Source of the DNA: Fasciola hepatica
Taxonomy: Eukaryota; Platyhelminthes; Trematoda; Plagiorchiida; Fasciolidae
Length of the DNA: 64,000 bases
NCBI GenBank assembly: GCA_948099385.1
Contig: CANUEZ040000129.1
Location: 6,640,501-6,704,500, forward strand
Reading direction: 5' to 3'
How positions within the stretch are numbered: the stretch's first letter is position 1; every line of letters starts with the position of its first letter. A model generated the notes under the pieces. The model worked only from the letters and a program-made list of their open reading frames with translations. It ran no database searches and was not told where the DNA came from. The position numbers and the translations under genes are program-made. This document shows, piece after piece, positions 1-64,000 of the stretch.

Positions 1-1650
1 GTTTAACTGATCTCCAGTATCAACTTGTTAGGAAGATTCGCTATTTCTGGAATTGTAGATAATTCGGACAAGTCAATGTATTATTTTCGTATAGAACTAC
101 TTAACTTCCGAGTAATCCAACATTCTTACTTTTAAATCAAATTTAATTTTTCTTCTGTTCACGGCCGCCGTTTCGCTCCACTGTGATTTTACTGTTGCAT
201 TTCCCCGTTTCTGATTGGTCCATTCCCACAATGATAAATGATTCGAGCAACGTTTTTCCACTCGTGTGGTCCGGAGGAATGTAGAGAGACTCAGTTCTTC
301 ATCAAACACGATAATGTGCTGACCAGACGATAAATGTAGTTGAGTATGGCAGGTCACCTATTTAAATTTCAGCAAGACCCGAGCTTGCAAAACCGTAGCT
401 GGTCCCGTCTCAGATAAAGCTAACTAGCTATGACAATTACCCACAAACCCAGTTTAGCTGGGTACTATTGCCAGTGCAACTACCACAGAAATACAACTAT
501 CGAGCAGTCTGTTAAAGACCTTTCAGGAAAACAAATTCTTTGCGAGTTTCCGAATGTGAGGAGTTTACCAGTGTTTAAGTATTAATTTTTGTCAGAAGGG
601 TTTTTGAACAGTATTATGCAATTCCTCAGTGACAATTTTCTTCGTTACTCGAGATGTGGACTAAATACGGTACAGGAACTTAACGAGACAGGATTTCGCT
701 CTATCGTTCAAAACACGCCAATTATACACGTTGAGTTGTCAGACTGCCGTACAGATGACGAATCAGTTTTGCTTGATACGCATAATCAATGAATATCACA
801 GAACTATTAGGGATGATATTGCGAGCTGTTTCCACGACAAGGTCAAATGCAACCGGTATATTCTCATGAAAAATGAACTCAAGTGTTCCGTTACGATCAG
901 AGGATCACAGATCACGAATGCAGTATCAGTTCAGTTCATTCAACCAATAACTTTTCATTTATGTGCTCTAATTTTGGCTTCTACCCCGCAGCACTGTCTT
1001 GTTGAGAGCAGAATGTATAGAAGCGTAAAGTGAGAAAAACCAAAAGCAAAGTGTCACTGACAGTTAATTCTCTCTATCCTTGCTTGAAGGCTGCCATCGC
1101 TTCTAATCCACAACATTCGATAGTTGTTATCCCACTGGAGCTGAGGTGTGAATGCAAATGTGCACGTGGGTCACGTGACCGACACCCCGTGGTTAATGAT
1201 GCTGAGATCACGACCACTGCAAATTCACCACAAAACAAGTCGATCATCTAAACGAAACCTGAAGAAAACACGACACACTATGGCATACCCTATGTCACAC
1301 CTGTTTTTTTTGCAGCCGCGTTACTTTACTGGAGAAGAAAAGGATGAGACTTCTCTTATACAGTGCGTTTACAAAGAGTCAACCAACCTGAAGGCGAATA
1401 ACCTGGCATACATGTGCACGAGTTTTGGTTACTATCTATAGCGCGCTCAGACATAGATCGCCAAGCCCATCTTTATCGATGTGAGTGTTGATGCTTGCTT
1501 AGGCAATTACTGAGCTCCGGCTCACGGAGTTTGTTTCGTGTCGTTTCAGATCGTGCACGTGCAACTTTCACGGAATACTGCGTCCAACAAACTACATTAC
1601 CTCAGCATGATCTCGCCACAAAACAAATCAAAAAAGGATAGAAGCAAAGA
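1..1650. other. no gene recognised, left edge
   Basis: This stretch lies downstream of the polyadenylation signal of the 53BP1-like gene. Short open frames exist on both strands (for example minus 97-357) but none shows a family motif or convincing splice sites. Around 890-1030 there is weak resemblance to the 3' untranslated region of the RTE elements seen near 33.5 and 55.1 kb. I see no RNA gene here. Confidence 0.4.
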
Positions 1651-1659
1651 ATACAAAAG

Positions 1660-2120
1660 AAAGAGTAGGCGGAACACTTAAGCTCACTAGATTGAGATGG
1701 TTGAGACGTGTTGCGCATGTCCCCTGATAAGATTCCTCGACGTGCAATGTTTCCTGAGGCCTTTAACGGGCGAAAGATGAGTAGGAGCGGTTAGTCCATA
1801 ACATAGAAAAAGGTATGAAAAGCCTAAGCAGTGGACTTGACCATGTAGGACGTGTTAGACTTACTGGGTGGGGTCCAAGAGACCTTCCCACTCGCCGGTT
1901 AGACAAACTGAAGGATAAGACAAAGTGTCGCGATCAGTGCGCTCTCGTATCCACAACCTGCCTTCATCAACTTAGTACCAGCATTCTTAGTTTTTCTCTT
2001 ACTCCTTTCATACTCTTTTCTTTTTCATTATATTCTTTTTAAGTTTCCGCTAGGAGACAGCAACCAAAGCCACCGCACCCAGTGCATGGCTGGTGGTTGT
2101 CCGAACCGAACCGAACTGAA
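1660..2120 (+). mobile_element. RTE-like LINE, 3' end fragment
   Basis: The plus strand encodes the decayed C-terminal tail of an RTE-type LINE: RLRWLRRVAHVP near 1690-1725, then KGMKSLSSGLDHVGRVRL and GWGPRDLPTRRLDKLKD over 1810-1920. A T-rich 3' untranslated stretch follows, ending in a CCGAACCGAACTGAACTGA run near 2100-2125. The same tail and untranslated region recur at 19300-19675, so this is a 5'-truncated copy of that family. It contains stops and frameshifts and is not functional. It lies beyond the end of the host gene. Confidence 0.8.
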
Positions 2121-2487
2121 CTGAGATGGAGGAGAAAGTCGCTGGTTGATTTGGCAGCCGACTGGCTATGTTGGCCATTTTCGTTAACTTTCCCACAATC
2201 AAGTCTACCGATTAAAACTTGTTACGCTTCTGTCAAGTCAGCCTGCATTATTGTGAAGTACTAGGAATGACATGATGTTAGATTCTGAACGATCATAAAT
2301 CTGTGCACAGACACACGTTTGACTTTTCGATCGTATCTCTGAGTCCTTCGTAATATTTGACATGTGGACCACACGAATTATTGAAATCGGGCAACAACCG
2401 AACTAGTTCACCATTTCTTATAAGAAGTATGCTGTTAACGAATTAAAGCACAACGAACATTCAGAATGGACAATAAAATACCGATTG

Positions 2488-2493
2488 TTTATT
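2488..2493 (-). terminator. TP53BP1: polyadenylation signal of the 53BP1-like gene
   Basis: AATAAA on the minus strand, about 170 bases after the predicted stop codon at 2663-2665, followed by a T-rich/GT-containing stretch. This is the first canonical hexamer after the terminal exon and a reasonable 3' end of the transcript. There is no transcript evidence. Confidence 0.55.
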
Positions 2494-2662
2494 CGTAAAA
2501 AATAGGCTACAAGAAAAGACACCAGATTCTGTGCAAAACAACAACGATTCCGATTCAAAACAGGACAGTGGTTGTTAAAATTGGAAAATAAAAGGGCAAG
2601 ACGATTTGTTTACAATTGGTGGTTGTTGAATGAGAAGAATGCGCATGGGTCTGTGTCTGTTA

Positions 2663-2800
2663 CTAGCCCACCTCCGGGACAAATATGGACGAACTGTCCG
2701 GATCCAGTAGTTGACCGCAAATCAGGGACTGGATAAAGTAGTCGCACGTGACCAACTGGACAGGCAACAACCGTAGTTCGGACAAAATGTACGCATCCAA
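2663..2800 (-). CDS. TP53BP1: 53BP1-like terminal exon: end of second BRCT, stop codon
   Basis: Last coding exon of the 53BP1 homologue. 53BP1 is a nuclear chromatin reader that gathers at DNA double-strand breaks. The acceptor is strong (a pyrimidine tract reading CCCCCTATCCTTGCTGACAG) and the exon opens in phase 0 with LDAYILSELRLLPVQLV, then CDYFIQSLICGQLL and a TAG stop 45 codons in. This matches the last part of BRCT2 in vertebrate 53BP1, where a helix, a PVVS-type strand and a final helix (EWVIQCL-like) close the domain. The tail after the last helix is short, as in 53BP1, where BRCT2 sits at the very C-terminus. The phase fits the donor at 3978. The family assignment rests on pattern, not a search. 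Confidence 0.8.
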   Translation of the reverse strand: MDAYILSELRLLPVQLVTCDYFIQSLICGQLLDPDSSSIFVPEVG

Positions 2801-3613
2801 CTGTCAGCAAGGATAGGGGGTAATAACCGCAGAGCATTCAAGAATTACGCACCGCCGGAAATCAACCGACTTACAGGACAAAATTTACTGTTTTTGACGA
2901 ACGCTTATTCAGTCTGTGATATCAAGCCTTATCTAGAAATGACAGGACATAGTGAAGAGTACTGAAGATCGAGGTAGATCCATGATTGATTCAGAATATA
3001 TAAAACGTGAAACACCTCAAGTTCTCAACTATGGAATTATTCACACGCGGTTTATACACTGATAGTGCAAAGATGATGTGTTGTTACGGAATTTTGATTA
3101 CATATACAACTAGCCTATGTGATTGATGATCCAGTTGCAACGATCCAAAACGAAGCACGTCGACTGCCAAAGAAAATGCATTTTAAAGTACACCTCAAGA
3201 GAATCTTCCTGTGAGGGCAGTGGCAGACACATCTATGAACGTAATGGCTCGGTGGTCAGAGAGCACGCCTTCGTTCGTCCGCAATCGAGGACAAGCCTGG
3301 GACCAGCGAAGCCGAATCATGAATCAATCAGTTCCCAACAATTATCTGAACCGACCGGAGCCGAATCAGTCAATCGGGTTGCAACCGGATCAGCCAGAGA
3401 AGCCGCTCGTCAACAGAAATCAAGCTTATGTGTTTCCGTGCAAGGATTTGGTTATAGTCACCGCAAATCTTAATGAACGACCTATTTGTACCAGTAAATG
3501 GAGATGGTTCGAGATCAGAACAGCTTTCTCCCTAGTGTTGGTGGGGCGGATTAAAACATTTCCATTTACAGTATTTGGACGGTTTTGTTCTTCATTTCGA
3601 ACAAGTAATCCCT

Positions 3614-3616
<3 letters not shown>

Positions 3617-3674
<58 letters not shown>
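3617..3674. repeat. (AT)n microsatellite
   Basis: Uninterrupted AT dinucleotide repeat of about 29 units in the last intron of the 53BP1-like gene. Confidence 0.95.
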
Positions 3675-3679
<5 letters not shown>

Positions 3680-3977
3680 GGACAGAGGAAGAAAGTATTT
3701 CAAGTACTCACAGCAGTACTGCCACAGCCTGTGTAGACGTATGCTTAGAAAAGGAACTATGTTTGACTGACAACGGTGAAGTCCAAACTATTGCACTAGC
3801 TGGTCAACGCCGGTACTTGGTTATTCCGTCAGGACCAGCATATCATTCCAAACAGAAGCACGAACGATAAGTTATTCAGAAAATAAAAAATAGCACCAAT
3901 GAGTAGTACTCTTCTAATAATGGTTAGTACAAAAGAGAACAACGGAAAAGTAGTATAATTACTTTGTTACGGTCTAC

Positions 3978-4308
3978 CAGAACCAAATTTCCACGAGAGC
4001 AATGTGTATTGGATGAACTGGGGAGCAAAGAGGACAGACACTGCACCGCATTTTGCATCGACAATACAGGGATTCGTTGAAGATCGGTGACGGATGCGGG
4101 TTGTGGATCCATAGTCCCAGGCACAAGTTTGGCACCGTGGGCCAGCTGCAAAATGGTGAGCCAGGCTGGCCCAAATACATTCGTATCATCTGTTACAATC
4201 GAAATCAGTCGACAAGGTTTTGTGGACCAATCCACCGGAATCTCAAACAACGAAGGGCTAGGCATGATATCCCGCAATGTGGATCGATAATGAATCGGTA
4301 TGGCACAC
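3978..4308 (-). CDS. TP53BP1: 53BP1-like exon: first part of second BRCT
   Basis: Acceptor CTCCCATTTCATAG opens the exon with one base (G). It completes the tryptophan codon split at the donor of the previous exon (12448), giving ...LVSW. The frame reads SLFEIPVDWSTKPCRL, then ISIVTDDTNVFGPAWLTILQ and LAHGAKLVPG. This is the first strand and helix of a BRCT domain ending in the conserved H/GGA turn. About 45 less conserved residues follow, ending GNLVL at donor CTG|GTAGAC (phase 0), which joins LDAYIL in the terminal exon. Length 331 = 1 + 3x110. The less conserved insert (residues SVTDLQ to SRGNL) is longer than in vertebrate 53BP1. The frame stays open for 17 more codons past the donor, so intron retention would extend the protein by an unrelated tail. 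Confidence 0.78.
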
Positions 4309-4929
4309 CTATGAAATGGGAGCAACAGGGACAGACGCACAGGACCATTCGTAAACAAGTCTGCTGATTGGCGCAGCAGTGATACCTCATCTGGACGAAA
4401 CGATGTGGTTGGTAAAATTATGTTTGTAAGAATATTAGGTAGATATCGACGGACGATAGGCTAGTAAGGCAACACCAATAAACAAATGGTAAGAAAATGA
4501 ACCCCACTCAGGATCTATATTTTGTAAAATGCTGGAAAGTTCGTTAGGCGTCTCGCAGCTTATTTCTCGTTGCGTATCGACCACATTCGGTGTGGTGCCC
4601 ACCTGATCGCTGAGGAACGATTCTCTGAGTCTAGTAACGTTGATGAGTGAGTGTATATAAAAGGGCTTGAATATTTGAACTTTGATATTCATTGGAGGCC
4701 TCTTTTACTGTAACTATGTCTCGGAATAGAAATTCTAGTCTTTTGAGTGCATCTTAGGATAAAATACAGAACATCACTGGTCTTGAACATTTATAGCGAT
4801 ATCAACCAGAGCAGCATGGAAAACATATTTGTGCATGGCCATGATACGCTGTTCACTTCATACATCCGGAGGGGCCTCAATCTCGACGAGGACTCTCTAA
4901 ATTAGGTGTTCAATCTGGAGTTGATCTCC

Positions 4930-5260
4930 TTCCGATGGACGGGACATAACCTGTTTCAAACCATCGCACTACCTACAGCGAGGAACCTATTTTGGTCAGC
5001 GAATCGTCGCAGTTTGTTAGCACAGACCACGATGGTTATATAAGAACAGGACAATCACTGTCACCAATCATCGCAACACAAACCAACCGGCTCATATTTG
5101 CATCAAGTAGCCTGTCTTCTGATTGGCTAGTCGGTGGCGGGAGCAGCTACCACTTGACGGGAATCCGTTCGCGTCTTATCGATCCATTACCTTGTTGCTT
5201 GCGCATCCGCTGGCGCAACTACTGACCTGGATTCTGGACAGGTGCAGACAGACTCATTGC
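4930..5260 (+). repeat. short interspersed repeat, family shared with 49.83-50.19 kb
   Basis: Roughly 300 bases match 49830-50140 in order and orientation: CAGTTTGTTAGCACAGA, CACTGTCACCAATCATCGC, TTCTGATTGGCTAGTCGG, a GACGGGAATCC block, CGTCTTATCGATCC and GATTCTGGACAGGT. The second copy interrupts a Tc1-like relic, so this is a dispersed, SINE-sized mobile repeat. I see no open frame conserved between the copies. Confidence 0.7.
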
Positions 5261-5829
5261 TGACAGGACACGGCTGACTTTCGACCATGAGTCAGCAAGT
5301 AAACTCACATAACCAACTTTCATTCGTGTGAGCAACCGGGTCGTTGCCCCGCCTGGCTTTCGCAGATCCTACGTGGTTCAGCACTCCAAAACTCGTGGTC
5401 AGGAATGTTGGTTCCCTCTGATCAATGCACACCGGGAACGTCAACTCAAGGTTCTTTCAACGCGTATTAGATAAAATAACCTGTTTAGATAAAGTGCATG
5501 GACCACAGACGAATCTGAGATGACCCAGCACCGAAGCTCTTTACCATTCTACGCTTTCGCACACGTGAAGTGGAACAGGGATGCCTCATGATCTCAAAGA
5601 CGCTCTGCTCTAGACGGAAACCGGCAAACGATCCGGAAACTACAGAAGGTTCCAAAAACTCTCAACAACAGCATACCTATGTTCGAGAAGCAAGCATCTA
5701 CCAAAGTGTGTAGTAATTCGGCAGATGGATCTCACATGATAATCGAGTATCGGATGAGGTTTCCGTGCACCTTGAGAAAGCGTGTTGGTTCTTTAGTGAA
5801 CTCAGTCATTTTTACTCTGAATGAAACAC

Positions 5830-5930
5830 ACGTCGTCGGTTCAGATTAGAATTGTTCCCATGCAGGGACACCATTCACGCCTTAGCACCGCGTTCATTCT
5901 GTCAGCTGAGCTACGAGACAACACCCGGGA
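5830..5930 (-). repeat. tRNA-derived SINE head
   Basis: The minus strand reads CGTAGCTCAGCTGACAGA at about 5920-5900, an excellent tRNA D-arm/A-box. GCGGTGCTAAGGCGTG follows, then a degenerate B-box-like GAACAATTCTAATC about 40 bases on. This is the layout of a tRNA-derived SINE promoter. No cloverleaf closes, so it is not a tRNA gene. Confidence 0.55.
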
Positions 5931-5939
5931 TCTCAGAAA

Positions 5940-7880
5940 TTAAGCAAATGGATCGCATTGTTTATCCACCTAAATTGTACTAGTATAATAGTCCCAAAGA
6001 CGTGCCGGTAAATAGGCCGTTTATTGCAGACCGAACATTTGGACATCCACCAAATCAACCAAGCGTAATGGAGCTGCTTATTTGAAACCTTGATATAGGG
6101 TCCATATGCAGACGTCAGTTATCAAGTCGGGGATGCCATCATACACACACACAGTGACACTAAGACGAACCTATTAAACGAATTGCACATAGTCCGCCGT
6201 TTACGGGAATCCAATCGCGTAAAGCAAACGTTGCCCTAGCGCCCACAGATTCGTACACCTGTGGGGCTGGATACAGAAGCCGTGCTAATACCGGATAAGT
6301 GCACAGTTAAGACAAGTCTCGAAGGCGAATTGGGTCGAATTACGCTGGTCGGATCCTGGATGTGAGTCTCGGACAAGCAGAACACATCTACGACTAGGGC
6401 CTCGAGGGTGTGCACTAGATCTGCCTGCAGACCTGTTTGCGTTGAATTACGTACACAGAAGACGGCAAGCTTTAGTAATACACGCGATCTTACTGAGCCA
6501 AATAGTGTTTTTCAGGTCGTGTAAAAATGTTTGGAGGCTTGTCCAAGCCCATCTAAGCTGCGTTCTGCACCGGACTACTCTTATGCCTCTCAGTAGGCAA
6601 GTTACCGAAAAATCCCACTGGGGTGTGTCCGGCCTGATTGCCTAGACCGCGTATTTTGCATACTGATAGAATTCTCGCCAGTAAAAACTGTCGTGAAACC
6701 AAGACTATCAACGGATAGATATCAGCATGTAGTCCATTCCTCGAAAGTCCGCATGGTTATGAAGTTAGTGGCCCAGACTGCTTTCCGACAGTCGCGTTGG
6801 GGTCGGTAATACCAATTCCGTCTGAATACATCGGAAAATTAAACAGTTAAATCTGTAGCACCAGTAAAATGATGAAAAATATGATCCGTCTGGTGTATAT
6901 GAAATACCGTGAAGGCATGCGAAGTCTTATTTCAAAATATCCCTGATGTGCACCATTACGTGTGTCACCACTCACATGGAAAACCAGATATTGTAGCCTC
7001 TCTGTTACCATAAATTGTTTTCTATCACTCATCGGGAACCGCAAATGTGTCATGATGAGTTAAATAATGACCCGATGGATTTAGTCATGTTAGCAAGAAA
7101 ACTTGTTACATACTCCAGCGACAAGCGGTATCCCACCCTCAACCAAAGATCAGTTAACCAAATGCTTTACAACACGTCGCTGTGATCCAGAATTCTTGTT
7201 GCCCTTCTTCCACCAACAAAAAACGTTACAAAGTGATCTATTCAGCCTCCCTGTTTACGTTTTATTTGTGGATTATCAATTATCCCAATCAATTCACCAA
7301 GTATGACGATGCATAGAGTATGGCCTCCGTCGTGTCACATTTGTAAAACGGTAATCTGAGGTTATCAACTGACACGCTGCTGATTATTTAGTGTTGGTTT
7401 CATGATTACTATAATTTCATTCAAAAGGCTTTATCAAGCTGTTAAATAGGGATGGGTGACAATCACTCACACACGGTGGTCTTTTCTTTCCAAATGACCT
7501 AGAGTGGCAGTATTGCAAAACAATGGAAAGTGGTATTCAGTGTCAAGGTTAGTCAGATTGTGTTGGTGTTCAAAATGACCATTTGGTCGTTATCCGACTC
7601 TAGAAAGAACCAGTGGTGGTCTCAAGTAGTTGATATCAGGGGTTTTCATTGAAGTTCCTTCGGGGACTTTTAGTAAATCACCCCAATATTTTGCGATAGA
7701 ATCGCCATAATCTGAAATGTTCGATCTTTAATCCTAGTATCCGGGCACGACACCTCAGATCGTGTCCGTTCCGAGGAAACTGTATAGTAAATTGTATGTC
7801 TTCGTTAGGCGTTGTATGGTTGGATCTTCACAGTTTGTTCAATTCAACCAATTCAATCGGGGTTTCACTATTCACCAAAT
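5940..7880. other. intron sequence, nothing recognised
   Basis: Intron of the 53BP1-like gene between the two BRCT2-side exons. Short open frames on both strands (for example plus 6442-6645, minus 6847-7053) carry no recognisable motif and lack paired splice sites. No repeat pair found elsewhere in the window. Confidence 0.4.
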
Positions 7881-7887
7881 TCTTTAT

Positions 7888-9062
7888 AATAAACACTTTG
7901 TCCGAAAAATCCCCCAGAGCACATTTGGAAAACACAAGTTGGCGAACAAGCTCGTTTTCAGTGATTCTTAATCATGCCAATACAACACAATATATAGGAC
8001 TAGATGCATAAGGGATACAGTCAACGAAAATCGTGTCAGGGATCATCGTTCACACCTAGTGTGGTACAGGATTATCAGGAAACCAGGTGTGAATGGACTA
8101 ACACGTTCTCAACATGTAAGCTTTCGGACGTTCGTGGACCTGACGTTGGGTGGTGAGTGGGCCAGGGTAGGTTGAGTGCATGCACAAATTTCTTCTGAGC
8201 ACATAAAGGGGGGTTGTGGAGGCGAATCCCGACCGCTTCCGCTGTGGCCAAGATGCGACTTCTCACCGATCTTGAAAGCCGACCTCGGACCCTATACAGG
8301 GGGCGGAATGCTTGATCCACGTTCACCATGTGATTAGTTTCAGCTAGGTGTGAAACGACTGCGCTGGTAATTGACCTAATTGTTCCAGTCCTCAACCACG
8401 CTGGATGATGCTCACGGATGCGTTCAGACAAGCGTCTGGTCGTGCGGCCGATATACGTTGTTCCACAGGAACAAGTGAAAGAATACACACAAAATGAGGC
8501 TGCAGAAACAGGCACATTGTCTTTTATCCGCAGACACACCGCTGGCTTAGAGGTGAACAAAACACGCAGTTTAGCAGCGTAGAATGTTTTGTTGACGACG
8601 CTCGCCAATCTTCGGTGAATTACATCTGCCAGAGTGTCGCCTTTAAATGGCAGAGAGATGTATACTGATTTCTTTTCAACTACCATTTTCCTTGGAATTT
8701 CTTTATCCAAATGCATTATCCGGTCGACTAGGCGTTCCGGATATCCGTTCTGAATAAAAATATTGCGCACCGTAACAAGCTCTTCTTTTATGGTATCTTC
8801 GGTGCAGATCTTTTTCGCTCTGTTCGATAGGCACATAATTAGATTTATTTTCAATTTGAGCGGTACAAAACTACGGAAGTGGATGTACTGTCCATTCCAT
8901 GTTGATTTTCTGTGCACTGACCGCCGTATTGAGCCATCTTCTCGACGGGTCAAAAATACATCTTATGCATCTAGTCCTATATATTGTGTTGTATTGGCAT
9001 GATTAAGAATCACTGAAAACGAGCTTGTTCGCCAACTTGTGTTTTCCAAATAAACACTTTGT
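7888..9062 (-). mobile_element. Penelope-like element, 5'-truncated, with inverted terminal repeats
   Basis: The 14-base direct repeat AATAAACACTTTGT lies at 7888-7901 and 9049-9062 and looks like a target-site duplication. Inside it, about 90 bases are inverted between the two ends (7925-8012 against 8963-9050). Both contain the core GCGAACAAGCTCGTTTTC and the block CAATATATAGGACTAGATGC. The enclosed minus-strand frame is a Penelope C-terminal region. Inverted pLTRs around a truncated body are a known arrangement in Penelope-like elements. The copy sits in the intron between BRCT1 and BRCT2 exons, in the same orientation as the host gene. Confidence 0.85.
8075..8953 (-). CDS. Penelope-like polyprotein, C-terminal part with GIY-YIG endonuclease
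   Basis: A 292-codon uninterrupted frame. Its first part (STWNGQYIHFRSFVPLKLK, then KKICTEDTIKEELVTVRNIF and NGYPERLVDRIM) is the linker after the reverse transcriptase of Penelope-like elements. It ends with the GIY-YIG-type nuclease: YSFTCSCGTTYIGRTTRRLS followed by ERIREHHPAWL, with the CxC pair just before the TYIG motif as in this family. The C-terminus (EAVGIRLHNPPLCAQKKF) is shared with the relics at 24.4 and 43.5 kb. The reverse transcriptase itself is missing because the frame runs into the inverted terminal repeat at about 8955. The absence of stops suggests a fairly recent insertion. It is not an independent gene. Confidence 0.85.
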   Translation of the reverse strand: MTRREDGSIRRSVHRKSTWNGQYIHFRSFVPLKLKINLIMCLSNRAKKICTEDTIKEELVTVRNIFIQNGYPERLVDRIMHLDKEIPRKMVVEKKSVYISLPFKGDTLADVIHRRLASVVNKTFYAAKLRVLFTSKPAVCLRIKDNVPVSAASFCVYSFTCSCGTTYIGRTTRRLSERIREHHPAWLRTGTIRSITSAVVSHLAETNHMVNVDQAFRPLYRVRGRLSRSVRSRILATAEAVGIRLHNPPLCAQKKFVHALNLPWPTHHPTSGPRTSESLHVENVLVHSHLVS

Positions 9063-10650
9063 TAAACGGTGAACTACGCTGCCCATGTTAGCAGGTAGCA
9101 AACCACCAAGAGGGAACGGTAGCGATTCATTCAGTATTCAGCAAACTACGCACGCGGTGGTTCTTCCTTCCAACTGTCTTAGAGTGATTATGTCGAGAAA
9201 TAAGTGCTTCGATTCACCTTTTGTTGAAGTGACAGACTGTTATAATATTGGCACTTCTATGAAGCACATAACTGTTGTTCGCTCGTAATTTTCTCCTGTT
9301 TCTGTCGGATTTCCAGCTAATGACATACTCGTAGTGTTTAGACGAATCGTTCCTTCTTGGGCTTTTTCGGACGTATTCAACTTGCCGGCCACGCTGTTGC
9401 AAGTGTGCTGAAAATCAGTCTATCGGACTAACCAAGTTCACATAGCCATGAGAGAGAATTCACGTTTGTGCTCGGGTGAGGTCAGTTTGCGCTGCCAAAT
9501 GCACGACCTAAGCATCACTGACCAAAACACGCACTTGACTCTGAACACTACTCAGTGTGCTGGCATTCGTGGCATCAGTCGACCCCGTGTTTGCATTGTG
9601 TTGGTGGACGGACGCACACATACACACGCACTGGCTGTTGGAGTGTATCTTTCGACAGGAAATCAGGTCAACTGGGAAATGCGGAAAAAGCCGTGGTTGA
9701 TGCCAGTCAGTTTTTGTTCATGTGCCTTCTAGTTCACGTGGTTTGGTCTGTCTCAGAAAACTACGACCTAAAAGTACAGTTTGATCAGGGTCGCACATGA
9801 TACATGTTGACCTGTATTGCGGCTGAACTGAGTACGGCTGTTATGACAGACAAACTAAGAGTTTATTCGTTTGTTTATTTAAGGCATAACATCTGCACTG
9901 AGTTGACTGCGTAATTGAAGGAAGAAAAACTAGGGCCGGATCGAGACGGTCAATGAAGTGAAAAGGTTGCTCGGAAGCACTACGATAACCGTTGTTCGCC
10001 GTGACTGACACTCAATAAGATCCTTGACTGAAGGTTGAGAAAAATAATAACAAGTCTGTGGGAGAACGACACAATGCTTCTCTTAGGGCGTCGGAATGAA
10101 CGCATAGTATCATGCCAGGATAAACTGAAGGCTGAGAAGCGCAAAAAGTCACGCTATTCTGTTGGAGATTCATCGTTTCCGAGAGGTACGGATATAGGCG
10201 GGAAGAACTGAAATAGCAGTGATGTGCATTCGTGCTGATCGTATGACTAAACCACATCTAGCACATACTTGAGCACGTGCTTAGAATCTGATCGTGCTCT
10301 TGTGTGTACTGAGCTCATGGCGCGTTTTTCGATCGAAGTGAAAGTCCGTTGTCTACAGATGGACCTAGACCAACTCTGCCGGACTCCGATCCGAAAGATA
10401 TATAAAACTGAACTAACTTCTGATCTGGGTAGCCGTACACACGTAGATCGCTCGCAACATATCCACGAAAGAATGCAAGTAGCAAGGGCCACATCTTGGG
10501 GATTAGTCGTACGCCAAACTATTACCCACTGGATCTCACCGTGATCCGTCGATCTGCTAGATAGACGCTAACATATACCAACAGAGAAAGCAGGACGGGT
10601 GAGGCACGCCTGTATTTGACCAGTCAGTCAAGTTAAGTTGGTAAAACGTT
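9063..10650. other. intron sequence, nothing recognised
   Basis: Continuation of the intron between the BRCT1 and BRCT2 exons. Several 80-90 codon open frames occur on both strands with no family motif. No inverted or direct repeat partner seen. Confidence 0.4.
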
Positions 10651-10657
10651 CAGCCGT

Positions 10658-11056
10658 TTATATAGTTCTTATTCCGGACTGCGATGTAGCAACATCGACC
10701 CTCCGGTTGTCTGAGTATTTCGGCTCCATTCTGGCCAGAGGCCTGTCGCCACTAGGTTGGTTCTTTTGCCTGCCACTTCCGCTCGGTTGGTCCGACTGGT
10801 TCGGTTGACGGCTTAATCGGTAGCCTCTCGCATGGGCTATCTTCCTGGTTGCCAGAGCTCCCGTGAGTTCCATCAACAAGTCCGGATGCCTCCTTTTGTC
10901 TGTTGCGGGATGCTTCCGACATTCACCGTATGTTCTTTGGGCTGTGGCTCTCAACTGATCTGCCCGATTGGTTTGAAACTCGCCTCGTTCTATGGCTGCA
11001 GCAGTCCCCGCTACAATATCCGTGCTAAAGGCGAAAAGCACAGTGCCCGTACTCAA
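10658..11056 (-). repeat. dispersed repeat with a conserved open frame, family shared with 39.53-39.87 kb
   Basis: The minus strand holds a 132-codon open frame that is matched, with substitutions but no break in frame, by minus 39870-39530. Shared residues include RAT, then RT and GE, then AT-KI, RG and SRQ followed by QSDQP (here ATRKIAHARGYRLSRQ and NQSDQPSGS). I do not recognise the protein. It is rich in R, Q, S and P and looks like part of a nucleic-acid-binding ORF1/gag-like product, but that is a guess. Being open in two diverged copies argues for past coding function on this strand. Confidence 0.5.
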
Positions 11057-11079
11057 CCACGGATAAAACTGGCATGAAT

Positions 11080-12440
11080 TATATGTAGAGGTCGTGAGAT
11101 CTGGCGCTCAGCCAGGTTGAAACAAGCTGCTGACACCGGCAACGTTCGGAAGCTTTGACAACTCATCTAATGAGCATTCAATCTTCCAGCTATTACATTG
11201 TATTGAGTGCTGGGCGGAGAATTTCGAGGAACAATTTGACTCTCCTCCAGTATCAGTTTTGTTACACAGTAGTTTCTCTGAACCAGTTCGTGCTCCATGG
11301 CTAGTCCTACTGTTCCGCTCGTGCAATCTACCTCCCTAAGCGTCATAAGGTACCTGACTCAGGTGACTCCCCGACCCCGTTCAAGATTGGTGGTGTATCA
11401 CACACCCAAGAACTTACTAGTCCCTGGGTTCACCAAGCCGGAACTGCGAATCTATCATTCCAGTATACAAGGGGTCTCGGAACGTTTCCTCCAACCGTCG
11501 AGAGGTAAGCCTGATATCCGTTGAGTCGAAGCTGTTGGTCTCTGTAGCCCTCCGTAAATCGCTTCGGGCATGACAAAGGGTAGTGGTCATATTAGGTGGT
11601 GAGCCACACCCGATATGTCATAGTACGGTCTATGGATTAATATGCAGTTTTGGGTAGAAAAACGCGTCGGCAGGAAAACAAACCACATCTACGAATACGG
11701 CCACTGGTCGTCCGTGATCACATATGTGACAGATTCAGCTTCCACCTTATTCGCGATTAACCACCACACTGGAGGTCATTCTCCTATCCGCAACCTGAGG
11801 ACGTGCCCGGTAGCATTCATCTCTGCTTTAACCAAAGGCATAAGCTGGCTTATTATTACCAGATCTATCTAGTGTAACGACGCTAAAACTATTAAGACCT
11901 TACTCCTAAGTGCTGAAAAAGGACCCCTGCTTTTTCTCATCTTGCTCTAGGTCGCGAAAAATCTACAAAGCTGTGTTCAGAGAAGACAAAGGTGAAATGG
12001 AACAATCGAGAAAATCTGTGTAACGCCAGATGTATACGTTTGATATAATGTATTCATATTTGCCTGTTCACGTCACACTCTTAATTGCGTTCATGTATGT
12101 GCAAGCTGATACTGCGCCGCGTCACAAGAGTAACTGTTTCGTGCCGGAAATGCGTTTAGTTGCACACATTTTCGCACACCATTTAACAGGTGCCGTGACT
12201 TTCACTGTATATTTTATCCTGTTTCTTCCATTTTCTCCCACTGTGACATCGTTGCCTTGATCGATGGAAACACCCACCAACTGAATTGCAAACCTTACAG
12301 AGAGTCATGTAAATTAAAACAACAAACCAAACCAGGGGGTCAGACTGAAAGGTGAAGCAAGTCGTCAGAGGACGGTGTATTTGTCTTCCTTATACCAGAA
12401 GTTTCACCGGTTTATATATGGGACAAAAAAGCTTCAGTGA
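11080..12440. other. intron sequence, nothing recognised
   Basis: Intron immediately downstream (minus strand) of the BRCT1 exon. A possible acceptor near 12290 opens a frame that does not continue the BRCT fold and is not in phase. No repeat partner recognised. Confidence 0.4.
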
Positions 12441-12447
12441 GACTTAC

Positions 12448-12859
12448 CAGCTGACCAATTCTTCAGGTGCATCCAGAACACCTCGGGGCAGTTCGTATCG
12501 ACCAGGGCGATCCATCAATAAACGGAGAGGCCAGTTGTTGCACTTAGCTTTCCGGGAATTTAATGACAACTCTTCGTCCCCAATATCTTCCCGCTCCTGC
12601 GCCTCGGCCGCTTCACGGCGAACGACATCCAGAATCCATTTGCTTCGTAAAAGAGGTACGCGACCAAGGGTAGCCAGCGCTTGAAAATATTTCAGTGTGC
12701 GACAAGGTTCTGTAGCAACAAGTGCGACGTGTCGCCCACCTCCGAGTGGGTCGTCGTTGTTTTCCTTGTCCTCTTGACCCAGTAGGTCAGAGAATATAGG
12801 GGTGGAGACTTGACCACCGGTGGCCAATACCAGCTTCTGCAGTACCTCACGATCGCCAC
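12448..12859 (-). CDS. TP53BP1: 53BP1-like exon: main part of first BRCT
   Basis: The clearest exon of the gene. Acceptor ATCAAGCAG opens with two bases that complete a cysteine codon, then GDREVLQKLVLATGGQV (first helix and GG turn). An acidic loop follows (QEDKENNDDPLGGG), then RHVALVATEPCRTLKYFQAL, LATLGRVPLL and RSKWILDVVR. The CRTxKYFxxLA block followed by a xxVPxxxxxW strand-helix is diagnostic of BRCT1 of 53BP1 (Crb2/Rad9-type tandem BRCT), more than of generic BRCTs. The end (YELPRGVLDAPEELVSW) matches the LPxGxSLEExxxLDW linker between the two repeats. Donor CTG|GTAAGT is perfect. Length 412 = 2 + 3x136 + 2. In vertebrates the tandem BRCT binds p53 and gamma-H2AX; binding here is inferred. 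Confidence 0.88.
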
Positions 12860-12869
12860 CTGCTTGATA

Positions 12870-14465
12870 CGGGAAGTTTTTGTTTTGAAAGGATTAGATT
12901 AATCGACACAACTGAACCAACCCTGATCATTATTTGTAAAAAAAATAGTTGATGCCAAACAAACCGTTGAGAGCTGGCCCGGATAGCCTATCGATTGTGT
13001 TTGACTTACAATCACCCGCCCTGGTTTTAAGTCCCAGTGGACACTCGAAGATTGTGCCTTGCAAGAAGAATAAACAGCTGGTGCACTGAGCGTTGACACA
13101 ACACGACGAATCGTTATATAAATATCAAATTTCGGACTACTCACAGTGAATAAGTTTCCTAATGGTAAACAGCTTTTCCTTATTACTCGACTTACAATCA
13201 CACAGAAGCAACCGGGGCTACTCGTGATACACAAGAAAGGTTTGAGTTACCATTTAACCTTTGGTTGTGCAGTGACGCCTCGCGAATCAACAGAATCGAG
13301 CTCAAGTTCGAAAAACAACAATAACACACGTATTACATCTCCAACCGAAATCGGAAATATCATCAGTTCAGTTTGAACGACCGTTAACCGTGCACTATGT
13401 GCGGTGTGGTTCCGGTTGCCAACTTTAGGCAAAACCTTCACTCGGAAACCAGAACAGTCAAGTTATGCAAAAGGAAAGAAAACCAAGGACATGAATGAAG
13501 AAAGTTTATGAGTATAGGAGAGCGATGCGTCGTCAAACCTAGTCTTATTCTGTAATGTGTTGGTGGACCTATTGGACAAAATTCAAGGAGCTGAACACAC
13601 ACCACATAAACAAATCCCACTCATCAAGTTTTACTTCCATAGTAAGGACTGGCTACCCAGTCATTTTTTAACAAACAAAGCAAATCGCCGAAGACATGCA
13701 CAACGCACTTAACCACCGCAGTCTGGTGAGCTTACTTCATTACTTGCTTGTGCGTGAGTGAATTGAAAGGGATCTATACCACAGGTTCAAAAGCCATGGG
13801 TCCGATACTCGGAGTAGAGATTTACATCAGGTCACCGTAGGTTAGCCGTGGTAATGAGCCGCACAACAGCGTGTTATTGTCTACTACCAATGAGTTCCGT
13901 GTAATCCTTTGACCGTCGGGAGAAACCCGTGAGTACTCAAATTCTAGTACTTTGTATTGACTTGTAAGTACTCCTCTCTGTGTTTATTCTCTGAAGTATG
14001 CAATCCAGAGGCACGCTGGTTAGTGGTGTAGAATTAGATGTTGCCTGTCATCTTTATCTCGATTTTACTCGTCGATCTGTCGAGCTTGGTGGATTCTACG
14101 CCTCAGGGAAGTTATATTGCATGGCTTTTCGGGTCGCGGAGAAACGCTAGCCACCACATCACTTCAAGACGCAGTCTTGTTTTTATGGTATAGCATGAAT
14201 CATATGGACAGGAATCTAGTGCTCATATGGCTTTGCTACGCAACGGAAGCGTTCCTAGTCAAACTGGAAGTTAGATTTGTTGTTTAGTTCCGGGTAGCTG
14301 CATCCTGAACCGCGCGTGTTCGTTAATAAGGTTGCTGTGAGACTCTGCACCCAGTAACATAGATTACTGAGTTAGGTAGTTCAAGTGACATTTGCTTTAG
14401 ACAAGAAATTTTGTGGGTTAGAAAAAAGTCAGTCGACAACTTTTTAGTGGAAGCCTGAAAGCAAA
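12870..14465. other. intron with a probable RTE 5'-region remnant
   Basis: Intron between the first two BRCT1 exons. About 13900-14070 resembles 58730-58870, the 5' region of a near full-length RTE LINE (GTCGGGAGAAACCC, CTCTCTGTGTTTATTC and CAGAGGC blocks in order). This makes it probably a minus-oriented LINE 5' remnant. The rest shows nothing recognisable. A tempting exon at 13010-13085 is discussed among the rejected items. Confidence 0.45.
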
Positions 14466-14474
14466 AAGACTTAC

Positions 14475-14551
14475 AGGATCCGGCGGGCGAGGTATATATG
14501 TGAGGAAAACGTCCAGTAAAAATAACCGTCCAGCCTTGAAAAAGCGAAGCA
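14475..14551 (-). CDS. TP53BP1: 53BP1-like exon: start of first BRCT
   Basis: Short exon with textbook signals: acceptor ACCTTCCCCTCCCCAG and donor CCT|GTAAGTC. The frame, one base in, reads ASLFQGWTVIFTGRFPHIYT and SPAGS. LFxGxxxxxTG is the first strand of a BRCT domain, and the exon leaves one base (T) that joins the GT of the next exon to give Cys, so the domain runs on as GSCGDREVLQKL. Length 77 = 1 + 3x25 + 1. It needs a preceding exon ending with two bases. Exon 23693-23837 ends with one, so an unidentified linker exon must lie in between. Confidence 0.82.
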
Positions 14552-14779
14552 CTGGGGAGGGGAAGGTTTAGAGATCGACACAGTGAACGTCGAAGATAGT
14601 AATTGGCTGAGGCAGCTACACTGGACATTCTGAACACGGACGGGTCACGTAATTGAAGCGATTGACCTTGTAGAACCAAGTAAAGATGCAAGAGACAAGT
14701 TCACAGTCAAGGTTTTCACGAGAGGATTTGAAGAATAACAATAGGAAAATGAAACTTATACACAAATTTCTCAGCCACA

Positions 14780-15100
14780 ACGATACGGTTTTATTCGACA
14801 AAATTAAATTACATTTGAAGCACGGGAAAACGACTGGTGTCAGATAGATCCACAAGTTACTACAATGGACACAGACATTCAATGGAATGCAGAACAACCC
14901 GACTGAAAATCTGTGGCGCCTGATAGTGAGGCAAGTCTATGCGGAAATAGGAATCCACAACACCTGGTAGGGGTTGGCGTCCGAGATCCACGATGAATGG
15001 GATAGCATAGAACTTGAAACCTTCCGGAATATAGCTGGAAGCATGCCTGGACGTAGTGTTTCAGTCATTACCAATAAAAAATCACGGTGATTCGTAACCA
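14780..15100 (+). pseudogene. Tc1/mariner transposase, C-terminal relic
   Basis: The plus strand near 14880-15080 reads NPTENLWRLIVRQVYAEIG, then SEIHDEWDSIELETFRNI and GSMPGRSVSVI. This is the end of a Tc1-type DDE transposase: the LNPIENLW block with the third acidic residue, and the SMPxRxxxVI tail. The DNDPKHTS block upstream is only recognisable as a decayed KLLQW fragment. Stops interrupt the frame. A 5'-truncated, dead copy in the BRCT1-proximal intron. Confidence 0.7.
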
Positions 15101-15109
15101 GCTGGTTTT

Positions 15110-16700
15110 TTACGATTCGTTCAGGGATGGTTTTAATGGAATTTTGAATCCTCTAAGGCACTTTTTCCAGAATAAATCGATTCACCTGTTGCATGTTTAA
15201 AATCCCTGCGCATATATAATATAGTAGTGGGTCGGCACATCAGCATGCCAAATTTGGTCGCTGTAAGTGGTTTCGTTCAAAGGTATTCGCAGAAAAACAG
15301 GGTGGTTTTATTAGGCTTTCGTGTACCCTAACCCTCCAGCGGTGGATCCACTTCCATTGAACACACTGTACATACACGTATCCTTGGAATCAACAGAAAA
15401 TACCATACCGAGATTAATTGTAACCCATGGTATCTCAAGCTGAAACCCTAAAACTCTTTTTTCCATGTTCGTATGATTAGCAGAGCTGGAGCTGTGGAAT
15501 ACTCTGGAAAAAATATGGAGGACTTCGTTCGTCTTCACCTGAATATGTAACAAAACGTCAATTCATTTGCAACTTACAACATTTAAAACTGTTGGGTGTT
15601 GTAACAGCCGAATAAATTAATTAAACCGAGATCGCTATAAAGTATGCAACTGATAAAACTCCTAACTGAATTAGCTTCGAGTTCGGAAACATAATGAAAC
15701 TAAATGCATATGGCAGACTAGGATGTTTATTTTTGTAGTGAAATCCCTTAGATCCGAATTGATCAGCGGAGCACTAATCTATCCGTTCGTCGAGTAGATT
15801 ATCTCCTAATATGAGTCGTAAATGTAGTTACACACTACTCATCGAAACCGTGTACGGGATGTTTGCTATCGATTCGATGATATACCAAAGTGAAAACCGA
15901 AACCAGAGCACATACGTGCACGGTAAATGGTTGAGAGAACCGCACTGAACTGTGAGGTAGGCTTTCTGTGACGCGAAATCTCTCCGAAACCCTGAAAAAT
16001 TGTAAATTACTATGAAAAGAAAACATCTGCCCTGTGCAGCCATTTGCATGTTGAGATAACCCGGTCAGCTATCTACTGCCATCTTTCGGTAGTCATAAAA
16101 TGGGGACCCGTCATCAATGCGAATATTATTTTCTTCGCCTTGGTCCGAGAACGGCGCGATTGTGCTGATAAAGGAGTGCACCAGCTAATTGTTCAGGTTT
16201 TTAAGGATGGCTATGATAGGGGGTATAGATACCAAACACAATGGACATTGACCATACAACAGCATACAACTGGATTCACAACGACGAAGAAGTCAAACCA
16301 GATGCGGGAGTAGGATAAAAACGTATAGCGAGATGATCAGCATATATCACGCTCAATCTTGCAGGATACCACTCCGGACTCCGTCATGGTAGCAATTAAA
16401 TACAAGTCACGACCGAAAATGTTGCAAAATTGGAACCACAAACGGATACTCTTAGCAGGTTCTTCAATTCAACAGTGCAAAACAGATCAAAATACGTCTA
16501 ATATCCAACAGATAGAGTCCCCTCGTTGATCGACGGAACATCTGGGGAGAATCGTACTCACACCACGTCTTTGAAACCAGTTTGTTCATTGCAAATGGAA
16601 TAAGATGGAGTTTATTGGCGGTTATCAGCCGGCAATCCCAGTAATTACTGACCGTAGGACGTCAAATTCCTTTGTCAAACTTTGCTTACATCGAAATCCA
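15110..16700. other. intron sequence, nothing firmly recognised
   Basis: Intron sequence where the missing 53BP1 linker exon might lie. A minus-strand candidate at about 15890-16010 (acceptor AATTTTTCAG, donor TTG|GTATAT) would fit the required phases, but its sequence has no supporting similarity, so I do not call it. Confidence 0.35.
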
Positions 16701-16710
16701 CAGAATATAT

Positions 16711-17035
16711 ACACGTTAACATACTACTTACTATCAACATGAGCGCTTGCACATGCAGCCTCGTTGTTCGTTGGGTTAGCAGTGACCCAGACACAAACAA
16801 CTATGAGAAATCACAGTTGTGATTCATTTGTGGGCTCTTTAATGAAGAGTATCCATTCACACTCCAGACGATTCAAATTAGATTCTAGTGAACATATAAC
16901 ATCGGAGTGTACAAGTATGAAGACGAGTGGGCATAGGAGTACCGAGTACGCATACCTGATGGGCGGCAACAACCGCGAAACCGGTCGTGTGCTTCCGGGG
17001 AAATTTCCTCCACACGTTAACATACTACCTACTAT

Positions 17036-17038
<3 letters not shown>
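16711..17038 (+). repeat. hammerhead-bearing repeat unit, 301-bp period
   Basis: The block ACACGTTAACATACTAC occurs at 16711 and again at 17012, 301 bases apart. Each time ACTATCAA follows. The sequence between is one full unit containing a hammerhead motif at 16950-16992. So a unit end is joined head-to-tail to the next unit, as in tandem ribozyme satellites and retrozymes. The same unit, inverted and about 75-80 percent similar by eye, lies at 20870-21200. Shared blocks include CCTCGTTGTT, TTGGGTTA, AGTATCCATCCACA-like sequence and GTGCTTCCGGGG. Both copies end in a long (TA)n tract. Confidence 0.75.
16950..16992 (+). ncRNA. minimal type I hammerhead ribozyme motif, copy A
   Basis: Stem I is GCATAC (16950-16955) with GTGTGC (16987-16992). 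The core CTGATG begins at 16956. Stem II is GCGG/CCGC around loop CAACAA (16963-16976), followed by GAAA (16977-16980). The very short stem III is ACCGGT, with GTC as the expected cleavage site before 16987. Core position 9 is G instead of the invariant A, so this copy is probably weak or inactive. The near-absent, palindromic stem III is typical of retrotransposon-borne hammerheads that act as dimers. Confidence 0.78.
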
Positions 17039-17092
<54 letters not shown>

Positions 17093-17098
17093 CCGTGT
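17039..17098. repeat. (TA)n microsatellite
   Basis: Uninterrupted TA repeat of about 30 units directly after the hammerhead unit and directly before the RTE LINE at 17099. The homologous unit at 20.9 kb also ends in (TA)n. Confidence 0.95.
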
Positions 17099-19675
17099 CG
17101 GGCAATTCGGTGTCTCTTGCTCGTTGTCAAAATGGCGTTGGCACCGCTCTGACCATAAAAGCTGAGCACCCGTTGTTCAACTGGATACCACTCAGCGATC
17201 GTCTGAGTGCGGTCCGATTGGACAGTTCTGTGCATATCAATAGTAATATACTGAAGCGTGGATGCTTTTTCGTCGTTTCTGTGTATGCCCCAACTGACTA
17301 TAGCTCTCATGAGGCTAATAACGAATTCTAACAGGATTTGTCTCAACTGCTTCACAGCGTGCGCTCTACGGACATATTGGTTGTTGCTGGTGATTTCAAT
17401 GCTCAAGTCGGAAGCCTAGACGAGACGGAGAGGAATACGGGAGGCTGATTTTGCGTTCCAGCCGACTGAACAGATAACGGTGATCGACTCATACAACTAT
17501 GTTCCGACCATGGACTATTCTTAGCAAGTAGAAATTTCTCGCACAAAAAGCGGCACCGACCAACCCGGCGTCCTCCTGCGCCTTCACAGCGCACGAATCA
17601 GATCGGCCATACTGCTATCGGTTACCGATGGCGTGGCTCAATTCAAGACTAAAGATCATTTTAATCTACGTCTGTTGACACTGATCACGATCTTGTCCGC
17701 GCGCGCTTCAACCCACGTCTCGTCGGTGGCCGGAACAACGTTAAGGTCAACCATCTCCCGCAGCTGCCACTGGACAATAACTATTTATCTGCTTCCCATA
17801 TACGATGTTGCACGAAAATGCCTTACACGCCAACTGATTCGAAGGCTGAGAAACGACCGTGAGCAGTGGTAGATTGTGAAGTGAAGGGAGACGGAAAAAG
17901 CTGCAGCGATTGGTAAAAGCCGTAACCTTTCCCATCGAATTAGAAATACCGGTGCACGAAAGCCAGACGTTAGCGAACTGATCAAAGAGGCGGACGGCTC
18001 ACTGATTCAAACTCAGGAGCGTCGCCTAATTCGTTGGGCGGAACATTTCGAGCCGTTTAGTTGGCCTTTATCCACGACATGTTTGCTGACTAGCACGATT
18101 GTTACAGCTTTAGTTGTAGATACCAGTCCTCCATCAGAAGCGGAGGTTCTCTGTGAGATAAACTATTATCAAACGATATAAGGCTACCGGACTGGACGGA
18201 TTATCTACGTCCATTTTCAAACACGGTGGTTCAGCACTGTTACTAAAGTCGACAAAACTCCTCGGTTTGATATGGGAAAAGGAACAACTCCCAAAGAATT
18301 GATGTGAATCCGTGATCGTACCGATTTCAAATAAAGGCGGTAGATCCTACTCTGAAAACCACGGGGGAATAGGTCTGGTTACCATCGCATCCAAACTGCT
18401 TGTTGGTGTTATTCTCTACTGATTATCTAACGCTCCCGAACACTGCTCGCGCGAGAATTAGGTTGAGTTTAGACATGGTCGAGATCGTATTGATTACATC
18501 TTGCTAAAGTGTGTACCAGAGGAATTCATTCCCATCATAAAGTCCCTTTACATGACTAGCCAAAGCAGAGTTTGGGTTTACGGTGATCTTTCACTCGGGT
18601 TCATCACAAAATATGGTGCGTGTCAGGGTTGCCCCTCCCCCCTTTTTAACTTTGTAATTGATATGGCCCTAGAGACCGCGCCCTCGTCAGGTGAGGATAG
18701 TCGCACTGAACTTTTCCCGGGTGGAAAGGTATCAGACCTCGAGTATGCGGACGACGTAGTTCTTCTCAATGAAGATCCAGGTAAGTTGCAAGCTTTTCTA
18801 CACAGCCTGACGGACTGCATAGCGATGTTCGGTATACGTTTTGCACCTAAAAACTGCAAAGTGATACTTCAGGACTGGGTTGGTCCAACGCGAAACCTTT
18901 CAGTGTCTGGAGAGAATATAGACCGGATGGGCAGCTGCATTTCACCGAGTCAGGTATCGGCTGGAGTGTCTTTGCGTACACAGAAGGCTCGTTTAGCTTT
19001 TCCTAACCCGAGTCATTTATGGCGTTGACATGACATCTGTTTATCTATCAAGAATAAAATGTACGCTGCAGCAGTCACGCCAGTGCTTCCGCATGGTTCG
19101 GAGACATGGTCACTACGGCCGGAAGATATATGAGGATTGTCGCTATTTGAACACCGGTGCCTCCGCAGCATTGCTCGAATCTGGTGAGAACACCGCATCA
19201 CCAATTCTGAGGTTCAGCGGAGGGTCTTAGATTCATGAACCGAATTATTAAATGAAACACTTAGGCTCAGGCTGAGACGGTTGAGACGTGTTGCGCATGT
19301 CCCCTGACAGGCATGCAATGTTTTCTGAGGCTTGTAACGGTTGAAAGATAAGTAAGGATGGTGGAAAAAAGGTATGAAAAGCCTAACTAGTGGACTTGGC
19401 CACGAAGGGCTTGTTAGACTTCCTGGGTGAGGTCCAAGAAATCCTCCGACACCCCAGTTGGATAAACTGAAGGATATGACAAAGTGTCGCGATCAGCGGC
19501 GCTCTTGTATCCACAATCGTATCGACTTGATACCAATATTTGTAGTTGTTCTCTTACTCTTTTCATGTTCTTTTATTTTCCATTACTTTGTTTTGAGATT
19601 TCCGCTAGGAGACAGCAACCATAACCACCGCACCCAGTGCATGATTAATGGTTGTCGGAAGTGAACTGGTAACTT
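17099..19675 (+). mobile_element. RTE-like LINE, 5'-truncated, degenerate
   Basis: Plus-oriented non-LTR retrotransposon. The endonuclease starts part-way (QNGVGTALTIKAEHPLFNW), then SVYAPTDYSS, VVAGDFNAQVGSL and DNGDRLIQLCSDHGLFLA. The reverse transcriptase is clear over 18501-18900: ACQGCPSPLFNFVIDMAL and LEYADDVVLLNEDPGKLQAF with the YADD motif intact. The C-terminal tail and T-rich 3' untranslated region (19300-19675) match 1660-2120. Numerous stops and frameshifts lie between the blocks. The same family occurs at 24.96-28.49 and 55.08-59.01 kb. It is antisense to the host gene. Confidence 0.87.
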
Positions 19676-19959
19676 ACTGTATGGACAGAATGAGTCCCAC
19701 ATGTAACCGTAGTCTTGAGTGTTGCGCCGTAATAAATCACTGAACAAAGTTCATATCATGTGTTTTGTGAATGAAGTTTACCCAGTTTTAAAAATCGAAT
19801 TATATGTTTCGACCTCTCCTTCACGAAAACAAAATAATGATGCACGGACGACGGCAGTATGAGTTGAAACAGGGGAAAAAATACTTGTATACAAAGACAT
19901 AGGAACTAGCATAAGCAAGATTACCATATTAATTCTAAGATCAAACAGTATTATGTGGG

Positions 19960-20760
19960 ATTTTTGAAGGATGCAAGCAGTTACATATTTAAAAAGAAAC
20001 GTGGAATACGAAGAAAATTTCTGATAGATCAAGAGACTCCTTCAGCGCGCTGCATCCAACCGAATAACAAGTGCATCAAAGTTGCAGAGCTCCATGCTAC
20101 TGGGTATAATAATGTTCGACGTGTACAGAAGGTATCACAAGCAGCAGGACATACGCCGTTATAAAGGCGAAAGCAGTACCCCGGATAACTGGATGTCATA
20201 TTTCACATGGAGTTGAATGGGTCAGAAATCACATCAAATGGAAGGCTGAATGCAATAGCGTGATATTTGTTGATGAGAAAAATCACTGACGGACAAAGTT
20301 ACTGCATGCGGAAGAGCAAGCTTGACTTCAGCCATCGAGACTTCGGTGGGGTCTGGAGTGCTATTTGTTCCGAACGCTAAATCACTGTGGAGAGTTATCG
20401 AAGATTAGCAAACAGCCGACTCAAGCATCAGAACTTTGAATGGCTTATAATTCCCTGCACTTCCAGCGAGACAACGCCGACACACATACAGCTCACGTCA
20501 GCAAAATTGGAATATTGTACCAAAACCTCAAAATCATCGATTGGTCCACTCAAAGTCCCCATTTTAACCACAATGATAGCATTCAAATGTGCTAACAAAG
20601 TGAGCCCATCTAAACGGAAGAAGCTCCAACGCCATTCACGAACTGAGGTCTTGTATCCTCACCGATTGGCAAAATGTCGATATTAGGACAACCCAAAATA
20701 CTGTAATAATGGCTGATCAATATTTATCTATTCCGAGCAATAAAGAAATTTGTATTTGGT
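19960..20760 (+). pseudogene. Tc1/mariner transposase relic
   Basis: Decayed transposase on the plus strand. A helix-turn-helix-like stretch (VAELHATGYNNVRRVQK) lies near 20080-20130. Then VIFVDEKNH near 20258-20285 (first catalytic Asp) is followed by RDNADTHTAHVSK (second Asp, DNDPKHTSH-type) and IIDWSTQSPHFNHND (degenerate W-SPDLNPIE block) near 20465-20580. Several stops and frame changes. It differs from the copies at 37 and 50 kb, so it belongs to another Tc1/mariner family. Confidence 0.7.
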
Positions 20761-20857
20761 CACCAGGTGGTTGTTTCTATCATAGGGTCAGGGATGTACT
20801 AAATGCTTCTTGCACGCTACAGACACATTATTCGAGACAGAGTCAATTGTCCTAGTT

Positions 20858-20860
<3 letters not shown>

Positions 20861-20900
<40 letters not shown>
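20861..20900. repeat. (TA)n microsatellite
   Basis: Twenty TA units at the end of the inverted hammerhead-bearing unit, continuing into imperfect TGTATGTATAG. Confidence 0.95.
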
Positions 20901-20909
<9 letters not shown>

Positions 20910-21200
20910 AGTAAGTAGTAAGTAAGTGGGTGGAGAAAATTGCCCCGGAAGCACACGATCGGTTTCGTGGTTGGTGCCACACATCAGGTATGCGTAACCG
21001 AAACTCCTGTGCCCATCCATCTTCACACATTCACACTTCATTGCTATATCGTCACAAGGATCTAATTCGAAGCAACACGAATGTGGATGGATACTTTTCA
21101 CTGAAGAGTCCAAAAATGAATGACAACTGTGATTTTTGTTATTTAATCTTGTCTAGGTCACTGGTAACCCAACAAACAACGAGGTTGCATGCGTAGGCGC
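20870..21200 (-). repeat. hammerhead-bearing repeat unit, inverted copy
   Basis: Reverse complement matches the unit at 16741-17040 from GAGCGC and CCTCGTTGTTTGTTGGGTTA (about 21200-21160) through the hammerhead to the CTTACTACTTACTAT tail and (TA)n. It differs by point changes and small indels. No adjacent second unit is visible here, so the tandem arrangement is not preserved in this copy. Confidence 0.75.
20951..20993 (-). ncRNA. minimal type I hammerhead ribozyme motif, copy B
   Basis: On the minus strand: stem I GCATAC (20993-20988) with GTGTGC (20956-20951), core CTGATG, stem II GTGG/CCAC around loop CACCAA, GAAA, short stem III, ATC at the cleavage position. Relative to copy A, stem II shows a compensatory C-G to U-A change. 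Core position 9 is U instead of A, so this copy too carries one damaging core substitution. Confidence 0.78.
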
Positions 21201-21209
21201 TCTCATCGA

Positions 21210-23690
21210 TGCCAAGGCGGTATCCATGACGCGATTGCACGTTAACTGCCTGGAAGATGTTTGAAAGACTTGAAAGACGATCACCTTGACTGCAGTACAC
21301 ATTAATAAAGATGCAGCGAAAAGCTCCGGAATGTACCTTGAAATGTAATGCTCCTGACGTCTGTGTTTAAAGACATTACATCAAACGTCCTCTGAGATCA
21401 GGATGTATGGCCCGGTCAGCTTTACCATCGTCACTTAAGTGCCCCACTGGATGGTTGCCATTTTAAATCATATCAAATGTAAAGTCGTTAGTGTTCGCAC
21501 CCGGGACTATAATGATACATTCCATTGTGTAACGGCGAGAAAACTGCCACATATACTAGGTACAGATGGTAGCCCTCCATCTACCGGAGGTCACTTATCT
21601 AACCCCGTTACCAATCGCAAATAGTTAACACGTGATCCTAGTCATAACTTAACTACTTTCAAGGTATCATTCTATCACATTGTTTCCATTCCACGCAAGT
21701 ATACATGCAATACTGTTTCTTTAAAAGTGTATTTTTACACCTCAAGGAATAACTCATGGACCGATCTACTTTCTTACATCACTAAGTTTTAATTTGCAAT
21801 CTGAAACTGACATGGTCGAATCATTTACACCTTTTATCTCGTCCATCACAATGCATTTCTCATCATATCCGAGAGGAAAGTGACGAGATAAGTGACGTGG
21901 TCCACATCATCCCACACATCTGATTAATAGGTTACCCCAATATCATTATGGGACTTGCGGTGCACTCCGTTAGCTTAAATGTGGAGTTTTGATAGGATGA
22001 TTCGAATCTGGCATTGGACACAAAAGCAGTCACCACAGCGCAACACAGGTGGAAGATTGCCTTCATGGCGCTGGTAAACAGACTAATACAACCATAGGAT
22101 GACTAACATATGGAAGAGGACCGTGAACCAACAGTTGTGAGAGATCTATCAATAGGGATACGTTATCGGCTGATAAGTTAATCTGTTGCTTCAAAGGTAG
22201 ATTATGAATAGATCTTTAGTCTCACCAGCAGAGAAAAATGACAGCTGGTGGAAATAGAATGTAGTAGATGGCATAACAGGCGGCCAGGATGTGTAGGTCT
22301 TCATTAATACCGACTAATCGTTTTCCGGTGCTGAAGAGAACCAGTATACCGTTTTCCGATCCAGATGCACGCCGTGTTTTCTGTTACAGTAGGTGGTCAT
22401 CGGTAAACCCACGTCCTGCACCGTGACCACACAGACACTCATGAAAGCACTACAGTGATTCAATGGTCCTAGTTTTAAAAAAGTGACGGTAATTTTTTGT
22501 CTTATCATGTGATCTGCGCACGACGTAAATTACGATAGATCAAGGTTATCACCACCATGGTCAAGCAGTCACCGCTTTACACATAGCTGAAGAAACGAAG
22601 TAATTCAAAAAACCACCCACAGACGTTTCTCAATCTTCAGTCGCCGAGTTCATTGAGTGTCAGTCATAACGAACGGTGGTTATCGTAGTGCTTGCACATG
22701 GATGACCTGAGGTTCGTGCGTGAAACGTGGAGTCCAAAAGACAGCCAACCAAACAAAGATTCATCAATCCCACACGCTACTCGCAAATAATTACGTGATG
22801 TACACATTCTATATGGTGCTATGATTTCAATCTGCTGCTCTGAGCGGACTAGATGTCGTTTTCCGATCATCACCGCCAGACCAGTGATAATTGAGGTCCT
22901 GCGACCCCCCTCCACAATAATATCGAGTCACACACACCCCAGACGCCTTTCCTGTATTCCCCGTGCATCGTGGACCGTTGACCTGACGACTCCGTCCTCA
23001 TTAGCGGAACAGCCGAGTCAGTCAGTATTAGGTCACCGTACACATTCTCGTTTAAGCGCAACTGTGCATGCTACTCCTCCAAGGGCTGGGCTCACTCGGC
23101 TATCCCTAAGACTATCTCACCAGTGTGTGTTAAGTCGGTGCACGCATGCACCCACAGACAAAGAAAGCAACTATCACTTTCTCACGTCAATCCGTAACGG
23201 TACATCTCAAAAACGACGATTCATCCACAGACTGCCATTACATTGGTGTTACCTCCCCTTTAGTCACGTAGACCGGCTGTTCTGCCCTTTAAAAACCCAA
23301 ATGGGGTAGAGTGGCATAACAGTAAGACGTAGTTCACAATGCAATTGGCAATCGAAGTCGGTTCGGACTTGAAAAAGATCGTGGGCTATTGCTCATAGGT
23401 CTCAGACTTAGGCTCAGCCGTAATATGGGTCAATCTGAGGATTGTCAGTCACGTGCGATCCCACTCACTGGACTTTAAGGTCTAATTATATCGTCAATGT
23501 GACGTCTAAAAGGCAGAAGTGACTGAGTAATTGAGATACGAAAAACCAAGGGGAACGGAGACAGTCCAGAAGGTGAAACTGTAACCTGGATGCAAAGATA
23601 AACTGAAAAGTCATAACTATACAGTGATGACGGGCCCCTGACGGACTCATCATTAGTACTATATACAGAGGGGAAAAAATGATGGCGCTA
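21210..23690. other. intron sequence, nothing recognised
   Basis: Intron downstream of the basic linker exon. A 162-codon plus-strand open frame (22821-23309) has no recognisable motif. On the minus strand a splice-site-bounded frame at about 22230-22310 is hydrophobic and out of phase. The missing linker exon could be here, but I could not identify it. Confidence 0.35.
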
Positions 23691-23692
23691 AC

Positions 23693-23837
23693 CTTTGTCA
23701 TGCATTGGCTGAGTCAGGCCTTCCTCGTCTGATTCTGAACCGGTTCGGCATCGGACACGTCGGGAAGGCGTACGCGGGACAGATCGACCAGGTCGTCCGT
23801 GTCGATTAGTTAGTCGAACCCGTTTGGATGGTGGAGT
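23693..23837 (-). CDS. TP53BP1: 53BP1-like exon: basic linker with NLS-like motif
   Basis: Excellent acceptor (TTGTCTTGCTGTTACACTGCAG) and a weaker donor (AAAG|GTTAGC). Phase 0 at the start fits the donor of exon 32996-33173. The frame reads TPPSKRVRLTNRHGRPGRSV, then PRTPSRRVRCRTGSESDEEG. PxxKRVRL is a classical monopartite nuclear-localisation pattern, and the Arg-rich then acidic stretch corresponds in position to the basic NLS region between Tudor and BRCT domains of 53BP1. It ends with one base over, which does not match the next identified exon (14551). Assignment rests on position, phase and composition. Confidence 0.65.
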
Positions 23838-24156
23838 CTGCAGTGTAACAGCAAGACAACCGACTGATACGCATAAATGAGATCAGACTAAAGCTGAGGG
23901 AAATTTCACTCAAAATGGAGAAAATTTTTCTTTCAATCAGTAATTTCGTTTGCCGGATTACTCTTCATGTAAAGATTTATGAGATGTGTTAGCGGCAAAT
24001 GTTGTCCTCGGCAAAACACGCGAATTGATGCTTTGAAAATGTATAGGAACGAAAAAAGGGGCGAAAGATTATCATACTCTGATAAACTTCGACCGGCCTA
24101 GTGGATTGAGCAAAGCAATTCGCAACACTTGAACACCAGCGCATTACATGCGAAGT

Positions 24157-24800
24157 GCCGAAGAAGCTCATTTTCAGTGGTTCTCGCTCGTGTCCTCAAA
24201 TCATTAAATGAGTATTGTCAACTAGGACTGGAACAACATGTGGTGGAGTGGTGTGGAATGAGTCGAGAATCGGCAAGGTTCACACGCGTGTTCCAGACCT
24301 ACCTCTGAACCGAAAGTTAGTGTAATTATTGTGTTCGAAGATGGAGTGTGAACCAAAGGAGCCTGGATCTTGCACACACTATTTTAGGCGCATAACAGAG
24401 GACTGTAGAGACGAATGCCTACCGTTTCCGCTGCGACCAGGATATGATGCCTCATCAATCTTGACCGCTGTAAATCAGACAAAACGATCCGATCACATTC
24501 ACTGAGTAATAAGAGGTGGACAGCGCTCGTGACGTGGACTATTTTCCGGGCTGAATGTAAAATGATTAACGGTGACCTGTGAGTAACACGAACATGGGAT
24601 AGGAAACGTGGCCAACGGAGCTGGCCGCCGATGAAACCTATCGAATCCACAATAAAGCATTATTGATGTGGTCACGCGCGGTGACCAGTAACCTGTTGCA
24701 TATGCTTTCGTTTTATTACATCAATGACGTCTCCTGATTGGTCAGAAAGAGACTTTCGTCATCACTATCGTACAGCCTTAAAACAGCAGGCAAGCCCACT
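24157..24800 (-). mobile_element. Penelope-like element fragment (C-terminal region)
   Basis: A degenerate pLTR core (AAGAAGCTCATTTTCAGT) lies at 24161-24178. A minus-strand frame at 24384-24650 ends ILVAAETVGIRLYSPLLCA, matching the C-terminus of the Penelope frame at 8.1 kb. On the right, 24690-24770 (GACTGGTCAGAAAGAGAC-type sequence) matches the pLTR at 30.6 kb in the same orientation. Together with the reverse transcriptase part at 28.5-29.1 kb it may be one Penelope copy split by the intervening LINE. Confidence 0.7.
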
Positions 24801-24959
24801 GATCACTGTTTTTCTCACAATGTTGCATGTAAAAGTAGGAAGAACGAATTGACAAGATGGACACGGGTGGGGAAAGGAAAGAATGTCCTAGTAGCCAACA
24901 CAATGAGTATATAGTCTAATTGTACAAACACACATTGATCAATAATTCTTATTCGACGG

Positions 24960-27900
24960 GAAGTAACAACATGATCGCTACTGTTCACCGCTCACAGTCA
25001 TATCCTTCAGTGTATCCAGCCAACCGGTTGATAGATCTTTTGGACCCCAACCACGAAGATGTGAGACACCTACTTTTCCTAAGTTCGATGGACATTTTCT
25101 CATTCCCCGCTGCCACGTCATCTGTGGGCCTCCGTGTGGTTTCTTCCAATCCCTAGGAGGAACGGAGAATGGGGCACGGTACGATAGACGTGTTTGCCAT
25201 ACGTAACACGTGCCCCAAGCAACGAAGTTTACTAAGCTGGATACGCTGTGACAGAACGTTCTCCGAATAATACCCAATACTCGCTTTCTGACCTCATCAT
25301 TGCTTACTCGGCTATTCCACTCAATCCTAGCGATACTACGTAAACATCGGTGGTCGAAAACCTTAAGACGACGAATATCTTCCGTACTCAGACCCCAAGT
25401 CTCGCAACTATACAAAACTGAACGCACCGTGACACAGTACACACAACCTTTCTATTTCAGTGAAATATCAGGTCGACGCCACAAGCGTACGCCGCTCGGG
25501 CCTTGGATATGTGAGCGCTCACTCCCACTACAGCGCCCCCATCCGTCGTCAAGCTGCTGCCGAGGTAAGTGAAGCAATCAACAATTGCCAGCACCTCTTC
25601 ATCGAGCATCAAACTCGGAATCGTTGACGTCCAGTCTTGAAACATCACTTTACACGTTGAAGGTACAAAGCGCATGCCAAATGGAGCTACAGCTTGTGCA
25701 AGTCTATCTAGTGCACGTTGAGCATGTCCCGTGCACTCGAACAAGCAAACAAATTCGTCCGCTCAGTCTAGGTTACACAGCTTCTCACTATTTCCCAGTA
25801 GGACGCCCACATCCTGAAGGTTTCTCAGGGCATTCTGCATTATCTCGTCCATGACGACGTCGAGCAGGAATGGGGACATGGGACATCCCTGTCGAACACC
25901 GCTGGTCGTTCCGAACCGACTGAACAGTTCACCGTACATCCTCACGTGGCCAGAAGTATGAAAATACAATGATCTCAATAGATTCACGAACTTCTGGGGG
26001 GATACCTTTTCGATGAAGAGCACTGAAAAGAGCTGTTCAACCAACTGAATCGAAAGTGCCTTTCAAGTCTAAGAAAACTATCACTGTCGGTCGACGATGC
26101 GTGTGGCGCATTTCAAGTGGTTGGCGTAGAGTAAAAATCAGATCGATGCATCCTCGACCTAGGCGGAATCCGGCCTGTTGTTCGCGAGCCGGTGTCAGAC
26201 GACGCAGCAAAATCGAGGCTAGTACCTTAGTGACTGTCGGAATTAAGCTAATCCCACGATGGTCACCAGTCACTGGGTATTCCCTTCTTGAAGATGGGAA
26301 CAACCAATCACTCGCCTCATAATAACGGAATACGCTCCTCGTCCCAAATGTCAAGGAGCAAGGTGTTGTGATTCTATCAAAGCATTTCCATCCAGTTTGA
26401 AAATAACTGGGGGAAGTTCGTCGGGACCGGCCGCTTTCCACGCTTTACTAACCGAACACATGACTCCACTTCCGCTTCCGATGGGGGCTCAAGTGATACC
26501 GCTCAAGGAATCACAGTTGTTGACATCAGAGTAACTACATTAGCGCGTGGCCAGTTAAACTGCTCCCTGAAGTATTCGGCCCAGCCTTTGCTATTTGCCA
26601 TGAATGGGTTCTCCATTTCTATCGCAAATCGTTTCACCGATCGGGGTTCGCCGTCCACCAGTTGTTGCGAATAAGTTTGAACAGCCTTTGACTGCAGCTG
26701 CTACTTTCATTTCTTCGGCTACCTTGATCCACTTATTTTCGAGATCCTTTTAAGGCTTTTCGTATCTTGCTTTTGTATCTTACTCATCTCCTTACAGTTC
26801 GAGAGCTGACGCTTTTGCTCCAATATACTAAACGACTCTTGCGAAATCCAGTGTCTTTGATGGACATCGGATCTATGAATTCAGGCGAAACCTGCTGCAA
26901 AGTGCATCGCCTGTTTGATATGGACCCAATGCTCATCTACATTAATGTTCGTCGTAGTACCTGGCTCATAACTGGTGCGAACTTCTGGATCACAAATACG
27001 TTGCACGGCTAACCGGGTTTGCGACGATGACCATGCAGCTGGAGTAGTAATCGCAATAAAACTAGTGCATGGTCAGACTCTACGTACATGGACCAGTAAG
27101 ATCTACAGTTCTGAACAGAACTGCGCCACCGGTAGTTTACTGCGATATGATCAATATGGCTTAGAGTACCGGAAGAGTTTGGGTGTCACTTCGCCGTGCG
27201 ACGCGAGTTGTGTCAGAAATTTGTACTAGACAAGAACAACCGATTGTCTACACAAAATCGGAGAATTCTATCCCCGTTGTCTGTACGCTCAGCGGGTAAA
27301 GAATAACGCCCATCTAAACAAGTTTCTGATGCATTAAGTTCACCAACTTGTGCATTGAAATCACCTGCTAGCACTACTATGTCAGAACCTTTGCCCCTAC
27401 GAACGAGGGTGGCGAGTTCACCATAGAATTCATCCTTCTGTGTGTCACAGATGTAGTCTGTTGGGGTGTATGCCGAGATCACAAACAAATTGCGCTTAAC
27501 ACAACCATCCTTTCGAACGCCGACTGACCCCTGGAGTCTCACAGCACATAAACCACCATTAACTGGGATCCAGTCTAAGAGGGCATCCTCAGTCCTGTCG
27601 ATCAAGACTATTCCTACACCACGCTGGTCGACACCTCGAGCTACTTCGTCTCCTGAGGTGCGCAGAAAATACCTCGATGAGATACCAGGAGCAGTTAGTT
27701 GAATCATACTGCTCGAATCCTGGATACGCGTTTCACTCACGCGGCAGACATCCATCTTCAGAGAGTCATTGTGAAGGCTAGGCACGCCTGCTGACCGGCC
27801 TGCATGAGTGTATGCACGTTGAAGGAGCCGAGGGTCGGAGCCTGACGAGGCTTGAGAGAATGTGAGTTACCAGACTGATGATTATTCACACTATTTGACA

Positions 27901-28490
27901 ATGAACTGTTGCGAGTATAGAGCGGGCTGTCACTGGGACCATTATGGGTGAATAGAGGGGCAATGAGAGTTGGTTGGGCACAAAAGACAAAGGTTGAATA
28001 AAAGAGAGGGAACTCTGAGCAGTAGCCCACCTATCACTACCCACTCCGCTCAATGCAATAGGCAGCGCGGTCCTGATTATCCGGCGCGACGACCGATACA
28101 GTATGGAGTTCATTCTATTTATGCAGTTCATGGGAAATTTTGGACAGGTACTGCTAGGGCATCCAGCTGATAAGCAGGAGGACGATTAGGGTTCTTATCC
28201 AAAGCCTTTAGTTCTAACAAGAACCTATCCGCAAGGCAGCGATTGGCTGAGTGGAAGCCCATTTGTTTGGACCAACTATCCTTCCACCAATTTTACCGAC
28301 TGAGTTGCCACCTCAAATCGACCCTCAACCGAAAGGATCAGGAGACTGGACTTTGTCTGGCCTCTACCCATTGACCTGTGAGGCATGATTGCATCTCCGG
28401 CTTGAAGAAACCATCCTTTATAGCTCTTCGAGTCATAGAGGCACACAAGCCATCACACCATGGCAAGGTGCATTCTCGTCGTGACATCTA
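24960..28490 (-). mobile_element. RTE-like LINE, near full length, degenerate
   Basis: Minus-oriented element of about 3.5 kb. The 5' region (28488-28030) matches that of the copy at 59.0 kb block by block, which suggests an intact 5' end. The endonuclease runs 27990-27213: GSFNVHTLMQAG, DVCRVSETRIQDSSSMIQL, ISAYTPTDYICDTQKDEF, VVLAGDFNAQVG and DNGDRILRFCVDN, with one frameshift near 27760. The reverse transcriptase runs 26441-25763: QQAGFRLGRGCIDLIFTLRQ, FLDLKGTFDS and GVRQGCPMSPFLLDVVMDEI. Its active-site loop is decayed (stop plus ADE in place of YADD). The C-terminal domain (FDHRCLRSIARIEW) and tail end near 24978. It lies in the same orientation as the host gene, within the Tudor-to-linker intron. 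Confidence 0.88.
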
Positions 28491-28494
28491 ACGA

Positions 28495-29160
28495 TGGCAT
28501 CCGTCACTCTTTCACATTCAGGTCTTTGACACAGCTTATGAATTCAAATGTATCTTTTGGGCTGTGTTTTGATATTTTCGGTCTAACCGGTTCCAACAGA
28601 ATTGTCAACCATTTGGCCACTGCATGGTACGGGGAATCGCACGAGACAAGGATAGCTCTTGAGGGGACTGCATTCTTATGAATTTTCGGTAGTCCATACA
28701 ATCTGAGAATGATGATTCCTGGAGGCTGTATCCTTTCGAAAGTAGGTGATTCTATTAGGTTATTTTGTTAAAGACGTCGGAAAATGTCGGACACAAACTT
28801 CTCTATTTGTTGTATTTTATCCTCCTGTTGACATTTTCGCGAATTCGCATGTGTCATTCAAAATGGCTTCCATTTTTGTGATATAGTCTGAGTTATTTAG
28901 GAGTACTATACCTGAACCCTTGTTCGGCTTCGATATAATGATGCCAATATTCTTTTGTAATTCTCTCAGACGTTTTATGTTCTGTCCTCAATAGCCCACT
29001 TGTTGATGGCTTAGCCGTATGATATTGATAGCGTGTATTCATTAGGTGTACTTGAAATTCTGAAGTTCCAACTGTGACGAAGGAAGTAAGCTGGACAACT
29101 GGGTGTAAAAATTCTCCCTCCACCCTACAACAGGCCACAGATCAGATGAATATTGACATA
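28495..29160 (-). pseudogene. Penelope-like reverse transcriptase, N-terminal relic
   Basis: Minus strand: GIIISKPNKGSGIVLLNNSD followed by YITKMEAILND near 28930-28840, the first conserved block of Penelope reverse transcriptases. Then YGLPKIHKNAVPSRAILVSC and SPYHAVAKWLTILLEPVRP at 28700-28600, the YGxPKxHK and SPxYxxAKxL blocks. At least two frameshifts separate them. The relic stops at about 28490, exactly where the minus-oriented RTE LINE begins. Confidence 0.8.
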
Positions 29161-29169
29161 ATACGTACG

Positions 29170-30490
29170 AAAGGGTGAACACTGCACTGGCGATTACGGA
29201 ACCTGAATTATCCCAAATCCAGAACGCCACGATGGCAGATCGGTGTCTACAGTCTCTGAAGGAAGTTATCACCCAAGGTTGCCCGGAAGACAAAAGAACT
29301 CTATTAGCAGAAGTATCACCTTACTTCAAATTTCGTGATGAGCTAACATTTTTAGGGGAGAGTGTCTGGCGGTTCCGCAAGCTTTTCACACGCAGGTATC
29401 AATACAGATATCACCCGAACCACAGAAACGTGCTACTGACCTGATATGACAGAACAGGTAAAACAGCTGGCGGCAAACTGCGAATCATGCAGGCAATTCG
29501 ATCAACGACAAACGAGAGAACCGATGGAGATGCGCCCAATACCTGACCGTCCTTGGCAAATTGTGGTGTTGGAGATTTTCTACCATGGGACAGACAGTTA
29601 TCTAGTGACAGTTGATAACTTCAGTGATTTATTCGGAGTCGACCTTATGAGAACAGAAATAACTGCAGAAATTATCAACAAGATGCGAGCAAACTTTGCG
29701 TGACACGGACTCCCGATTCGAGTGATTTTTGATGGTGGTCCTTGGTTTCACAGCACGGAATTCCAGCAACTTTCGGAGATGTAGCTTTTCAGCCATCACA
29801 TCACCAGTCCTTACCACAGTCAATCCAGCAGAAAGGCAGAGTGCGCTGTCAAACAGGCGAAAAAGATATTCAAGAAGTGCAAAACTGAGGGTAGCCATCC
29901 GTTCATCGCTCTGCTTCAGCTTCGAAATATGCCTCTGGAAACGGTGGGAACAAGCCCGACGAAATGCCTATTTGGAAGACGGACGAGCAAGATCCTACCC
30001 GTTTCTGCTGGGTTACTTGATCCAGATATCGTAGCGCCTTCGGGAATCAAACTGAAACTGAAGAAGCAAATGGCGGTGCAAGAAAGATTTTACAATCGGG
30101 ACAGCAAACCACTGCCTCTACTCAGGCCAGGTGACACAATCTGGATTCAACCAACTGAGCCGACAGAAAAATCCCGGGCGAGAGGAGAGATACTATCGTG
30201 CGTAATAATGAAATCACACCTAATACGCTCTGGAGGTCGTCCGGTAAGGGGGAATAGAATAAATCTGAGAAAATCAGGACGCGATGATGAAGAAGAAGCA
30301 AACATAGGAGGCGACAACAAAGGTGAGGAAGAGGAAATCGAAAAAGATAAGAAAGTGACTGAAGCAGATAGCACCATGCAATCATCGATCGGAGAGGAGC
30401 ATTCACCGTCTAGAACTCGGAGTGGCCAAAGTTATCAGTCGATGTACAAGCAGAAGTTTCTCAAAACAGGAAGGATATGTTGGATATGCT
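29170..30490 (+). pseudogene. Ty3/gypsy-type integrase region, decayed
   Basis: Plus-strand remains of an LTR-retrotransposon pol. The zinc-binding end (CESCRQFDQRQTREPM) is near 29470-29530. RPWQIVVLEIFYHGTDSYLV follows; the first catalytic Asp position appears as Glu. Then TVDNFSDLF, a stop, VIFDGGPWFHSTEFQQL (second Asp), and SPYHSQSSRKAECAVKQAKK (Glu). LRPGDTIWIQP and an acidic C-terminal region lead to about 30490. The layout is that of K02A2.6-like metazoan gypsy elements. No gag, protease or reverse transcriptase and no LTR pair are visible, so this is an isolated fragment. Confidence 0.78.
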
Positions 30491-30538
30491 TTTAAATGTA
30501 CGAAAATCCCACCGAACACGTTTAGGATACAACAGCGT

Positions 30539-30720
30539 GGCGAACAAGCTCGTTTTCAGTTATTCGTATTCATACCGATACATAATATATGCTTCTGGTT
30601 TACCATATCAATGCGTCCCCCGACTGGTCAGAAAGAGACTTTTATTTCACACATTATAAATCGAGCAATCTGATTGGTGTGAGAGGCTTTTTAAACTACC
30701 GAAGAGCTAGAACTTATTGA
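30539..30720 (+). repeat. Penelope-like terminal repeat (pLTR), solo
   Basis: Begins with the core GCGAACAAGCTCGTTTTC at 30540 and continues through CGACTGGTCAGAAAGAGAC near 30640, a block also present at 24.74 kb. No Penelope coding frame is attached in the expected orientation. Confidence 0.6.
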
Positions 30721-31229
30721 GATTTCCATCTAGTACGCTGTAACAATATACTGGTTGCTTTTCCCGAAGAACTGACTTTTGACACAGCAAAATTGATTTC
30801 ACGTTATCTTTAGGGAGCTACCACCATGACTACTCTTGCGGTAAAGACCTTCCCGAGCGACTACCACAATGAAGAAATCTTATCAAATTTATGCGCAACA
30901 CACGCAGTTTCAGTATTTCTTTCATTTTCAGTATCCAGTCAATCGTTTCAGCTTACACACCCGACACCCTAGACCTAACTAATGTATTACTGAAGTATTA
31001 GTCTAACGAGCTCTAAGCAGAGGTACTAACGATCTCCACGACAGATAATGAGCACATTCCAATGGCAGTACGTACATTTTGCGATAAAAGTGGTTTCTTC
31101 TCCGAATCAGTTCCTTTTTGCACCTCATCGATCGGTTGTTTGCGTTTCCGTTCACGCTTGCCAAACACCATGTTCGTCAAACTGATCTGTCAGGAAGAAA
31201 TCGAAAAGGAGGAATTCAAATGTAGTTAT

Positions 31230-31920
31230 CAATCTCCGAAAAAAAACGAAGTTGGTCCGGCACTTCTTTCAATTATTAGCCTCCCTTTTCTGGGCTCTGG
31301 TTTTGGTTTCAGTCTCAAAACATCGTTTATTCTACGAGAAACTGAATAGAAAGTGCAGACAAACAGAAGTTATCTCTGAAAATCATACAGACGGAGAAAC
31401 AGTTCAAATGCAACCACACTACTGACCGCCGTGACCAGCCATATCACTTATGGTATCCAACCATCCGATGAACGGATCTCACGAACCCCTACGTGAAAAC
31501 CTAAGACGTCTGAATCAGGATCCTCATATCTTTTGTCTTGCCACAGAATAACTACTTTGACTTACCTTCCGACCACTATGTGCCTCGGTGGGCAATTCAC
31601 ACTGAGGAAGTTTACCTATAAGTAAGCGTAACACATTCCAATCAACCTAATCCACTTAGATTCACCTCTTTTTCCGCGGGCGTAAATCTGGTTCCCAACA
31701 CTAACGCCTAACCTCAGAATTGCTGATACGGTGTTCCCATTATATTCGAGCGGAACTGCGAAGATGTTTATACTCAAACGTCGACAGTAATCGCGCACCT
31801 TCTGCCCGTAACAGTCAGTGTAGACATGACACAATCGAATGTCACGCCGGCGCCACAAGTGCTTCAAACTAGTCAGAACGTGGGCATGAGAAAGTCTCAT
31901 AGTCCTGATTTTCGTGATCA
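31230..31920 (-). mobile_element. RTE-like LINE, 3' end fragment
   Basis: Minus strand near 31870-31835 reads LKHLWRRRDIRL, a block of the RTE C-terminal domain. The DNA over 31860-31600 aligns with 34085-33900 (GCTGATACGGTGTTCCCA and CGGTGTTCGGGC-like blocks), and 31260-31550 aligns with the RTE 3' untranslated region at 33.55-33.72 kb. Frameshifts throughout. Confidence 0.72.
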
Positions 31921-32367
31921 AAGCATAATGCGTCCTAACAAACAACAACGTCAGGAAGAACAACATACTCGAAAGCGCACGATTGTTTCCAATAATTCCT
32001 AATCGTGCTCCGACGTTCGCTGCGCTGAAATTCATTGTTTTAGTTTACGAAGGTTCGCACACCGCCTTTTGACCAATGATGGTCGGACGCTATAGGCTTC
32101 TGGCTATCAGTCATAAGGTGATTCTTCCTAATTGATTCCGTGTTAACTTTCAGAACGAGGACACATGGTCCCAAGCTTGGATTTTCATCATAAGTATTAT
32201 GGTGTATGGTGTTAACCAACGAAATGACTCTGGAAGAATAACATTGTGATTCTATAAGTGGAATCTTCGTTAATGCAAGTTCCTTCCGACTCAGATGAGA
32301 TTACAACCATAAACCGACTGTGGAATGCTCAAGTACAGGGATAATTTTGCAGAGGAGTACAGGTTAC

Positions 32368-32410
32368 GCATACCTGATGAGCAGCAACAACCGCGGAACC
32401 AGTCGTGTGT
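32368..32410 (+). ncRNA. minimal type I hammerhead ribozyme motif, copy C
   Basis: Same 43-nt architecture as the copies at 16.95 and 20.95 kb: stem I GCATAC with GTGTGT, core CTGATGA complete, stem II GCAG/CCGC (one mismatch) around CAACAA, GGAA instead of GAAA (core position 13 changed), short stem III ACCAGT, GTC at the cleavage site. Similarity to the other units covers only GGAGTAC through TTCCGGGG, so most of the unit is missing or diverged here. Confidence 0.7.
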
Positions 32411-32449
32411 TTCCGGGGTTATCTTGTCCTCGTCTCGATGCTATACCAC

Positions 32450-32560
32450 ACTATTAAGGGCGTAAATTCTAACAATTAAGTCTGAGGTATGAGGCTCGAA
32501 TCCCGCCACCCCCCGTCATCCATCGGTACGGACGGCACCGCCATCGTGCTCGGTACTTTA
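32450..32560 (+). repeat. tRNA-derived SINE fragment
   Basis: GGCTCGAATCC at 32493-32503 is close to a pol III B-box (GGTTCGANNCC) and is followed by CGCCACCCCCC. An A-box is not clear. Probably the 3' part of a tRNA-like SINE head. Confidence 0.4.
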
Positions 32561-32995
32561 CCGTGTGTGACGTACTCTGAGGGCTCATGTGGATCACCAT
32601 TCAACGTGTTAGGGTCACGGTTATCGGCTCATCCTGCTATTGTAGCAAGACTTGCGGTTATAGGGAGGGCATCTTCCAAAGAAGTATTGCAAAAGGTATG
32701 GAATAATTAATTCAGGATTCATAGGTGAACCTCATTTCACTGAGTGGGACGAGATAGACCGTATGTACTAACGAAAAAAAACATACAAAAACCAGTACCA
32801 GCAAATGGATTTCATAAAAATAACAGACTAGTTCGGTGTAATTTAAAAGTCGGAAATGATGATGAATGTCATCGGAATGAGTTTTAGAAGCGGTAAATGG
32901 GGTAAGATAATGAATGAATAACTGTATATTGCATTGAAATGGAATGGCATGTTTGAGTCTATCCATTAGCTAAACGACAGTGGGAGAACACTCAC

Positions 32996-33173
32996 ATCTG
33001 CAATAGTCGAATGCTCATCAGTCGGAAATAAGGTCACAGATAACTGCTTCGTTTGGATACTTTTGACCAACGCAACTCGCAGTGACTGTTCTGATGTGCT
33101 GGGTGGTAACTGACCTTGATCACGCAAATGGCAAAGCTCGATGTGGTGAATCGCCACGTTTTTCCTCGGGAAC
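32996..33173 (-). CDS. TP53BP1: 53BP1-like exon: end of second Tudor plus linker
   Basis: Acceptor CTTGGTCCCTCCCAG opens with G, which completes ATG from the previous exon (AT|G). The protein continues FRRM, then FPRKNVAIHHIELCHLRDQG. This lines up with the last strand and helix of the second Tudor and the LxxLRxQYG segment that follows it in vertebrate 53BP1. The rest (LPPSTSEQSLRVALVKSI, then TKQLSVTLFPTDEHSTIAD) is a linker of about 40 residues in the place of the ubiquitin-reading UDR region; I do not see a clear UDR match. Donor GAT|GTGAGT, phase 0. Length 178 = 1 + 3x59. Confidence 0.78.
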
Positions 33174-33489
33174 CTGGGAGGGACCAAGGATTTCATACAA
33201 ACATTAGCAACTTGGTTTACTCCATCACCACACGATATTTTCCTTATTTTAAAAAAAATGAAACTAATGTAAAACGAACGAGAAATGCGAATCAATGGAA
33301 TGATTGGGTCTAAGCTGATTTAGCAAAAGTGGAGCAACATCATCATTTTGTTCACAGTTTAGCTATCTTCACGCAGCGACCAAGTGGAACTCTGGTACTG
33401 CCTACTAGGTGTAACCAATGCACGTAAATAATGCCTCGGAAAAGCAGGTTGCCTTCACAGAAAATTAGGTTATCCTCAAATCTGGGTGA

Positions 33490-34090
33490 TTTGACCTTAC
33501 AACCTCACAAGCGAGTCAGTTTCACTTTATTCAACCACTAACCTCGCACTTCTGTGCTCTGGTTTTGGTTGTTACCTTCCGGCATCGTCCAGTAAACAGC
33601 AGAGGGAATAGAAGCATAGTGATAAGGATCCAAAAAGTCAAAGTATCAAGCGGTAATCAAGACGACAAGATTAGAGTCCGAATGCAACTACGCCACTGGG
33701 CGCGACACCTAGACATATCACTGTCTCCTGCTATTTGATAGGCGGATCATATGGACCCCAACTTGGAAGTCTAACACGTCCTACTCGGTCAAGCCCATTG
33801 GTCAAGGTTTTCATACCTTTTTGCCATGTCATGGACTGACCACCTTGACCTACCTTCCAATCACTACCTGCTTTGCAGAGCAGCGTACGCCAAGGAAGTT
33901 TATCCGTGGGCATGTGTAACACGTCCCAACCACCTTAACCTGTTTAGATTCAGTACTTGATCGAGAGACTGACCTCTGGCTCCCAAAACCTCACAACTAA
34001 CCTCAGCATTACTGATACGGTGTTCCCACCATACTCGGACAATGCTACGAAGACATCGGTGCCCGAACACCGACAGCGAATGCACCCATC
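33490..34090 (-). mobile_element. RTE-like LINE, 3' end fragment
   Basis: Minus strand: HRCLRSIVRVWWEHRISNAEV then LNRLRWLGRVTHAHG (34070-33900) and MPTDKLPWRTLLCKAGSDW, MTWQKGMKTL and GLDRVGRVRLPSWGP (33920-33740). This is the C-terminal domain of the RTE family. The 3' untranslated region continues to about 33490 and matches 55080-55330. 5'-truncated and frameshifted. Confidence 0.8.
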
Positions 34091-34943
34091 AATCACGTAC
34101 CAGCCACACCGAAGAGAACTGGATATAATGGTAATGCCACAACAAGTCGACAGGTTCTTTGGAATTACGAAACGTTTTGTTCTCGCCTCGGTAGATGCAA
34201 CGTCTTTGGTAACACTCGATGGGAAGATTTACAACATTTTGACGTTATGCTATCAGACCGACAGTGATACCAGACAAGTAATCGCAGAAAAACGCGGTGG
34301 GTTTGTTAACATTAGATGCACTGTATGCTTTGCTCTCCCCAGCACCACTTCGATTCCAACCAGTACTATCATTATGATTTAAGTACGCGTCACTAATTCT
34401 CGAGGTACCATGATTCCCCGATATAGTAATTGATTCTTTCCTATCTAAGCCACGGAAACCACTGGCTGTCACCTTCAATGACGTTGTCCCTGCAGTGCTT
34501 TCACATGCGAGATCAACTAATCCAACCACACTCCTGGGCATCTCAACCAGCCCCAGTCTTGCGTCCTCAAGTTATGCAGTGGCTATGTTTTGCTTCTGAA
34601 AAGCGAACTATCGATCGCCTACTGAACCATTAGTAGTACTTGCAGTTCGTGTCACGTTTACTACGACGATCGAAGAGAACAACAGAGACGCCTTGACCCA
34701 CGCAGACTGTCGCAGTCTGTTGTACTTTTCCTGTTGAATTCAGCTCATCCGTGATGGGAGTACGCACTGCGAGATTTCGTGGGCGGAGGACGAGTGACCA
34801 ATGCCAAATCCATCACACATTTTTGGGGGAACGGTGCGAATGGTGCCTTCACTCAAAGTCAAAACGATACGGTATGCGACAGAAGTACATCATTTGCCGA
34901 GAAACCCATCCACCTTTCGAAATAATAAAAGTGTGGCACATTA

Positions 34944-35278
34944 CACCTTTTCCCATCAAGCTTTGGCCAAAATCTGCAATGCTTTAGCAACGACCCATCA
35001 TTCTTTAGCCTTGACGTACAACCTTTAGCCACGCCGCCACGAGCCAGTCAGATTAAAAGTATGGGATTATTATGATATCAAGAAATATTGGAACAATTTA
35101 TTTTTTAAATAAAAATTGGTGTTGCAAAACTGGTCGAATAAATGAGAAAATGTTACGATCGTATACTGCGCAGTTGACTGTGGTAACAGTATTAAATGCT
35201 ACACCGCAAATTGACTGGAGAGGGTTTAAATGATGTGCCCATGTCGTCGATCCATGTGGAACAGCCCGTAGGACTGTT
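34944..35278 (+). repeat. left terminal inverted repeat with phased CTTTAGC motifs
   Basis: Carries CTTTGGC at 34961 and CTTTAGC at 34982, 35003 and 35023, spaced 21, 21 and 20 bases, mirrored in the right repeat. Such helically phased subterminal motifs are usual for transposase binding. Confidence 0.85.
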
Positions 35279-35339
35279 GTATTGCTATTGAACTAGTTTT
35301 TAATGTGCTACAAAATATCAAGAACTTAAAGCAGCAAAA

Positions 35340-36200
35340 ATCTTACCGGTTTGAATCTATTGGATGCCTCTTACAGCGGACTGAAAAACGGACTTTACGG
35401 TGGGAGAAAACGTATTTCATTCCATAGCCCTCCGATGAATGGGCGCATTGTCAAACATAAATTCTACTGTAACACCAGTTTGCTCAGTGGCAACAAATGC
35501 TCAGGAACATGGAAGAAACTCATTAAAGATATGCCATGTTATCTTTGTATGACATTCATACTTCAGGATACCGGCGACAGATGAACGAGCTAATGTGTTC
35601 ACGCTAGGTCCTTTACCTCACGATAGACTTCGGATGGCTTCACTACCTATTTTTGAGCGCCCATAGCTACAACAACACCATATGTTGTAGTTGGTTTCGT
35701 CAATATACAACCCCATAACTGCAGTACCTGATCGTTGCAGCCAATCGGTATATTCTGCTCGTTTAGATTTGACTGCACCTGAGTTTCGTTCCACTGGTTG
35801 AACAGTCAGCTTCTTAATTGACTGGTGATGCCCATTCAGCAATCGATTAGTGGGTGACTTGCTGACTGTTGTGCTTAGAAAATCCTTCTCCATCCTCTCC
35901 TTCAACTGCCTCAATGTGCTTTTTGGTTTTCGTCTACCATTTCACACAAATGCCTGACAAATTCCCAGGTGGGAATGCCGATTCCCGATGTGTAGCTGCA
36001 AAAGCACGGCATGTTTTGATCGTTCAAATCATCTCTTCGTGCACACTTGATAGTCTTCCGTCGAACCTCAGCGCTAGTGGAACGATACGATCTTCTCTTC
36101 TCAACCAGATTAACGCTCACCATATTGTCAAGAGATGATGCGTACAGTGCCAGGTAAAATAGTGCAAATATTATCACAAACGGTCGCGGCGTGTTCATAT
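35340..36200 (-). pseudogene. IS630/Tc1-type DDE transposase, broken
   Basis: Minus-strand pieces in two frames. The N-terminal MVSVNLVEKRRSYRSTSAEV (about 36123) is followed by a helix-turn-helix-like region with a frameshift near 35915. Then KRAEYTDWLQRSG, LYIDETNYNIWCCCSYGRSK (first catalytic Asp; 35720-35670), a frameshift, and FMFDNAPIHRRA (second Asp; about 35465-35435). The expected PYSPxxNPIE block is not recognisable, so the catalytic triad is incomplete. RAEYxxWxxxxGxxxxxLYIDE is also present in the relic at 45.9 kb. Confidence 0.78.
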
Positions 36201-36504
36201 TGCCTGACTGCCTCCGAACGAAATATCAACCAATCGACAATGAGTCTCCTTATACAAGGGTAAAGTTTCACAAACAAGCAGTCCTGTAAAACAAATCCGT
36301 AGTGTAACAAACGGTACATTTGCAGACAAATATTGAGACTCAATATGATGGAAAAAATAAACGTGTGGTTGCTTATACTACTAGATATTTGGATACACTG
36401 ACAGTCCGGGGATAAAACACAAAGTCATTGTAAGTACACCGCCATCAATGTCATTCGTTCACTCATGCTGCAACAGCCGAAACCATTGCTATCACTTAAA
36501 ATGT

Positions 36505-36839
36505 AACAGTCCTACGGGCTGTTCCACATGGATCGACGTCATGGGCACATCATTTAAACCCTCTCCAGTCAATTTGCGGTGTAGCATTTAATACTGTTAC
36601 CACAGTCAACTGCGCAGTATACGATCGTAACATTTTCTCATTTATTCGACCAGTTTTGCAACACCAATTTTTATTTAAAAAATAAATTGTTCCAATATTT
36701 CTTGATATCATAATAATCCCATACTTTTAATCTGACTGGCTCGTGGCGGCGTGGCTAAAGGTTGTACGTCAAGGCTAAAGAATGATGGGTCGTTGCTAAA
36801 GCATTGCAGATTTTGGCTAAAGCTTGATGAGGATAGGTG
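36505..36839 (-). repeat. right terminal inverted repeat with four phased GCTAAAG motifs
   Basis: Reverse complement of 34944-35278. GCTAAAG lies at 36754, 36774, 36795 and 36816, spaced 20, 21 and 21 bases, that is about two helical turns. Confidence 0.88.
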
Positions 36840-36841
36840 TA

Positions 36842-37600
36842 ATGAAATCCTTCGCCGAAGTCAAAATGGTTTGTTGTGAATAGAACAGTGGGATCGCTCC
36901 CAGACGGTTACTCATGTTTAAGCCACTACAACATTTACCCGTTGAGTCATGCCCTTTATCAACCGTCTGACAGTGCTTGTGGCATACGGTCCTATTTCAT
37001 CTTGAAGCCAATTTTCAACTCCTCTAGAGATTTGTATTGCCGCCTTTGATCCACTTCCTTCCCAAACTGATCCCACAAAATTCGAATGGATTGAGATCCG
37101 AGGGTCGGGATGACCACGGAAACGTTATCGTACCGTAATGCATATGAAACTCGCATACGAGAAGGGAACGATATGCAGAAGCGTCTTCGTCCTGGAAAAT
37201 CGCTTTAGTAGTTGTGCCTAGCAGATGCAAGATGTATCAGGTCAGGACTTCGAGGCAACGTTGACCACCGGTGATACCGTCCAGAAATACCGGCTCTCCC
37301 CGGCCTTCCCACCAGATGGCTCCCAAAACAGGTAGTGTAACTCCATTGTGCTGCATTGTTGCTGTCATTATACTACTTTTATTAGTTTCAGAGATCTGTT
37401 TTCAAACACGCCTTCGATGATCATGTTTGAATAAGGAAAATGCTGACTCATCGTTCCGAATGATGGACTTTCATTGCTAAACCGATCAATCCGTCCTGAA
37501 AGACCAAAACACTTGGCGGTCTTGTGGCGTGACTTCTTTGATTCCCACCTTCTGACTGTAGGCTAAACGATCTTCTCTTCGGTAAGCATGGTGTGAACTC
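36842..37600 (-). pseudogene. Tc1-like transposase relic, interrupted by the TIR transposon
   Basis: Minus strand: SAFSLFKHDHRRRV (near 37440-37400), then IFQDEDASAYRSLLVCEFHM and TFPWSSRPSDLNPFEFCGIS near 37200-37060. These are the second catalytic Asp block and the SPDLNPIE block of Tc1-type transposases. The DNA matches the plus-strand copy at 49.6-50.55 kb over most of its length. Its 3' end reads GGATTTCATTA and stops at the TA flanking the TIR element, where the other copy continues ATTGGC, so the TIR element landed in it. Confidence 0.8.
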
Positions 37601-37639
37601 AAAAGAACGGATGGAAGTGTGGACAGTCACGCAGGAAAG

Positions 37640-38885
37640 TACACAGAAAAGCGTGTCTGAACTTCATAACAAATTCCATGCAATAGTGGAGCTCATGACA
37701 TAGAAGTACAGCTGTACTCGGCTTGTTGAGATAAATGAATAAACAGACGTTATGAAGCTTCAGGGCTCGACAAATAGTGTATAGCAAACTCATCCTTCGG
37801 AGCATTTTCGCTTCCACATCCTCGTTTCCTGCTCTAATTAACTGATAGTAAATAGTTTCGTTTTGAAATTCCGGATGCTGTATCATACCGTGCGTTTGGT
37901 TGTTCTGACCAAGTACGGTTTGCTAGAGAATAAAAAGGCGAAAAAATGAGGATTCCTAGTTTGAGGTAATCCTGCAGTCAGTCGTACATCTTTCAAACCG
38001 TTTTTTGAACGTATCAACAGGATAAATGATTCATATGTTGATGCCTGTGAAAAACTAGGTAGCTTCACATGGAGTTACGTATGGTTCACTTGAAGTAAGA
38101 ATGGTTTAAACTCAAATTAAAATGGCATAGTTGCTTGTCTTGGCATGATGATGAGTTTTCATTCCTCTGGTGTAAGAAGAACAATGAGCCGTTCTCAAAC
38201 AATCACCCCTATCCAGGAATGTTAGACGGCCCAAGGCTCCCCCAATACTAGCGAGTCACGCCCCACTTTTCGCACCCTTCACCCGACAACCCCTCTCCCA
38301 AGCAAGATGTAGTTATTGCGACACGTAAAAGTATACAGTAGCTGCATGGGTGAGTTCAGGTACAGACTCTCAGAGAACTTACACATGCCACATCGGACTA
38401 AAAGGATCCAAAATGTATTACATTGTTAGGGTCAATATTTACCTGTAAAACCGAACATGGTGGGGAATAGTAATGAACATTTCAACGGACTACTTATAGT
38501 GGCCGATGTGAGTCGGGTACGGGCTTTCTTTCCTTTAACCAGTGAACGGCACACTTGATACGCAGCTCATTGTCTTCGCCTTGTAGCTTGATTCTAGAAC
38601 TGATCCACTCCATCGGAAGACAAAAGTCTAGTCGATATCATAGAACCAAGCGACTGGTTCTTCCGAACCTAGTTCTTATCAGAAGTTGTCGTCAGTAGTA
38701 TTTTGCCTAAAATATGTGCTCTGAAAACAGCAAAGCAATTGTGAACGTTTCATGGCCAATAATAAACTGAATGGTCAAAAGGAATCAGACTCCACGAGGC
38801 AAAAATCAGAAGCGAACAAAATCTCGTAAGACGATTCGCCATAGGTGGACCGGGGAATGTCTTTGGATTCGAATCGCCAAACGGA
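37640..38885. other. intron sequence, nothing recognised
   Basis: Intron between the two halves of the second Tudor. No domain, RNA gene or repeat partner identified. Confidence 0.4.
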
Positions 38886-38891
38886 ACTCAC

Positions 38892-39010
38892 ATTCGGCGA
38901 AAACCATCAGATTCACGTCGGATCTCGTACGGTTTCATTGGATTATCTGTGTGCGCCGTGATCAGACAACTGCCTTGATACTCACAGCTGTCGTTCCAAT
39001 CCACGTAGAC
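38892..39010 (-). CDS. TP53BP1: 53BP1-like exon: second Tudor, first strands
   Basis: Very strong acceptor (CTCTCTCTCACTCTGTCCAG) and donor CGAAT|GTGAGT. Phase 0 start follows the phase 0 donor of exon 59667-59754, giving LPINTK then VYVDWNDSCEYQGSCLI, TAHTDNPMKPYEIRRESDGF and RR. This parallels the second Tudor of 53BP1 (VxxxxxDEYFSGxVxxxxxxxxYYSIxxxGxxRWxxRM) strand by strand. It ends with AT, completed to ATG (Met) by the next exon. Length 119 = 3x39 + 2. A 20.7-kb intron, the largest in the window, precedes it. Confidence 0.82.
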
Positions 39011-39529
39011 CTGGACAGAGTGAGAGAGAGAAAAAGAAAAGGAATGAAGGAGGATGAACATTGGGTTTCCCGATATTGTAACCACATAGAGGGAGCAAGA
39101 AAATTGCACAAATGAAGCTCAGTTGACGAACATAAAGAGGTTTGAACTTTATATTCTTAAATAAAAAGACGAAATGTGACCACGCTGAAGTTATTGTGCG
39201 TATAAACGGCTGTCAGTAATAAAAGTAACATTTTACTTGTTCTACATTATTCGACATGTTAATCACACGCGGTGGGGCCTTTGAAATTGGCCGCGCTTTT
39301 ATCCCGTCTTCCACCACTGGGATTATTAACAGAGCTTATACCACAAAAACAACTTTGTGTTCTCCAACCTTGGTTGCCATAACGGTCACTGTTTCATTAA
39401 GAAATTCTGAAGTATTCTTGTGAATTCATGAAATCCATGAAGTTCTCAATGTCACCACGAAAATTTATCGAGAATCCAGTCACAAACAGAACAAAGCGGA
39501 TTTACGCAAAACCTTTTGGAACATCGAAG

Positions 39530-39868
39530 AAATAGCGTGCTTGATGAAAAGCGGCTCTTCGGCGGCCGTGGCCCATGGCTTGCTTCTCTTGGGCGTCACT
39601 TCCCTTCGGCTGGTCCGATTGTCTCAGTTGACGGCTCGATCGGCAGCCCCTCACCTGGACTATCTTGCTGGTTGCCGGAGATCCCGCTGCTTCCTCTCTG
39701 GTAGTCCGTATGCCTCCTTTTGCCCGTTTCGGGACGCATCCGACAAATTCGCCGCCTGTTCTTCCGTCTGTGGCTCTCGTTTGGTTCGTCCGTTCGCCTT
39801 GATACTCACGCCGTTCCCTCGCCCCAGCATTCCCCGTTGCAATACGAGCAGATATCGCTTCACTGTTA
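39530..39868 (-). repeat. dispersed repeat with a conserved open frame, family shared with 10.66-11.06 kb
   Basis: The minus strand is open for about 110 codons and aligns with the minus-strand frame at 10658-11056: RATDGRTGGEF against RATAQRTYGEC, ATSKIVQVRGCRSSRQ against ATRKIAHARGYRLSRQ, and QSDQPKGS against QSDQPSGS. It abuts the 5' truncation point of the CR1 LINE. Function not recognised. Confidence 0.5.
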
Positions 39869-39869
39869 T

Positions 39870-42800
39870 TGAAAGCGTTTACGTTTCTCCCACATACCCC
39901 ATGAGTGTTTCAGAGGATTTCTTTGAGATCTTCTCTTCCAAACTTTTGAGCTACATTTATTGTTCTCTATGCTTTGTCTGTGGTGATTTCAACCATTTCC
40001 AGCTAGATTTCTTGACACCATTTGGTTTGAAAAAGGATGTAAACTTCCCAACTAGGATTGACGCCTACTTTCATTTGTGCTTCATAAACAGTCCCGATCT
40101 AGTTAGGACCACACGTAGATCTCCTCTGGGGACTTCGGATCACGCCACAATGTTGTTATCTCCAATGATTCATAGCTTAAGTACCCATAAAATTTTCACC
40201 CGATGTCATGACCTGAAAGGCGGAAAGCGTAAATATGATCCAGAAAACCCACAGATACTTTAAGCTATGATCGACCAGACTAACTTCGACATCTTCAACC
40301 ATCAAGACACTACTGCTTTGTGACCACCCGACCATTTGCTTGAATTTATGCTACGATGTGTTGCTCATGGAAGGCCTTATACAGCCGTTATAACCGATTC
40401 CCTCCCCGTCCCTCAAAAAATTGCGCCATACGGAAGAAATTGCTTACAAGAGTGGACTCACTGAACAGTGGGAGTCCTTTGTTTGTCAAATAAATCAGAA
40501 ATCCGCAGGCCTCATGGCATACGCAGTCGTGCGCTCCTAGCGAACATCAAGTGCCGAGATCTTTGGATGTCTATCAAACATCTGAGTGGTATCTCCACAA
40601 GAAACACATCTCAAAACGTTATTGGCGAAGATCTAAACCGCGATTTAAATAAGCAACCGCGTCCTTCGTTTCTGAGTTGTCCCAACGCGCTATCTTGTGT
40701 CAGCTTTACCAGCACCACTTTCCGCAATATATCCCTGTAAGCTGTTTAGAAAGAGCTGTCAAACCACAAGTGGAACTAATCCCATGGACCTAATAATCTT
40801 ACCACAGTTGTACCTAAGCAGTGTGCACAAATACTCACACCAGCAATAATGCAGTAATGAGATCAATGTTCGGATTGTAAAAAGATCGCTGACTGTTGGA
40901 GATCGGCTTCCATCACACATATGCTCGAGAAAGGAACGGCAAAATTCAACCCAATTTCCCGTGCGTTCATCGCATTAAACGTGTTTGAGAAGTTATTACT
41001 ACAAGGACTGTCCAATAATTTGACCCTGCTCATGGTCTACCTTGGGTGCTACTACCTCTTTGATGCATAATGTCTTGTCTTCGCTGAACAAGAAATCAAA
41101 AGCTGTGCGTCCTTGTTTCCTAGATTACAGTGACACATTTAAGTGCTGACAGACGAAAACTTCCCGACATTCTCTCAAATAACGGAATATAACCCTCACT
41201 CATTTGACTATGATGAGTATTTTTTCAATCGACAAAAGTTTGCAGTTTACGGAGGCAGAACCACTTCCATCTCTGTTTCAACCCAAGGCATCCTACAAGG
41301 CGCAATACTCCCCCCTTTTCTATTCTCAGCCTACACGTTCTCCATACATGTCAGTGACTGTTTTTTCATTATAAAGTATGCAGATGATGCTGCGGTCGGG
41401 TTATCCCATCCCGACGCATCAGCTACACTTGAACTCCAATGTGGTTTCTTAGATATTGATCATTCGTCCAAAGCTCATTGCCTAACCCTGAATCCCCGAA
41501 AATACTCACGTTATTTTTTCCTCTTCGCAAAGGTTTAAGTATGTGAAATTTTTTGAATCCTGTTCAAACATTCACGCGGGAAACACTCATTATGTTTGTT
41601 GTTGCTTGTCTTTTCACAAAAGTGAGGAGACTAACTACTACCTTCTGAGCCTGAAACCAGTGTCTGTACCCTTTTACTGCAGTCAATATTTGTCTTTGCA
41701 TGCATGTTACCTCACTGATTGCATCCTTCTTCCGTCTTCTTCCTTGGACTACAAGCTAAAGACTTCACCACAGTAAAAAGGTCTCTCAAGCACTTCACGT
41801 TCCAACATCATAAATTGCGCAAAAGATTCATCCACTTCACAAGGACCTCAGCATATGTGCTTCCTCTTCTTCCACCAACAATAATTAGAAAATGATTTAT
41901 GCACGCACGACTGCCTACCGGTCCTTCGTTGTCCCTTACCTTGCTCGATTCTACTGTAACCCAGCAAACATCGACACTGAAATTGGACAACTTTTATTAG
42001 CTTAGCTCCTCAATCACGCCTTATCACTGTATGTTTTGTAGGTGTAAATGTTGCTTTTCTTTTGTGTAATTGCTGTGAGTATAGCAGTGTACTGCTGAAT
42101 ACTCACCAACCAAGGTGCATAAAGCATATACTCGATCTGACTTGAATATTCTGTAGTAGGAATTCACAGGGAATGGCTCGCACAAACTGAGTTTGCGTAC
42201 ATGTTGACGAAACGCGAAGCAAATGCACCAGGAAAAAGTCACCTTTAAAAATCAAGAGTTTAATTGTGATGTCGCATTTTTTTAGCCTTTCGAATGAGGG
42301 GCATAGTCCAAGTACCCGATTCTCATGCTTAACCAAAAATCCCGGTCGACTGCCGTTGCTCTACTTGTGCCTTTCTACCTACTCTGGAGACCATCTCCAA
42401 TGATGCTCCCACCGATTGTGCTTCCTTTAACTCAGTAACTTGGATCACGTGGATCGCACGTGTATCCGACTCGCCTCAACTCCCATGTAATTATTTGTTT
42501 ATTCACTTCCACTGTCACACATTTTCTAACCTTTCTATGACAGTGTACATAGATGTTTTCTACTATTATCCCGTGCATGCGCTTGACCCGTTGTTGGTCT
42601 TATCTTCTCACATTGCGTTCTAGTAACCTCTGGTTTCCAACCCGTCATTGTTTGCGCATCATTTGATCATGCTGTCTCCTCCCGTTCATCGACCAATTGG
42701 TTTCCCGAATTCCTATCTGTCTAATCAAAATCCTTTATCGTGTTGATTCCACCCCCAACTGTTTTTCATGCCGTCTTTATTGTTTGTCCATTCGTAATCA

Positions 42801-43172
42801 TGTTCGTACATACATCCGGTCAGTGAACCTTTGAGTTTGTCAGGGACATCTTCGCTCTTCTCCTCCCCCACCCTGCCTTTGAGTACCCACGGCTTGAACT
42901 GTCATCGGCCGCCGGTCGTGATTGGTCATCCTTTCCGACCTATCCCACAACTGCCTGCTCCTTTATTTATTGTTTGACTTTGCTCTCGACCCCTTTTGAC
43001 GGGTGATCTGATGTCCATTGGTTGACTTGTATACTGTGGTCGGATTGCTCACATATTAAGGGATGTATTCACTATCGACTGACTATAATTCTTTCACAGT
43101 ACATGTAGTTTACCGAATTCGCGTTTCCTGATTAGGGATTCGGGGTTCGTTTTTTAAGAGACACTCAATCAT
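39870..43172 (+). mobile_element. CR1-like LINE, 5'-truncated, degenerate
   Basis: Plus strand. Endonuclease end: YVSPTYPMSVSEDFFEIF, LCFVCGDFNHFQLDFLTP, TRIDAYFHLCFINSP and SPLGTSDHATMLLSP (39890-40170). Reverse transcriptase, 41280-41400: QGILQGAILPPFLFSAYTFS and FIIKYADDAAVGLSHPDAS, with YADD intact and the GxxQGxxLxPxLF block typical of CR1/Jockey rather than RTE. A decayed C-terminal region and a long C/T-rich 3' untranslated region follow to about 43172, ending GGATTCGGGGTTCGTTTT and ACACTCAATCAT. The 3' end is shared with 53530-54270. Antisense to the host gene, in the 20.7-kb intron. Confidence 0.82.
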
Positions 43173-43728
43173 ATACAGAAAACACGAATAGCGAACAAGC
43201 TCGTTTTCGGTAACATCATCCTCGTGGCTAATACAATTACATTTATAGGTTAGAAATGCATAAATTATGAACAGTCTGTGTGCTAAAATTTGATTGGATG
43301 GTCATCAAAGTTGGTGTTGCGTAGTGAGGAAGGATAGGAGGGGAAATGTTGTTGTTTCATGGTTGGGAAAGGGGCCAGTGAACCAATGAACAAGGGTTTC
43401 GGGGATTATCAATTTCCGGTTTCAACCAAAGGGTCAACGTATGAGTCACACTGAGCTCCAGGTTCGGTCTCAGATCGCGGCCAGGGTAGTCTGAGTGCCT
43501 TAACGAAACGTTTCTGAGAACAAAGCGATGGACTGAATAATCTGATCGCCACAGCCTCTGCCGTTGCTAGATGTTGTTTTCGAGCGGCTTTCATAATTTA
43601 TGCATTTCTAACCTATAAATGTAACTGTATTAGCCACGAGGATGATGTTACCGAAAACGAGCTTGTTCGCTATTCGTACTTTCTATATATAATGAAATGG
43701 GATTATTCAGTGAAAGACACTCAATCAT
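43159..43728 (-). mobile_element. Penelope-like element, short, with inverted terminal repeats
   Basis: The 14-base direct repeat AGACACTCAATCAT at 43159-43172 and 43715-43728 looks like a target-site duplication. Inside, 43182-43265 and 43590-43680 are inverted copies of each other (GCGAACAAGCTCGTTTTCGG, ACCTATAAATGTAA and TGCATAAATTATGA blocks). The enclosed minus-strand frame 43409-43594 reads LATAEAVAIRLFSPSLCSQK and RFVKALRLPWP, the extreme C-terminus of the Penelope protein. It inserted at the very 3' end of the CR1 element. Confidence 0.82.
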
Positions 43729-43729
43729 T

Positions 43730-45685
43730 GGACCAAAGTTCGGTGCAACTCAAATGCCACGAGGAATCACTGCACTATCGAGAAAAACCGACGACAATAA
43801 CCCGGAGATCGGCGAAGAAACAAACAAAATCCTCATAAAATCGAGTCTAATGACGAGACGGACGATGGTGCATGGGGAATCTAACATCAAGAGCCCGTTC
43901 GGTATTTGCCACTAGGACATAAAAGGTAGAATCTCAAAGTTGGTCATTGTATTGTTTCTAGTACTGAGGACGACCGACAAATCCAGGCACGGAAAATGAA
44001 AACGAACACAAACAGCTGATTTGTGCTGTTTGAGGAAAGATACTGAACGATGTTGAATGATGTCAGTGCACATTCAATTGCACCACTGACTTCCTGAACC
44101 GCGTTACCCCAGTAACCCAGAGGCATTCTATGAGGTTGAAAGTAAATCTAAGTAACAAGATGACACGAAGTAGACTAACGAAAGTTGAATGCAGGTTTTT
44201 GAATGAAGATTCTAGCCCGTCCAAGTTTAGCTCCCTCACATAGAGAATGTTGTCGAAAAAACTAAGCAAGTGAACGTTATTCTGCTTTCCTACTGATTGC
44301 GAACACTTTCGAGGCCGTTTTCACGTGACACTGCAATATGGGAAGATAAGCAAAATGACCGATCCAAACAACGGTCGCGGCACGGATGCGGCCAAGAGAA
44401 ACCGTTACCATTTAATGTTTGCTTGGGTTATTTATCTCAATTACCCAATGCCTAACTACCACACAGCATCACTTCTCCAGTGTCCCATCGGACTCGGTCA
44501 CTATCCAGAAAAAAGCACCTGTGTTCCCCTCCAAACGACGAGATTCACTGCAACAAAGAAGAACTGGTTGTAATTCAATTCTGTCGACGCGTAGAAAATG
44601 GTTCAATAAGTCTGTGAAATCTCACAAACGTTGTCTGGAATGAGTTATCCTGTTCGGTTATTCCCACGATATTCCTGTTTGGGACACTTTTGTATAATAT
44701 GCAAGGTTCATTCAACTGAAAGTGAGCAAACCGACCAATAAGGTCCGAGGTACGAAAAAGCAACTGCTTGGAGACGAAATCTCCTCTTTCGCAAAATAAG
44801 TGAATCTCTGTCCGACTATCTTATCCAAATCCGACTATACTGGGGAAGGCAAAATCAACCGGACCAACTTGTGAAGTGCCTTCACAAAATAAAGCAAAAC
44901 TGTGTTCAGCATTGAATGTCACAAAGTCCCCCGATGGGATTATTACAACTCTGTTTAATTCGATTTCTCCACTTCATGAACCTTTTGCTGCATTACATTC
45001 TGACCAAATGCTCAAGGGGTTCATGTATTAGAAGCCCCTGGTGGGATACAAACTTACATGTGGACGCCAACCAAGCTGCAGTATCTTCTTATGCCCCACC
45101 AGCAGAGGCCACACAGAGAAAGCTTGTGACATTTTGCGGACAGTTACCATTGGTTAACCGCCTCAACCATAGTGGCATATGGTATACACCGGTAAGTTTG
45201 TGCTTTACTTGTCACCAGTGGGAGTTCTCTGTAAATACCCGGCCCCTCGACTTTTTAACTTTGTTGTTGTTGCGTTGGCACCATGCTTGTTCTCAAGCCG
45301 GCGTATAATATATACACATATATATCTGTTTTGGTGTACGTTATCAGTTTTCTGACTCGTTGCCACAATTGATCTATTGGAACCTTGAGTGGTTCTCGGC
45401 TCCAAGTACCAGGGTCTGGCTAACGGCTATCCTTAATTGTGCAGTGGGCCGTTGAGGCTTGTGGGATGTGCCCCGTGCGCAGTCATGAAATAGAATGAGT
45501 CAGAATCACTAGGCCAGAGGGTTTGGTGAGTTCTAATCATGCCAACCGATTCGTATTTGCGTCACTCAGCAATAGTGTTAAAGATTTTAGCTGACTGGCA
45601 GTGGGAGGGCTTCCGTCTGATGCTAATACGTCAATAATGTTCGCCTGTCAATGTGACCTGGACACTGATATGGTGAACAGTAATC
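43730..45685. other. intron sequence, nothing firmly recognised
   Basis: No domain recognised. Around 45200-45430 a T-rich stretch with GTTGTTGTTGCGTTGGCACC and a short TATATA run resembles retroelement untranslated sequence, but no partner copy is in the window. Confidence 0.35.
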
Positions 45686-45689
45686 CTAA

Positions 45690-46600
45690 TGTTATGGGTT
45701 TTTTCTTGTCACTCATTAGCCTATTGCGATCGTTTAACATCCGCAGAAGCATCGGCCCAAGAGAATGTAAATTCAGTCTTAAACGAGAATCTACAAAAAG
45801 AAAATTTTCAGATCTGCTCCATCGCAGAAGAATGGCCTGAAGCAACCTCTTTTGTGGTCAAAAGAAAGACGGAAACTATATATCCTAAGATTACGATCAG
45901 TTTGGCATCAACCGGTCGCTTGCTTGATGGTTACGGATATTCAACGAAAAAAGCCTACATTCAGCCAACCGGACGTAAATGGAGTGATATCAAACAAAAA
46001 CGTGCTGAATACGCAACCTGGTTCGAGGAACACGGAAGTACAGTGTTGCGTCTATACATAGACGAGAAAGCGTCCGCTAAGAAGCAAGCGTTGCATCAAA
46101 ACTTTGCTTACTTACAGAGGTACTCATCTCAGCGTTATCGTATGCTTTTTCCCACTGAGTTCGAGCGCTATGAATGCCATCCACCAAAGAATGAGTATCG
46201 ATTTAATCAGTTCCTTGGGGAATGTTCAGCAGAAGTCGGCGCCGGACGGTCCGGAGCAACAGCTGTATTTTTATTTTGCAGCGCTTCCACACCCACGCGG
46301 GGGAAAACACCGCAACGTACAGCTCGCCTCATTCTACCTTATAGTTCATGTTTCAATACCATTGAAGAAACGTTTATTAGTTACACGAACATAGCGAAGC
46401 AACTGTTAGTTGCACACAAAGTGACGATTTTAAAAGTACCCCGGTGACGAACATTTAGAGAATACAGACATAATTTTTTGGAACGCACTGATTCTCAAGC
46501 CATGGAAGGAATCACTTCAACAGCTTGCACTTCTTACGACCGACATAATCATACTTTTACACTTCGACCCAAAAATTATAACGACCTGTAGGCTTAGCTA
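45690..46600 (+). pseudogene. IS630/Tc1-type DDE transposase relic, related to the 35.3-36.2 kb element
   Basis: Plus-strand frame open for 252 codons. ITISLASTGRLLDGYGYS and KKAYIQPTGRKWSD lead to KRAEYATWFEEHGSTVLRLY and IDEKAS (first catalytic Asp). Near the end LPYSSCFNTIEETFISYTNI gives the NPIEE-type third acidic residue. The region of the second Asp reads FLFCSAST, with Phe-Cys-Ser in place of FDNAP, so the site is lost. The RAEYxxW to LYIDE block is shared with the transposon at 35-36 kb. No flanking inverted repeats are visible. Despite the long open frame it is probably dead. Confidence 0.72.
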
Positions 46601-46609
46601 CAAATATAT

Positions 46610-49430
46610 AAGTATATAACATAATATAAATATATATAACACGCTCATCCGACGCTCGTCGTTAGCTATTTTAGTCCCGTGCTACAAATAAATGAAATGG
46701 GACAGTAAAAAATAGGCTCACCACGTAACGTTCACGGTGCTATCATTTCGACCCAGCTTTGTGGGTTAAAACTTGATCCGTTTATCACTATAGCGATTTG
46801 TAAAGTGGTGTTCCAATCAGTGTGAGATTCAAGCAGTTTACACTTTGTTCGTTTAATGCATCCAGCTTAGTGCTACAACCGTTGGGTTGTTTTTTCCTTA
46901 TATATTGTTGTGAGAATTGAATATGCGTGTTAATATGCATATTCAACTAGGTTTATGTCTTATAAAATGTAGGTAACGATTAGTGTTCTCACCTATTGGC
47001 CACAGTGGGCGAACAGACAGCAAACCACAATGTCGGTCATGGTATCTTCAAGATCGTCAAAGACTCTTAAATAATCGTTACGGACTCATAAACGATCACC
47101 ATAAGCACTTAAACGGCAGGAAAACCTGTAGTAAGCCACCATGTCTCAAATTATGTTGAACCCCGAGATGATGCAACATCACGTGCCTTGCTCACGAATT
47201 GTACTCAGTTGATCTTAGGGTTATGAAGTCGACACAATTTCCGCTGGAAAGACTACAAGTGCATAATTTTAGCAAGTTCCGCGGTAGAAACGATACCAAT
47301 TATGTGCCTACTTCCTTTTGACCAACGCCCCCCCCCCCTGAATGCAATACCCCTCAGAAAGAAACTACTTTAGGAATCTTGGGGGGACTCAATTTAAGAG
47401 ACGGCGCACCTTCGAAAAGGCTATTGCATCCATATTTTTGCGGAAAAAACTAAGAGATTCAAGGATGTTATGCAACCTTTATGCGAATTTGTTACGCTGC
47501 AGATGTTGTTGTTTCGATTTTACGAGACCGCCTCGATGTTGAAAAATGACAATGCTGAACGGTAAATTATTAGATTCAGTTTGTAAAATGGTTGAAATGC
47601 GAAAAATGCATATTTCAGCAAACATCACCTTAAAAATGATACTACTTCTATGACTACTTACTTTTAGCCGTCTCCCACTCTGAATGCAATATCTCGTGGT
47701 AAGGAACAACTCAGAGATCGCAATTAGTGTTTCTTGTTGCGACAAAGCATCCCAACTTTGGAGCATAGTTCTTTAAAAAGTAGCACTTCCCCCCCTTCCT
47801 ATCCAAGGGGTGCGACACCTCACAGACCTGAGTGCATATAACCGTATCAGCCGGAAGATGCAGTTAACGAAAAACGTTTGTTTGCTACAATCTGGTTCTC
47901 AGTGGGCATTTTCAGTCATTGTCTTTTTCAATGCACTCACGTGTGAGCAACTGACCAAAAAAGTTGTGGTGCCATACCGGATATCCGGCTAGTGTGTTTG
48001 GACACCATTACAACCATGCTTTGCGTGATACTACTTGATTCATTTGCACATTTCCTACGAAGAGTCTATGAAACTTGGATTTCAACAGATGGAGATCCTT
48101 TTTGATATTTTATCTTTGCACTGATCGGGATTTGATTACGTGTTCGTTTTCATGAATATGATCTGTGCAGTTGTATGCACAGCGACCATGCGAGATCACC
48201 ATCATCGGATACGTAATCCGAGCCCCTTTGGTTTGGCGGTAGGTTGTCATTGCACAGGAGATAAGAATACTGTTCGTCTGGTAGTACCTTACTTAGTGGT
48301 AGCGACGTGCGGATCAAAACGAACAGCCGTACTGTAGCGGAAACTGTTACAACAATCAAAAGAGGCGGCTGCGAAAACAAATGAGTCAAACGACCGAAAG
48401 CTGCAAATAGCAGGGAGCGTTACTATTTCCAGGGTAACCCGTAACAGATAGTACAGATTCTGCCGTGAAACAAATAGACGGCAGCAGGACTCTTGAAGGC
48501 AGAAAGATGGTCAATTGAATCAACCCATTCACTGCCGAAAGGGAACCAGAATACACAGGTGGAGTGAATACCGACCTTGCAGTGCAGTCGAGAATTAAAG
48601 AGCTTGGTCTACACAACATTCTTCCACTCCTTGTCTGCTCCTCACAGTACCACTTGGTGTAAAGATATAGTCATACCATGCTCCGATAGTACAAAAAATT
48701 GACAATTTGATGATCCTGTTGTCTGATGCGCGGGATAAAATCGAACCTGACACGGTATGTCCGATCGCACTTTTACGCTGCTGATCCAACGTTGGACACA
48801 CGTATACATGCGCGCATTTGCCTACGTCCTCAAATATGACTGGTTATATGCGCTTGGGCACATGTGTTCCTACCGAAGACATGAGCAGTAATGTCGAGAT
48901 TAAGTTCAACTTGTTTTGTGACCAAGCAAGTACATCTGACTGTCTACAGTTGTACCAATATCTATTTACTGACTCACCTCCACCTTAGTGAAGTACTTCG
49001 GACGTAAAAGTATTTGTGAGTTGGTTGTTTTCTAGGATTGATAATTTCTGCTTCAGACAAAATAATTATCCATCACTTACGTTAACAAATACAATCAACA
49101 AGTGATGTCATGGTTTTGTGATCGGAAATCAGAAACAGACTCATATGCAAATTCCACTGAATAAAAATTCCACAATGGTTTTTATCGATTAGTATGTTAA
49201 ATTACCGGTCATTGAATGATGCAGTTCGTATAATGTCATGACCAGCAACCCAGAAACACGATCATCTACACTGTTCACCAAAACGCCCACGCCCACGCCC
49301 ACTAAATGAACTATGGTCCTGAGACTACACCGTCAGTTTGGTATACATTAAACATAACTTGCACAGTTGTACTTTTACGTCGTACAGTCTATCGTTACAT
49401 GAGATATGTAAGGAGAGTCAGACACACCAA
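46610..49430. other. intron sequence, nothing recognised
   Basis: Mostly AT-rich intron with short AT runs near 46600-46640 and a poly-C run at 47329-47338. No coding motif or repeat partner seen on either strand. Confidence 0.4.
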
Positions 49431-49439
49431 TGTGTGCTT

Positions 49440-50590
49440 CCCGTTATGACAGACCAAGCATCTGTCTGCTCCTGAGTTCACGTGACACTCACAAAGTGAA
49501 GGTCGTCCGACGTATAGCCAGAAGGAAGGAATCAAGGGAATCACACTACAAGATCACCAAGTATTTTGGTCTTTCCAGACGTACGGTGAGCAGATAGACC
49601 GATCGGCTCAACAATGGAACTCCATCATTCGGAACGATAAGTCAGTATTTTTCTCATTCAAACATGATCATCGAAGGCGTGTTTGAAAACAAATCTCTGA
49701 AACTAAAAGTGGTATAATGACAGCAACAATGCACCACAGTGGAGTTACACTGCCTGTCGGGGAAGCCATCTAGTTGAAAAGTTTGAAACGAGATGGCATT
49801 TCTGGACGGCATTGCCAACGGTCAAGTTTAAACGGACGACCTTGTTCTATTCTGTACTACTAGTTCAAGTGAATAAACTTTCCTGTCTTGGAATCATCCC
49901 AGTTTATTAGCTCAGAATACTATTCATATTGGGAGAACGAGTCACTGTCATCAATCTTTGCAACACGGATTAATTGGCTCAAACGTGCATTGGGTAACCA
50001 TTCTTCTGATTGCTTGACTGATGATACGGTCGGCGACTACTTGATGGGAATCCTTTCTCGACTTATCGACCCACCGTCCTGGAGTTCGCGAACCCGTCAA
50101 TTCAAGTCTTGCCCTAGATTCTGGACAGGTCCTGGCGTGCTATGTAGTGAGACTAGGTCGCCTATCGAACGATGGGTTTGACCAAACCCTCACAGTCCTG
50201 ATTAAACACATCTTTCCACTGTTGAGCACGACAACTAAAGCGATTTACCAGGACGAAAACGCCCCCGCTCACCGTCCCCTTTTCGTAGGCGAGCATAATG
50301 TGCATCACGGCGCAAAGACGCTCCCGTGGCCATCCTGAGCCCCGGATCTCAATCCAATCGAATTTTCTAGGATCAGTTTGGGAAGAAAGAGGATCAGAGG
50401 CGGCAATACAAATCTCTTGGGTAGCTGGAGACTGCCTTCAAGGTGGAATGGGACCGTATGCCAAAAGATACTACCAGACGGTTAAACGCTGCTCTATCAT
50501 GCAAAGGTGGCTCAACCACATACCAATGAGTAACCGTCTTAAAACGATCCCACTATTCTACTCACAACAATACACTTTGATCTCAGTAAA
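49440..50590 (+). pseudogene. Tc1-like transposase relic, split by an inserted repeat
   Basis: Helix-turn-helix at 49500-49600 (VRRIARRKESRESHYKITKY, then FGLSRRTVSR with a stop), FSHSNMIIEG (about 49660), then an insertion at about 49826-50190. After it IYQDENAPAHRPLFVGEHNV and TLPWPS, stop, PDLNPIEFSRISLGRKRI at 50245-50400. These are the second-Asp and SPDLNPIE blocks. DNA matches the minus-strand copy at 36842-37470. Multiple stops. Confidence 0.8.
49826..50190 (+). repeat. short interspersed repeat inside a Tc1 relic
   Basis: Absent from the related Tc1 copy at 37.2 kb, where GGTCAACG is followed directly by TCCTGACCTGATACATC. Matches 4930-5250. Exact borders and a target duplication could not be fixed. 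Confidence 0.65.
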
Positions 50591-50599
50591 AGATTTTAT

Positions 50600-52170
50600 T
50601 AATTGGCAGTGCCTCGGGGTGAGGGGAGCGTTTCTAGCAAACAGTGTACTTCAATTGCTGGTGTGTCACTGTCGCTATTTAAAACTACATATGAGCCAAC
50701 ATTCAATCGCTAGGGCGTTTTGGTACTAATGGAACCTGGAAAGCCTCGTAACATAGCTGTACACTTGAGTCGTATACATTTATAGGCTTTCGTCTTCAGA
50801 ACATCATTGTTACAAGCCGTTCGTGTAGTTCTGTTCTGCTACTGACTACTATTTCAGTAGACAGATCACATATTGGGTTCTTCCATCTCATTGGTCAGTT
50901 CTTCCCATGATTTGTTCATACTGGTCGGCGTCCTATATTTTGTCATTCTTCCGTTCGGAATACCAAGTGACGGGTTTTTTGCTTGAACCCTGCCCCCCTC
51001 ACTAGATTGCGTCAAGTGCAAGTTTCACTTTTGATACCCAATTTTTCTCGTTTATTAGGATGTTTCACTTACAATTTTTCTATGATCATTACAGGGCCAT
51101 GATTTAACCGAGAATTTCGACTCTTCTCTTCGGGCAACAATTCGGCGTAGATCGCGAAAAGTTGATTTGTGGTCCACAATCACATCTACACGGAATTCAA
51201 TGCAGGAGATGAACGACTGACAAGGCAGTTCAGCTATGGAAAGTTTTTCTCTCCCAAAACACGTTCACAATTTTAAGCGACGATAAGCATTAAGTAATGC
51301 GATTACAACCTCGCTTTTCCTCTCAGTTTATCTGAAACTTTGCAGAGTCACTGCTCCCATGCTTTGTCTGTGTATAGATTACTTTTCACCCCTGTTTCCA
51401 TATCACAACTTAAAGCGTTTTTAGTGCACAGTTGTGCATGAGCATACCCCACAGCCTCAAAGGCCCGCTGCACTGATAAAAACTGATACCCTGATCGTGA
51501 GGATTGGGGTAGAAAGCCACATTAATTCCCGATAGGTCGAACATGGAAACGAGCTGGACAACAGTGGATTGCTGTCTATCACCAACCTATAATCAGATAC
51601 AGGTTCGCTCTAAGGGACAGCTCTTCTCAATGTGATTCGTTTACCCAAGTGAAATCTTCAGTGGGTTTCCGACGAAAACTACTAATTTTTCACAAATCAA
51701 TTGATTTACTATCGGTATTAGTATTGACACCAACCGGTAGTAGATATATAGATTTACTCACTATCAATCTTCCATCCAGTTATCGACCGATTGTGCAAAT
51801 ACTAACGATTTATTCGTATGTAGTGAACATTCTAACCATTATTTCTACAGACTTGTGATGATCTCTGAATATCCTTTCGACAACTACATAAACTTCGAAT
51901 TCGGGGGAAAAACTTGATTAGTCTTTTAAAAATTAACCGGTCAGTCCTGGATTTTATCAAAGAATAAACCACTTCCTAACTGAATCCGTATACTGGTACC
52001 ACGAAATCTGCCGTTTAGGATGTGCGACTTCATAGCCTAACTAAAGCAAAAGGGAACAATCTGGATTTTATCCAAAACTTAACCTTTTTATTTAGAGCTT
52101 CCGCGCCCGTGCAGTGAAAGGCTCAATTTACTATCAGAAATGGCTGTCAATCAGACCCTCAGACTTGGAG
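50600..52170. other. intron sequence with a weak SINE fragment
   Basis: Nothing coding recognised. About 51520-51590 (GGACAACAGTGGATTGCTG with flanks) resembles the SINE body at 52370-52430. Confidence 0.4.
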
Positions 52171-52262
52171 TGGAGACCGGCGGCGGTCAAACGGTTATCC
52201 CCGTGGACTTCGGACGATGATGAACTGGGTTCGATTCCCATCCCCACCGGTCACTTTCCCAT
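52170..52262 (+). repeat. tRNA-like SINE head
   Basis: Perfect B-box GGTTCGATTCC at 52228-52238 within CTGGGTTCGATTCCCA, a four-pair T-arm. GACCGG near 52177 can pair with CCGGTC at 52246. The D-arm and anticodon arm do not close, so I call it a tRNA-derived repeat rather than a tRNA gene. Confidence 0.55.
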
Positions 52263-52369
52263 TTAGCAGCGTTTCACTGGCTGTGACCCCCTTTCTGAGT
52301 TGGTGCATAATAAATTAAAAAGGAAATAGAAAGAGTATATACATATCATGTAGGACCACATAAGGCCCC

Positions 52370-52510
52370 AACAGGTCAGGTATGGTGACGAACCGACGAA
52401 CAGTGGATTACTGCCTACCACCAAAGTGACCGACGGAGGCGGAATTAGAATCTCTGACCTCGATGTGGTAAGCAAACGCTCTAAATCACTCAACCACTAT
52501 CGGTCAAGTT
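52370..52510 (-). repeat. tRNA-derived SINE
   Basis: Minus strand: TAGTGGTTGAGTGATTTAGA and GCGTTTGC (A-box and D-arm), CGAGGTCAGAGATTCTAATT and CCGCC (B-box-like), then GTCGGTCACTTTGGTGGTAG as body. The body recurs at 54990-55060. Distinct from the tRNA-like head just upstream but ending in the same CGGTCACTTT. Confidence 0.62.
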
Positions 52511-52619
52511 ACGGAGCTCCTCAAAAAAGATCACCTTCTTCGTTTTTTGATGGTATGTGAGCGCAGTAGAAGAGACAGAGCCCATGGCCTCAAAGGTTAA
52601 GTGTATTATGAGAACACAG

Positions 52620-52720
52620 ATTGGCGAACAAGCTCGTTTTCAGTAATTCATACTCACGCCATTACATCACAATATATTACGACGATTTAAGGAATTGGAC
52701 CAATTAGACAGATAGGAAGT
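52620..52720 (+). repeat. Penelope-like terminal repeat (pLTR), solo
   Basis: GCGAACAAGCTCGTTTTC at 52624 preceded by GAACACAGATTG, then CAGTAATTCATACTCACGCC and CACAATATATTA, matching the pLTR at 7941-8000. No Penelope coding sequence next to it. Confidence 0.6.
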
Positions 52721-53529
52721 GATAGAGATTATTGGTGACATAAAGAAGGAAAGAAAACAATCGTAGTCCAGGCTTGTTCAAGACCGGATGTGGATTGTTC
52801 TTCGCATATTATGTCAGTTAAGTGTATTATCAAGGACTACTGACAACTGCGACTATGAGACTTTTAATGAAAGATCAAACATGGTTCAGTAGGTCAGGCG
52901 TGGAACAACGAATCAGGAGTGAATTGCCATTAATCAGCCACGCAGCTGGAGATGACAAGCTCGTAAACTCGTTCGTACCTCACAGGTGAAAAGGATTTAT
53001 GCTACCCAACCGCTACCTAGTTTGTTCCATAAATGGGTTTTATTCGGCTGACAATGGACACGTAGCACAGAAAAGCCCAATTTACATATTCAAAATAACC
53101 AGAACCAAACTCTCATGACCAGAGCAACTTACACCGTCGTCGCACTTTACCATCTGGTAGTTCATCCAATGGGCAGAACAGCATTGGTTACACAACTGAA
53201 TTAATTTACCGGGCCTCGGGTTGGAGACCGATGTGGACTGGTCACAACGTTTTGTTGGTGTAATGTCAACAACCTTTGGTAACACTAACCCCCACTTGTC
53301 AACATACACAGATATCCGGAGTGTAGTCCAGCTGTACCTTGAGGCCTAATCAAAATGAGCCTCGAAATGCCTTAGTATGGTCGGAGGTGGGTTTCTCAGG
53401 CTCCGAGATGGCTATTGTAAAGATTTATTGAATTTTGACAAAGAAGTTCGGCTCACCATATCGAGGAACTCCGTTAAACTGGTTTAGTCCTGGTCCCATG
53501 ATCTCTATCCTAATTTTGTCTTGTTTTAC

Positions 53530-54270
53530 CCAAACTATTTGCTTGACTTTCATGCATTGTCACCACTAAATTCCATGCTGATCATACGCTTGGCTTCCTC
53601 AAGCGCGTAACAACTGTTGTTCAGTCATATTGCGTCACGCAGTCCTTTTTGGTCTTGTTTTTATGACAAGTGCCGATTAACCTCAATTCTCATGATTCTA
53701 AGTGCTGTTCTTATCTGTTCGAGTTTATCGTTTACGCAACCTTTTTCCCCGGTATTGGAATGATCCATGTCATAATTGTCGGGGTTACGTGACGAGGCAC
53801 AAACGTTTGAACGTAATTATTCTTCCTCCTCCCCTCCCCCCCCCAGTCTGCCTTATCCGTGTGAACGACCGGAATTGGCCATCTCTCTCTCTCTGATCTC
53901 GCCCTTTTTCATAACCATGTTATTCCGCTTTCTCTTCCCCCGCGCTCGTGTGAGTGTTCCCGCGAATCATTATTTCTCTTCTGTCAGTCGATTGGCCAAA
54001 ATGCCTCCATAAATAAAGACCTACTTTGTAAACCACTTAACTCGTTCCTGCATTGCCGTCTCGAACATTTCCCGTCTATTGTTGTTTGGGCGTCTTGAAG
54101 TCTTTCTTGACTGTATTGACTCCGTGGTCGATTTTCCCACAATTTGAGGCATGCTATTGGTACTGCTTGACAATCTGTTCTCTAGTACACGTAGTAAAGC
54201 GAGCCGGTGTTCTCCGTTTTGGGACTTGGGGTTCGTTTATCTGCGAATCACTCAATTATAAGACGAAAAT
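53530..54270 (+). mobile_element. CR1-like LINE, 3' untranslated fragment
   Basis: C/T-rich sequence aligning in order with the 3' end of the CR1 element at 42500-43172: poly-C block, TGTATTGACTCCGTGGTCGA, TAGTACACGTAGT, GGGACTTGGGGTTCGTTTA and CACTCAATTATA at the terminus. No coding part remains. Confidence 0.62.
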
Positions 54271-54929
54271 CCCGTACAACTACTTATCCTGAAAGCCTCT
54301 CGAAATGCTCCCCAATAACCGCGCGTCCCAAACAGCCTCTGCTGTCTTCTCGTGGCGTAGGCGATCCCATCAAAGTGAGGGCGAAAGCGAATGCTCGGCG
54401 CTTTCCACCGGGTTGACTGACTAGAGGTCAGGAGGATGCACTGGGCACCCAGGAAGTTTGGTCTCATCCGAAGGGCGCATGAAATGAGCATTTAGTCACC
54501 AGCCCTCAGTGAGTACCAGACCCTACACTTCGTCATGCTGCCTTGCTAGTTAAGTTCTGGATAGCTAAAGAATCGGGTTTTGGACTCCTAAGAAGACCAC
54601 CTGCTTTGGTCTGGGCAACCTGGCAGTAATGCGCCTGCAAACAACTAATGGAATTGGAATTCATCTACCCCTTCCTCCCCGATTGTACCACGTTATGTTT
54701 GGCCCGTAGCCTGAAATCTAGCAGATGTGAAAAATATATACATGATGTATGATTAAAACGTGGTCCACCAATAGCGTGACATAAATAATTTCGGTTTTTA
54801 AGTAGTGCAACAACTGACGGATGATAGCACAAAATTTAAATACGTTAACTGATGTTAATATCTAAATTGTTTTTAGTATATGCTTGAAAATTAGTTCAAT
54901 GGAAGGGGTACTCCCCAAGGCCACAAAGT

Positions 54930-55070
54930 CCCACTGCATATCAGGGATAACCTTGAGACTTGGAGGGGAGAACCACATAGGGTCAATAAAGGTCGGGTAC
55001 GGTAACCCGATAGGTGACAGTGGACTACTAGTCACAACCAAAGTGACCGATGACGAAAGTCGAACGCAGC
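54930..55070 (-). repeat. SINE fragment
   Basis: CAACCAAAGTGACCGATGAC on the plus strand (minus orientation of the element) and the upstream GGTAACCCGATAGGTGACAG and TGGACTACT match the SINE body at 52380-52430. The tRNA-like head is degraded. Confidence 0.5.
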
Positions 55071-55079
55071 TCGGGGAAC

Positions 55080-58000
55080 GAATACGGACAAACGTACTCA
55101 GTTCAGTACCAGTCTATTCGAACACTAACCTCGCAATTCGATGCTCTGGCTTCAGTTGCTACCTTCCAGCATCGTCAAGTAGAGGACGAAAATAACAGAA
55201 GAACTAAACAGAAAAGATCCGAAAAACCTAAGTAATGAGCAGAAATCGAGAGGACAAAGAAAGGGATCGAATGCAACTACGCCACTGGCCACGACACCAA
55301 GACGCATTAGTTAACGTCTCCTACCATTTGGTAGGCGGATCACGTGAACCCCAACTTGGAAGTCTAACACGTCCTACTTGGTCAAGGTTTTCACACCTTT
55401 TTCCCATGTCATGGACTGACCACCTCTATCTACCTTCCAATCATTACCTGCCTCATGGAACAGCGTAGGCCGAGGAAATCTATCGATGGGCATGCGCGAC
55501 AAATGTCCCAACCGCCCTCATCTGCTTAGATTCAGTACTTCATCCAGAGAATGACCTCTGGGTCCCATCACCCTACGTCAAAACTCAGCATTGCTAATAG
55601 GGTGTGCCCATCACATTCGGGCAATCCTATGGAGACATCGGTGCTCGAACACCGACAATCTTTCTCTGTTTTCTACCCTTAACGGCCATGTTTCTGGGCC
55701 GTATAAAAAAACCGACCTAACCGTCACATTATACACCCGACCCTTAAAATGACAACCGAATGTCACACCGACGCCACAAATAGCTGAGGTTAGCAAAAGC
55801 CAAACGCGCCTTCTATATACACGATCACACTTCATCCAATATCCGACCACCTGGTTAAATGTAACTACCCAAATAACAACACTTGTCCACTTTAGCTAGA
55901 GCCTCTCCAGCCAAGACAAAACCTAGTGTTGAGCCAACCCAGTTCTTAAACAGCAGTTTACAACTTGAAGGTGCAAAACTCATCCCAAATATTGCAACAC
56001 TGTTGTTCAAGCTATCTAAGAAAGCTTGCAAATTACTTGGATCTTCATTCAGAATAACAATATAGTCTGTGTATTCCAAGTCAGACAATTTACTGCATGA
56101 GCAAAGATCGATGCCACCATTCTAACACGAGGATAGGGCTACCTGAAGAATCATTTCAACTACAAAATTGAAGAGGAAGGGAGAAAGAGGGCAACCTTGA
56201 CGAAAAACACTTCTCGTGGTGGACTTAGGTGAAAGATCATCGTAAGCACGAACTCGGCTTTCGACTGTTCGCATACAGGCACTGGAAAAGAGAAATAAGT
56301 TTCTCTGGCACACCCTTCAATGAAAGGCGGCGCCAAATAGCAGTGTGGTCGGCTGAATCAAAAGCCGCTTCCAGATCAAGAAAGACAAAGAATGTGGGCC
56401 TACGGAAGATGTGTCCGTGCTCTAAGGTTTGTCGAAGAGTAACGATGTGGTCAATAAAACCCCGACCTGGTCTGAAATTGGCTTGATTCTCACTCGTACA
56501 CATTTCGCGGGCGCTGGATAATCGGTGGAGAATAAACCTGGTGAGCAGTTTGAACGCGATACTTACCAAGCTAATTCCTCTGTGGTTTTCACAACGGGAT
56601 CTGTCACCTTTCTTGCAAATCGGCCAATCACCGATTCACATCATTCCCTCGGAATCTGCTCACTATCCCAGATTAGCAGGAGGAGTTTTGTTAACTACGA
56701 GACAAAAGCTTCGTCTTCATCCTTGAAAAAAGATGGAGACAACCCATCTGGTTCATCGGCTTTGCACCTTTTCAAGTAACCTATCTCCTACATAACCTCC
56801 ATTTCTGATGGCGGAGTGATATCCACCTGCATCGTTCTTTTGGCAGTTACATTGGAAAAGTCCACTGTACAAGGGGACCAACAGATTTGCTCCTTAGTGC
56901 TCTCCCAACAGCCCAGAGGACGGCCATGAGAGTGAATCAGTGAGCTGTCTGATTCCTTCATTAGCCCACTTACACCGGGTTCTCGTAGACTGGTACTTCT
57001 AATCAAATGGTAAAGGTTGTGAGTATTGGCAATAGACGTAGCCCTTCCCATTTCCTCACATTTCACAATCCACTACTACTGGCGGTCATTTCTCAGGCTC
57101 CTAGTCAGGTGGCGTCTCAGGGATTTGCACATTTCACTGAATGTGTCATCCAGAAGGTCGGATCTGCGAGCATCGAACAGAGCAACTGATGTTGAAGATA
57201 TCCATCGTTTGTTAGGCCTCCTTTTACCGGAATCCTGGGTGGCATTTAAAGCGGCATGTAAAGCTTCCTCGATCTGTTCCCAGCGTTCGTCTGGGTCCTG
57301 GACATCCGCCTGCATAGCTAGTCGTGTAGATAGCTCCATCTGAAAAGCAGATCGTCGGTTATCGTCTAGAAGCGACTGCGCGGAACGGGTGGCTTTTACG
57401 TTGGTGCGATCACAGACAAGACGTAAACGGAAGCGAGCACCTACCAAGGAGTGATCTCAGGTCACAGGGGTAGACCAAAATGAACGGAAACCTTCAATTT
57501 ACCCACGACAGTGGTGACTGGTCACAATATGGTCAATCTGAGTCCAACGCTGTGAAGATATGGGAGGACGCCATGTGAGTTTACGCCGCTTCTAATGGCA
57601 GAAGTTTGTACCCGCCAGAAACAATCTGTGATCGGAGCACAGCTGGACAAGACGACCACCGTTTTCGGTACGATCAACCGGTAGAACAAATAGGCCTCCA
57701 ATGTGCCTTTCGGAATCTCCCAAACGGCCAACTCGGGCGCTGAAATCCCCAGCAATGACCATCACGTCTGCTGAATGCACATTTTGAATTAGCTGAGATA
57801 AATCCTGACAAAACTCGTCCTTGGTTTCAGAGGAACTACAGTCAGTCGGCGCATACTCAGACACGACGAACAAGCATCGACGCTTCAAGTTGTTGTTGTT
57901 GACACGAACAGAACAGTCCAACTTAATTGCACACAAACTACTGCTGACTCGAATCCACTCTAGTAGTGCGCGCTTAGCTCTCATGCTCAAAGCAATCCCA

Positions 58001-59010
58001 ACGCCAGCCTGACCACGAGGACTAGAAATCGAATCACCCGACATTCGAAGAGTAAAGCGAGAGACTAAGGTTGTATTTGGGGTGCGAAGAGTGATCACAC
58101 AAATGAGGTCTTGTATGCGCATTTCGAAGACGCCGTACGTCTACTTCGGAAGTCTCTAGTGTCCTAGCGAGGGCAGCCTGTTTCCCTATCTGATATAGTG
58201 TGCGAACGTTGAAAGCAGAAAAATGAAGTGAACATTTAGACTTAAGGAGTGCATTCGATTTATGGACAACTCCTGAAATAATGCTTCCTTTAGAGTCGCA
58301 ATAACCAGTGGCGTTTTGCACCGACTTTAAATTGAGACAGGGAAAATCGGTAAGGCCCTTTACAGGACAGATGCAGGACGTTTCTCAGTAAATCACACTT
58401 CGCGTCTGCCCACACCGCAGAAGGGGTTTTTCTCTAAAAACCCTAACCGGAACCTTTGCCTCAAAAGTCTCACCCACAAGGCAGTGGGGCGTTAACTCAG
58501 CAAGGGAACGTGACTGAAGAACCCGTGAAGAAACTTCTGGTCTGTTACGTGAGACCTGATTACTGCATGCGTCCTGTCTTTTCGTCGCTGGTGTTTTGAT
58601 ATCGGATTTAGTCCTCAGCCCCATGCACCCAATGGAGCAAGTGGAACGTGGACACGGCAGCTTTCTTTGGGCTGGGTGCTCCCCAGCTTCGGTGGGTGAC
58701 AGCTGTCCAATGAAGTGCGGGAACTCCTCCCACCGTCGAGAGAAACCCCCAGGTACTCCACCCATAAGTCCATATAGTAGAGGTTTTAGACCGATAAACT
58801 GTTTCTCTCCGTGTTTATTCGATGAAGTGTCCTCTCCAGAGGCGTTGTGATTAGAATTGTTGCCTATCAACTGGTTTAGAGACTGGACTCTACTCATTGA
58901 CCTATCAGGCATGATTGCATCTCCGGCTTAAGAAAGCCATCCTGCATTGCTTTTTGGGTCATGGAGGCACGCAAGACATCACACCACGTCAAGGTACAGT
59001 CTCGTCGTGA
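55080..59010 (-). mobile_element. RTE-like LINE, near full length, degenerate
   Basis: Minus-oriented element of about 3.9 kb. The 5' region (59010-58330) matches that of the copy at 28.4 kb. Endonuclease 58230-57592: HFSAFNVRTLYQIGKQAALA, GVGIALSMRAKRALLEWIRV, VSEYAPTDCSSSETKDEF, VIAGDFSARVGRLGDSE and NGGRLVQLCSDHRLFLAGTN. Reverse transcriptase 56569-55855: ENQANFRPGRGFIDHIVTLR, FFVFLDLEAAFDSADHTAIW, FRQGCPLSPFLFNFVVEMIL and LEYTDYIVILNEDPSNLQAF, where YADD has become YTDY. The C-terminal domain and 3' untranslated region extend to about 55080, matching 33.5-34.1 kb. It lies just downstream of the first Tudor exons, in the 20.7-kb intron, same orientation as the host gene. Confidence 0.88.
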
Positions 59011-59666
59011 TGGCCACGTGCATTAATTTGACTGCACTGCAACCCCTATTCGATTTATGCACCCTGAGTCAAGTGATGATCGCAGCGCGAGTTCACCTGC
59101 TTTGTTTGCATGGAGGGCGGCTAAGAAGCCTGCATCTGCTTACTGGTTGGGCTATGGGTCGTTAAACGAGTATTCAGTGCAGTCATCGACGCTAAGCGAA
59201 GTCTTTTGCCGAGGTCACCAAGAGACTGGGTTCACATACGTCACTATGTTCACATAACACGGGGCAATACGCACAAAAAAGTACGCAGTGCGGTTACTCA
59301 GGCAAATGGCGCGCAGATAGTCGAAAGACTGGGCCCCAGATCGATCAGAAAGATATCCCGATCAACCAATCGGATGATGATTCCTAATGAATTCACAAAA
59401 ATCCCAAACTGAACACGGGAATGATATCGTACTCACCTGCCACGACAACCGTGCACTACGATTATGGCTGATAAGATCACAGGTCCGAAAATGACGTCTT
59501 TAGGACAACATGCAGGTAGTTTATTTGATGTCTCGTGGTTATCTTTCGTGACTTCAGGGTTATCCACCAACTCTGATCACATCTATGGAACCAGCGATCA
59601 ATAACAAAATGCAAGACTTCCGTGGGAAAATATACATCGAGTCCTGGAGATGGATAGATTACTTAC

Positions 59667-59754
59667 CTTGGTGTTGATAGGTAATAATTCAAGTAAAAGA
59701 ATATCTGTGACGCGCAAACGAGCCTTGGAACCATCGTCGAACATGACCCACTGA
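59667..59754 (-). CDS. TP53BP1: 53BP1-like exon: first Tudor, second half
   Basis: Acceptor ATTTTTATTTACAG, donor AAG|GTAAGT. The single opening base T completes Arg with CG from exon 62389-62479. The frame then reads QWVMFDDGSKARLRVTDILL and LELLPINTK. This is strands 3-4 of the first Tudor of 53BP1, with the FDDG block and the V-DILL strand leading into the second Tudor. In vertebrates this domain reads H4K20me2 through a cage of Trp, Tyr, Phe, Asp and a second Tyr. Here Phe and Asp of FDDG are kept, but the residue after FDDG is Ser where vertebrates have Tyr. Length 88 = 1 + 3x29. Confidence 0.87.
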
Positions 59755-59759
59755 CTGTA

Positions 59760-62380
59760 AATAAAAATTGAAAACATGCGTGTTAATACCAATGGACGCT
59801 CTTGCACTTTAAACGGCAAGTGACTGAATTACGGAAGCATGCAAATACTGGGTGATAAAGATTGAAGATCTTTAGAAAGGAGTCAGATTGAGAAGTATTA
59901 CTATCAAGGTAAAAAGCTGAATGATTTTCTAGGAGGAAAAAGCTGTGAACACGATCCGGTCTTATTCGGAAAAAACGACCACCTTGAAGACTAATGATAA
60001 CCACCTGACGAGTGATTGAAGTTCAGATACGTTCCATAGGAGCGACAATGACCTCCAATCCGGTGAACAGTCAAACCACTGGAGGTCCGCGATCAGCTGG
60101 TCTCAGTATGACTATTTATTATAATGTTAATAAACAAGCAGACGGGCGAAACAAATCCAGTTACCGCTTAAAGTGTGTTCAAAAATGCGAAGGATGTTCT
60201 TGGAGATCGAAACTCGCAGCTTAATGCTTCTATGCCTATTAGTAGTTAAAGTGATGTCACCGTGCTTACTTACCAAACTTTTATTCTGTAAAGATATATC
60301 CCGAACTATAAGAGAGTGGCATCCACCACAGATAGAAGCGCATTGTGCTCTATGAAATGTTCAAAGATCAACCGAAATGAACAGTAGGTACTATAAGCAC
60401 CTCATCCACCATTGAAAACCCCTGGACGTGTGGTCATATGCTTCATCCTCACCAAGATTGTTCCGGCGAACTCTATTCCTGTAAACCAAATATTCAACTC
60501 GAGCATAAAACACTGTGATCATTCAAACCCAAATAATAAACGAAAGTGACTATGATCGACGGGGTCCTTTGTGCATGAGGTGCAGACTAATCGGAAAATT
60601 TGAACAAGTTTAAATGAACATATTACCAGGCTGTTCTCCATTTCCCCTCGGAAGGTTAACGTTTCCACGAGCAGTATTCATCAATAAACAGAGTGAAATC
60701 GGTCTATAACAACCTTAATGAGATTCATGAGCACTGAAAAGGAACCAACCCAGTATAACATAACTCCTTATCGAGAAGACGACTTTAGCCAATTCGCAAC
60801 ACTGAGTGATACTAATACATTCATATTCTGTGACATTATTGGTCTGATCCGTCTGTTCACTGGTATTTCTGGTCCGGCTAAAGACCAGTGAGCAATCGAC
60901 TCAAACTACTGTAATCGAACAAACAACAAGTTATCCTATCGACAATCAAGCTATTCCCGTGGAAATGAAGCGTAGTGTCGACCTACAGGTTCTCCGGTCG
61001 TTATTCAGTCCTGCCGCTTTGTTTCTGAGTCATGTGCTCATAGCTTTGATTCAATCAGTGTAATGAGTTGGAAATCTGCGGATATGACTCCATGAGAGGT
61101 ACGCACCGGGATTGATGTTTGTGGCCTAAGTAACTAATCAGAGAGAAAGAGCGACTATTCCATAGCATGGAGATTGTGGCTGCTAAACTCATGAGAGCTG
61201 AATGTTTGAAATGACATTTAAAAAAACCCAGAAAAATCAAGCACTAAGAAAGACGAATGTGACGTCCTCATTGCTAACCAGATGAGTTTCAATTGCTGTT
61301 CTCAAGTACCCTCAAAGCTACCAAGCTTCTGGAAACAATTCAGTCACAACGCAAACAGGAGTGATTTTTTGGTCCCTAAGACAGCTGACTTGTTTCAATA
61401 ATTTTCTTACTGCCGTGAAGTGCAGACTTCGTTTGCTTGTTCGCGCGTGTGTGCATTTGGTTTACATATCGAAATCAACAAACTTTAGAAACGGTACTGA
61501 AAGATCAATTTACAATATAGAATCAGCAAGCTACGATTACAAACAAAAAAGAACCCGCAGTCCATAGTCATTGTCGGCTACAACAGAACCAAAAGGCATT
61601 GCAGGGAAACCGGCGATGGGGACGGGACAAAAACTGCGCAACATACTCGGAAAGGTGAGGCCCTAAGATTGCTATCCCAGCACATTGGAATCAATATCAA
61701 AAAAACGTGCAGGAGCATAGTTATCAGTGACACAGAAAATGCGGGAAAAGATGCCGTTCGGGGACAACAGTTTTGGAGGAATGTTTAAAAAAATCTTCGT
61801 TTTTTGGTGAGTGGAAAACTGCGATCAACACTGCGTCAAATAAAAGCATGTTGGACAGGACACCCTCACTGTCCTGTAAGTATATCATTGATTGGCCGAT
61901 TAGTGGACACGCGTTTGGAGAGGAACACTGCTAAGACCAAGCTAAAACGAGCAGAACACATCAACTAGAAGTTCGCCGACCCATCATATTGTTTTTAGAT
62001 ACTGATGAAGCAAATTTTTATATTTGATGCTGCAGAATACAACCTAGATGTTGTACTCGTATTCACCTTTCAACCAACCACAACCCACCTCAAGTCTGCC
62101 TGGGAACAAATACAACACAAGCTCCAACCGATTTAGTGTGGCAAGCTTTAAACTTTCGCACACGATACGTCGACATTCACTGCGTATTTTATGAACCGCT
62201 CGGGAAATTAAGTAAACTACGACATTGTGTTTAACTGTTTCTAAATAAAGTCTTCCTAGATTTACAACGCACAACCCATCATAATTACCATCCACGTTAT
62301 ACCCTTATCTCGGTTCGCTATACTCGGATGAACTTGTAGAGAAAGAGGCACACGAAAGCGAGAAACGATCAGATGGTCAA
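59760..62380. other. intron between the two first-Tudor exons
   Basis: No coding motif recognised. The minus-strand frame 62044-62295 has no splice sites in phase and no similarity I recognise. A splice-bounded minus-strand frame at about 60270-60350 is also unsupported. Confidence 0.4.
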
Positions 62381-62388
62381 AAGCTTAC

Positions 62389-62479
62389 CGTAAACCGGCT
62401 TGTGTATGTTCAGGTATCCATCCTGCGTAGTAGTACGGTTCGGAATGCCATCTGCCGTAAACTGGGAGACCGGCTCGAG
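62389..62479 (-). CDS. TP53BP1: 53BP1-like exon: first Tudor, first half
   Basis: Acceptor CTTTTATTTTGATCATAG, donor ACG|GTAAGC. The frame (two bases in) reads RAGLPVYGRWHSEPYYYAGW then IPEHTQAGL. This parallels the first two Tudor strands of 53BP1 (VxAKWSSNGYFYSGxI): the cage Trp (GRW) and Tyr (YYY) are present. It ends CG, completed to Arg by T of exon 59667-59754. Length 91 = 2 + 3x29 + 2, consistent with both neighbours. Phase and similarity together make this exon firm even though its frame is short. Confidence 0.85.
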
Positions 62480-63238
62480 CTATGATCAAAATAAAAGGGA
62501 ATATCCTGTGTACAGGCGTTAATTGAAAACCTAATGACTAAATTATATGCCGAATGTTTATCTATGTGCCCTGAACTGCCAATGGTCATTGGTATTCGGG
62601 TTCGTCCCTCCTAACCAAAACATTGGAATGACGAGTAGTAAGTCAAGTTTTTAATATTATGTACCGAGAATACTAAGTAATACCATCAAGTTGTTCGAGA
62701 TAGTGTGTAATGGATAAGCTACAGCTTTCATCCGAACGTTCCTTTCATTGTGAAAGGGAAGACGTGATGATACTGAAATGAAATTCAATGTATGGATAAG
62801 TCATCCAGCAAATGCATCTCGAGTGAATGGGGTGATACTAAAGAAAACTACTGGAAGATCACATAGACTCGTTTTCCTCTGGAGTTGGAATCCTCATTGT
62901 ATTACCGAGACAACAAATGGGTCGCAAAAACTAGGGTTCTATCGTATCGAGTAAATGTGAGTACCAAAGTGTACAAATCTGGAGGAAAACAGATGAACCA
63001 GTTTATGATGTTGAGTTGCTTTCCGGCACCACTTAAAAAGTAAACGGCGGTCTGGAAGACATGGTCAAACACCAATCCTGAAAGCAGTCCTAACTAATCC
63101 AAGAAGGATTATTCATTCCGTGTAAGCTTTACGTTTCTCTTCACATTAGTCGACCAGGGCATTATCGAAAATGAATTTGTCATTCTTATTTTTAAAAAAG
63201 CTACGAAGCACACTACTCTGCACAAACACGAGACTCAC

Positions 63239-63400
63239 TTGGGCGTACGCCTTCATCCTTAACGGATTGACCGGGATTTTCGATTTGGTAAACGGAGGAA
63301 CTAGCGCAAACTGGCAAGTTGGATTCAACAACTTGTTGTTGACACGCATTCAGTGAACATGGACGATTGTGCCGAAGATCAGTACATGTGTCACCAGACG
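63239..63400 (-). CDS. TP53BP1: 53BP1-like exon: linker before the first Tudor
   Basis: Acceptor CAAGCTTTTTACAG, donor CCCAA|GTGAGT. The only frame that joins exon 62389-62479 in phase is open throughout: SGDTCTDLRHNRPCSLNACQ, then SSSVYQIENPGQSVKDEGVR ending in Pro and a split Thr codon. Low-complexity, Ser/Gln/Asn-rich sequence as expected for the long disordered region before the Tudors of 53BP1. No domain is visible, so the call rests on splice sites, phase and position. Another frame of the same exon is also open. The rest of the N-terminal half lies beyond the right edge. Confidence 0.55.
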
Positions 63401-63409
63401 CTGTAAAAA

Positions 63410-64000
63410 GCTTGTATCAGAGAAAATGTTAGTATAAAATCATCCGAAATAGGTAGTGATCTCGAGGCTTCAGGTAGGATGCGGCCCACCATAACAGTAT
63501 CAAAAATCAATCGAATTACGTCAATTGTTCTCTATCATACCATCACAACAACTAAACACGGTGTTCATTTGGCCATATGTTACAACGTCCCGTTCACAAT
63601 ACTTATGAAATGGAAACCCCGAATACCATCTACAGTATCCTGACGCTCGTTTTGCACGAAAAAATATCAGATGTACATGTCCAGTCACAAGTAGCATACA
63701 TGTAAAAACAATACATTCACACTTGAGTGGTACAAAACTGAGGGTATGAACGCTTGTTGTCACGAGCCTATATCCAGAAGTGATTACAAAATAAAGATAA
63801 AAAATTCCCGCCCAAAGAGTAAAAGATTTTACTCAGGTGATTCATTTTCAGATCACCTAAAGAAACGGAATCATTTTATAGACGACCTAAAAATCTTTGA
63901 ACCTCCCCACAGGAATGGCCGTAGACTGACAGAAGCATTCAAATACTGTGTTCCGTGTCAGAGAACACTCCACGGAGATCGAATTGTCAGGCTGCCTACT
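63410..64000. other. intron, right edge
   Basis: Intron upstream of the linker exon. A minus-strand open stretch at 63900-64000 (QPDNSISVECSLTRN) ends at a weak GT but in the wrong phase for exon 63239-63400, so it is not called. Confidence 0.35.

What the first reader, a model, noticed from the sequence alone, without database searches (positions are those of the whole stretch)
16950..32410. Three 43-nt hammerhead ribozymes with covariation and one or more defects each
Copies at 16950-16992 (+), 20951-20993 (-) and 32368-32410 (+) share stem I, core, stem II, CAACAA-type loop and a tiny ACCGGT stem III. Stem II changes from GCGG/CCGC to GTGG/CCAC, a compensatory change. Each copy carries a different core substitution (position 9 G; position 9 U; position 13 G), so an intact ancestor can be inferred. 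The architecture matches self-cleaving motifs of retrozymes and Penelope elements, and of the Schistosoma SM-alpha satellite.
Basis: partly seen in the sequence, partly recalled or inferred. Interest (0 to 1): 0.85.

Follow-up and report, generated by a model that had tools for sequence, protein, structure and literature searches.

The report
Decayed hammerhead-ribozyme retroelement copies in flatworm DNA
A stretch of what is probably fluke DNA holds three decayed copies of a roughly 300-letter mobile element that once made an RNA able to cut itself; such elements are known in many animals, but the ends of these copies hint at how they are inserted.

Summary
Three type I hammerhead (HHR) motifs lie at 16950-16992 (+), 20951-20993 (-) and 32368-32410 (+). 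The first matches Rfam Hammerhead_HH9 at E = 7e-6; a model of the three finds no fourth in the window. They are not isolated motifs: all sit near the 3' end of one ~300-nt repeat. Copy 2 is 79% identical to copy 1 over 295 nt; copy 3 is older and co-linear. Copy 1 begins with 27 nt of its own 3' end, one 301-nt period upstream, as expected of a circular or multimeric RNA template. Copies 1 and 2 run into two of the window's three long (TA)n arrays. This fits a metazoan non-LTR retrozyme, with the weak palindromic stem III of newt and axolotl HHRs (copy 1), in a probable trematode. The claimed covariation is one base pair and not significant. Each copy has one core substitution, so all three are probably slow or dead. 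Genome-wide copies, the decisive test, were out of reach: the genome search did not complete. Verdict: new member of a known kind, with a testable hint that Penelope-type machinery sets its 3' end.

The parts
16950..16992 (+). HHR core of copy 1 (with outer stem I: 16940-17000). Expected cleavage between 16986 and 16987. Core deviation at position 9 (G). Stem III stretch ACCGGT is fully palindromic.
   Evidence: cleavage site from the known HHR architecture (recalled)
16739..17039 (+). Copy 1, one 301-nt unit, HHR near its 3' end, about 53 nt of 3' tail after the cleavage site
16712..16738 (+). 27 nt identical at 25 of 27 to 17013-17039 (copy 1's own 3' end), 301 nt upstream: remnant of a preceding unit
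17038..17092 (+). (TA)n array abutting the 3' end of copy 1
20951..20993 (-). HHR core of copy 2 (outer stem I: 20943-21003). Position 9 is U; stem II GTGG/CCAC; stem III ACCGAT.
20908..21204 (-). Copy 2; 79% identical to copy 1 over 295 nt; no preceding-unit remnant seen
20860..20910 (-). (TA)n array abutting the 3' end of copy 2
32368..32410 (+). HHR core of copy 3 (outer stem I: 32358-32418). Position 13 is G; stem II A.C mismatch; stem III ACCAGT.
32142..32457 (+). Copy 3, old and diverged, co-linear with copy 1; no (TA)n array follows it. Ends approximate.
8075..8962 (-). Penelope-like element, later part of its ORF, apparently 5'-truncated: candidate type of autonomous partner. Not shown to act on the HHR element.
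   Evidence: 97 homologues, several with an RT domain, one named GIY-YIG endonuclease by its source; nearest named: Paragonimus westermani, 63% over 78%; Pfam itself gave no match to this frame

Best explanation
Three dead or nearly dead genomic copies of one non-autonomous, non-LTR retroelement of the metazoan retrozyme kind, about 300 nt per unit, carrying a type I hammerhead near its 3' end. Proposed cycle: a source array is transcribed into multimers (inferred). The hammerheads, probably as dimers through the ACCGGU of stem III, cut the RNA into units of about 300 nt (inferred; only energies were computed). Units are ligated into circles, or multimers are used directly (inferred). A reverse transcriptase supplied in trans starts at a fixed point about 53 nt downstream of the ribozyme cleavage site, at AT-rich DNA, and sometimes runs past one full unit before stopping (the anatomy of copy 1 shows a run past the unit end; the enzyme is unknown). 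After insertion the copies decay; each now has one core substitution.
For: One shared element in three places and both orientations (the upstream part of copy 3 scores 243 against 170.7 +/- 22.4, 0 of 300 real background stretches as high). HHR recognised by Rfam. Own 3' end repeated 301 nt upstream in copy 1. This repeat is element sequence rather than a target duplication: copy 2's 3' end matches it (0.0002-0.0006 of 5000 background stretches as good), copy 3's weakly (0.04-0.05). The ribozyme cut site is internal in each copy, so insertions did not come from linear RNA ending there. A 301-nt circle folds at -84.3 kcal/mol, z = -3.1 over 60 shuffles. HHR more conserved than body in copies 1/3 (87% against 72%, p = 0.014). 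No sign of coding. Published metazoan retrozymes have type I HHRs, repeats of about 150-450 bp, no LTR and GC under 50% (PMC7229834); the copies here have GC 0.42-0.46.
Against: No full tandem dimer in the window, whereas published retrozymes occur as tandem repeats. The paired fraction of the circle (0.61) is that of shuffles (0.59) and below the >70% reported for metazoan retrozyme RNAs. HHR-over-body conservation is not significant for copies 1/2 (p = 0.13) or 2/3 (p = 0.15). Target-site duplications: longest word shared by the two flanks is 8, 7 and 5 nt in copies 1-3, reached by 14, 36 and 284 of 300 random pairs, so none convincing. The minimum-energy folds of the cut-out motifs are not the hammerhead. 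No RNA evidence. Three copies only. Copies 1 and 2 differ at 62 of 295 positions without a single indel, which plain neutral decay does not lead one to expect.
Confidence: 0.8

Rival explanations
1. An ordinary SINE-like element, copied from a linear read-through transcript. The hammerhead is a passenger or processes the 3' end, and no circle is involved. The 27-nt repeat of copy 1 comes from a tandem pair in the source locus.
For: Shared 3' end, varying 5' ends, single units. Sm-alpha and Sj-alpha of schistosomes are described as SINE-like with HHRs (PMC2770079 passages). In the Anolis Penelope element, ribozyme mutants did not change insertion in vitro (PMC11167929). An A-box-like match with one mismatch stands at the same place in all three copies, but 1703 of 2000 random 300-nt stretches hold such a match.
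Against: No tRNA; no B-box match within 3 mismatches on the element strand of copies 1 and 3 (box motifs recalled). The upstream 27 nt matches the copy's own 3' end better than copy 2's, which fits a circle (or a very young tandem).
Confidence: 0.3
2. The 27-nt repeats flanking copy 1 are a target-site duplication of a LINE-type insertion into a (TA)n-bordered site.
For: Near-identity of the two 27-mers (25 of 27). Nematostella HHR repeats have 15-bp duplications (PMC4918200 passage).
Against: A like sequence stands at the 3' end of copy 2, at another locus, but not at its 5' end.
Confidence: 0.1
3. The hammerheads are kept by the host for a regulatory role (as proposed for intronic HHRs of amniotes).
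For: Best Rfam family is HH9, which I recall as a mammalian intronic HHR.
Against: Each copy has a core substitution and lies in a dispersed repeat. A passage of PMC6155905 says HHRs of retroelements from trematodes to lower vertebrates and of amniote introns are alike anyway.
Confidence: 0.02
4. Chance or convergent hammerhead-like motifs.
For: A one-mismatch scan also gives one unrelated site.
Against: Homology along the whole element and Rfam E 7e-6.
Confidence: 0.01

Closest known systems
Metazoan non-LTR retrozymes (Cervera and de la Pena 2020, PMC7229834; parts 1-3 of 6 of the text and the discussion read)
   Same: Type I HHR, ~300-nt unit, no LTR, GC under 50%, sign of head-to-tail units, host also carrying a Penelope-like element
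   Different: Single units here apart from the 27-nt remnant, long (TA)n right at the 3' end of two copies, lower predicted self-pairing; no RNA data
Newt satellite 2 / axolotl HHR_Amex1 (PMC7229834 results, PMC6155905 passages)
   Same: Stem III of one pair closed by a palindromic tetraloop (A-CCGG-U in copy 1), described as cutting better as a dimer
   Different: Host is a probable trematode; the repeat body was not compared with theirs; two of three copies lack the palindrome
Schistosoma Sm-alpha / Sj-alpha SINE-like elements (passages of PMC2770079 and PMC4918200, one section of PMC8490949)
   Same: Flatworm, SINE-like repeat with type I HHR
   Different: Sm-alpha copies carry a tRNA-Gln; no tRNA here. 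Sequences not compared
Penelope-like elements with HHRs (Frangieh et al. 2024, PMC11167929, main text read)
   Same: Reverse transcription starts inside the template, downstream of the HHR cut site, at AT-rich target DNA, leaving a short tail; the window holds a Penelope fragment
   Different: In Anolis the HHR lies at the pLTR-ORF junction and is minimal; this element is non-coding with a canonical HHR; distance from cut site to end differs (about 53 nt against 85-92 nt, worked out from the paper's numbers)
Rfam RF02275 Hammerhead_HH9
   Same: UUAC internal loop, similar loop II, core and stem layout
   Different: 37.5 bits at best, below the 52-bit gathering score; shorter stem III

Membership tests
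Hammerhead ribozyme, type I | Three helices round the CUGANGA...GAA core, open end at stem I, cleavage after NUH | tested here: inconclusive
   Layout met in all three, with GTC (copies 1, 3) or ATC (copy 2) at the site; but each core has one substitution. Activity not testable here.
Hammerhead ribozyme, type I | Reaches Rfam gathering score of an HHR family | tested here: not met
   37.5, 27.6 and 24.5 bits against 52 for HH9; of overlapping families of one clan only the best is shown
Metazoan non-LTR retrozyme | Non-coding unit of 150-450 nt with type I HHR and no LTR | tested here: met
   301-nt unit. Copy 1 is stop-free in one frame, but copy 2 has a stop there, same-residue codon changes are rarer than random (485 of 500 at least as high), and 217 of 2000 random stretches are as open
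Metazoan non-LTR retrozyme | Head-to-tail tandem units | tested here: inconclusive
   27-nt partial second unit in copy 1 only; no full dimer
Metazoan non-LTR retrozyme | Highly self-paired unit RNA (over 70% paired) | tested here: not met
   Energy z -3.1 but paired fraction 0.61 against 0.59 in shuffles; one decayed copy folded
Metazoan non-LTR retrozyme | Circular and linear unit-length RNA in tissue | not testable with these tools
   No RNA data held
Sm-alpha-type SINE | tRNA-derived portion | tested here: not met
   ARAGORN 0 tRNAs in the window; decayed relics could be missed
Penelope-like element | RT plus GIY-YIG ORF with pLTRs in the element | tested here: not met
   The 301-nt unit has no room for it and no coding sign; the Penelope fragment (7700-9300 searched) has no Rfam HHR at E up to 10

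The most novel reading that the evidence does not exclude
The element is a retrozyme whose 3' end is fixed by Penelope-type internal initiation: reverse transcription begins in a tail about 53 nt after the hammerhead cut site, primed at nicked (TA)n DNA, on a circular RNA, so that a second lap copies the same end again at the 5' side. If so, the suspected tie between animal retrozymes and Penelope enzymes is written in the insertion ends and can be counted in any genome.
Probability: 0.3. Interest if true: 0.6.

Novelty: new member of a known kind. Interest (0 to 1): 0.4.

Why it matters
How retrozymes re-enter the genome is open: the discussion of PMC7229834 proposes LINE or Penelope enzymes acting on RNA circles, as a hypothesis. 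Copies with a fixed 3' end after the ribozyme, (TA)n at that end and an overlap of the unit with itself would give a signature countable in public genomes. They would also place the newt-type palindromic stem III in flatworms.

Tried and rejected
Covariation as proof of function: too thin, one pair. A full preceding unit upstream of copy 1: score 228 but 20 of 300 real background stretches as high, so only the 27 nt stand. Copy 3 as a separate element sharing only the HHR (my first reading): rejected. A coding role of the unit: copy 1 is open in one frame, but the substitution pattern is not coding there; another frame shows an excess of same-residue codon changes (6 of 500 random sets as high) but is full of stops in both copies. 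HHR in the Penelope fragment: none. Rfam mir-1277 hits (4 of the 7) are (TA)n arrays. Relatives elsewhere: three viral contigs and one genome contigs pattern scans gave 0; those collections hold viruses and prokaryotes, so this says little. A+C richness of the 3' tail: 27-nt ends at 0.67, 0.63, 0.56; 8.6% of window 27-mers reach the first value, so suggestive at best (the copy 2 tail there was cut about 7 nt short). Host gene search: the frame 45677-46447 gave two unnamed relatives with PF13358. Pfam on nine frames: 0 families. Papers: four wanted ones not held.
Full report
WHAT IS THERE. Aligned without gaps over 78 columns, mean column identity is 90%. The layout is a type I hammerhead with a six-pair stem I, an internal loop UUAC/GUAC on the 5' side, a further outer stem I, a four-pair stem II with loop CAACAA or CACCAA, and a stem III of one A-U pair around four bases. 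Rfam's best family is Hammerhead_HH9: 37.5 bits, E = 7e-6 for copy 1 and 24.5 bits, E = 0.11 for copy 3 in the full window, copy 2 not listed at E up to 1; 27.6 bits, E = 2.5e-5 for copy 2 when 151 bases were given. None reaches the 52-bit gathering score. A model made from the three finds 3 of 3, which match by construction, and nothing else above 11.5 bits with filters off. Each copy departs from the recalled HHR core once: position 9 G, 9 U, 13 G. PMC8490949 (section on HHRs read) says that core changes can abolish or slow cleavage, and its own candidate with a core change was inactive. PMC3088659 (section 8 read) reports that rare natural core variants exist and that some keep low activity, so 'dead' is likely, not certain.

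COVARIATION. Of 16 pairs, one changes on both sides in one sequence (stem II, C-G to U-A) and 91.7% of cells pair. For four of the five measures 164 of 500 shuffles do as well, for the fifth 500 of 500; the structure slid by +3 columns has two such pairs, though fewer cells pair (43.8%). With three sequences this is no proof. Copy 3 breaks stem II at one pair. The firm evidence is homology plus the family match.

THE ELEMENT. The HHRs are part of one repeat. Copy 2 (minus strand) matches copy 1 over 295 nt at 79% without gaps. Copy 3 looked at first as if it shared little beyond the HHR, but its upstream part aligns co-linearly with copy 1 (about 32142-32335 to 16715-16917), score 243 against 170.7 +/- 22.4 in 300 real stretches of the window, none as high. 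Against letter shuffles it is 0 of 100 with copy 1, but 5 of 100 with copy 2. HHR (70 columns) against the rest (aligned columns, gaps left out): 86% against 77% (copies 1/2, p 0.13), 87% against 72% (1/3, p 0.014), 81% against 72% (2/3, p 0.15). So a modest excess of conservation of the ribozyme, significant in one of three comparisons. GC of the copies is 0.455, 0.438 and 0.424. Copy 1 happens to be open in one frame, but nothing speaks for coding: copy 2 has a stop there and the changes are not of the coding kind.

ENDS. 16711-16740 repeats 17012-17041 at 93% over 30 nt; as 27-mers, 25 of 27. The offset is 301. The 3' end of copy 2 matches the same 27-mer (0.0002-0.0006 of 5000 random stretches as good), that of copy 3 only weakly (0.04-0.05), so the 27-mer belongs to the element's 3' end, and copy 1 starts with the end of another unit. 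Copies 1 and 2 then run directly into (TA)n arrays; the window has three arrays of this kind. In a uniform placement model two or more such contacts arose once in 1,000,000 trials; that test was chosen after seeing the pattern. Copy 3, the most diverged, has no array. The cleavage site is internal in all three, with about 53 nt after it in copies 1 and 3, so the inserted copies were not made from linear RNA ending at the cut. A circle, or an uncut multimer, is needed. Convincing target-site duplications were not found.

MECHANISM. Retrozymes (PMC7229834) are transcribed as oligomers, cut by their HHRs, circularised probably by host ligase, and thought to be reverse transcribed by LINE or Penelope enzymes (discussion). 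The weak palindromic stem III is described there for axolotl HHR_Amex1, which cuts poorly alone and better in dimeric constructs. Nearest-neighbour energies lean the same way: the dimer hammerhead is lower than two monomer hammerheads in all three copies (-32.7 against -12.4, -16.9 against -10.0, 5.8 against 16.0 kcal/mol), most in copy 1, the only one with 6 of 6 stem III pairs (4 of 6 in the others). But other folds are lower still in all three (cofold -48.3, -37.9, -40.1). Tertiary contacts are ignored. PMC11167929 (main text read) shows for an Anolis Penelope element that reverse transcription starts inside the template, in an AC-rich stem-loop 111-118 nt into the ORF, with the HHR cut site at 26, on AT-rich cleaved DNA, leaving a tail. 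The element here ends about 53 nt after its HHR cut site, beside (TA)n in two of three copies, with A+C of 0.67, 0.63 and 0.56 over the last 27 nt. The same paper found that HHR cleavage was not needed for insertion in vitro. The analogy is inference from three copies; the window's own Penelope fragment (8075-8962, minus) is truncated and shows no HHR.

HOST. Of the 97 relatives of the Penelope ORF, the top three are unnamed; the nearest named is Paragonimus westermani (63% over 78% of the query). Two of the named ones bear bacterial labels (Aeromonas, Streptococcus), likely contamination; the others that name an organism are flatworms, among them Sparganum, Spirometra, Trichobilharzia, Opisthorchis and Schistosoma. 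A non-schistosome trematode is the best guess, not proven.

WHAT WAS NOT POSSIBLE. The host genome search, which would settle intact copies, copy number and 3'-end precision, did not complete in 25 tries (list in Tried and rejected). My paper searches on HHRs and flukes showed no title on such an element in Paragonimus or Fasciola; only listings were seen, only a part (10 of 826, 20 of 27, 10 of 583), and the library is open-access only, so this is no claim of absence from print. PMC7229834 already says that platyhelminths have such repeats.

Noticed in passing
16741-17035 (+) and 20908-21202 (-): Copies 1 and 2 differ at 62 of 295 positions with no indel at all, and the differences fall unevenly by position modulo 3 (20, 12, 30), although no frame looks coding. 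Unexplained.
   Followed up: partly
7923-8012 and 8962-9051: The Penelope-like fragment lies between 90-nt inverted repeats that are 100% complementary, as if a recent insertion carried an inverted copy of its 3' end.
   Followed up: partly
34939-35283 and 36500-36844: 345-nt inverted repeat, 98% complementary, 1216 nt apart: a fold-back or DNA-transposon-like unit of about 1.9 kb.
   Followed up: no
43168-43271 and 43590-43693: 104-nt inverted repeat, 95% complementary, 318 nt apart: MITE-like.
   Followed up: no
45677-46447 (+): 256-aa open frame whose only two relatives found (31-33%) carry PF13358, a DDE-type domain as I recall it.
   Followed up: partly
33624-34075 and 55213-55657; 1807-2111 and 19366-19666: Dispersed repeats at 76-90% identity, probably LINE pieces by the look of nearby frames; Pfam gave no match to the nine frames tested.
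   Followed up: no
3618-3674: The third long (TA)n array; no hammerhead element next to it.
   Followed up: partly
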